Assembly: GCA_030267965.1 (NCBI GenBank)
Contig: BRYA01000104.1
Location: forward strand, 13,650 to 62,401
DNA: 48,752 nt
Origin: Triparma columacea
Lineage: Eukaryota > Sar > Bolidophyceae > Parmales > Triparmaceae
Direction: 5' to 3'
Made by a program: the position numbers and the translations under genes. This document shows positions 1-48,752 of the stretch, one piece after another; within the stretch, counting starts at the first letter, position 1, and each line of letters begins with the position of its first letter. The notes beneath the pieces are model-generated. The model worked only from the letters and a program-made list of their open reading frames with translations, made no database searches and had not been told where the DNA came from.

Positions 1-78
1 CGACTTCTCATAACCCTTATTCAACAACTAACCGTAACCCTTCAGGTCCGCATCTTAATCCACCCCCATCTCGACCCT

Positions 79-1536
79 ATGCGCGACAAGAACGCAATCC
101 AGGAGAGCCAGATGCTCAGGCTCGTCGACGGCGGCGTAGACTTCGAGAAGTTGCGGAAGGAGAAGAAACTGCCTTTCAACAATGGACCATGGCAGAGGTT
201 TGCTCGCAGTTCGAGTGCCGTGGCTGAGCTCGAGAAAGACATCGCCGATGTAGAGCAAGAGGAGGTTGGCGACGTAACGAAGGCGGCTCACCTAGAGGAC
301 CTCAAGAAGCAGCTCAGAATTGCGAAGATCTCCAAGAGCGCGAACGAGAAGGCCGCCCAGACAACGAGCGAGAAGTTGTCCACGTCCTGTCGACAGTCCC
401 AAGTGCACAACAAGGCCAAGTGGGCGGAGGAGGAGGTCGAGGGGCTGAAGGAACAACTCAAGGACGAGGTCGATCTGACGGAGGAGGATCGAAGCAAGCT
501 CCAGGAGCTGCTCAAGATTGCCAAGGATTACGCCAAGACGACGAAGGACGCTGCCCAGACAACGAGCGAGAAGTTGTCCACGATCAACGTGCACAACACG
601 GCCAAGAGGGCGGAGGAGGAGGTCGAGGGGCTGAAGGAACAACTCAAGAACGAGGTAGATCTGACGGAGGAGGATCGAAGCAAGCTCCAGGAGCTGCTCA
701 AGATTGCCAAGGATTACGCCAAGACGACGAAGGACGCTGCCCAGACAACGAGCGAGAAGTTGTCCACGTCCGACGTGCACAACACGGCCAAGAGGGCGAA
801 GAAGGAGGTCGAGGGGCTGAAGAAGCAAGTCAAGAACGAGGTAGATCTGACGGAGGAGGGTCGAAGCAAGCTCCAGGAGCAGCTCAAGACGGCCGAGGAT
901 AAAGCCAAGACGGCGGAGGAGGCTGCCAAGACAAAGAGCGAGAAGTTGTCCACGATCAACGTGCACAACAAGGCCAAGAGTGCGGAGGAGGAGGTCGAGG
1001 GGCTGAAGGAACAACTCAAGAACGAGGTAGATCTGACGGAGGAGGATCGAAGCAAGCTCCAGGAGCTGCTCAAGACGGCCGAGGATGACGCCAAGACGGC
1101 GAAGGAGGCCGCCACGCTCGTTAGTCTCAAGAAGTCGGTGGGTGGCATGCGGAGAATTTACGACAAGGAGAAGAACAAGACGCCGGACAACATTCCCCTT
1201 GGAGAATTGAAACACAAGATTACGAAGGATTTCAGAAAAAGAGAGCTAGATAAGGCCGTGGCAACTGAGGCTACATTCGTCCAAGCGCAAGCAGACCGTG
1301 ATACCCTTGTCAGATCTCTTGCCGGTGTACTCAGTAACCTGCCTGATGCTGATGAGCATAAGCAGAACACTCTCCAGCAGCTCCTGAAGGTCAAGAGCGT
1401 TTTGAAAACGATCGCTGAATCGCTCAACGCTACAGCAAAGGAGAAGGGGAAGCTTAAATACAAAAGGAAACGTGATTTGGAGGAGCTGCTCAAGACGGCC
1501 GAGGATAAAGCCAAGAAGGCCAAGAACAGTGCATGA
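79..1536 (+). CDS. Coiled-coil protein with four 62-aa tandem repeats
   Basis: Function not recognised. The 485-residue product is highly charged and almost wholly helical in composition. Its core is four copies of a 62-residue repeat (about residues 110-355) built from a VHNxAK(R/W)AEEEVEGLKEQ start, an NEVDLTEEDRSKLQELLK middle and a KxxAAxTxSEKLST end; the DNA period is 186 bp and copies are nearly identical, which points to recent tandem expansion or gene conversion. No signal peptide or membrane segment is seen. The start at 79 is the first ATG, but the frame stays open to base 1 and a CTTCAG acceptor-like site ends at 45, so an upstream exon outside the window is possible. It ends with TGA before an AT-richer spacer. 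A structural or cytoskeletal role is only a guess. Confidence 0.75.
   Translation: MRDKNAIQESQMLRLVDGGVDFEKLRKEKKLPFNNGPWQRFARSSSAVAELEKDIADVEQEEVGDVTKAAHLEDLKKQLRIAKISKSANEKAAQTTSEKLSTSCRQSQVHNKAKWAEEEVEGLKEQLKDEVDLTEEDRSKLQELLKIAKDYAKTTKDAAQTTSEKLSTINVHNTAKRAEEEVEGLKEQLKNEVDLTEEDRSKLQELLKIAKDYAKTTKDAAQTTSEKLSTSDVHNTAKRAKKEVEGLKKQVKNEVDLTEEGRSKLQEQLKTAEDKAKTAEEAAKTKSEKLSTINVHNKAKSAEEEVEGLKEQLKNEVDLTEEDRSKLQELLKTAEDDAKTAKEAATLVSLKKSVGGMRRIYDKEKNKTPDNIPLGELKHKITKDFRKRELDKAVATEATFVQAQADRDTLVRSLAGVLSNLPDADEHKQNTLQQLLKVKSVLKTIAESLNATAKEKGKLKYKRKRDLEELLKTAEDKAKKAKNSA
230..1120 (+). repeat. 186-bp tandem coding repeat (four copies)
   Basis: In-frame tandem repeat inside the coiled-coil gene. Each unit carries the GAGGAGGTCGAGGGGCTGAA block (near 427, 613, 805 and 985), so copies are about 180-190 bp apart. 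The third copy has diverged most (KK for EE changes). Confidence 0.85.
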
Positions 1537-2189
1537 TGAGTTACGGGGGAGGGTGGAGAATTGAACTTACACAAAATATAACCTGCACAAATATTCCCAA
1601 GATAAATCCTTAGTCTTCCTCTGTTTTTTCCCGGTTAAGGAAGTCCCCTAATATGTTATCCTTGGATTCCACACCTGGTGTTGGCGATTGACCACACTGG
1701 GCGCAAGGAGCAAGGAGCAGCAACGAGATGTTTAATTCGGGGTTTCAATTTTCATTTCACCCATGCCGGACTCGCACCTGAGTGTCACCCTGAAGAAGGC
1801 AAACCGGAAGGATGGGTTGCATCCGAACCTCAAGAAGCGCATGATGAGCCTAGAAGAGAAGCCAGAAGCGAAAGAGCGAAGAGAGGGGGAAACTCTTGGG
1901 ATCTGATTTGTAGACAAACGCGAGCTGATGTTTGCTCCGGTGCCCAGCGAAGAGGACTCCGACTCTCCTCTCCCTGTTTTCAGAAAACCTGTTAAACCCC
2001 TTTGGACAGAGGAGGCGCCACTTAAACGCCGCCGTCCTCCTATCCCTCCACTCCGTCCTTCCCCTCTACCCCTCCCCCACCCCCTCCTCCCCCACCAATC
2101 CCCCCCCTCCCCCACCAACCCCCCCAAATCAACTGTCCCTCATTTCAAAGCTCGAGTCCAAGCCCAGCACCCAACCCCCCCAGACTGCG
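1537..2189. other. Spacer/5' leader, no supported gene
   Basis: About 650 bases between the first two plus-strand genes. A 47-codon ATG-initiated frame (1763-1906) stops at a TGA and the same frame continues open afterwards (from 1928), but neither part resembles a family I know. The stretch 2030-2185 is almost pure C/T and ends in a CCCCCCAG acceptor-like site at 2183, seven bases before the chosen start of the next gene, so it may be the tail of a 5' UTR intron. Confidence 0.4.
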
Positions 2190-5100
2190 ATGCTGTCGTG
2201 GCAGCATGTTGCACCGCTGCTTGCTACCGAGGTGTCGCCGTCTAGTGACTTCCCGAAGGGTCGTCGTTGTGCTATAAAGCTATTGGATACAGCATTCTTG
2301 TCCCCTTCCACCTCCCCCGATAAGGCCCCTAATCAAATCAACGTCGACTCGTGGCTGTACACGAGCAAGAAGGGAGAAATGACGAAGAAGAAGAAGGACC
2401 ACCTCACACTGACGAAGGTCTATGAGCGCTTCACACGGTTTGCCTTGGCCAACCCTGACAATGCCTCCACACACAAGTATGTTGCCGTGGTGCACCCGAG
2501 GGGCGACGGCCCTCGTCGCATCCTCGACCACAGCGCCTTGCAAGATGCCTCAGAGACCAACGAGGTTGAGGGTGCAAAGTCGCTCTCTGACTGCTCTGCT
2601 CTGCAGTGTTACTTGAGGGCAGAGAAGGGCAAGGTGAGAAACGACAGGACCCAACAGACCCAACATTGGACGCAACACTAGCCCCCGCCCCAAATCCCTT
2701 CAGCGGTTCGGTTCGCTCACCCTTCGCTCACCGCCCCCCCCTCCCCCAGGACGAACTTTACCGAGCCACCTTCTCAAACACAAAAACTCAGGTTTATGTC
2801 GTCTCCAAGTGGATGTCTGACGGGTTCGGAAACGCTGCCCCTATCCGCCATACCACAATGAACTCTGACATTACCGAGGAGCTCTCGGACTCCGTGCACA
2901 AGCTGCGTGACCACCTCACCCTCGCGGCCGCTAAGAAGCAAAAGCTCGACCCTGAATCCGTCGAGGTTCACTCCCTCACTGCTGACTTCGTCCTCGACGA
3001 CAACAGACAGCTCTGGCTCTGCTGCGTCAACGACGTCAATATGGAGATTGACTCCCTGGAGAGGTGAGATGGTTGTGTAACGATCGGCAAGCGAGCGAAA
3101 CCGGGGAATGCGAGGAATCAGACGAGGAATGCGAGGAATCAGACGAGCGCAAGGCGCCTCAACGTATACACTAGCACAATCCCTTCCGCGACTCGCTTCG
3201 CTCGTCGCCACCTCAACTTATACATTAGCATAATCCCTTCCGCGACTCGCTTCGCTCGTCGCAGCTCTGTGGACTCCGTGGCTGAGGAGAAGAAGACCCA
3301 GTCCCTCGTGTCTCCTGTCCGCCCCTCCCTCCCCTCCCTCGACAAGCCCGAAGCCAGCCAACAGCAGCCTGTTTACGACTCCGGCTCGATCTTTCAGAAG
3401 AAAGGGAGCGGATCCAACGCGGTCTATACGTGCTCGAAGGGAGAATATGAGCTCCCTGGGCTCGCGTGTTGGTCCTCGACGCACTTGGACGGGACGCACT
3501 CGATAAAGATGCAGGCGCTGATCGAGCGGTGGAACAACAACAACAAGTCCCTCTCTGGTCCTCCCAACCCCCACATGGAGAACCAGAAGGCTGAGCGCTC
3601 CAAGCAGAGGTTCTCCGTGACCTTCAAATCGGTCCTCCTCGCGCAAGAGTCGGAGGAGGTGAGAATGGACAAAAGCAACTACAACGTATAACAACCCTCG
3701 CTCATCTCTTCCTTCCCATACCTTACCCCATACCCCTTCCGCGACTCGCTTCGCTCGTCGCCCCCCCCCGCAGTTCCTCAAGGGTAACATCAAGGCTAAG
3801 TCCGGCGCGGACCTCGCCTCGAAGTGGAGGAAGGCCGACCGGTCTAACCAGTCCTCGCTTTCTGCTAAAAAGAGCTATTACGACGAGATCACGGTGGACG
3901 GGAATCTTTACAACATTTGTCTCAAGCTTGACGCCCTAAGGGCCTCGGAATTCGAGATAGGCGGCCCAGCCTCCCCCATCCCGATGCCCTCCTCGTCCCG
4001 ACCCAACTCGGAGCCCGCCAGCGACAACGGCCGCCGCTCTCGCGACCGACCTAGAAACGACAAACAAAAGAAAATGTCAAAGACTGCTCGCAATCCTTCC
4101 TCCCCACCCTCCTCGGCTGGCAACTCACGCCACCCAAGCAGGGACCAGAATCGTAGGGAGGCATTCGGGAAGGAGAATTCCGCTCTGAAGAAGCAAAAAA
4201 GCATTTACGGACAGGCTGACCCCCGTTCCACTAAGGGAAAGGACAGGACCGCAAAGGTGAGAGTAGCGGGCAAAAGCAATGCTAAGGGCGGTAGTATCAA
4301 GTGCACCCCATCTTATGTACTGAGGCAACCCTTTCTGCGCGGCTCGCTTCGCTCACCGCACCCTTTCTGCGCGGCTCGCTTCGCTCGCCGCCCCCCCGCA
4401 GTCGAAAAAGTCCCGTGACATGAACCAGCCCATCGACGCTGAGGAGTTTGCGAAATTTGCCGCCACCAAGTCGGACTCTTCCCCCACCCGCCGAGGTCGC
4501 GGCTACGACGACTCTGATGAAATAGAGGTTAGGAGGAGCGAGAATGATTCCATTGTCGCTGATAGAATCAACCAGCAATTGAACAAGAAAAAGGTTGACC
4601 GGAGGCTCTACGAGCAGAAAATGTTCAGCGATACCAAACCGGACGTCCAACTCGCTGATGAGTTGGAAGAGTACGGCCTCGAGAGATCACTGGAAGCAGA
4701 GGAGATTTTGAGGTTGCAATCGCAAGCTAGTATGTCCAAGACCGAGCGGGACTTTCTCAACCGAAGAGGCATGCCGGAAGAGATTGCCGGCCCGCCAACG
4801 CAACCGCAATTTCCTAAGCCCGTCATGCACCACTCGCTTGATAACTTCCCAAAGGCAATGCGCCCCAGGCCCGGGGATGACAATTCTGGCTCTTCAGAGG
4901 TGGTCAACGCAATGAGAGATAGAATCTCCCAAATGGAAAGTGAGATGAAAACGCTTAAGAGTAAGGCCAAGGGCGCAGAGGAGGCCGCCCTTGCCTCTTC
5001 AGCCAGGGCAAAGGACGCCAACAGGAAGTTGGCCATGGCTCAAACAAAGTTCACCAACGCGCTGCAGGAAAAGGTGAGGTTGACGTGGGGGGGTAGGCGA

Positions 5101-8100
5101 GAAATCAAGAAAACATTCTCATTCTAACGAACGAACAAACGAACGTCGCAGGATGACGAGCATTCGCGCGCCCTTCTTGAGTTGGGCAGCGAGCTCAACA
5201 ACTCCAGGGCAGAGAGTGCTGATTTGAGAAGCCAGCTGGCAAAGACCGCGGGTCTTTCCAAGTTCGACAATATCAACTCGTCTTACCAGCAGGAGCTCCT
5301 TCAGAAGGTCGAATCGCTTCACGCCGAGATGAACAACAATCAGAGAAAGTGGAACGGAGAGAGGAGGCAGTTAATGAGCACTCAGGCCTCTGCGAACCAG
5401 CAACTTTCAGCCAACCATCGCGTCGAACTTGCAGAAGCGAGGGACATGCAGGCGAAGCTTGAGGACAAGGTTAGCGATATGAATGAAATCGTTAGGGGCG
5501 TAGAGAAGGAGAAGTCCCTCCTCGAGCAGAGGCTCGCAGATGCGGAGAGGAAGAAGATTCAGTCTATCGGGGAGGCTGAGAGGCTCCGGGGTGACGTCAA
5601 GACTCTGCAGCAGTCCCTTCAGGCGACCCAGTCCCTCGACATGGCCCAGGGAGAAATGTACAGGTACGGGGAGTCGACCATCGCTGCTCTCCAGGCCACG
5701 TCTGATGCCCGCATCCGTACCCTCAACAACAAGGTCGAGTACCTCAAGGCTCAGCTTGCATCCGAGGCGTCCCTGAAGGACGAGTATGCCAAGACCATCA
5801 CCGACCTGCGAAAGGAGAGGGATGATACCGCTGTTGCCAACCGTAACAGACTGAAGGAGCTTGAGTCCCTCAAGGACAAGGAAGTTGCAGAAATTCAGGA
5901 TCAGATGCGCCAGAACATGGACGGGCCCATCAACGAGGTTTCCCACCTTCAGTCCAAGGTGGCCGCACTTCAGGCCCAGCTTGGTGACGCGATGCAGGAC
6001 ATCGCCCAGGCGAGGAAGAAGGAGGAGGCCGCCCGCGGAGAGACAAGTAAGGAGCGCTCCAGGATTAGCAGCGTCCAACACGAGCTCAACATGGCTACCA
6101 ACGAGCTGGAGAGTGCCAGGGAAGAGGTTGCCATTCTCAAGGAGAATAGCAGTAACGCGGCTGCCAACGAGGCCATGCTGAGGAGGCTCGACAATGAGAG
6201 GCAGTACCTCAAGAATCAGCTCACCTCCGAGGTCACGTGCAAGAACGAGCTCCAGGAGACCCTGGAGCGCACCACGAGGCAGCTCGGGGAGATGAAGGCC
6301 GCCTGGAAGAGCGAGAGCGAAGGCCTCGCCACCAAGATCAGGCAGGAGGCTGATCGTCGTGACGCCATCGAGACCGAGATCCGAACCAAGAACCAGTCTC
6401 TTGAGGCTGACAATAGAACACAGAACGAGCACCTCGCAGAAATAAAGGAGGCATACGTCAAGACTCGCGATCAGCTCCGCCTGGATCAGGCCGCAGTTGA
6501 GAACATGAGGGTCACGTCGCAACGCCTCGCTGAGGAGCTCAAGGGCGCCCAAGACGAGTTGGTTGCCTCCCGCCAGGCCTCTGAGGAAACGAGCAAGAGG
6601 CACAGCGCGAACATGCAGACCATTACGTCCACAGTTGCCCAAGCCGAGGCCGCGAGGAAGATGGAGACGGAGAGGCTCCAGATGGAAGTCCGCAATTCTC
6701 TGCAGAAGACCTCTGAGGCCCAGAGGGACATGGTGAAGCTCCGAGAGCAGATGGGACTCCAGCAGACCGCGGCGCTCAAGACGAGGGCAGCTCAAACTGT
6801 CGGGACCGCCATGATGAAGTGGATGAACCAGCAGATGGCCCAGGCCTTCTCTGCTTGGACTGCTCACCTCATGATGCACAAGGCTAGGGACGTTGCCTCA
6901 CAGCAGATCCAGCAGGCCGTGGCCGTCACTGAGGAGAAGATGAAGGAGGAGAGGGAGATGGCGTGCAGGATGGTCATGGGTAAGATGGCCAAGGAGAAGG
7001 AGGAGGCCATCAAGAGGATGGAGGCGGGAGCCGCCGAGGACAGGCAGAAGCTCGTCCAGGCCGCCCAGGAGGACATCAACCGCGCGGTCGAGAACGAGAG
7101 GAAGAGGAGTGCTCTCCTCATCAAGGAGCAGAAGGTGATTTGGGACAAGCAGTACGATGAGACCCTGGCCAGGCACAAGGCGGCCGTAGCGGACATGGCG
7201 GCGGCGCACGAGGACCACACGCAGAGCATCAAGAAGGGCATCAACAAGGACATAGAGAGGGCGGTGTTCGAGGCCGAGAGGAGCTTCCTCGGAAGGCAGA
7301 ACGAGCTCCTAAAGGAGAACGACGAAAGGTGGAAACACATGCTCTCGGAGAACCAAAAGAGGCTGGAGGAGGACTTCTCGCAGGCCAAGAAGCTCCGGGA
7401 GGATGAGTTCGATAAGATGCTGGAGGAGCAGGGCGCTAGGTACGAGGAGGAGAAGTCACTGCTCGAGAAGGCTCACGAGCTGGACATCGCGGAGAAGGTT
7501 AGGGAGGAGGAGAAGAGGATGCAGTCCGAGCTGGTCAAGGCCGTGGCTGACGAGAGCTACAAGCAGCAGCAGGTCTTCAACAAGGAGATGCAGAGGATGA
7601 GGGAGGACGTGGAGGACGCAAGGCTCCAGGGGGAGAAGAACCTTAAGGCCGCCAAGAAGTCGTGGGACGAGGGCCTGGAGAAGATGAAGGAGGAGTGGGA
7701 GGGCGATATCGAGGCCCAGTACGCGGAGAAGCTCCGGGAGGTCGGTGACGCTGAGAAGGACAGGAGGCAGAAGGCCGTTCGTCTTGAGGCCGGTAAGTGG
7801 CAGAAGGCCCTCAGGGAGACAGAGGACAGGATCGAGGCGGAGAGGCACGCGAGCTTCAAGAAGGGCGTGGCGGAGAGGGACGCGGCGGCGCAGAAGGAGA
7901 TCGGGGACCTGAAGAACGCCGCGAACTTGGCGCTGGAGAAGGTCAAGGTCAGCGCAAAGGAGAGCCTGAAGCAGGCGCTGGGGGAGTCGGCGAACCAGCT
8001 GAAGCTGGCGAGGGAGCACGCGGCGAGGGAGAAGGAGGAGGCCATAGCCAAGGGGCTCCGGGAGGCCAACGAGGACAAGATGAAGGCCGTGGAGGAGGCC

Positions 8101-9390
8101 ATCGGGGTGTTCAGCAAGAACGCTGAGAAGAAGAAGGCAGAGGCGGTGGAGGCGGCGGTTGCGAGGGAGACGATGGCAACGAGGAGGGTCCAGGCGGAGC
8201 TGGAGAGCGTGACGGCGAGCTGGAGGAGGGACCAGAGCGAGAACGTGGAGCTGAAGCAGCAGATCGACCACCTTAAGGTTTCGGGGAAGAGCGAGATGAA
8301 GAACCACCTTATGGCGGCCGAGGAGGCTGCGGCGAAGATGAGGGAGGAGTTCGAGCTCCGGCTGGCTGAGAGCCTGAAACGGCAGAAGACTCAACTGGAC
8401 GAAATCAAGGCCAGGGAGACTGCCGAGCAGGAGGGCAAGTTCCAGGAGGAGAAGGACAACGCCGTCAGGGAGACCCAGAAGAACGCCGAGAAGGAGATGG
8501 AGGCCGCTTTGGGCGCCCTGGAGGCCGAGAGCGAGAAGCTCATCAGCAGCCTGGAGCAAGCCATGGCCGGGCTCAGGAGGAGCAAGCAGGAGACCGAGGA
8601 CGAGCTCGCTGAGACAAAGAGCATGCTCGAGGAGAACGAGGACACGATATACGACCTGCAGCAGGAGGGGAAGATGAAGCAGAAGGAGGCTAGCTTCGCC
8701 GCCCTCCGGCTGACTACCGGGGCCATCAGGCAGCGGATCAACTACCTCAAGCTGCTGGAGGACAAGGACAAGGACCTGGCGAACGAGAAGGTGTTCATGC
8801 AGCGGGAGCACGAGAGGTCGGACGGTAAGCGCGTCCAGGAGATCCAGGTCCTCGAGGGCATCCTCGACGCCTGCAAGCAGCAGCGCGAGCTCATGCACGA
8901 GACCCTCGTGAACCACAAGCGGGAGACGCTGGTGGAGCACAAGGTCCAGAGCGGGGTCATCAGCAGGGAGCTGGAGCAGATCGCCATGGAGAGGGACGCG
9001 GTGGAGGGGCAGAGGGAGGCGCTGACGGGGCAGCTAAAGACGATGGAGGACAACCTGAAGGACCTGGAGGACCAGATCAACGTGCACAGCAAGACGAGCA
9101 CGATCCAGGGGGGGAGGGTCAACGTTTCACACGCCAGGAAGAAGAGGAGGCTGGACGAGGAGTTCGAGCAGCTGCTGGACAACATCGAGAACAAGAGGGA
9201 GGAGCTGGCGGGGGTGGACTCCAAGCTGAAGGAGCTCATGGAGAGCAAGGAGGACGCGGAGGATAGGATGAAGGGGCTAGAGAGGATGCTTGTGGAGGTG
9301 CTGGTGGAACAGCAGAAGAAATTACTGAGCATACTCAGCCAGCAACCGGAGGAGGTGGCAAGGCAAATTAGGGAAGGGGGGAGGAACTAG
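2190..9390 (+). CDS. 2181-aa coiled-coil protein, six exons
   Basis: Exons 2190-2633, 2750-3063, 3265-3658, 3774-4256, 4402-5073 and 5152-9390; every junction keeps frame and the sum is 6546 nt. The first 300 residues are a globular module (DHLTLTKVYERFTRFALANP, then DELYRATFSNTKTQVYVVSKW) followed by a region with VDGNLYNICLKLDALR. Residues 350-600 are low complexity and charged. From about residue 620 to the end the protein is one long coiled coil rich in E, K, R, Q and A, interrupted near residue 1310 by AAQTVGTAMMKWMNQQMAQAFSAWTAHLM, which resembles a tryptophan-containing SFI1/IQ-like helix. No membrane segment or signal peptide. Golgin, centrosomal or flagellar-root scaffolds have this shape, but I cannot name it. 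The last exon is G/A-biased at third positions compared with the first exons. Start chosen as the first ATG after the pyrimidine tract. Confidence 0.85.
2634..2749 (+). repeat. Introner-like intron 1 of coiled-coil gene
   Basis: GTGAGAAACG donor and CCCCCAG acceptor. Contains a degenerate copy of the shared motif (TTCGGTTCGCTCACC and CTTCGCTCACCGC, 2707-2733) just before the C-rich acceptor tract. Confidence 0.65.
3064..3264 (+). repeat. Introner-like intron 2, internally duplicated
   Basis: Donor GTGAGATGG, acceptor GTCGCAG. It carries two perfect copies of GCGACTCGCTTCGCTCGTCGC-type sequence (3188-3208 and 3242-3262), each preceded by the same ATA-rich run (CAAC.TATACA.TAGCA.AATCCCTTCC), so the 3' part has been tandemly duplicated with a 54-bp period. 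The second copy abuts the acceptor. Confidence 0.8.
3659..3773 (+). repeat. Introner-like intron 3
   Basis: Starts GTGAGAATGGAC and carries the GCGACTCGCTTCGCTCGTCG motif at 3741-3761, followed by a C tract and GCAG. This is the most complete single copy in the window. Confidence 0.8.
4257..4401 (+). repeat. Introner-like intron 4, duplicated 3' motif
   Basis: Starts GTGAGAGTAGCGG. The motif occurs twice (4337-4359 and 4369-4391), each preceded by ACCCTTTCTGC, a 32-bp tandem duplication ending in a C tract and GCAG. Confidence 0.8.
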
Positions 9391-9529
9391 GGAGAGGCCC
9401 GGGGGGGGAGGGGGGGCGGACGGGGGGAGTGTGTTTTACTAGCATTTTTTGATGTAGCATTTAGAAACTTTTCCTGTTTTGTTTTGTTTTTCAAAGAATC
9501 TTCTCCAGTGTTATTTTTGTCAACTCCCT
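9391..9529. other. Convergent 3' intergenic region
   Basis: G-rich run then T-rich sequence between two convergent genes; probably holds both polyadenylation regions. No gene seen. Confidence 0.4.
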
Positions 9530-10342
9530 TCATTCCTCCTTATCCCTCTCGAACAGCATGAGGCAGTAGTCGGTCCTGCTCTCGTCGTTGCTTACCAGTG
9601 CCTCCACCACCTCTTCCCATTTCCTTGCATTCTTCACGTTGAACAACGAGCACTGCCACCCGATGGCCCCCCCGAAGCTCCCCACGGTAGTGATGATCCC
9701 GTCGCCCCGAGGTAACCCCATGGTGAACTGGGAGCAGTAACGGAGGACGTCACCCTCACGAATTCCGGTAGAGGGGGAAGACTTGGTTATGGTGGCGAGG
9801 CCAGATACGGGGGCAAGGTCGAGGGAGAAGGGGACGGGGGCCCGGACCTGGACTATCTCCTTCCCTGCGGGTACCTCCAACTTAAGCTGGGCTGTTAGGC
9901 CCTTTTCTGTGGGGGGTATCGATACGAACTTTTTAAGAGGAGGTGACGGATATCGAGTGGGATTGGGTGTTAGGTAGGTGACTCTTTGATAGGAAGGTAC
10001 AGTGTTTGTTATGGGTTGTGTTTGTTCCTCAGTATGGTCGTTTGGCAGCCATTTCACGGTTGCTGGCGTTAAATCATTGCGCGTGTCTCCGAAATGCACG
10101 TCGCATATCATAGACACACATGAGGTATTGGGATATCTACATCAGCGGAACAACAACGCTGAGGTTGCGAAGTAAAAAGACTTCAAAAAGAGTTCATTAC
10201 GTACCATTTCTTCCATGCTGTTTAGTTTCATGTTTGATTTGATTCTAGTTTGATGGTAAATTGGTTTAATAATGAATGCTGAAGTAAAATTGATGGTAAT
10301 TACGAGTAAAAGGACGAGTGCCTTGCTGTGTCGATGAATCAT
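9530..10342 (-). CDS. Plastid-targeted protein of unknown function
   Basis: Two exons: 10342-10201 and 9981-9530, 197 residues. The N-terminus (RHSKALVLLLVITINFTSAFIIKP) is a hydrophobic signal peptide followed by a Ser-Ala-Phe cleavage site, the bipartite plastid-import signature of stramenopile algae. The mature part has short beta-strand-like segments (KGLTAQLKLEVPAGKEIVQV, GLPRGDGIITTVGSFGGAIGW) and ends LFERDKEE; I do not recognise the family. The intron uses GTAATG and AAAGAG, chosen because this pair restores frame and avoids the in-frame stops; the alternative donor GTACGT four bases upstream does not fit. The intron holds a box C/D-like RNA element, and the sequence around the exon 2 start is homologous to the linker of the upstream tandem array. 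Confidence 0.6.
10019..10153 (-). ncRNA. Intronic box C/D-like RNA, copy 0
   Basis: Lies in the intron of the plastid-protein gene. Terminal stem of 7 bp (TTGTTCC with GGAACAA), then GC-TGATGTA (box C) and CTGA (box D) next to the stem. The putative D' guide reads CCTCATGTGTGTCT before ATGA. The shared hairpin and the second variable loop (GCCAG...TGGC) are present. Confidence 0.55.
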
Positions 10343-10734
10343 AGTGGCTATTTAGGGCTATTTAGTGACTATAATGTGTGTAAGTGTAATGCAGTTGTAT
10401 TGAAATGTGTTTTAAATTGTGTTAAATTGTCGTAAATTGTCGTAGTGGACAGAATTTAAGTTATTTCTAATTTGGTTTGTGAAAGTCAGAAGAAGATTCT
10501 CGGAAATGGAGTACAACAACAGTATTGTGGGTTATTTACATCAGCGGAACATACAACATTCAACGTCTCAAACAACTTTGTGAACCTCTCCTTCTTCCCT
10601 TCCTTACCTGCATCGTCGAATGTGTGTGTGTGTGTAAAGGAGAGGGGGGATAGCGAATTCGAATGCGATTGTGTGTTAATGACTCTTACACAAGAAGGTA
10701 CAGTGTGAAGTAATAACAGCTTCTTGTTGTCATG

Positions 10735-10871
10735 TGTTTGTTCCTCAGTATGGTCGTTTGGCAGCCATTTCCTGGTTGCTGGCGTTTTATCATTGCACGT
10801 GTCTCCGAAATGCACGTTGCATATCAAAATTCGCAAGGGTATGTGGGTTATCTACATCAGCGGAACAAACA
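10735..10871 (-). ncRNA. Box C/D-like RNA, copy 1
   Basis: Minus-strand order: stem TGTTTGTTCC, three-base bulge GCT, box C core GATG, variable guide CATACCCTTGCGAATT, D' TTGA, conserved stem-loop GCGACGTG-type (here GCAACGTG), C' TGATAAAAC-type, hairpin with variable loop, constant segment CCAAACGACCATA, box D CTGA, stem GGAACAAACA. Confidence 0.6.
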
Positions 10872-11060
10872 ACATTCAACGTCTCAAACAACTTTGCAAT
10901 ACCTCTCCTTCTTTCCTTCCTTACCTGCATTGTCGAATGTGTGTGTGTGTGTGGGAGGAAAGGGGGGATAGCGGATATTGAGTGTGATTGAACATGGGTG
11001 TTAGGTGACTCTTACGCAGGAAGGTACAGTGTGAATTACTGACAGCTTGTTGTTGTCATG

Positions 11061-11198
11061 TGTTTGTTCCTCAGTATGGTCGTTTGGCAGCCATTTTCCG
11101 TTTGCTGGCGTTAAATCATTGCACGTGTCGCCGAAATGCACGTCGCATATCATACAACCTCGTGAGTTATGGGTTATCTACATCAGCGGAACAAAACA
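11061..11198 (-). ncRNA. Box C/D-like RNA, copy 2
   Basis: Same scaffold as copy 1; D' guide CATAACTCACGAGGTTGT before ATGA. One extra A in the 3' stem strand. Confidence 0.6.
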
Positions 11199-11386
11199 AC
11201 AGTCAACGTCTCAAACAACTTCGTGATCCTATCCTTATCTCCTTCCTTACCTGCATCGTCGAATGTGTGCGTGTGTGTAGGAGGAGAGGGGGGATAAAGG
11301 ATATCGAGTGCGATTGAAGATTGGTGTTAGGTGACTCTTACACAGGAAGGTACAGTGTTAACCTACTACAGCTTGTTGTTGTCATG

Positions 11387-11523
11387 TGTTTGTTCCTCAG
11401 TATGGTCGTTTGGCAGCCATTTGCCGATTGCTGGCGTTTAATCATTACGCGTGTCTCCGAAATGCACGTCGCATATCATACCTCACGTCAGATTGTGGGT
11501 TATCTACATCAGCGGAACAAACA
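11387..11523 (-). ncRNA. Box C/D-like RNA, copy 3
   Basis: Full scaffold with perfect 10-bp terminal stem; D' guide CAATCTGACGTGAGGT before ATGA. Confidence 0.6.
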
Positions 11524-11705
11524 ACATTCAACGTCTCAAACAACTTTGTGATCCTTTCCTTCTCTCCTTCCTTACCTGCATCATCGAATGTGTGTACGAG
11601 GAGGGGAGAACGACGACGGATATTGAGTGCGATTGAAGATTGGTGTTAGGTCACTCTTTCACAGGAGGGTACAGTGTTAACCTACTACAGCTTGTTGTTG
11701 TCATG

Positions 11706-11839
11706 TGTTTGTTCCTCAGTATGGTCGTTTGGCAGCCGTTTCGTGAACTGGCGTTATATCATTGCGCGTGTCTCCGAAATGCACGTCGCATATCAAACTT
11801 CTCACCAACTGTGGTATATTTACATCAGCGGAACAAACA
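11706..11839 (-). ncRNA. Box C/D-like RNA, copy 4
   Basis: Subfamily with AATATACC after box C and the shorter second variable loop; D' guide CAGTTGGTGAGAAGT before TTGA. Confidence 0.6.
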
Positions 11840-12027
11840 ACATTCAACATCTCAAACAACTTTGTGATACCTCTCCTTCTTCCCTTCCTTACCTGCATCG
11901 TCGAATGTGTGTGTGTGGGAGGGAGGAGAAAGGGGATAGCGGATATCGAGTGTGATTGAAGATGTGTGTTAGATGACTCTTACACAGGAAAGTACGTGTG
12001 AAGTAATAACAGCTTCTTGTTGTCATG

Positions 12028-12165
12028 TGTTTGTTCCTCAGTATGGTCGTTTGGCAGCCGTTTTCTTGTTGCTGGCGTTAAATCATTGCGCATGTCTCCG
12101 AAATGCACGTCGCATATCATATTCGAAATGTGTCGTGTGGTATATTTACATCAGCGGAACAAACA
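12028..12165 (-). ncRNA. Box C/D-like RNA, copy 5
   Basis: AATATACC subfamily; D' guide CACGACACATTTCGAAT before ATGA. Terminal stem perfect. Confidence 0.6.
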
Positions 12166-12354
12166 ACATTCAACGTCTCAAACAACTTTGTGATACCTCT
12201 CCTTATCTCCCTTCTTACCTGCATCATCGAATGTGTGTGTGCATGTGGAAGGAGAGGGGGGATAGCGAATATCGAGTGTGATTGAACATGGGTGTTAGGT
12301 GACTCTTACGCAGGAAGGTACAGTGTGAATTACTGACAGCTTGTTGTTGTCATG

Positions 12355-12491
12355 TGTTTGTTCCTCAGTATGGTCGTTTGGCAGCCATTTTTGCCTTGCT
12401 GGCGTTAAATCATTGCGCGTGTCTCCGAAATGCACGTCGCATATCATACTATCCTTGAGATTGTGGGTTATCTACATCAGCGGAACAAACA
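12355..12491 (-). ncRNA. Box C/D-like RNA, copy 6
   Basis: GATAACCC subfamily; D' guide CAATCTCAAGGATAGT before ATGA. Confidence 0.6.
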
Positions 12492-12669
12492 ACATTCAAC
12501 GTCTCAAACAACTTTGCGATACCACTCCTTCCTTACCTGCATCGTTGAATGTGTGTGTGTGTGTAGAAGGAGAGGAGGGATAGCGGATATCAAGTGTGAT
12601 TGAACATGGGTGTTAGGTGACTCTTACACAGGAAGGTAAAGTGTCAACCTACAGCTTGTTGTTGTCATG

Positions 12670-12804
12670 TGTTTGTTCCTCAGTATGGTCGTTTGGCAGC
12701 CATTTCACTTACTGGCGTTATATCATTGCGCGTGTCTCCGAAATGCACGTCGCATATCATAGATCAAACAGTTTTGTGGTATATTTACATCATTGGAACA
12801 AACA
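12670..12804 (-). ncRNA. Box C/D-like RNA, copy 7
   Basis: The bulge differs (AAT instead of GCT) but the GATG core of box C is kept, giving ATGATG with a purine at the consensus R position. D' guide CAAAACTGTTTGATCT before ATGA. Confidence 0.6.
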
Positions 12805-12995
12805 ACATTCAACATCTCAAACAACTTTGTGATACCTCTCCTTCTTCCCTTCCTTACCTGCATCGTCAAATGTGTGTGTGTGTGTGTGGAAGGAGAGAAA
12901 GGAAAGCGGATATCGAGTGTGATTGAACATGGGTGTTAGGTCACTCTTACACAGGAAGGTACAGTGTGAAGTAATAACAGCTTGTTGTTGTCATG

Positions 12996-13132
12996 TGTTT
13001 GTTCCTCAGTATGGTCGTTTGGCAGCCATTTAACGATTGCTGGCGTTTAATCATTATGCGTGTCTCCGAAATGCACGTCACATATCATACAAATCGACAA
13101 GTTGTGGGTTATCTACATCAGCGGAACAAACA
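12996..13132 (-). ncRNA. Box C/D-like RNA, copy 8
   Basis: GATAACCC subfamily; D' guide CAACTTGTCGATTTGT before ATGA. Confidence 0.6.
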
Positions 13133-13323
13133 ACATTCAACATCTCAAACAACTTTGTGATACCTCTCCTTCTTCCCTTCCTTACCTGCATCGTCGAATG
13201 TGTGTGTGTGTGTGTGGAAGGAGAGGGGGGATAGCAAATATCGAGTGTGATTGAACATGGGTGTTAGGTGACTCTTACACAGGAAGGTACAGTGTGATGT
13301 AATAACAGCTTCTTGTTGTCATG

Positions 13324-13460
13324 TGTTTGCTCCTCAGTATGGTCGTTTGGAAGCCATTTTTGGATTACTGGCGTTAAATCATTGCGCGTGTCTCCGAAAT
13401 GCACGTCGCATATCATAGCTACATTCGCCGTGAGGTATATTTACATCAGCGGAACAAACA
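13324..13460 (-). ncRNA. Box C/D-like RNA, copy 9
   Basis: One stem base has changed so that the pair is a G.U wobble in the minus-strand RNA but an A.C mismatch in a plus-strand RNA. D' guide CACGGCGAATGTAGCT before ATGA. Confidence 0.6.
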
Positions 13461-13521
13461 AGCAACAACCCTTTGCAATATTTCCCCTAATCTGGATTTG
13501 TCTGCGAGATGTCCATATAAA

Positions 13522-13585
13522 GTGCACGTCGCATATCATACACAAGAGAACGTTGTGGGTTATTTACATCAGCGGATCAAACAAC
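13522..13585 (-). ncRNA. Truncated box C/D-like RNA, copy 10
   Basis: Only the box C half remains: stem (with one change), GCTGATGTA, guide CAACGTTCTCTTGTGT, ATGA. The box D half is missing, so it is likely non-functional; it arose by a junction inside the copy 9 linker. Confidence 0.5.
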
Positions 13586-13766
13586 AATCAACGTCCTCAA
13601 ACAACTTTGTGATAGCTTTCCTTATCTCCTTCCTTACCTGCATCATCGAATGTGTGTGTGTGTGTAGGAGGAGAGGGGGGATAGCGGATATCGAGTATGA
13701 TTGTGTGTTAGGTGATTCTTCGACGGAGATTACAGTGTCAAGTAATACCAGCTTCTTGTTGTCATG

Positions 13767-13901
13767 TGTTTGTTCCTCAGTATGGTCGTTTGGCAGCCAT
13801 TTTTCTTACTGGCGTTAAATCATTGCGCGTGTCTCCGAAATGCACGTCGCATATCATATCACATTCATTGTTGTGGTATATTTACATCAGCGGAACAAAC
13901 A
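13767..13901 (-). ncRNA. Box C/D-like RNA, copy 11
   Basis: Last unit of the array and first to be transcribed if the array is read on the minus strand. D' guide CAACAATGAATGTGAT before ATGA; shorter second variable loop. Confidence 0.6.
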
Positions 13902-13980
13902 AGCAACAACCCTTTATCAATACTTCCCCAATCTGGATTTGTCTGCGAGATGTCCTCTCCTGCTTACATCTCCATTATAT

Positions 13981-14416
13981 TCCCTCAATCTCACCTTGTT
14001 TGTTCTATCTTGTTACCAATTTACGTGCAATAATGAGTATTTAGTGTGTGTGTGTGTCTATGTATGTATGAAGGAGTGCAGGAAAAGGGATGAAAAGGCT
14101 ACCCAAAGAAGAGTGAGATCGAGGTCTTTCAACCCAACCCAAAATCTTCCCCTCTCACGGTATTTTTGTTGGTAATTTGAGTGTTCATGTGTAGATGATT
14201 GAATAATTATGTTGAATTGGTCGAGATCATGAATTTTTGGGGGTCAAAACGGCTCAAAGATGGAATTATATCAAAATTCTGAATCAAGCCCAAAGTTCTG
14301 CACCTAGATTCCAAGAAAGCTTCCTTGGTCCTTATTAGTCCTTATTTAGTCCTTACTCGCCATAATTAGCCATTGTTAGTCATTTTCCTCCTCCTTTAAC
14401 CTAATTGTTCCTCAAT
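13981..14416. promoter_or_regulatory. Probable divergent promoter, RNA array / NFU1
   Basis: About 435 bases between the 5' end of the minus-strand array and the NFU1 start. No coding region. It holds a short repeated phrase (TAGTCCTTAT, TAGTCCTTAC) at 14337-14360 and AT-rich stretches. Promoter role is inferred from position only. Confidence 0.35.
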
Positions 14417-15710
14417 ATGCTATCATTTTCTCATTTGCGTGGAAAATGGGTTAAAAAGGCAACATGTAAGTCTCCCCTCTTTGTCACTCTGTGGGTGTGT
14501 GTGTGTGTGTATGTAGGTATATGTACATACACACATACACACACACACACATGCTATACATACACACATACACACACCATATTTATTCCTTTTTACGCTC
14601 ATTTACCCCTCATTTACCCCTCATTAAACCCCCCCCCCCCCATAAATCTAATACTCACATTCACAATCACCACAAACCACACTCCATCACACAACCACAC
14701 CAATCACACAACCACAGTCACGCAACTTTCATCAACCATCAGAACAATCTTCATCCAAACCTCAGAAACCCCGAACCCCTCCTCCCTAAAGTTCCTCCCC
14801 GGTCGTCCCGTTTACCCCACATCAGACGATCGTGGTTTCTTCGTCCAGCCTCGTGACACATCCTCCGTAAAGCGTTCCCCTCTCGCCGCCTCCCTCCTCC
14901 GTTCTTGCGATGACATTGAGGGTATATACATAGGTTCTGACTTTGTCACAATCACAAAGGGGGGGGATGCAAAGTGGGAGGATGTTAGGACCAAGGTTTT
15001 CGAATGTCTTATGGACCACTTTGCTGATAAGGACGCTGTGGCTGTTATTGAGGATGACGATACGGAGGAAGAGGAGGTGAGACAAGGGGGGGCTTGCTGA
15101 GAATAGGGGGGTTAAGGAGAAACACGGAGAAGGAAGGAGATGAAGGAATATTATAGGAACAACAACAACGAATAAGACAACAGCCAGTATAAACTGTACC
15201 TAACACCAACTGTACCTAACACCAACAAATAAAACTTGCTGTCATCATCCCCTTTCCCCCCCCCTGCTCCTTCCTTCCCTATCCCTTTTTTAGATATCCG
15301 ACACCACGATCCTAGACTCCGATTCCGAGGTAGTAGCAATGATAAAGGAGCTGCTCGAGGTCCGTATCCGTCCCGCCGTCCAGGAGGACGGTGGTGACAT
15401 AAAGCTCGTAGAGTTCCTTGAAGAAACCGGAGTAGTTCGCGTAAGGCTTGAGGGTTCATGCGTGGGATGCCCAAGCAGCTCGGTTACATTAAAGAGCGGG
15501 GTCGAGAACATGCTACAGCACTATATACCTGAGGTTACAGCGGTTGAGGCGGTGGACGATGAGGGGGGGATTGCGGGAGGAGGAGGAGGGGCTATCGAAG
15601 TTGATACTTGGGCGAATGAAAAGGATATGGGAAGGAAGGAGGATGATGGGAAACCTAAAATGACTTACGAAGAAAGACTTGCGGCAGCGGGGATACCGCT
15701 AGGGGATTGA
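14417..15710 (+). CDS. NFU1: NFU1-type iron-sulfur cluster scaffold, mitochondrial
   Basis: Exons 14417-14465, 14718-15076 and 15294-15710 give 274 residues in frame. The first exon plus the start of exon 2 make an arginine/serine-rich presequence ([14 protein letters not shown] then TQLSSTIRT) that fits mitochondrial import. Residues about 22-115 are the Nfu N-terminal domain, opening with the hallmark [18 protein letters not shown]. After a DDDTEEEE linker comes the NifU C-terminal domain with [21 protein letters not shown] sequence ([17 protein letters not shown]) and the cluster-binding GSCVGCPSS, the CxxC motif. The family delivers Fe-S clusters to targets such as lipoyl synthase. The C-terminal 50 residues are an extra acidic tail. 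Splice sites: GTAAGT/CACAG and GTGAGA/TTTAG. Confidence 0.93.
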
Positions 15711-15831
15711 GGTTTAAAAAAACAAGACGAGAGAGAGGAGGAGGGGGTTCGAAGAAAAGAAGAGAAGCCTGGTTATATAGTTTTCAGCTGTACTTTTTTT
15801 TTAAAAGCACCTACCTTCCCCACCTCTACCT

Positions 15832-17119
15832 TCACTTGGTAATAACCGTCCCCCCCCCCCCATCCTCCCCGTCCCCGTAGATTCTCCTAATAATGTTCCC
15901 CAAAGCCCCCTCAACCCTCCCGTCCGCAATAACGCTTTTCCCCCCTTCCCCCGCCGCGCTTAGCGCGTTCTTAACTTTAGGTATCATCCCCCCTTTAATA
16001 ACCCCCTCCTCTCTCAGTCTTTCAATCCCCCTTCCATCAAGGGACGGTATTAATTTCATATCACCGTCTAACACACCCTCAACGTCGGTTAAAAACACCG
16101 TAAGTTCACACCCAAGTACCCTCGCCACCTCTCCCGCCGCTTCGTCCGCGTTAACGTTATAAACAGTATCCCCGTCCTCCCCTTCCCCCTGTCCAATCGG
16201 CGCTATTATCGGTACGCATTTAGGGGTGTTTAATATACTGTTTATCAACGTAGGGTCAACGGTCGTTACTGTACCGACGTTTCCGAGTCTACCGTTTTCT
16301 TTTGGTACGCACTTTAACATCCTACCGTCTCTCCCTGATAAGGATACACCGCGTACGCCAGAGTGGGAGACGGAGGATGATAAGGTTTTACCGACGCTGT
16401 TTAAGGCCATCTCGGCGATTGATACTACCTCGGGTGAGGATATACGGACGCCGGTTAGAGGATCGAATGTTGTGGGGATGGAGAGGGAGGTTAGGAGAGA
16501 GGTTATCATTGGACCACCTCCGTGGATTAAACATATCTTGAAACCTGGGGGGGAGAAAGGAGGGGGGGGGAGGGGGTTAGGGGGGGAAGGAGGGAAGGGG
16601 AAAGGGGGGGGGACAAAATCTAAGGGGTGACAAACGAGCAGTGACAAACGAGCAGTGATAAACGAGCAGTGACAAACGAGCAGTGACAACTAGTAGTGAC
16701 GACGAGCAGTGACGACTAACCCTGATGACTTAGGGTCACTCCTCACGAGAGCCATAAGCGGAGCGTGAAACTCCTTCATAGAACTTCCCACCGGTGGGAT
16801 TGGAAGTGCATCGTGTGTGTTAAGGTCTCATTATTTTATTTTTGAGGGCAGTAAATCTCATTTGAAGGTATGTATGTGGTGACTTGGTATAATTCGTTTC
16901 TCCTAATGTGACCTCATTCCCCCAATAACACCTTTGTCTGTGTATAAACTGACCTTCCTTTGAAAGCTCGACTACATCTTGGCAGAAGAGTTGGCTCAAT
17001 TCTGGCTTTGTCATTGCGTTACCGCCATACTTTATCAAAATTGGTTTAGATGGTATGTTCCAAGCTACTGTCGACGTGAGAGTCGTTAATATGGATATTA
17101 GAGCGATAAATTTAAACAT
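15832..17119 (-). CDS. argB: N-acetylglutamate kinase, plastid type
   Basis: Exons 17119-16954 and 16544-15832, 292 residues. The enzyme phosphorylates N-acetyl-L-glutamate, second step of arginine synthesis. Seen: ILIKYGGNAM near residue 27 (phosphate-binding lysine and glycines), ICLIHGGGPMI, GVSLSGRDGRML, NVNADEAAGEVA, VFLTDVEGVL and GGMIPKV, in the order expected for the amino-acid-kinase fold. The N-terminus (MFKFIALISILTTLTSTVAW) is a signal peptide followed by an aromatic residue, fitting plastid import in a stramenopile. Start chosen at this ATG because the longer frame upstream lacks an ATG. The 409-bp intron carries a small 15-bp minisatellite. Divergent from the LCAT-like gene, with only about 115 bases between the starts. 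Confidence 0.92.
16625..16720. repeat. 15-bp minisatellite in NAGK intron
   Basis: About six imperfect copies of GTGACAAACGAGCA with variants GTGATAAACGAGCA and GTGACGACGAGCA. It lies in the single intron of the kinase gene. Confidence 0.8.
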
Positions 17120-17233
17120 ATCTATTTTTACAAATTGAGATTTGCTTGGAAATCCACACCCTAACCCTTTGACACGCGCTTTTGACACGCACACCCAATT
17201 TATAGCCTAATTTATTATCAATACCCCCATCTA
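17120..17233. promoter_or_regulatory. Shared divergent promoter, NAGK / LCAT-like
   Basis: Only 114 bases separate the two divergent start codons, so both promoters must lie here or in the first exons. AT-rich (TTTATAGCC, TTTATTATCAA); no specific factor site recognised. Confidence 0.45.
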
Positions 17234-20181
17234 ATGCGTTTATATGTGATAAAATTTATCCTATACCGACTATTTATCCTCCTTTTCATCGTCCCCCTAG
17301 TGTCACCTCAATTTTCCTCAGAATCTCAGCCTCTATTCGTCAGACCGACTGATCCTCAGTCTCTACGTGGCGAGCTGTTCAAATTGATCGTCTCGTCAAA
17401 GTCAAGTATATTCTCAGCCCCTGCAATGGATCAATTAGATGCCGAGCAACCAGGTAAGGAAGGTGGAGAGTGGGATTGGGGCTAGGTGAAGAGTTGTTGG
17501 GCGGAGAGAAGGGGGGTCAACTTCCTCACACCGCACGCCTCACCCCTTCGCCCCTAACAGAGACGTGGAGCAACAAACAGCGCAGGCTAGTTCAAGCGGC
17601 GAGGGCAAGGGGAGAGCTCAACAGGTGAGGGCCAGCCGCAGGGAGCCTCTCCGGCGCACCTCCTCACTCAAGGCTCCGCTTCGCTCACCGCCCGCCCCGC
17701 TCACTGCACAGCCTCACGACGTCAAAAACGCTACACTACACAAAGGCCTTCTCCTCCCCCACGTCCTCCCCCCCCGCCTCCCCGTCCCCCTCGATCCTCC
17801 AGAACCAGCCCATCTTCCTGATCCCCGGCCTCGCCAGCACCCAGCTCGAGTCCTTCTCTGACCCCTGTCCCTCGATTTCCCTCTTCTCTACAATCTGGCT
17901 CTCCATCGAGTCTGTTCTAAAGATATTCTCCTCCCAAAATTCCCTCGCCTCAAAGTGCTGGTTATCCTGTCTCCGTTTATCCTTCCCCTCCGAGTCCGAC
18001 ACCCCTTCTTGCAGTTCCCGTCCCGTCCGTGGTCTCTCCGGTGTAATGTATCTCTCCCCTCCCTCCCTATCCTCAAGTTTCGTCCTCGGTTCGTCAAACA
18101 CCCTTTACGCAAGCCTCATACACTTCCTAGTCCTAGAGCTCCTCTACGGTCCCTCCACACTAATCGAGCTAGGTTACGACTGGCGTCTCTCCCCCAAACG
18201 TATGCAGCACCGTGACTCCGAGTTCTCCCGTTGGCGTCGTAGTCTAGAGGCCGCCAAAGAGTCAACAGACAGACCGGGGGTGGTCATTGCACACAGCTTG
18301 GGGAACCTGGTATTCAGGAGCTTCGTTCAATGGCTTGAACACGAGTTTGAGAAGGAGGAGGTTCTAACGCTCGCGAGAACTGGGGGGGGGGTGATTGAGG
18401 GTATTAGTAATACGTTTTTTTACTACGCAGGGTATGAGGTTTACGAGAGCTCGGCGGAGGTTACTGATGCTATGATAACGGAGGCTAAAGTTAAGGCTAA
18501 GAAGAGGCTTGAGAAGGTGAGAATGTCGAGTAGTTGCTTTTCCAAGTAATATATCTCCATCTAACTTAACTCCTCCCCCTCCCCTTCCGTCGCCCCGCAG
18601 TGGCTTGAGCTCCACATTGGTACGTACGTTGCTTTGTCGGCACCCCTGCTTGGCGCCGTTAACCCCCTCCGCGCGGTTCTGTCTGGTGAAAGCATGGGCT
18701 TGCCTATCGCGGAGAAGGTAAGGGGGAAGGGAAGGGAAAGCGAGGCGCACACCCCGGTGATGTACACTAATACAACCTCCCCCCCACATCGTCAACCGTC
18801 ACAGGAAGCAAGGGACCTCGAGAGGACGTTCGGATCAACCAACACAGCGATCTCTCTCAGCACAAAGTCTGCGGCGGGGTGGTCAGAGAGGAAGGGTCTC
18901 AAGGGACTTGCGGACTTCGCGATCGACTGGAAGAGTCACGGGAAATCCCTGGACTCACTTTGGAAACTCGTGGGTGAGAAGAGGGTTGACTGGGATACCA
19001 ACTTCCCAATGTTTACTGTCACGGAAGTGGACGAGGAGAAGAAGACGACGGGCGCGTTTTACACAGCCAAGGAGACGAATGCTACTGTTATTGACTCGTT
19101 TGGACCGAAGGATGCAATGTCGGGGGATATATTTGCAAAGTTCGCAGAGGTGAGAATGGCGAGACAGTTAAGGGACTGGGAAGGAGGAATTCACCGAGTA
19201 GAATTGCACCGACTTACCCGACCTGACCTTTCTGTCGCCGCAGTACTTCCACGAACCGGGTGACCCTCTCCTATCCAAGCGTGAGCAGCTGGAGAACGCA
19301 ATGTACAAGGACTCCTTCTCTGACATCCTCTCTACGACGTGGGAGAGACCTGGGATAAAGCATGTTATCGTCGCCTACGGTACGGACATCCCTACTGAGG
19401 TCGGATACACGTATCCTAAGGAGAAGGGGAAGGAGGGTCAAGGTGAGATGAGATGGGACGAATGCGCAGACTATTGGGCGTTACCATAACCTTTAACCCT
19501 AACCCTCAACCACCTTCGGGCTTCGCTCCGCTCGTCGCAGCCGACGCCCCTTGGGTAAAGGAGGTTATTTGGGAGGAAGAGGGCGGCGTCATCGTTGTCG
19601 AGGATTTGGATGAGGTAGGGGGATTCTTCGGGGCTGGGAGGAAGAAAATTCGAAGGCGACTCGACATCGGGGAAGAGGAGCGCCTGCTAAGGAGCGGGGA
19701 TGGAACGATCCCCTACCTGTCCCTAGCCTGGGCCCATACGTGGCTGCTGGACTTTGAGAGGGGGGGAGAGAGTGGAGTGGGGGTCGGGGATATTGTCAAG
19801 AGCCACAGGGAGGAAGGGGGCGGGGAGTGGAAGGTCGAAGTGGACGTTGGTTCGAGGGAAATGGAGGGCGTAGGTGAAGGTGGGGGTGGGAGTGAGGGCG
19901 AGGGCGAGGGTGAGGGAGGCGGGAGTGATGAAGGTGAAGATGAAAAATGCATGGATGGCGGACTCTTCGCTGATACGATATTCAGTTGCGGGGTGAAGGA
20001 CGTGCACAAAGATCTCACGAACCGGGACCCGGCTATGGAAAAGTGGAAGATCGTCAGTGGAGACGGAAGGACGACGACTGTTATTGAGGCACACAAAATC
20101 GAACATAAGGAGACCCCGAGGAATGCGGAGCTTCTCAACGCGGTGCTGGAGGAGGTGCTGTGGATTTCTGAAGAAGACTAG
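17234..20181 (+). CDS. LCAT/PDAT-family phospholipid acyltransferase
   Basis: Seven exons: 17234-17453, 17561-17624, 17712-18516, 18601-18717, 18805-19149, 19244-19442, 19541-20181; 796 residues in frame. The family moves an acyl group from phospholipid to diacylglycerol or sterol. The N-terminus (FILYRLFILLFIVPLVSPQF) is a signal peptide or anchor, so it should act on the lumenal side of the ER. Seen motifs: IFLIPGLASTQLE (oxyanion/lid region), LGYDWRLSP, VIAHSLGNLV (nucleophile Ser), ALSAPLLGAVNPLRAVLSGESMGLP, VIVAYGTDIPTEVGYTY and RSGDGTIPYLS (acid). A C-terminal IEHKETPRNAEL supplies the probable histidine. Two introns carry the introner-like motif. An acidic low-complexity insert (GEGEGEGGGSDEGEDE) precedes the last segment. 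PDAT versus LCAT-like lipase cannot be settled here. Confidence 0.9.
17625..17711 (+). repeat. Introner-like intron 2 of LCAT gene
   Basis: GTGAGGGCC donor; motif GGCTCCGCTTCGCTCACCGC at 17672-17691, then acceptor CTGCACAG. Confidence 0.65.
19443..19540 (+). repeat. Introner-like intron 6 of LCAT gene
   Basis: GTGAGATGAGATGG donor; motif GGGCTTCGCTCCGCTCGTCGC directly before AG at the 3' splice site. Confidence 0.7.
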
Positions 20182-20309
20182 TGTTGTTGTACGTATTATT
20201 GTATTTATTTTTTTCGTTTCGTGTCCATTATCTCCTTCCATTCTGTTTCAGCTTTTTTGGGCTGATCTCCCAATCCAATCCCAACTAACTCCCAATTTGA
20301 GGCACGAGG

Positions 20310-23300
20310 ATGGGGAATGGCAGGAAACGCCGAGGTTCGGGGTTTGCTTTGTCATCCAACATGCGGGGGCCTCCTGCGGAGAAGCGCACTCTGGCTGGCG
20401 ATGTGATAAACCACTCGACGGCGGCATTGATGGAATTTAAGGCCATGGGGCATGCGAATCAACAGAAGAAGGATGGTGAGGTGGGAGTAATTAGGAACGA
20501 ACCGCGTCTTAGCTCCAACTCTCTGCCCTATTTAAAAGATATTGTACGCGGGAAGCATCCATCGTCGATCAAACAGTCGGGCAGCATAATATTTCAGGCT
20601 ATAAAGAAATCAGACGAGAGGAGGGCCAAGATGAAGCGCGGAAGGAGGCTACACGGTGTGGTTGAGGCAGATGTACCGGCAAGCTTTCAAAAATCTGGCT
20701 CTGTGTCTGATGTTGGCGGTCCGGCAAATGCGGAGAGGAGGAAGGAGACCTTGAGGCTCCAGAGGCTCACAATGAAAATGAAGACCAAGGTCAGGCGACT
20801 GAGAAAGACGAGGCAGATGTCGAAGAGGAGGGGGAACATCGTGGGCAATGACATGGCTTCCGCTGTCGCCAGCGTTAGGAAGCAGCTGATAGAAGTAGGC
20901 GATGGGAGAAAATCCAACCAACAAGTGAGGGTCAGGCAAAGGTGAGAAATGGACATAACTCAAGGAGCCCTATCTTCTCCTCTAACGCATCCCATTTCCT
21001 CTATTCTTCGCGTCGCTTGCCGCACTCGCTTCGCTTGTCGCCGTCGCAGCATATTGACGACAAATAAGAAAATGAAGGATAGAGAAAGGCGGAAGTTCGA
21101 GGCAATCTTCGAAGAGGCAGAAAACCAGCGCGCGAAACCAAAATATAATCCAACAGCAGTGAAAAAGCCGCTGTCCAAGGAGAAAAAGAAGATAGCAATG
21201 ACAAAAGCGAAGAAGGAGAGGGAAAAGGACCCTGTCGTAAATCTGGTTGATGCCCTGTCAACTCAGCCCCAGGCTCCGCTGCATTTTGGGATGGAGCTGA
21301 GTTTATGTTCGAACTTCGCAGACCCCCAATTGCGGCCGTTGAACTCTTCGAGTGACCCAAATGAAAGCAGGTTCCTCACTGTTTCGCATCCAGATGGTCA
21401 CACGCAAGTTCTTCGCCATTCCCTTATAAGAGCCGGGGCGGGGGAGTACCGAGGGGGGATAGATGCTACTCAAGAAAAGGGTCCAACCGATGTTGCTGTT
21501 TTTAAGGTGAGGAGGACGAGCAGCAGTTTGAGTTGGATTCGTATTTTCTATCGCTCTAATAATAATAATGCCCTCGCTCCTGACTTCGCGCAGATTTGCA
21601 ACTTAAACGACATGAAAATGAATCGGGCTGTTAAGTATGGGGAGCCCGTCTGGTTCGTTGTAGTTCCTGGAAAGAACAAGAGCGGAGGTCACTGGAGCGA
21701 GGGGAGTGTCTTAGGAGCAAAGGTGAGAATGGCCAAGAAAGAATGGAAGTGATTAGCAAACCACAAAGGAATAATTTGGCAATTTAGGCGCTAACACAAC
21801 ACCCCGCCCTCTCCCCCCGCAGGCTGACAAGGGAATTTTCGTGCCCGTGGTGAAGCTGGATCCGAACCAGGGCATATCGTTCAATGAAGAAGTTGAGGGG
21901 GGCACTTCTTCTTCCGCTTCTCCAAAGCATTCTACTGCTGCCAACGAGCTGGGCATCCCAGGACCAGTCATTTGCGATGTTGATTTCGACCTTAGCGGGG
22001 CCGTCATGAAATTCGGTGCAGGCGCCGACACTGGTGACACCTCCGGCATAGAGAATATAAACAAAGTGCCGCTTGAGGTCGGGAAGTTCACGTTCTCCCC
22101 GGCAAGTGAGGAGATGAGAACCAAGGTTAGAGAAGCTGAGGCCAAAGGGGAGTGGATAGAGGTCATGAACTTGGACGATGTTTACATCGGCCAAGACTTC
22201 TTTGTCATCAGTGCTGCTCAGGGGACTGAGAACGCGGTGCTTTCTCAGGCAGATTGGAACCATGCCGACGGGGAGGAAGGCAGGGCCTCCTTCAAGGTTA
22301 GGCTCCTAGACTCCGTTCATTCCATGAAGCACATAACAACTTCGGAGCAGACGATGCAGAAGGCCAAGAAGGGCGTCGTTCAAAGCAAGAGGAGGAGAGA
22401 GGGTGAAAAGGTGATGTACGACGTGCAGGATACATTTTCTCAAAGCAAGGACGTCAAGTTCAAGACGAACGATGGCAAGAGCTTCCAGGCGGGAGGGGGC
22501 ATCGTCAGCCCCATCAGAGGTGGGCACAAGTTCACGCAGGACCTCAGGATCAGGTCGTTTGCCAGTGTCGAGACGGAGGAGGATAAATTGATCAAAAAGC
22601 TAGAGCACGGAAGCGGCGTTAAGAGAAGGATCGGCAAGCTCATGAAAAAAGTTGACAAGGAGGGGCAAATTCTAGAAACGAAGCAAGAGTTTTTCAGGGA
22701 GATGAAGGTGGCGCTGCCGAAGCTGCACCCTAGTCCCTACAAGCTCAAGGCAAAGCGCTTGCAGGATGCGGAGATGGAGCAAATGATCGCGCAAAAGAAG
22801 TTGTTGGAAGAGCTGAACAGAGACTTGACGAGAGAGGAGTTCTACGACGTCCTGATGAAAGACGAGAGTGTGCCGTTGGTGAGCGTAAAGGAGCTGCTTG
22901 CCGCGTCGACTACCATGCCTGCTTACGGGAAGTTGGTGGAACAAGACAGAGAACTCAAGAAGATGCTAAACAAACCCTCCACGTCAAGCATCGTTGGAAC
23001 GATTCAATCCAGCACCATAATCGAAGACATTGTGCCCATGAGCAGGCAGGCAAGCAGGAGCAGGCAAGGTCTGAGGGTCCCAGAGGTGGATATAATGAAA
23101 GATGACATGAGCTCTTCGGGAAGTAGCGTCAGCAAGTCTCCAGGCACGAGCCCAAGCACCAGCCCTTTGATGTGGGGCGGCGAGGGGGGCTTCAACATGA
23201 ATGGGTTCGTAGGTAGCGATGGTGGGGGGAGCCCCAAGAGTGGTAGGCGAGAAAGGTTAAGCAAAAGCAAACGGAAGAATTCAGAGAGGGAGAAAAAGGA

Positions 23301-25254
23301 AGCGGAGAGAGCCAAGAAGGCTTCAAATCTCTTTGGAGTAGAGTGGGAGGGCGAGGGGATGGAAAAATTGGTTGAGCAGTGGAAAGGGCTGTATATGAGA
23401 GACACGGTGAAGAAATCGCTCTTGAACGTGGACGAGCAGATTATGAAGGACATAATTCACGAGGAACAGCTCGAAGAGAAGAAGGCGCTCAGTGGCATTG
23501 TAGGAGCCATCAACGAAGAGATCAGGGTGCACAACGAGCAGGCCAGGTTAGGGCTCATTCAAAAGAACGACGCCGCCAGCAAGCGGAAGCGAGAAGAGGC
23601 GAGGATGCTGAAGGCAAATGTGGATGACCAACGCAGGCGGAGCGAAACAAGCCATGCTAATCCGACAAGTGATCCTGAGGAAGTTTCAGTAAACGACGCA
23701 AAAAATGCAGGACAGTCCAGGACGACTCTCAGACTGTTCGGTCAAGTGCACAAGAAAATGATACAGGAACAAAGTATTGCTGTGTTGGTAAAGTACGTCA
23801 AGATTTGGTTGAAGAAGACGGAGATACAGAGGCACGAAAGGAGGATGAAGGAAGCCGCTCAAAGGGAGGTATGGGACCGGCAGGGATTATTGGGGTATAA
23901 ATCGAAAGGGAGGGGTTGGGACGACGACGTGGAGGAGAAGGAGGTGGTGGTGGCATCAACTATGGTTGTGGTAAGGGAGGAGGAGAACGAGGAGAATGAG
24001 GAGAAAGAGGAGAACAAGGAGAATGAAGAGAATAAGGAGGAGGGGGAGGGAGGAGGAGAAGAACTCGGAGTACCAGAAGATAATGATTCGACGGTTGCTG
24101 CGGACGCTGCAATCGCCTCAGCTAACCCCCCCGGGCCTGCAGTGACCCACGTGGAGGGAATCGTTGTGAGCGAGTCCGGCGCACAGCTTCGGATCGGGCC
24201 GCAGATGAATAGCAAGCCTGCGGTGCAGCTTCCAAGGGGCACTTTGGTGAAGATCTTGAAGACGGGGAGGGACGAGGTTTATTCTGGGAAAAGGAGGGTC
24301 TTCGTGGAAGCCGTCGTTATGGCTCAACAAGCGTTGGAGGAGATACAGATGGAACCTACGGAGAAAGATTTGAAATGGGGGACAGAGGGCAGTGAGGAGG
24401 ATAGCGAGGAAGAAGAGGAGGAAGAAGAAGAGGGAGAGGAGAAGGAGGAGCCCGGTCCACCTCCTCTACCTGAAGACTACGATGAATCGTCCCTCATCCC
24501 TTGCGTCGTGAGAGGGTGGGCATCCCTCCGCGAGGGCGGGGACATCTACGATCGGTCCATAATCACTCTGAAGCCTAGTGAGGCCTCAAAGACGCCCATG
24601 ACTGACCTCATGAAGCTCCCCAAGGTCGGGGTCAAGGAGTGCCCTTTGGAAATGATGTGCAAGGTCGTGGGGAAGGGGGGCTGCATCATCAGGGACGGGC
24701 CTCTCCTAGACAGCAGGTTCGTTAAGAACGTCAGCGAGGGCACCGTCCTGATCGTGAAGAACGCCAGGTGCACGGGGGAGGGCCTCAACTTGGCGAACAG
24801 GAGGGTGTACGTAGAGACCATGCCTGTGAGGGTGGAGAAGGGCTACGCGTACTTGAAGCCTTACAACCTTGAGGTCATGCAGCCGAAGACGGTGGGGGAG
24901 ATAAGGGGAGAGCGCGCGTTCACCCCTGCCACGAGGAATAGGGTGAAGGACGAGGACCTACTTATTTACAAGGGCTGGTGCTCACTGACGAGCAAATTTG
25001 GATACCCCATACTCGAGCCATGTGAGGAGAGTTTGGGGACATATGGTGTGGGTGTTAGGGGGAGAAAAAAGGACGAAAGGCTTAAGGCGAAGATGGAGAG
25101 GATGGAGGTAGTGGAGAGGAGGAAGATGGAGATTGAGGCCAAGTGGCAAGAGAAGACGGAGAAGCAGAAGGAGGAGATCAAGAAAATGGTTGGAGGAAGG
25201 GAGGAGGAGGAGGAGGAGGAGGAGGAGGAGGAGGGGGTCGTTTCTGATGAGTAG
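20310..25254 (+). CDS. 1549-aa protein with SH3-like modules, unknown function
   Basis: Exons 20310-20941, 21050-21506, 21594-21722, 21823-25254, all phases consistent. Not recognised. Residues 1-270 are basic and helical. About 285-425 form a globular, beta-rich block (ELSLCSNFADPQLRPLN ... VLRHSLIRAGAG ... VWFVVVPGKNK), and a related block follows near 500-560 (MNLDDVYIGQDFFVISAAQ). Middle: helical, with Lys/Glu runs and a serine-rich linker. The C-terminal third holds at least two bacterial-SH3-like modules: VSESGAQLRIGPQ...LPRGTLVKIL (about 1180-1235) and CIIRDGPLLDSRFVKNVSEGTVLIV (about 1350-1420), plus two GWxSL segments. It ends in a poly-Glu run. The first donor was placed at 20942 (GTGAGAAATGG) because it restores frame; an upstream GTGAGG at 20925 does not. 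Scaffold or flagellar roles are guesses. Confidence 0.85.
20942..21049 (+). repeat. Introner-like intron 1 of SH3-like gene
   Basis: Begins GTGAGAAATGGAC; motif GCACTCGCTTCGCTTGTCGC at 21023-21042, acceptor GTCGCAG. Confidence 0.75.
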
Positions 25255-25329
25255 GGGTTAGTACCAACCCTGTAAATTAGTTTGTTATTTCTTCAATAGC
25301 CGCATTTTTCAATTTATGTCCCCTCCCTC

Positions 25330-27203
25330 TTAAGCGCCCTCGACCCACTCAATTCCCTCCCCAACAATAAGTGTCCTCCCCGGTATACCCCCTTCAACGT
25401 TCGTCCCAATCCTGACCGTCTTCTCCTCGTCCTCCCCCCTGCTTTCCCCCACCACAACAAATCCCCTAACCCCCGTTTTGCATAGTTCCCCCGGCCTCCC
25501 GTTCGCCTTGAACGTTTCGTACGCGTCGTCCCCCATTACGGCCGCTACCGTTCCCTCCTTAACGCGCTCGATCTCCCTAACGTTGACGTTGCTGATGGCC
25601 TCGGACTGTCCCATCGGTAGCATGCTGCTCCCCACGGACACAACGCTAACCTGGAGGAACGTTAGGGAACTCCACTTCATAGTGGTCCAGTAGGGAGGAC
25701 CGGAGGGCGGGGATTTAGAACCGGAGGGATCGTCATCGCCTTCCTTACCCTTTTCTAACTTCCCCCTGGTGACTCCCCTGAAGTACCCTGCGCGGAAAGG
25801 GGGGGTGGGGGGGTGGTGGAGTGTAGTGAACAAGTGTTAGTGTGGTTTGCAAGCAAGTGCATTATTTTCCCCCCAACCTCTCGGTCCCCCCGTTTCTCTC
25901 ACCTGACGCCGTCGCCTTGCCCCCTCCCCCTGTCCTCTCCACCCCCCCGCTCTTAGGGATCTTAATGACTTTGACCCCCTCGACTGCTTCGGCTCTGGAC
26001 CGGAGGTAGTTGAAGCCAACGTTCCAGTCCAAGCATATCACGACGTTGGCGCCGAGGTCTGCGACAGCCTCCCACACTACCTCTGGTTCTATGCCTTCCT
26101 CTGGGGATAGGTGAGGGTGGGTTGGGTGGGTGGGTGTTTAGTTTCTGTCCTTTTCGTCAAGTTTGTCAAGAAGGTCTCCATAGTTGCCCGGCTCTGTCCT
26201 CACCTTCCCCCTGCATCCCCCCCTGTGGCATGACTCCAATCCACCCGCTCGCCCACTCCTTGATCCCCTCCTGCCTCCCCCCCTCCCTCGCCTTCCTCCC
26301 CCTCCCCTCAACGACGTCCCCGACCTTTCCCACGATCTCCTTGTACCACTCCTTCCCAGCCCCAACCTCGGGGAGGCCGAAGAACCAGCAGACTCCCCCG
26401 CCCTGGACCTTACCCCCGGACCCGGCCTCCCAGCAGGTGTAGTCCTGCGTGACACCCTTGTTACACCACTCGCCCTTTACTACCTTGGCCCCAACCGTTC
26501 CCTGCGCAGGCGTCAGGCCGTGCAGAACCCTGCCTGGGTCAAGGTTAAGGGCCAGCGGGGACCTCCGGACCTTCATGGCGTAGGAGAGGAGGGTCCTGTG
26601 TACAGTGTGTCTGCCTGACCTCCTGGAGCCGCAGATAATAACTTTGGGAGGGGGGGAGGTTGGGGGGGTGGTGAAGGGGGAGACGGAGGAGTGGAGGGCT
26701 GAGGTGTAGGCAGACTCCCTCATTACCTCGAGCTGGGCGTGGGTGTTTATTAGGGGTACGCAGTTGCAGTCTCCGTTGAATTCTGTTGTGAGGTAGCAGT
26801 CAGTGAGGACTTTAGATGGGAAGACAGTGAGGGTTGATGGTGCCAAGGTGATTGTTGGGTACGTTGGAATGGGCGTGTTGGTAGACGTGTTCCCTTGGCC
26901 ACTCTCCTCATCTAGCATTCCATCCATTCCCTCGTCTTTAAGCTTAAATATATCCTGTATCCCACCAATAAGTACTGTGGCACCAAACCACGTCCATATT
27001 TCATAGTCTCCTTCAACTAGGTCTGTAACTACGCCTAGTTCGCTACCCTTAAGCTCAGCTGTACCCTCAAGTATTGTTATTGATACAGCAGCATTGAGAG
27101 TTGTTGATTGAGGAGGAGTAAATGGGGTAGAGGGGACACGGAAGCGGAGAGAGTTGAGGGCTGGGATGGCTATCTTGTGGATTGAGGTGGAAGGGGTAGT
27201 CAT
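25330..27203 (-). CDS. CLP1: CLP1, mRNA cleavage/polyadenylation factor (degenerate P-loop)
   Basis: Exons 27203-26204, 26100-25903 and 25787-25330, 551 residues. CLP1 is a subunit of the pre-mRNA cleavage factor (and of tRNA splicing complexes in animals), with a polynucleotide-kinase fold. Seen: the N-terminal beta domain (LRFRVP ... ILEGTAELKGSELG ... YEIWTWFGATVLIGG), the central domain with P-loop GSRRSGRHTVHRTLLSYAMK near residue 196, LALNLDPGRVLHG, VVICLDWNVGFNYLRSR, and a C-terminal domain starting GYFRGVTRG. The P-loop has Arg-His where GK(S/T) is expected, so ATP binding may be weak or lost. An 85-residue serine/proline-rich stretch separates beta domain and P-loop. Introns: GTGAGG/CCCAG, GTGAGA/GCGCAG. 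The first exon is duplicated downstream at 28585-29722. Confidence 0.85.
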
Positions 27204-27377
27204 ATGTGTATAATATAGTCCTTGGTGGGAGTGTGATGGATTGGATTAGGAAGTAAGTGACGTTATGGTGAGATAATGGACAGATAATGGACAGATTATA
27301 TGAGGAGAAAAAGTGAGGGAGGAAGGAGGAGGAGGAGGAAGATTCTAACTTCGCGAAATCGCAATGCTTTTTATATT
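27204..27377 (-). promoter_or_regulatory. CLP1 upstream region
   Basis: Upstream of CLP1; the first ~120 bases are shared with the region upstream of the duplicate copy (identical phrases AGTAAGTGACGTTATGG and GAGGAGAAAAAGTGAGG), so the promoter was duplicated with the first exon. Specific elements were not recognised. Confidence 0.4.
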
Positions 27378-28265
27378 TGAGTAGTTGGAATGAAAGCTCT
27401 CGTTAACGCGGTGCGGAGGGTACCTTCGTAACTCAAAAATAAGCGTGTTGTAAAGAGATATTTATGATCCAAAATCCAAAAAACCCCGAGAAAGACGAGA
27501 CGAGCCAGCCGAGCCAGCCGAGCCAGTTTCAAAAGAGAGTGAGGAGGGAGAGGAGGGAGGAACAACAGCAACAACAACAACGAAGAAGAAGAGAAGAAGA
27601 AGGAGGGGAGGGAACCAAGAAGGAACAGGGAATGGGAACCAAACAGAGATGGGGAAAGGATCCAGAACCAAGACAGAGCACCAACCCAAGCCAAGAACAG
27701 GGAGGGGAACAAAGCCATAAAACAGTAACAGAATGTAGTAAGTAATGTATAAATGTATGTAGTATGTATGTACGCTCTGGTACTACATACTACATACATT
27801 TATACATTACTTACTACATCATAATGCTTTGTTCCTGTCTCCCCTCTCGGTGTATCGTGGGTTCGTTCCCCTTCCCTTCCCTGTTGTTCCCTTCCCCTCC
27901 TTCTGGGTTCCCTTTCCCCTCCCCTTTCTGTTTCTGTTTCTTCCCCTTCTCCCTCCCTTCCCTGTCTGGCTCGGTGAAATTCGGGTTCGGTGGTTCGGTG
28001 AGATTCGGGTTCGGGTTCGGGTTAGAAATGCATATAACTCTTTACTACGCACGTATTTTTAAGATCCGAAGGTACCGTTAGAACCCCCCTGTTAAGGGCT
28101 TCAATTTAATCTAGGTTAGAGCGCTGAGGAGTGAAGAGTACTTTTCCCCTCCCCTCCCCTGTCTGTGTTCGGGAGTTCATAACTCTTTACTACACTCGTC
28201 TTTATAACATCTGAAGGTACCCTTAGAACAGCGTTAACGGGAGCTTTCATTTAGTCTATTCAAAT
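27378..28265. mobile_element. Foldback-like element between CLP1 copies
   Basis: A 36-bp perfect inverted repeat (27733-27768 with 27784-27819, about 15 bases between) sits at the centre. Outside it the arms remain roughly complementary: the left arm (GGTACCTTCG...GTTGTAAAGAGATA) matches the reverse complement of AACTCTTTACTACRC...GAAGGTACC at 28030-28075 and again at 28170-28225, and the left 5' end (GAAAGCTCTCGTTAACGC) matches GCGTTAACGGGAGCTTTC at 28231-28248. No transposase is present and no clear target duplication was found. It looks like a foldback or non-autonomous hairpin element. Confidence 0.55.
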
Positions 28266-28455
28266 TGAAAACTCATTACAAACTCGCAAAGTTACCTCCT
28301 CCGTTACCTCCTCCGTTACCTCCTCTCTCTCCAAATTTGCCTACACCACTGACGGGTTCAAAACCACGTAATGTACCATAACCTAAGTACTTCGGTGTTT
28401 CAAAACAACAAAATAAAAACCCCTTCACCTCTTTAAATTTACCCTCCCCCCCCCT

Positions 28456-28584
28456 TCACATTCCCCTAACGCTGTTAACAATATCCTCAATATCCCCCTC
28501 AAGTACCTTCCTCGCGTTCCCCGTTTCATACCCGCTTCTCAGATCCTTAACTCTTTCCTCCGGGTCCAATACATAGTTCCTAAC
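28456..28584 (-). pseudogene. Orphan 3' exon fragment
   Basis: A 42-codon open segment (VRNYVLDPEERVKDLRSGYE ... ending RGM and TGA) follows an ACAACAG acceptor at 28585. Its codon use looks like real coding sequence, but its 5' part is missing because the CLP1 duplication starts at the same base. Joining it to the CLP1 exon through the 22-base remainder would be out of frame. I read it as the last exon of a gene cut by the duplication. Product unknown. Confidence 0.45.
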
Positions 28585-29618
28585 CTGTTGTCGGCTCTGT
28601 CCTCACCTTCCCCCTGCATCCCCCCCTGTGGCATGACCCCGATCCACCCGCTCGCCCACTCCTTGATCCCCTCCTGCCTCCCCCCCTCCCTCGCCTTCCT
28701 CCCCCTCCCCTCAACGACGTCCCCGACCTTTCCCACGATCTCCTTGTACCACTCCTTCCCAGCCCCAACCTCGGGGAGGCCGAAGAACCAGCAGACTCCC
28801 CCGCCCTGGACCTTACCCCCAGACCCAGCCTCCCAGCAGGTGTAGTCCTGCGTGACACCCTTATTACACCACTCACCCTTTACTACCTTGGCCCCAACCG
28901 TTCCCTGCGCAGGCGTCAGGCCGTGCAGAACCCTGCCTGGGTCAAGGTTAAGGGCCAGCGGGGACCTCCGGACCTTCATGGCGTAGGAGAGGAGGGTCCT
29001 GTGTACCGTGTGTCTGCCTGACCTCCTGGAGCCGCAGATGATAACTTTGGGAGGGGGGGAGGTTGGGGGGGTGGTGAAGGGGGAGACGGAGGAGTGGAGG
29101 GCTGAGGTGTAGGCTGACTCCCTCATTACCTCGAGCTGGGCGTGGGTGTTTATTAGAGGCACGCAGTTGCAGTCGCCGTTGAACTCGGTTGTGAGGTAGC
29201 AGTCAGTGAGGACTTTAGATGGGAAGACAGTGAGGGTTGATGGTGCCAAGGTGATAGTTGGGTATGTTGGAATGGGCGTGTTGGTAGACGTGTTCCCTTG
29301 CGTGTTCCCCTGGCCACTCTCCTCCTCTAGCATTCCATCCATTCCCTCGTCTTTAAGCTTAAATATATCCTGTATCCCACCAATAAGTACTGTGGCACCA
29401 AACCACGTCCATATTTCATAGTCTCCTTCAACTAGGTCTGTAACTACGCCTAATTCGCTACCCTTGAGCTCAGCTGTACCCTCAAGTATTGTTATTGATA
29501 CAGCAGCATTGAGAGTTGTTGATTGAGGAGGAGTAAATGGGGTAGAGGGGACACGGAAGCGGAGAGAGTTGAGGGCTGGGATGGCTATCTTGTGGATTGA
29601 GGTGGAAGGGGTAGTCAT
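28539..29618 (-). pseudogene. Truncated CLP1 duplicate
   Basis: Repeats CLP1 exon 1 (residues 1-333) plus about 100 bp upstream. The second and third exons are absent; after the exon 1 donor the frame runs into unrelated sequence and stops 19 codons later, so the C-terminal domain and the P-loop-domain tail are lost. Against copy 1 I count about 19 substitutions, only one changing the protein (Asp to Glu), and a 12-bp in-frame gain (second QGNT). The degenerate P-loop is shared, so that change predates the duplication. It could be expressed as a truncated protein. Confidence 0.8.
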
Positions 29619-29886
29619 ATGTGTATAATATAGTGCTTGATGAAGGAGTGATGGATTGGATTAGGAAGTAAGTGACGTTATGGAGAGATAATGGACAGAT
29701 TAGATGAGGAGAAAAAGTGAGGCAAAAGGCAAAAGAAAAAAGGAGGAAGGAGAGAGGGCCAAAGTGAGGCAAAAAGAAGGAGCTTAACCCACAACTCTCA
29801 TCACAACTCTCGATATACCTTCTTACACCATAAAAGAGCCATAAAAGAGCCATAAAAGTGCCATAAAAGAGCCGTCTTAGAAGCAA
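29619..29886. promoter_or_regulatory. Divergent promoter, CLP1 duplicate / ORC4
   Basis: 268 bases between divergent starts. The half next to the CLP1 copy is part of the duplication; the ORC4 side contains a four-fold CATAAAAGAGC repeat at 29830-29872, just upstream of the ATG. Confidence 0.45.
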
Positions 29887-31547
29887 ATGGCAGAGATCCC
29901 TGCTTCCCCAAGTCGGCAAAAAAGTGTAGAGTCAATACCTCCTGCTGACATTAACGATATTATTAGAAAACTTAGCAAGGACTACGTACCTAGAGAGCTA
30001 TGTGGGATGGGTGAACCCATGAGGTGAGATTTTCAAGGAAAACTGGTCAAATTGGGGCAACAAAACCCAAGGAGAGGATCGGAGGGAGAATGCAAAGAGA
30101 ATGCAAAGAGAAATCATCCGCAAAGAGAACGCATCCTTCCCCAACCCCCACCTCCTTCTCATACCTCCCCACCCACCTCCCCCCCTTCCCTCCCTCCTGC
30201 GCGCCTCCCAGCAAACTTGCATCCTACCTCTCCCTCTCCCTCTCTACCCCATCTTCCTCCTCCCTGACCCTCTGCGGCCCATCCGGATCTGGCAAGAAGG
30301 TGTTGCTCGAGCGCTGCATCAGGAACGCTCGCAAGTCCATGACCTCTACATCCGCCCCCTCCGCCTCCGCAGCCGCCCCCGGCTCGTCCGCAACAGCGGG
30401 CCCCGATAAATCCAGCCACCCTCAGGACGCCAACACCTTCAGGGTCGTCCGCCTGGACGGCAGAATCCACAACACGCTGAGCTCGTGCTACTCCTCCCTC
30501 TGCGCCCAGCTCGGCGCCCCCCACCTCGGCGACTCTACCGGGAGCCGTCGTTTGGGCGGTTACAACCCCTCCCTTACCATGTGGGAGACTGCCGGGTCCA
30601 TACTCAGGGCTGACGGGGTGCCGTTGGTGATCGTGCTTGAGAACGTGGAGGCCTTCGCGGGTAAGGGTAAGCAGACCTTCCTCTACAGCCTGCTTGACAA
30701 GGTCCACACGAACGACCGTCGGTACTCGATCGTGATGACGACGAGCAGGCTCAACGTGGGGGAGATGATGGAGAGGAGGATAAGGAGCAGGAGCGAGATC
30801 GTCAGCGTGTTCGTGGGGAGGATAGGGGTGGAGGAGGTCTGCGACGTGCTAGGGGAGAGGATGAAGGGGTGGAGGGGAAAGACCAAGAGCCAGATAATCG
30901 CGTTCCTAAGGGGGGACGACAACGGGCCCAAGCTCTCCAGGGCGTGGTCTCTGGGGAGGGGGACCGGGTGGTTCGTCAACGTCGCCAGGCTCTGGGTGGG
31001 TTGGGCCGAGAGGGGGGAGGGGGAGGTACGGGCGCTGGACATGGCCCTGGCAACCATGGGGCACAACATGGTCCCTCACGGCCTCCCGCCGACGTCGAAC
31101 GTAGGGAACCTCAGGGTGCTGACGCTGGAGAACCTCACGCTCAACCAGGTCATCATACTCGTGGCGGCGTGGAAGGTGGAGGAGAGGAACCTCCGCCGTG
31201 AGGACTACGTCCGCGGCGTGACCTTCCTCGACGTCGAGGCTGAATTGGAGGACTACAGGAGGACCAAGTCCGCCTCGGCGGCGGGGCAGTTCCCCTCGGA
31301 TCCCAGGGCCCTGCTCCTGGGTTTCAAGGGTATGCACGAGCTGGGGGTCCTTAAGTTCGCGGACAGGCACCTCGGGGGCGCCCCTTTAATTTACGGTCAC
31401 GAGAGAGGGGTGGAGGGGGGGGACTACGAGAGCGTTAAGGGGAGGAGACTACACGTTACGGTGGACTGGAACGAGGAGGGGAGGGAGTGGATAAGGAGGG
31501 GGGGGAGAGCGACAACTGCGGTAAGGGAGTGGGCGCTGAAGGGATAA
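29887..31547 (+). CDS. ORC4: Origin recognition complex subunit 4
   Basis: Exons 29887-30023 and 30212-31547, 490 residues. ORC4 is an AAA+ subunit of the complex that marks replication origins. Seen: Walker A GPSGSGKKVLLERC near residue 72, followed by a poly-Ser/Ala/Pro insert, RVVRLDGRIHNTLSSCYSSLCAQLG, Walker B-like LVIVLENVEAFAGKGKQTFLYSLLDKVH (the family has ILDEFDLFA...QTLLYNLFD), sensor/arginine region IVMTTSRLNVGEMMERRIRSRS, and the winged-helix region LTLNQVIILVAAWKVEERN with EDYVRGVTFLDVEAELEDY. The Walker A has Lys after GK where Ser or Thr is usual, and Walker B has Glu-Asn in place of Asp-Glu, so ATPase activity is doubtful. Start chosen as the first ATG; exon 1 ends GATG-AG and the acceptor CTCCCAG keeps frame. 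Confidence 0.88.
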
Positions 31548-31933
31548 GAAGATTTTGTTGTGCAATGAATGTTTGTCGCAAAATCTTTTTTGCAGTCTCA
31601 AGCACTGGACCCTTCTTCAGTTGTTCTTCCTCTCCTTCTTACTTTTTGTGAACATCAAGTTCGCTGCTCTTAAACAGTCGGTTTATACATTCTTCTCTTT
31701 CCATAAATATTTACAGCAGTAGGTAAGAAGGGCTTTACTGGGCTTAGTCCCTCGACCAATGTTCCGAAGGATTTTGGGAGATTGATGTGATTGGTTTGCA
31801 AAGCTTACAATCCCTCGCCCTCACGCTCCGTGGTGCACTGTGGCTGTCAATAGCCATCTCGCAGCTTTGGTGTATCAGATATCTACTCTTCGCCCATTAA
31901 TAACTTCCCCCTCGTCAACTGCATCAGCTTCAC
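31548..31933. other. Intergenic region, no gene seen
   Basis: T-rich 3' region of ORC4 followed by the leader of the Cys-rich gene. No RNA gene or repeat recognised. Confidence 0.4.
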
Positions 31934-34900
31934 ATGTCCAAAAAAAGTCTCCCGCCCCCTCGATCACAATTCCTCCGAAGATACCAAAACCCAGTATTGA
32001 TTGCTCTCGCCTTACTGTTGCTATTTCTGCCATCTTCAATTGCGCCTCCTCCGCCAGGTACAACTTGCGACTCATGGGGGTGCGACTACTGCCTCCATCG
32101 TGTGCCCACAGTGGAGTGTGGTTGTAAAAAAGATTGTTTGAATTTAGATGATGCCGCTTACCTGTTGGCGCTACCTGTCTGTTCAGACATCAATGAAGGC
32201 GAACTATGCAGGAGCTCAAACAATCTGGAGTGTGGAACCAACAACGAGACGAAGAACTGCTTCATTGCAAGCGTTTACAGAAGACTTGCTTGTGAAGTAT
32301 GTGAAGCGGGTAAATACCTAGCAGATAACGGGAAGTGTACCTGCAGCGACTGCAGGTGAGGAAAAGGAGAAAGTGGGCTACCATCACATCACTGCACAAA
32401 CAATAAACTCTTTACTCACATCCCTTCCACTCCTACCTCTCTACCACCTCGCAACTCTCCTCCCAGCGCGGGCAAGACTAGCGTCGCTGGAGGTGATTGC
32501 ACTACGTGTTCTGCAGGGACCTACGCTAGTTCAGGGTCCCCAATCTGCAGCGTTTGTCCCTCCGGGCGGTACTCCTACAGCGACGCCTCAGCTTGCACGG
32601 AATGTGGGAGAGGGAAATTCAACGTTGACTCGACAGTCGGCGGAACTCGGGAAATGCATGATGACGAGGGTGACTGTGAAGTCTGTCAAAAGGGGATGTA
32701 TAATGATGCTGAAGGTGCGACACAATGCGAAATTTGCGAGAAGGGGAAGATCACTACAACGGAGGGTCAGGCTGAATGCACAGACTGCCCTCGGGGAAAG
32801 TTTCTGTCAGACGCCGCCACCGACTCATCGCATCACGATCAAGAATCGGATTGTTCTGTGTGCGGGTATGGTAAGATCGCGACTGAAACGGGATCGTCCT
32901 CCTGCAGTGATTGCTCTGCCGGGCGATACCAAGAGGATGATGGTGTCGCTGCTGCCAGTCATGATGACACTGGTGACTGCAGCATATGCACGGCTGGCTC
33001 TAAGAGCTCAGCGGCGTCTCGCGATTGCACGACGTGCTCGTCGGGAGAATGGAGCGACTCTGATGCATCAACTTGTATAGAATGCGTGGCCGGCAAGTAT
33101 CTCTTGGATGATGGTACCGACGTATCTCTGCACAGCTCAGAGTCACTGTGTCTAGTATGTTCTAGCGGTTACTACTCTCCGGAACCTCGATCGCGACAAT
33201 GCACGGCGTGCGAAAGCGGAAAGTACCTTCCTGTCGATGGAGTTGATGCCACCCATGAAGACCATGACGCTGAGACGGATTGTGTAGTGTGCGAGGGGGG
33301 AAAGATCACTACAACGGAGGGTCAGGCTGAATGTACAGACTGCCCTCGGGGAAAGTTTCTGTCAGACGCCGCCACCGACTCATCGCATCACGATCAAGAA
33401 TCGGATTGTTCTGTGTGCGGGTATGGTAAGGTCGCGACTGAAACGGGATCGTCCTCCTGCATAGATTGCCCTGCCGGTCGATACCAAGAGGATGATGGTG
33501 TCGCTGCTGCCAGTCACGATGACACTGGCGACTGCAGCATATGCACGGCTGGCTCTATGAGCTCAGCGGCGTCTCGCGATTGCACGACGTGCTCGTCGGG
33601 AGAATGGAGCGACTCTGATGCATCAACTTGTACAGAATGCGTGGCCGGCAAGTATCTCTTGGATGATGGTACTGACGTATCTCTGCACAGCTCAGAGTCA
33701 CNNNNNNNNNNNNNNNNNTGTGCGAGGGGGGAAAGATCACGGCAACGGAGGGTCAGGCTGAATGCACAGACTGCCCTCGGGGAAAGTTTCTGTCAGACGC
33801 CGCCACCAACTCATCGCATCACGATCAAGAATCGGATTGTTCTGTGTGCGGGTATGGTAAGATCGCGACTGAAACGGGATCGTCCTCCTGCACAGATTGC
33901 TCTGCCGGGCGATACCAAGAGGATGATGGTGTCGCTGCTGCCAGTCACGATGACACTGGCGACTGCAGCATATGCAAGGCTGGGTCATACGCTCCTGATG
34001 AAGGGTCGCGTTTTTGTGCCCTTTGTCTTCAAGGGACTTACCTTTCTGACCGTGCAACCGACGAAACTCTTCATGTCAATCAGAATCAATGTCTCATCTG
34101 TGGAGGGGGGAATTATTCTTCTACTCCGGGTTCAGCAATATGCCAACGGTGTCCCGCAGGCACTTACATTAGTGACCTAGGTTCATCCCGAGAGGCTCAC
34201 GATGACAATTTAGATTGCAAAATTTGCGCTTCAGGGAAATTTGCGCCCAAACTCGCTTCTACTGTTTGCAGTGATTGTCCTCTAGGGCGCTACCTTCGGG
34301 ACGATTCCCAAAATGCTACATTGCACTCGTCTACTGAGTCATGTTTGGTTTGTAGCAAAGGCACGATTGCCACAAGCCCTTCATCGCCATCTTGTTCGAA
34401 TTGCAGCGCTGGGCGATACTTGAATGATGACGGTAGCAACGAAATAAACCACGACGCTCTTGAAGACTGTCAGGTTTGCTCAGCGGGACGATTCTCTACC
34501 GAGGCTTCACATAGCTGTTCTATTTGCCGTGCCGGGTATTGGTCATTTGCCGAACAAGGTTCATGTAACGCTTGTTCGGGGGGCAAGTTCTTAGAAGACG
34601 CTGCTTTAGACGAGTCGCTTCATGACTCTGAATCCAAATGCACTGTCTGCTCAGGAGGAAAGTACTCAACTACTGCTTCGCCAATTTGCACATCTTGCCC
34701 AGTTGGGCGGTACCTTGACGATGAAGCTGAAGACAGTGCTCTCCATGATTCTCTTTCCTCGTGCAAACTTTGCGAGGGTGGAAGCTATAATAATATTGTC
34801 TCTCTCGCGGTTCCATGCTCACCATGCCCTGCCGGACGTTTCCAACCTTTTGATGCAGACGCGTCGGCTTCAGACCGCGATAGTCTTAGTTCCTGCCTGC

Positions 34901-37900
34901 TCTGCGCAGCGGGAAAATACCTCAAAGATGATGCTAACTTCGCAAGCCTTCACTACACTGTGGATGCATGCATCGACTGCTCACGAAATACAATTTCAAA
35001 GATCGACGGTGCCATCACTTGTCAGGACTGTCCGTTCGAGACATTCTCTCAAGTTGGATCGACATCGTGCTACGCCTGTCCTCCGGGTAACGTGTGTGAC
35101 AGTCACGGAAATCAAACGGCATGCAACGCTGGAAAGTACAGCAGCGGAGCAGAAGCGACTTGTCTTGATTGCCCTGTCGGTCATTACTGCCCAGCCGAAT
35201 CTGACAAAATTGAGTGCGCTCCCGGCTCATATCAGTCGATGGTTAGCCAGTCACTGTGCGAAGTTTGTGAAGCGGGTACATACACAAGTAGCAGCGCCTC
35301 GATTGTCTGCGACGTATGCGATGCAGGTTTTTATCAGCATAATTCACAAATGACCGAGTGCATTGCTTGTAGCGGTGGACGGTATAATGCAGACAGCGGT
35401 ACAAAAAAAGAGAACCACGACAGCTCGGATGATTGCTTACTATGTGAAAATGGGAAGTATGGTGCCCCGGCGAGCAGCTCATGCAAAATTTGCCTTCAAG
35501 GCCAGTGGAGCACGGTTGGTGCCGAAACGTGCACGATGTGCGGCTTAGGCAAATATCTCTCTGACAACGGCACAGATCATACGTTGCACAACAGCGAGAG
35601 CAAGTGTCTAGTATGCGAGGGAGGTCACTACAATCCGAGCCCAGGTCAGGCAAATTGCATGGCTTGTGGGCTCGGGAAATATCTTGCCCCAACTGGTGTA
35701 GTTGAAGCTCACATTTCTGAAACCTTCTGCAGAACGTGCGAAAGTGGGAAATTCAATAATATGCTTGGCCAGAGTCAATGCGTCGACTGCCCTGTTGGAA
35801 CGTTCCTCCGAGGCGAAGCTAATGAAGCTGTTGGTCACGATGATGTGTTGGATTGCAAGATCTGCGGAGGTGAGCTGGACGAGAGCCCGCCGTTGTCGAA
35901 GCTGAATCTGTCATTTCAGTCAGCTTCCTCTTCTCTTCGTTTTTACAGCCCCTTCCTTGCCCCCCCTTGCCCCCCCCTTCTCCCCCCCTCAACTCCCTCA
36001 CCCCTCCCCTCACTCCCTCACACCTCCCTCCCTCAAGTTGGGACATTCTCTTTGGGAGGTCAATCAGATTGCACCTATTGTGAAGCTGGGACTTACATTA
36101 GTGATGATGCCACAAATTCCATCTGGCACGATAGCTCGGCAGATTGTCTCTTCTGCGGCGAAGGGAAGTATAGCGAAGAAGGTGCTGCAACTTGTTCAGA
36201 ATGTCCCAAGGGCAGATACAATCAACACGCGGCAGCTGCATCGGCGACGCATGCCGGGCTGAGTTCCTGTTCAATCTGCGAAAAAGGGAAGTTCGCGAAT
36301 CATTCGGGGCTTAGTGAATGTCTGAATTGTCCTGCTGGCTCCTCAAACTCAAACGACGACTCTAATGAATACGATCATGATGATCTGTCTGATTGTACTG
36401 TGTGCGCCTCTGGAACTTGGAGCTCCAAGGGATCTTCAGACTGCACACCTTGTGTGTCAGGGCGATACCTCCCTTATTCGAATAATTACGTCGACCATGA
36501 TGCCGTAGGGAAATGTCTGGACTGTGACGCTGGCGCATCATCGGTGCAAGGCTCAGACAGTTGCTTTGTGTGCCTAGCAGGGGAGTTTTCTGAACGGGGG
36601 GGGCTTTGTATGAAATGTGCTAAAGGTCGGTTCCTCTCGGACAACGGTTCTTCACCATCAGAGCATTTAGAATCAAAATGTCTTGTTTGCGCCGGTGGCC
36701 ACTACAATACCAACACCGGCGCAAGCACTTGTCAACCATGCGTCGCTGGGAAGTTCTTGGATGACACAACTGATCCGACAAGACACGACATGGAGTTGGA
36801 TTGCGCCATCTGTCCCGAGGGGAAAACGAGCAATGAAGGTGACCAGTTCTGCTCTGCCTGCGATGTTGGAAAATATAATGAAGACCAGGCGACGCACGAA
36901 CGTCACCACGATGAGGACGAAGACTGTTTCGTGTGTGAGGCGGGGAAATATTCGTCCATGGTAGCAAGCCCTTCATGCACGGTTTGTCCTACTGGACGAT
37001 TCATCGCAGACAACGGTACGGATGCTTCAAAACACAGCTTTCTCGAAAGCTGTCAGATTTGTAGAGCAGGCAGGTATGCTCCGCATACAGGCACGGCGTC
37101 TTGCATCCTATGTTCCTCGGGAAAGTACCTCGAAGACGATGCAGAGACTGCAGGGCTCCACGTGGGAGAGGAAAATTGCGAAAACTGTTCTGCCGGTGAG
37201 GGCTCCGAAGACGGCGCTTCAGGATGCTCAACTTGCTCCGCCGGGAAGTACTCGTCCTCACAAGGCACTCCTTGCGTGAATTGTGCAGCTGGCAAGTACC
37301 TTTCAGATGAAGCAACAAGTTCAGAATACCACAATTCTGAAAGCTACTGTCAAAACTGCGATTTCGCTACGTATAGTGACGCTGGATCACCTCTCTGTGT
37401 CAATTGTCCTCCTGGGCGCTTCAACAATTATGACGATTCCGACCACACCACACACGACTCTTTGAATGACTGCGAAAATTGTTTTGCAGGCAAGTACAAC
37501 AACTTGCCGAACGCAACTGCTTGCCTCCCATGCCCGAAATCAACCTATGAAGACGAAAGGGGCTCGACAAAGTGTGTTAAAGGATGTGATCCCGGATTTA
37601 CAGCGCAGGCGTTCGTTCGCGAAGGCGCCAAGGCCGAAGAAGAATTAAGTTGCTCAGCTTGTTACTGCGCTATCGGACAGGTTTGCGATGGCGTTAACGA
37701 AGAAGGAGACAACATATTTAAGACCTGTCAGGCGGGAAGATATGCCGACCGGGTCGGGTTGACGAAATGCAAGTTGTGTGAAGCTGGAAAGTTCGCCGCT
37801 GATGAGATGTCTGGGCTTTGTAGCGACTGTTTGCCTGGGTTTATTTCTGGTGAAGAAGCCGTTGCATGTCAACAATGTGCTCTTGGGACAAAAAGCAGTG

Positions 37901-40900
37901 CTGATAACACTGAATGTCTTCTCTGCAATCCCGGAGAGTTCAGCGGGAGCTCGCCAACAAACGTGTGCAATCTATGCCCGTCAGGCACAATTCCGACGCC
38001 ACAGCAAGATCTATGTGTGGCCTGCCCAGCGGGGAAATTTTCTGTGGCTGGAGACAGCAATTGCACCGCATGTGAGCAAGGGAGTTTTGCCTCGTCTGGT
38101 AGTAGCACATGCGCTAGGTGCATCGCGGGGAAAATTAGCAACGCTGCACTCACCGGGTGCACTTCGTGCCACGCTGGGACTTACTCCGGAAACGGTGCTT
38201 CACAGTGCCAGCAGTGCGATATAGGAAAGGTCGCACTCGAAGAGGCAAGTATGTGTCATTCATGCTCTTCGGGGAAGAAGTCTTCTCCCACGAATGACTT
38301 TTGCTTCGACTGTCCCGCAGGGAAATTTAGTGGCATCTCCGAGGGTTCGTGCACCGTGTGCCCTCTCGGCAAGTACGCTTCCGAAAATGCCACGGGTACG
38401 TGTTCTTTGTGCCCCGGAACCCAAGAATCATTGCCTGATTTTACAGGCTGCCGTTGTAAGGTTGGCTTCGTCCCCATCACCGAGAACGGGATTCTTACCT
38501 GTCAGTGTGATGTCGGTTTCGAGTTTATCCAATCTCTGCAGCAGTGTGCGATATGCAGGGCTGGCGCTTACAAGGACTTTATAGGGAACGAACCTTGTCT
38601 CTCTTGCGACCAAAACGCTGTAAAAGATTCCTTTCAAACCTCTCACAGTATTATGGTGCTTTTAGGAGATGATCACGCTGATCAGCATCCTCCGATAAAC
38701 AAAACTTCCTGCGCGTGTGAACGTAACTACTACCTCAATCCGCATCCACCTTACGGTGCAGAATACGCTGATTTCATCGGCGAGTGCAAGGAATGTCCAG
38801 ATGGGACAAAATGTAACGAACGAGGCGTTACGTTGGCAACGTTGCCGGTGATGGATGGCTTCTGGCGTTCCAGCGGCGACTCTGCAAATGTGGTTGAGTG
38901 CTACACGAAATCAGCGTGTGGAGGGCAGAAAAACGTTTCTGGACTTCTCGGGACCACTAATGTCGACGATCAGTGTACGATCGGGCATCGTGGTCCTCAG
39001 TGCAATGTCTGCGAGGACGACTACGTGATATCAGTGCTGGGTGGATGCGAGGTTTGCGGCGAAACCTTCATACCTCCTCAGATGATTTATGCGGCCTTAG
39101 TAATGCTCGGTTTCCTTCTTTTAGTTCTTTTCTTGGTCCGCAAACGCATTTACCAAAGACTTGTCCAATTCCATATCTGTGGCAGTAATAAAGAGAGAGA
39201 GAGCTTAATGCGAGACAGCGGCGGAGAGTCAAGGGTTAGTAACGTTTCACCGCGGAGGGGGAGTGTTGGCATGTCCCCCTTTGCGACTGAGATGAAGAAT
39301 AGGAATTCGTCGTTTGACCTTGTTGACCTTGGTAAGGAACTAACAGAAGAGGAAGTATATCACTTGAGGAAGAATCGCAATTCGATTTGGAATCGAGCCA
39401 AAACGAAAGGCAAGATCCTCGTGGCGTGTTACCAGATTGTCTCACAGTACGAGAATATCCTGGACGTTAGGTATCCAGCACTTTTTGAGGACTTCGGGAG
39501 GAGAATTGAAAGCGTTATGGTGAGGGTGGCGAGGGGAAACGGGGGGGGGGGCAATGGAAGATGAAGAGGGGAGGGGGGTAGGTTTTTGCAAGTGCTTTTC
39601 TAACCGCAATCCGTTCTTCGCATTGCCCTCCCCCCCTCCTCTAGAGTTTGGACGCCCTCAAGCTGACGGCCGCTGGCTGCGTGGTTGATACTACATTTCA
39701 CCACACCCTCTTGCTTGCAACAATCGGACCACTTGCGGTTGTCGGGCTAATTTTCTTGTTTTATATGTTCATTACCCGCGTGAAACTCCCAATGCAGAAG
39801 TTTGCCTCAGATCCAAAAATAGATGCGGAGAAGCGTAGCTTTGCTGCAACCAAACTGAAGGACGGATGCTACCTACTGTTTCTCGGGCTCACATATCTAG
39901 TTTTCAACAGCGTTTCTACGACAATATTTAAGACGTTCCAGTGTGAACACGTCGGGGATGATCCTGTTGAATATCTGCGAAGCGATCAATCCATTGACTG
40001 TGATTCGCCTGGTCATCGCCTTGACAAAATCTACGCAATGAGCATGATATTGGTGTATCCCCTTGGAATCACCGTCTTTTATGCTTACGTTTTGGTGAAG
40101 AAGAGGAGAGAGTTGAGCAGTGATGAGCGGGACCGGGATACCAAGTTGATCAAGATTTCGTTCCTGTGGGAGATGTACAAACCGAGGTATTGGTACTTTG
40201 AGGTCATTGAGTGCGTGCGGAGGTTGATGATGACTGGAATGCTTGTGTTGGTCAGGCCAGGGGAAACTACTCAAGTAGCTGTTGCCATGCTGTTCGCGAT
40301 CATCTCGATTGTACTTTACACTCATTTACGTCCTTTTGAGAACCCACACGACAACCGACTCGCAATAGTGTCGCAGTGGGCGATTTTTTTCACGCTCTTC
40401 GCCGCAATGCTGATCAAGACGAAAGTTGATGACGAAGACGATTATGACCAAACGCTCTTCGGACTCATCTTAGTCGCATGTAATTGTACCGCATTTGTGC
40501 TCGCCATATGGCAGGCCGTCATTCCAATGACAGAAACCCTTTTCAGCATGTTATTTCATAAGACGACAGTGTTAACCGAATCCCAAAGAGGGCAGCTTGA
40601 CATTAGAGGTTTAACAGAATGGTACGATTCGAAGAAAATCTATAAGACCGAGGTCGAAACTTTTATGGTTTCGGCAAAGGCAAATGGAAAGGTGCACAAG
40701 AAACTTTGGTCCGAGTTGGAGATTTCCGGAGAGGGCTTTCGAGCATACAACATGGCTCTCATGACTGCAAATGTTGAGGAGGCTGGCTGGAAATCCATCG
40801 AGGAGGACTATGGAGACGATGAGGACTTCAAGTATTGGCTTAACGAGTGGTTGACAGGAGCAGAGGCACATTGGCGTTGTAGTTCACCTGATGAAACCGG

Positions 40901-43783
40901 GAGCGGGTACGTTGATCAAGTCCGCTGTCGATTCCCGATTTATCAAGACTACGATCGCGTCCGTGACTTTTTTATCAACGAAGACGGGGAGACTCGCTAC
41001 GACGAAGAAAACCGAACGGGGTTTCAGGAGTTTAGGAAGAGTAAAGATCGCACCTTCCCCCAACGAAAGCTATATTCTGTGGTCAAAAGAATGGGGGCGT
41101 CGATTCCTGTGTTTGGACTGAAGAAAAGGGAGTTCTTAATGGAAGAGTGGAGAGAGGATATGAAATATCAAAGCGAAAGCGGCGAAGAAAGTGATTGTCT
41201 CCTCGTCACGGCGAGATCAATTCGAGAGAACCACATTCGAACAAAGGACGACACCCACAAAGATGGCTTCGAGCGGGGTGAGATGGAGCTGTATTCGTTC
41301 TTATTGAAGGATTGTGGAAGCGGGGTTACTATGTGTACTTTCGTGGGAGGAGGTCTGAGATTGAAGGGCATTTTCGAGTTGATGGGCCGTCAACTCTATC
41401 TTCAATTCGTAATTAGGGTCGTAGATTCCGTCATCGTGCAGATTGCGTCGGAGACAGGCGAGACAGACTTTAAAGAAGATGAAAAGATGTCGAAAAGTTC
41501 ACGCTGGCTCATGAAGTTCGGCACAAAGGGGATGGCGAAAGATCGACAGAGAATTGTCAAGAAACGGCGTGGAAGCAAGCTTCAGGCCGTTAACCCACTG
41601 CAAGCGAAGAGAGCACCTACAAGCACCAGTGATGGTGATGGTGATGATGATGATGGCCATGGAAGCATCGAGATGAAGTCGATCGCTGACAAGCGGAGAA
41701 GTTGGATGGAGCATAAAAGGAGTTCAAATGAAGGCTCCATGAAAGACGTTAGTAGCTTCACTACAAGAGCAAAGCGGAAGAAGAGGTAAGAATGGACGAG
41801 AGATCGGAGGGCGAGAAAATGTAGTCCAATGAATAAAGCCGCGACACAACTCTGCAACACACCCACTCATGTAACTATCTCTACGACTTGTCGCTCAACA
41901 GTATTGTTGTCAAGAAATCAGATATTTCTTCCTCGAAAGAAGATGATCAAAGCCCCCTCATCGCAATGAACGGAAGAATTGCGGAGCTGGTATCAGAGCT
42001 TGAGTCGGCATCGCGTGCTAGTTCACTTGAACAAAATGAGAATAAGAAAAAAGAGCTTGCCATTAGGGACCTTAACTTGAAGCTCAAGAATCTTGAACGT
42101 GAAAAGGCGGGCGTCGACAAGGCTCGGTCAACCCTTTTAGCAAAGGTTGGGCGTCTTGAGTCTGAGATGGAGGAGGAACGCAAGGAAATGAAAAGGTGGA
42201 TCAAAATGCTTGAGAGCGAGGTCGAAGCCTCACGGAAGGGGAAAACTGTTGTGAAAGTATCTTCTCGAGACGACGCTGTGAAAAGGCCGAGAGGAACTTC
42301 CGCAATGGATCTGCATGCAAGTAGTCTGGTTATAAAGCAGGATCATAAGGTTCAAAGAGCATCGGTAGCGCTGCCTCCGGCTCCAGTGGAGGATAATAAT
42401 TCTGTTGAACCCCCACCAGTGCCAACCAAGCCTGAGAAGAGCCAACGACGCTCTTCCCTCATGGGAACGATCAAAAGTGCCATAAGTCTTGTAAAGAGCA
42501 GCAGCAGTTTGAAGGAAGTCGACGAGGGCGACCACGAAGTCGGTTGGGAAGCCTCCCGTGCAGCGGAAGCTCGTGCCGCAGAAGCCTCGGAAATTAAGAA
42601 GAATGTCGAGAGAATGCAGAAAGAAATAGAGACAAAAAAGGCAGAAGCCTCTCGTGCGGCGGAGGCCTCTCGTGCGGCGGAAGCTAGTGCGGCGGAAGCT
42701 CGCGCGGCGGAGGCTCGTGCGGTGGAAGCTCGTGCGGCGGAAGCCTCTCGTGCAGCAGAAGCCTCTCGTGCAGCGGAAGCTCGTGCAGAAGATGCTCGTG
42801 CCGCAAAAGCCTCGGAAATTAAGAGGAATGTCGAGAAAATGCAGAAAGAAATAGAGTCAAAAAAGGCAGAAGTCTCTCGTGCGGCGGAGACCTCTCGTGT
42901 GGCGGAGACCTCTCGTGCGGTGGAGACCTCTCGTGCGGCGGAGGCCTCTCGTGCGGCGGAACCCCCACGTGCAACTGATGCAACCCCGACAACGGTTACA
43001 ACTCCGACAACGTTGACAAAAGAGGCGGTCAAAGTTAACGCCTCTTTATCTAAATTTGACGTGTACAAGAAGGATCGAAGTCGTCGTAGATCATCAGTAG
43101 GTGCTCTTGCAGCGTCAAGCATTCGCGCGAGAAGACAAAGTGCCGCTAATCAAGTTACAAGGACGAGTTCTGCTGTACCGCCAGTGATCGATGAAGAATC
43201 TTTTGAAGCTGTCACTAACGCGACATTTGATAATGATGAGAGCTTCAAGGTTCTAAATCCCATGGCGGGGGCTATTGCTTCGCGAAAGATCTCGGAGCCC
43301 CCTTCTCTGGTGGCGAAATCAGCCGACAGCGACAAATCTGAAGAGAAATGGAAGGTTTATTTCAGCGAAGATTACAAGAAGTATTTTTTCAGTAGGGGCG
43401 ATGAAACTGGGTGGGTAAAGCCCGAGAGCTTCACTCTGAGTGAAGAGGGGGTAGAAATTGACGCCCGTCTCAAGATTGGTGCTGATGCTGTCGTTAAAGG
43501 GAAGGACATGAAGATTACAGTGATGAAGGGAAAGGACGTGATTGATGTTGGAGGAGATCCAGAGAAGAGAAAGAGGCATGTTGTGTGTTGGTCGTCGGGG
43601 GAAGATAATGGCTGGTTGTCGACCCTGGACATTCTCAAGGTAGGGAAAACAGCCAAAATGGTGCGCATAAACAGAAGGGAAGGGCATATGGTCGCATTTA
43701 CCTTTGCTGATGCAGCACTGGCCGGGGAGTGGAAAGAGATGATCACCATCTTATGGGAGATTGAGGGACAAGAGGGGCGTTAA
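31934..43783 (+). CDS. Giant Cys-rich multi-TM receptor-like protein
   Basis: Exons 31934-32355, 32467-35869, 36038-39519, 39645-41785, 41902-43783. With the assembly gap (33702-33718) taken as 141 bp the exons sum to a multiple of three and give about 3817 residues; as assembled, 17 N shift the frame. Layout: signal peptide or anchor (NPVLIALALLLLFLPSS), then over forty repeats of the C..C..G(K/R)Y...C..C ephrin-receptor-like/GCC2-GCC3 type covering about 2300 residues, an EGF/TNFR-like closing part, TM helix (MIYAALVMLGFLLLVLFLV), linker, and a seven-TM-like block (TLLLATIGPLAVVGLIFLFYMF, CYLLFLGLTYLVF, MSMILVYPLGITVFYAYVLV, RRLMMTGMLVLV, VAVAMLFAIISIVLYT, WAIFFTLFAAMLI, GLILVACNCTAFVLAIW). 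The C-terminal cytoplasmic part has a coiled coil, an Ala/Arg/Glu minisatellite region, and a WW/PH-like end. Probably a plasma-membrane sensor; ligand unknown. Confidence 0.85.
32747..33900 (+). repeat. 555-bp tandem repeat in Cys-rich ectodomain
   Basis: AAGATCAC(T/G) and following sequence recur at 32747, 33302 and 33733. The first two are 555 bp (185 codons) apart and about 98% identical; the third is only 431 bp away because the 17-N gap falls inside the second unit. Confidence 0.85.
33702..33718. other. Assembly gap (17 N), real size probably 141 bp
   Basis: In the first 555-bp unit the bases corresponding to this gap are 33147-33287, 141 in number. That length restores both periodicity and reading frame. 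Confidence 0.75.
35870..36037 (+). other. Stop-free, in-frame intron of Cys-rich gene
   Basis: GTGAGC donor and CCTCAAG acceptor around a C/T-rich stretch without cysteines, unlike its surroundings. It is 168 nt, a multiple of three, with no stop, so retention would add 56 residues. Confidence 0.6.
42545..42965 (+). repeat. Ala-Glu-(Ser/Ala)-Arg minisatellite
   Basis: Many 15-bp units (GCGGCGGAAGCTCGT or GCGGCGGAGGCCTCT type) encode EASRA/EARAA pentads in the cytoplasmic part of the Cys-rich protein. Two longer blocks (EIKKNVERMQKEIETKKAE) split it. Confidence 0.85.
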
Positions 43784-44311
43784 TGAATTATGAAAATGTT
43801 TCAAATATTAAATATTTTCGTATTATTTCCCCCCTCTGTTCCAGCAGCTTTTTCTTCTGCTACCTCTTCCACCGCCTCTTCCACCGCCTCTTCCACCGCC
43901 TCTTCTGTAGCATCCTTTTCTCCTTTCACTTTCTCTTCATCGTCCAAAACAGACTGCAAGAGACGACGATCGCAATCATTGTCCGTTTGCAGCACTGCCC
44001 AAAGATCGCTCGGGATGTCACTTTCCGTGTAGTGGTGCTCATGCCGTCGCAGAGGAGGAGCTCCTCTGCGACGGGAACCGAGACTGCGGCTCGGAAGCTG
44101 CGTGAGATTTAAAAACCTTGCTGCGTGTTGCACAGTCCCGACAAAGTCGTAACCCTAACAGTGCTCTGTTCCAGTGCTCGTCCTTTTCTCTAAGAAAGTT
44201 TCTCTTCAACAGCAACACTCAAAAATATGTGAGGCAACCGATTTTTTTCTGTTGATATTGTCGCTTGTCGCGGATGTGATAATTTTTCATCTTAGAGATA
44301 TATTTGCCACG
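43784..44311. other. Intergenic region with strong 14-bp hairpin
   Basis: No plus-strand gene seen. A minus-strand frame (43801-44133) has EEAVEEAVEEAVEE repeats but lacks supporting homology. A perfect inverted repeat (44044-44057 with 44061-44074, 3-base loop) is present. Confidence 0.4.
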
Positions 44312-45541
44312 ATGTTTGTAAAAGCCCTTAGAAGAAAAGTTTTGTAAGATTAGTTCTCACCCGTACCTTGCTCTAGGGCACCTGTGTTCACTGACAAGAC
44401 CGTCCCTCCCTTCCTCCTGCATGAACCTCTGCAGGTGCAGGTATCCAAGAGCGAACTCCCTCCAGTTGTCCTCCTCCACGGATTCCCTGATACTCCTCAG
44501 ACTTGGGGGAGCTTAAAAGTAAGGCTATCAAAGGCGGGATACAAGTGCTACACACCCTGGCTGCCTGGTTATAGCTCTGAGGAAGATTCGGAGGGGGTGA
44601 AGTCGTACGCGAACGGAAAGTTCTCGCTTGCCAACCTCACTGCTTCCCTGTCCAATTTGATTTCCCTCATCCTCTCCCAACACACTGCGACGAAGGTTCA
44701 CCTAATAGGGCACGACTGGGGGTCTGTTATTGCGCAGGCTTACTATTTGAAGAATAGGGAGATAATAAAGACCCTCACCCTCCTCGCCGTGCCACCAGGT
44801 GGGTGAAGCGAAAGAAGAGACGAGCGAAGCGAGCCGTGGGGAGGATTAGAACGCAACTCGCCTTAAAGGGCATGCTCTTTCCTGAATTATTGCTAACACC
44901 TCCTTCATTCTCGCACTCGATTCATCGCAGATTTTTTGACCTCGATAGCGTTCCACTGCCCCCGTCAGATTCGTCAGAGCCTGTACATCTCCTTCTTCCA
45001 GCTTCCCGTAGTCCCCGATGTCCTGCTCCGGATCGGTGGTTTTCTCCCCTTCGTATTAATGTCTCGTTGGTCTCCTTCTTTCCACGATAGGCCCTTCAAG
45101 GATCACGTCTTATCGTCCCTCCTTCGAGGTCGCGCCCTCTCCAACGCCCTGGGCTACTACCGTGCCAACGTCGCCTTAAACTCCGTTCTCGTCAGAGGCC
45201 TCCTCCTTCTCCTTACCCCCGCCCTCGTGGCGTACTCGTACCTTCCCCCGGCCCTGGCGGGGCTCGTTGGGCGGGCGGGGGGGGGGGCGGTTAGCAGGCT
45301 CCTCTCGCTCCACCCCCTGTCCATGTCCTTCCTTGACTTGGACAGGGAGGCAAGGGGGGTGCTAATGATCTGCGGGGACGAGGACGGGTGCGTTTGCAGC
45401 GACATGTACGAGAGGGGGTGGGGGGAGGAGGGAGGGGGGGTCACGGTTAGGAAGATAGAAGGGGCGGGACATTGGATGCACTTGGAAAAGGCGGGGGAAG
45501 TGGAGAAGTATATTGAGGACCACTTGGGGAAAGATGAGTGA
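44312..45541 (+). CDS. Epoxide-hydrolase-like alpha/beta hydrolase
   Basis: Exons 44312-44343, 44377-44798 and 44931-45541, 354 residues in frame. Seen: HGFPDTPQTWG (oxyanion HGFP), IGHDWGSVIAQAYY with Asp as nucleophile (typical of epoxide hydrolases and haloalkane dehalogenases), a cap region containing SLYISFFQLPVVPDVLL, the acid region VLMICGDEDGCV and the histidine in GAGHWMHLEKAGEVEKYI. It probably opens epoxides of lipids or xenobiotics. The 5' end is uncertain: the first intron would be only 33 nt (GTAAG to CTCTAG), but it restores frame to an ATG, and an in-frame TAG lies just upstream of exon 2. Compared with other genes here, the third exon is C/G-rich with a glycine run (RAGGGAVS) in the cap. 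Confidence 0.8.
44799..44930 (-). repeat. Introner-like intron with motif in reverse orientation
   Basis: The plus strand reads GACGAGCGAAGCGAGCC at 44819-44835, the reverse complement of the motif in other introns, near the donor rather than the acceptor. Donor GTGGGTG, acceptor TCATCGCAG. Confidence 0.6.
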
Positions 45542-45656
45542 GGCGAGAGGAGCGAAGATCAAAGTGACGAGCAAAGCGAGGAGTCCGTGACCATTATCCA
45601 GCTGCTCTTCGCGCATAAATACAACCCCTACAGTTCGTATACAACAACATTCTATT

Positions 45657-46889
45657 CTATTCTCCCCCCTTCTCCCCTTCGTCAAACACAATCTCCAGGA
45701 CTCTTTCCCACCCCTCCATCCCCCCCTCTTTCAATATTTCCCCTAGAACCTCCCTCCCCGGTCCCTTGAACGCCTCCACCGTCTCTGGCATCCCCATCCC
45801 CTTGAGTGTATCAACATCCTCCTCCTTGAACCCTCTCTCAATCAGTAGTTCCCCCACGCTTGGTTCCTCTCCTTGTTTGTCGTCACCTCCGTCCCCCTCA
45901 ACCTTCCCCTCCCCCCCAACCCCCTCCCTTACCAGGAACATGACGTCGGTCCTGAGTATGTACTTAACCCCGTCCGCGAGCTTCCTCCCCTCGTGCCAGA
46001 GGTCGTGCTCGAAGACGCAAGCCCAACCGGTCCTAGGAGTTACCTTACCCTCCCCCCCCCCCGACGTCTGCTTGAAGACGGTCTCACCGCCGGTGAAGCC
46101 GGAGTTCAGGTACAAAAGGACGGTCAGGTAACTCCTCCAGACCCAACCAGGTCCGACCTTACCTAGGCGCCCCTCCCTGTCCTCTGTAACAGCGTCAAAG
46201 TGAGGTCTAAAGTCGTCCCCGTTATCAGAATCGTACCTTAACACCCTTAGTCTAGGGTTCACCTTAACCATGTCGGAAACCCTGCCCCCCCCGTCCCAGC
46301 TATCGTACATCCCGTGGAGGACACCGGTCGACCTCAGCCTCTCCCAGAAGTTCGATCTGACCAGCTGCTTCCCGAAGCCTCCGCCTAGGACACCCTCGGT
46401 CACACCGTCGCGTGCGTAGGATGCTCGAGGGCCGGGGTCTGAGAGGAGGAGAACGCCGTGGTTGTTAGGGTCTGATATCTGCACCTCCTGCCTGCTCCCG
46501 TCCCATGCAACGTTGACGGCGGAGGTTACGTAACGGTAGGAGGAGGGGACGTTGACGCCTGGGAGGGAGAGTATGTAGGAACAGAGTGAGGTTGGGACGG
46601 TGGGGAGGTAGGTTAGGTAGAGGGAGGTGGTGGGGAGATGGGGATTTCGGTGGAGACGGATGGAGGGGAGGGGAGGGAGGGGGGGGGAGGAGGAGGGAGG
46701 GGGGAGGGGAGAGGATGATGAAGACGATGAAGAGAGACCGAACGTCTGCAACCCGAGCATCTCCATAAGAGCTTCGTCAGCTGAATCAATGGAGGCTGAT
46801 GAATCTCCAGAGTCGGAGACCATCGATGATGCTCTTATTCTTTCATTGTTTGAGGGCGTTATTGGGGTATTGGTGTTAATTGATGTCAT
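45657..46889 (-). CDS. 2OG-Fe(II) oxygenase, prolyl-4-hydroxylase type
   Basis: Single exon, 410 residues, convergent with the hydrolase gene (115 bases apart). The fold hydroxylates proline (or similar) using 2-oxoglutarate and Fe(II). Seen: RVLRYDSDNGDDFRPHFDAV with the HxD iron ligands (HFD) near residue 232, TVLLYLNSGFTGGETVFKQ, and the distal iron ligand plus 2-oxoglutarate-binding basic residue in DLWHEGRKLADGVKYILRTDVMF (His and Lys). The N-terminal 90 residues are Ser/Pro-rich and low complexity; a 90-residue C-terminal extension (PSVGELLIERGFKEEDVDTLKGMG) may be helical. No signal peptide, so a nuclear or cytosolic role is more likely than collagen-type. Substrate unknown. Confidence 0.88.
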   Translation of the reverse strand: MTSINTNTPITPSNNERIRASSMVSDSGDSSASIDSADEALMEMLGLQTFGLSSSSSSSSPLPPPSSSPPLPPLPSIRLHRNPHLPTTSLYLTYLPTVPTSLCSYILSLPGVNVPSSYRYVTSAVNVAWDGSRQEVQISDPNNHGVLLLSDPGPRASYARDGVTEGVLGGGFGKQLVRSNFWERLRSTGVLHGMYDSWDGGGRVSDMVKVNPRLRVLRYDSDNGDDFRPHFDAVTEDREGRLGKVGPGWVWRSYLTVLLYLNSGFTGGETVFKQTSGGGEGKVTPRTGWACVFEHDLWHEGRKLADGVKYILRTDVMFLVREGVGGEGKVEGDGGDDKQGEEPSVGELLIERGFKEEDVDTLKGMGMPETVEAFKGPGREVLGEILKEGGMEGWERVLEIVFDEGEKGGE

Positions 46890-47575
46890 TATATGAATAT
46901 TATAGATAGTTGTGTTAATGTGAGAATAGAGGAAATGACCTTTAGCGGCCCCTAAGGATTTGGTCTAAATTGGTGAATTCCAGGTCCAATTCCAGAATTC
47001 CATTTAGATAGCTTTCTTAAGGTAAGGCGGACAACAATGACAATGATGACCCTTTTCAATGCTTTCGCCAGTTGTATTTTCTCGTATTGTTGACTTTTAT
47101 CTCCTATTCACGTCAAGTTCAAGTTATTTCCCCTCCTCATTCATGGTCGAGAGTGAGTATGCATTGGGTTTGGATTTTTCGTCTCATAGACGAGATAATA
47201 CTACTTTCGGCCATATCACCGATACTGTTAGTATCATATTGGGGTTGCTATTGGGCAGATAACCGCCATTGACGCCGCAATGAACATCCTTGGTCTTGTT
47301 CCTTGGTGTCTCCTCCGCCAGGCCAAATTCCTTCCAGCCTGTCAGCGTCTCTTTCGGTCATCCTGCCGCTTCCATGGCTCAGTGTAACCTATATCAACAC
47401 TTTCTACGAGACAGTTTGGCCTCAACCGTGTATGAATCACTAAAAAACCCCACTCCCTCCATCCCTCTCCCTTGTTCTTTGTCAATCACACCACACTAAC
47501 CCTCCTGAGCTACTTAGCGTCTTTAACACGGTATCATTGCTATCATAACACCCTCAATCACACAACAAAAAGGTC
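46890..47575. other. Intergenic region, no supported gene
   Basis: 686 bases between divergent genes, AT-rich near the P4H start. Small frames (47059-47262, 47280-47395) lack any recognisable motif. Probably promoters of both neighbours. Confidence 0.4.
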
Positions 47576-48484
47576 ATGAACGTCAAATACACAGTGATCA
47601 CCTATGATAAGGTCTCAGACACGTTCTCAATCTCTGAAGACGACGTTGACGACGACGCTAGTGAAGACAACAAGGAAGATGAGGAGGTGGAGGAATTGTG
47701 TCATGACTTATTCAAGGACTTCGCACCAACAAGGGAAAATAAGAGGGCTAAGAAGAGTAATGAAATCATGATAGGTGCCACGTCTACAAAGCGTCTTATG
47801 GCCTTTTATGGGTGTAAGGAGAAACTTGAGGAGCTCGCCTCATATGTCGTTTTATGTGGTGGGAAGCGAGATCTACTCGAAGGCTGGTCTGCTAGACGTT
47901 ACCCGTCAGGAAGCTGGTACTACGTTTCAAAGGAGGGAAAGAGTTTCACAAGTCGCGCCAAAGTTGCTCGTTGGTTTAAGCTCCCTGGTGCCCCGAAAGT
48001 TGAGCAGTCCAGCAAATTCGCCCGGTATGAGCCCCTTGAGAAGCTCGCCTCTTATCTCGTTTCATGTGGTGGGAAGCGAGATCTAGTCAAGGGCTGGTCT
48101 GCTAAACGTGTATCAGGACAATGGCACTACTATCCGAAGGAGGGAACGAAGTTCTTCGCAAGTCGCCCCGATGTTGCTCGTTGGCTCAAGCTCCCTGGTG
48201 CTCCGAAGGTTGAGCCGCGCACTATCGAAAATACTGCGTCGCATGAGGAGTGTAAGGAGAAACTTGAGAAGCTCGCCTCCTATGTCATCTCATGTGGTGG
48301 GAAGCGAGATTCACTCGAGGACTGGTCTGCTAGACGCAATAGGTCAGGAAACTGGTACTACTATTCGAAGAAGGGAACGACGTTCCAATGTCGCCCCGAT
48401 GTTGCTCGTTGGCTAAATCTTCCTGGTGCGCCTGCTGTGCAGAGTGTTCGCAGATTCTCACTGTCCAAGAAAAGGAAGAGGTGA
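47576..48484 (+). CDS. Protein with three tandem MBD-like domains
   Basis: 302 residues. Acidic N-terminus (residues 20-45), then three copies of a ~70-residue module beginning near residues 80, 152 and 226: (K/E)EKLE(E/K)LASYVxxCGGKRD, W(S)A(R/K)R, SGxWYYxSKEG, FxSRxxVARWLKLPGAPK. The arrangement Trp, basic, Gly-x-Trp-Tyr-Tyr, then (F)xSRxxVARxL resembles methyl-CpG-binding (MBD) domains (GxxYYxSPxGKKFRSRxEVARYL). The C-terminus is basic (LSKKRKR), a likely nuclear signal. It could bind methylated or other DNA; this is inference. The stop codon lies in AAGAGGTGAGG, a perfect splice-donor context, so the gene may continue in an exon past the window's 3' end. Confidence 0.72.
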   Translation: MNVKYTVITYDKVSDTFSISEDDVDDDASEDNKEDEEVEELCHDLFKDFAPTRENKRAKKSNEIMIGATSTKRLMAFYGCKEKLEELASYVVLCGGKRDLLEGWSARRYPSGSWYYVSKEGKSFTSRAKVARWFKLPGAPKVEQSSKFARYEPLEKLASYLVSCGGKRDLVKGWSAKRVSGQWHYYPKEGTKFFASRPDVARWLKLPGAPKVEPRTIENTASHEECKEKLEKLASYVISCGGKRDSLEDWSARRNRSGNWYYYSKKGTTFQCRPDVARWLNLPGAPAVQSVRRFSLSKKRKR

Positions 48485-48752
48485 GGTTCGAAAAGCATTG
48501 CCCCCCCTCCCCCCCAACCGCGAAGAAGCGAGTGATGTTCACGCACAAGTCAGGGGCGAGTACACAGCGTGACGCACACACGGAAGGCAACACACATTGC
48601 ATTTGAATATTGAAATAGTTTTATTTAGACGTTTAGGAAGCTGCCTAATCGCGCACCCCTAGCATGAGTCCTCCTTCTTAATCCTTAAATCCCCAAAGAA
48701 GTCTAAAGTGGGGAGTGGTGTGTGTGTGTACAAGGTTGTTTTCCCAATCCAA
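48485..48752. other. Right-hand end, no gene seen
   Basis: C-rich start, TG-rich end. Contains a reverse form of the introner motif (CGCGAAGAAGCGAG, near 48519), which agrees with the preceding gene having a further intron here. Confidence 0.3.

Follow-up and report, generated by a model that had tools for sequence, protein, structure and literature searches.

Box C/D RNAs are defined by a box C (RUGAUGA) and a box D (CUGA) that together form a kink-turn with a 3-nt bulge and tandem G.A pairs. They are usually seen as a fixed set of guides for rRNA and snRNA. The mammalian SNORD115 and SNORD116 clusters are orphans. These box C/D snoRNAs are tandem and intron-encoded, and have no known rRNA target. 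Two other phenomena concern introns. Introner elements are similar introns at several genomic sites, produced when whole introns are duplicated. Recursive splice sites are CAG/GTAAG junctions (the slash marks the splice site) with zero-length exons. A prokaryotic system is also relevant. In TIGR arrays each unit has guides flanked by boxes C and D, with a pair of variable spacers, and there is a connection to Nop-domain proteins (PMC12045711). TIGR-Tas is found in prokaryotes and their viruses, with 36-nt guides and a Tas protein encoded beside the array. The two short spacers adjoin the boxes, and no kink-turn is described (PMC12045711).

The family described here is tandem and intron-encoded, has a box C/D scaffold and lacks an rRNA match in the part tested, much like SNORD115 and SNORD116. 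It differs from them in that the guide position is different in almost every copy and in that copies are also scattered across contigs. It resembles TIGR in having box C/D-framed guide arrays, two variable segments per unit and a Nop-domain link. The differences are that the units here are ~125-nt cores in introns with a kink-turn, and that the variable segments are ~12 nt and ~5 nt long. The TIGR spacers adjoin the boxes, whereas here a single ~12-nt segment precedes D' and the ~5-nt one sits in a hairpin loop away from the boxes.

The array and its scaffold

The window is the whole 48,752-nt stretch of DNA that was analysed. Covariance model R1 finds 11 full copies and 2 remnants, all on the minus strand, as are all features given below. 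The first copy in transcription order is at 13772-13896 (146.8 bits) and is followed by a degenerate remnant at 13467-13578 (32.5 bits). The next full copy, at 13329-13455, has a U.G wobble in its terminal stem. Further full copies are at 13001-13127, 12675-12799, 12360-12486, 12033-12160, 11711-11834, 11392-11518, 11066-11192 and 10740-10866. The array ends with a shortened remnant at 10496-10550 (20.3 bits, E 0.0096). The last full copy, at 10024-10151, lies one intron further on in the presumed host gene, judging from the splice sites in the sequence. TRF gives the array a period of 326 bp, 9.0 copies, 85% matches and a score of 3969. The original prediction of a minus-strand array with these boxes, bulge and hairpin at ~325-bp spacing is confirmed by the model and by this period. 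Its count of 11+1 becomes 10+1 plus the two remnants.

About 180 copies have now been read, and they support the kink-turn geometry proposed for the minus strand. A 3-nt bulge followed by GAUG or GAAG occurs at box C in 179 parsed copies of two subfamilies; it must be noted that the parser itself seeks these motifs, with 1-3 differences tolerated. The second large subfamily (71/179) has GAU-GAAG, again with a 3-nt bulge before the G-A core. The copy at 12675-12799 had been singled out for changing its bulge (AAU in place of GCU) while keeping box C. This is general, since the bulge letters vary across the family while the G-A stays. Box D is CTGA in 136/137 copies. Box C is degenerate (CUGAUGU, AUGAAGA), and so are D' (AUGA/UUGA) and C' (AUGAUU or AUGAUA). 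The sequences contain the box C + box D kink-turn, the terminal stem, and the D'/C' boxes with an upstream guide position by which a box C/D RNA is recognized.

The terminal stem is shorter than the 10 bp first proposed. Only 5 bp, GUUCC/GGAAC, are common to the copies. Across 106 distinct stem pairs, positions 1-5 are paired in 97-100% (16 cells are wobbles and 7 are unpaired, some perhaps misparsed), while positions 6-10 are paired in 49-74%. An outer TGTTT/AAACA stem occurs in 25 of the 106, and at positions 8-14 shuffling the partners gives at least as much pairing.

Among 50 aligned copies, pairing in the terminal stem and the D'-C' hairpin is complete (100%). The 18 changes there that affect one side only are all G.U or U.G on the minus strand and would read A.C on the opposite strand. 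The wobble argument for strand, made from the terminal stem in the window, therefore holds outside it too. Two stem pairs have changed on both sides, both in copy L029. The first position of D' covaries with the sixth of C' (UUGA occurs with AUGAUA in 6/6 copies, AUGA with AUGAUA in 38/172); in 9/50 aligned copies the proposed D' and C' partners do not pair. The predicted folds of 4 copies are not unusually stable (z -0.05, -0.46, -1.75 and +0.23). Since box C, box D, the stem and the hairpin are kept and the changes are strand-specific G.U changes, the sequence gives good support to a box C/D-type RNA encoded on the minus strand.

Intron setting and family size

A 5' splice motif lies at most 110 nt upstream of 172/179 copies, compared with 17% of random stretches and 7/179 copies on the opposite strand. 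GTAAG alone is found at that distance in 160/179 copies and 15% of random stretches. The same splice motif is downstream of 49/179 copies, and the family's own linker carries GTAAG. The units in the window join at CAG/GTAAG in this linker, which gives 10 junctions within the array by a motif search allowing up to 3 differences. The juxtaposed 3'/5' splice site CGACGATGCAG/GTAAGGAAGG is at 10598-10618. The others are at 10915-10935, 11241-11261, 11566-11586, 11883-11903, 12209-12229, 12527-12547, 12848-12868, 13176-13196 and 13628-13648. A candidate first 5' splice site, AACAAG/GTGAGATTG, lies ahead of the array at 13986-14000, and a candidate last 3' splice site, CAAATTAG/AAATAAC, lies past it at 10460-10474. 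The candidate junctions resemble recursive splice sites in being CAG/GTAAG with zero-length exons, but here ten of them would have arisen in one presumed intron via tandem duplication.

The presumed host gene would have its coding exons within 9530-10346, and Pfam names no domain in its product. The predicted N-terminus, MIHRHSKALVLLLVITINFTSAF, is plastid-targeting-like, which suggests an ochrophyte alga. The intron with the last copy would run from GAAATG/GTACGT (10196-10210) to CCCCACAG/AAAAGG (9900-9914).

Pattern searches find ~350-360 copies genome-wide, and control patterns find 0. The copies are scattered over many contigs and are mostly intronic. Rfam has 0 matches above the gathering threshold in the window, and a search of window positions 10000-14000 plus 5 loci returned only below-threshold, chance-level matches. 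A literature search, which covered subscription papers in part, found no report of a family of such RNAs. The original prediction had included neither the hypervariable D' guide position nor the second variable segment, and neither the intron units nor the hundreds of members.

Hypervariable segments at the proposed guide position

Directly upstream of the D'-like box, in the position of a D' guide, is a variable segment that is usually 12 nt long. Each of its positions is near-random (1.8-2.0 bits) and its edges are sharp: -14 to -3 are at 1.84-2.0 bits, -2 and -1 are at 0.2-0.3 bits, and -15 and -16 are at 1.0-1.1 bits. It measures exactly 12 nt in 95 of the 127 copies whose linker is recognized and 11-13 nt in 123 of them (182 copies in total). 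In the copy at 13001-13127 it occupies 13090-13101. In the other full copies it is at 13859-13870, 13418-13429, 12762-12773, 12449-12460, 12122-12133, 11798-11809, 11481-11492, 11155-11166, 10829-10840 and 10113-10124. A second variable segment of ~5 nt is in a hairpin loop closed by GCC/GGC; the stretch holding it in the copy at 13001-13127 is 13032-13039. The two segments of the same copy show no complementarity (107 copies). The 12-mers are distinct in 180/182 parsed copies, and their pairwise distances match random expectation except in 3 pairs.

We argue that the family is probably a set of orphan guide RNAs of box C/D type, ~350-360 in number and encoded in introns, and that each has a specificity of its own. 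They would be expressed, assemble into RNPs and act by base pairing; Nop-domain genes, present in the genome, fit this reading. After splicing of the host intron, trimming would leave a ~125-nt core closed by GUUCC/GGAAC. The kink-turn of box C and box D would then bind 15.5K/Snu13, NOP56, NOP58 and fibrillarin. The ~12-nt segment upstream of the U-AUGA (D') box would serve as the antisense guide, with the ~5-nt segment in the next hairpin loop as a possible accessory contact. The scaffold would be homogenized among copies while every copy retains or acquires its own guide. A homogenized shared scaffold with individual guides would therefore give the genome hundreds of specificities. Such a family would mean that a eukaryote has made a C/D RNP programmable, and it would tie snoRNAs to the prokaryotic TIGR guides. 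The guides can be read directly from the genome, so transcriptome, methylome and virus data could be used to test their targets immediately.

A bolder version of this, which we consider doubtful, is a eukaryotic, spliceosome-delivered TIGR-like repertoire. Its ~12+5-nt guides would be continually diversified and would lead a C/D RNP, or something derived from it, to transcripts or to nucleic acid from invaders. The Nop-domain genes found in the genome are 4 matches at 3 loci, none on the window's contig. Ordinary snoRNP and splicing proteins would be expected to account for three such loci. No Tas-like protein was found among these matches. No nuclease domain is named in the scanned frames at Nop loci L074 and L075, and the scanned frame at L076 has no family.

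It is worth considering whether the introns rather than the guides are what is being propagated. These could be self-spreading, introner-like introns that retain the C/D-like core because it serves intron stability or splicing, with the 12-mer and 5-mer as saturated unconstrained loops. As with introners, similar introns occur at more than one genomic site. By eye, the A-type copy in L036 has family-like sequence out to both splice sites of an apparently ordinary coding-gene intron, and in L046 and L018 such sequence reaches a neighbouring CAG/GTAAG junction. The array in the window is itself a row of tandem introns. However, the conserved part here is a C/D-like RNA, and the B-type single copies looked at have little in common beyond that core (by eye). 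Unconstrained sites also should not outpace their flanks. Nine unit pairs have flanks at least 95% identical, and in all nine the 12-mers are unrelated, with at least 7 mismatches and a mean of 8.9/12 (random, 8.7). Both identical-guide pairs found also have the same 5-mer, and one of them retains all 12+5 letters between flanks only 73% identical. We regard introner-like spread as unlikely.

The same decoupling could mean that guides are replaced as a block when a unit is copied, through targeted mutagenesis or CRISPR-type acquisition, instead of being selected amid flank homogenization. The pair with the closest flanks (98.8% identical) differs at 9/12 guide positions, the 12-mers appear independent, and their G+C is 40% while that of the window is 52%. 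Yet a few copies have the same or nearly the same guide, and neither an enzyme nor a source of guides has been identified. Gene conversion of the flanks would account for the decoupling without a new mechanism. We think block replacement quite improbable.

Target searches

The C/D architecture and intron location are typical of modification guides, so these RNAs might be ordinary guides for rRNA or snRNA methylation, one per site. A search for the genome's own rRNA found none. The test set was rRNA alone, from 7 rDNA contigs of other eukaryotes used as a proxy, without the 3' part of the LSU. Against the sense strand of this set, 0/179 guides have a 12-nt match (shuffled mean 0.6). Shorter matches are also at the shuffled level, with 2 at 11 nt (3.0 shuffled), 14 at 10 nt (14.7) and 60 at 9 nt (56.8). 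There is no excess over shuffles in the rDNA part covered, and rRNA is an unlikely target of the family. The constant stretch before box D gives longest runs of 7-10 pairs with rRNA including G.U, a comparison with no control that is not convincing. One methylation guide per site is very unlikely. It is hardly credible that this is a SINE-like or satellite repeat without RNA function, since high copy number and tandem arrays would fit that but strand-specific wobble changes and constant placement in sense orientation after a 5' splice motif would not.

For orphan guides with individual specificities the remaining target candidates are mRNAs, other transcripts or foreign nucleic acid. Targets at the host locus are no better than elsewhere: the mean best match is 8.74/12 sense and 8.61 antisense, compared with 8.71 at other loci (96 copies). 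In the examined DNA outside the family the 12-mers have 7 matches (7.4 shuffled, sd 12.7). Pairing among the guides gives 18 cases at 8 nt (13.0 shuffled, sd 3.3) and equals the shuffles at 7 and 9 nt; we do not take this as a signal. Composite 12-mer + 5-mer targets had 0 matches for both guides tried, and viral contigs have 0 exact matches to a 26-nt core.

Guides shared by two copies were searched genome-wide. The second of these, 17 nt long, matches nothing outside the family at 0-1 mismatch. It is found in 7 places, which are its 2 own copies, 1 other family copy and 4 others at 2 mismatches (control 3). The first, a 12-mer, has 5 non-self matches and 5 in the reversed control. We do not claim a target from these matches. 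One of the 5 matches of the 12-mer extends to an 18-nt perfect complement that includes the copy's unusual linker CCACGA. By post hoc arithmetic, six extra letters by chance among 5 matches would occur about 1 time in 800. The complement lies in an open frame of 502 codons (L082), on its sense strand. Pfam names no family in this frame, which we take to be reminiscent of a dynein heavy-chain tail.

Hypervariable segments at putative guide positions on a common scaffold

The new element in this family is a hypervariable guide position on a near-constant intronic scaffold that is present in hundreds of copies. To our knowledge there is no precedent for such a position on an intronic C/D scaffold in hundreds of copies, and a literature search for such a hypervariable-guide intronic C/D family found none. 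In the window the repeating unit is about 325 bp, lies on the minus strand at 10.0-13.9 kb, and has a core of 124-128 nt in every full unit. A covariance model trained on 50 copies finds 11 full copies and 2 remnants there. Ten of the full copies make up the array, and the further one lies downstream of it at 10024-10151 (-). Rfam has no family matching the core. The genome is 37.85 Mb in 789 contigs, with the window on C104. Allowing up to 3 mismatches, a 30-nt core piece has 351 places in this genome. From the opposite core end, an independent 27-nt piece has 360; the reversed control gave 0 for each. We read 184 copies from fetched loci and parsed 182, about half of the family. Smaller stages of the same set (137 of 139 and 179 of 181 parsed) underlie some of the counts.

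The predicted guide position is the segment directly 5' of the D'-like box. Each position from -14 to -3 carries 1.84-2.0 bits, and positions -2 and -1 carry 0.2-0.3 bits (137 copies). In the 127 copies whose linker was recognised, the stretch from linker to box measures 12 nt in 95 and 11-13 nt in 123. There are 180 distinct 12-mers among 182. Their pairwise distances equal the random expectation (179 copies), the only excess being 2 identical pairs and one pair with a single mismatch. A second variable segment has 5 positions of 1.85-1.98 bits in 107 copies and takes a shorter form in 29 others. No pairing was found between the 12-mer and the second segment of a copy.

Scaffold and pairing

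The predicted RNAs are box C/D-type by architecture. Read on the minus strand, the core begins with GUUCC, a 3-nt bulge (most commonly GCU, AAG, AAU or GAU), GAUG or GAAG, a linker ending in CCACAA or similar, the variable segment and U-AUGA. Then come the hairpin GCG(A)CGUG...CACGCGC, AUGAU[UA], GCCAGCAA and the second variable segment. AAAUGGC, a constant stretch, CUGA (present in 136/137 copies) and GGAAC complete it. Box C is bulge plus GAUG in 108 of 179 copies and GAU plus GAAG in 71, a few of these assignments possibly being wrong. A kink-turn has a 3-nt bulge and then two G.A pairs, and both types are predicted to fit this rule.

The copies share a terminal stem of 5 bp. Over 106 distinct stem pairs, positions 1-5 are paired in 97-100% (16 wobble cells, 7 unpaired cells) and positions 6-10 in 49-74%, and past position 7 pairing is at the level of shuffled partners. 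Across 50 aligned sequences, pairing is 100% in both the terminal stem and the D'-C' hairpin, and the 18 changes there on one side of a pair are without exception G.U or U.G on the minus strand. The two-sided changes are two terminal-stem pairs, both in the copy from locus L029. Five pairing measures were reached by 0/500 shuffles, with kinship among copies uncontrolled. D' position 1 co-varies with C' position 6, since AUGAUA occurs in 6/6 UUGA copies versus 38/172 AUGA copies; this pair is unpaired in 9/50 aligned copies. The predicted folding energy of the core is ordinary in the 4 copies folded. An isolated core-hairpin fragment followed by CTGAGGAAC, without the remaining unit, is found at about 2854 (-) of locus L044.

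Intron setting

A 5' splice motif lies within 110 nt upstream of 172/179 copies, mostly at 50-69 nt. The controls gave 866/5000 random stretches and 7/179 on the opposite strand. GTAAG alone is found in 160/179 copies versus 745/5000 random stretches and 7/179 on the opposite strand. At the 14 low-copy loci inspected (17 copies), several copies plainly lie, by eye, between plausible coding-gene splice sites in sense orientation. In the window, ten junctions CGACGATGCAG/GTAAGGAAGG each join neighbouring units, a 3' splice site followed directly by a 5' splice site. Tandem duplication of a complete intron would be expected to leave such junctions. We infer that the array is probably one 5' intron of a putative minus-strand gene, and that the eleventh copy probably lies in the next intron of the same gene. 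This putative host gene has a plastid-targeting-like N-terminus, and Pfam names no domain in its last exon. The ten CAG/GTAAG junctions (window 10598-13648) also resemble recursive splice sites with zero-length exons, and are candidates by sequence.

Guides and flank ancestry

Flanks of 50 nt upstream and 110 nt downstream were compared for 176 units, giving 10520 pairs at no less than 60% identity. Where flanks are at least 95% identical (9 pairs), the 12-mers differ at a mean of 8.9/12 positions (lowest 7; random 8.7). For the most similar flanks (98.8%) the 12-mers have 9 differences. On contig C87, two copies have the same 12-mer, 5-mer and linker despite flanks that are only 73% identical. 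Two adjacent copies on contig C66 have the entire core in common with flanks 89% identical. One adjacent pair with 93% identical flanks shares the 12-mer bar one mismatch and has a different 5-mer. The scaffold and introns appear to have been homogenised, with the guides kept or replaced separately, since similar flanks come with unrelated 12-mers and divergent flanks with shared guides.

Target searches

Two short patterns gave no match to the organism's own rRNA. The proxy consisted of seven rDNA contigs of eukaryotic origin that are deposited in bacterial records and were fetched by an LSU motif, which is in 7/7; the SSU 3' end is in 5/7 and a 5.8S motif in 5/7. It must be noted that the sarcin-ricin motif is in 0/7, so the 3' part of the LSU is missing from this test. 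Against this proxy, which lacks the 3' part of the LSU, 0/179 guides have a 12-nt complement, and the 9- to 11-nt matches of these guides are at shuffle level. As no rRNA match was found in the part covered, the RNAs would be orphan C/D RNAs. Guides show no excess of matches to their own loci. The guide region common to the two C87 copies has an 18-nt perfect complement at 1501-1518 of locus L082, within a 502-codon open frame and on its sense strand. The second shared guide has no complement with 0-1 mismatch, and composite patterns for two guides gave no match. We claim no target class for the guides.

Nop-domain proteins and TIGR arrays

A genome search gave 4 Nop-domain matches, which fall at 3 loci, as many as would be expected from NOP56, NOP58 and PRP31. 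Two of these loci have Nop domains, one with NOP5NT, and a nuclease domain is absent from the frames scanned. The third gave no family in the frame scanned. A non-exhaustive search of the genome found no Tas-like effector. TIGR arrays are the closest in design, being arrays whose C/D-type units each hold two variable segments (PMC12045711). Two defining TIGR features, an adjacent Tas protein and two short spacers beside the boxes, were looked for in the family studied here and not found.

Other features of the window

A gene occurs twice, at 26166-27245 (-) and 28539-29660 (-), and by eye the proteins are nearly identical. Long cysteine-rich repeat protein frames and then a frame whose match is to a TRP channel (PF06011) occupy 31904-41789 (+), where a run of N near 33.7 kb interrupts the cysteine-rich repeats. 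Tandem repeats at 403-1113 (period 186 bp) and 47812-48429 (period 210 bp) lie within long open frames.
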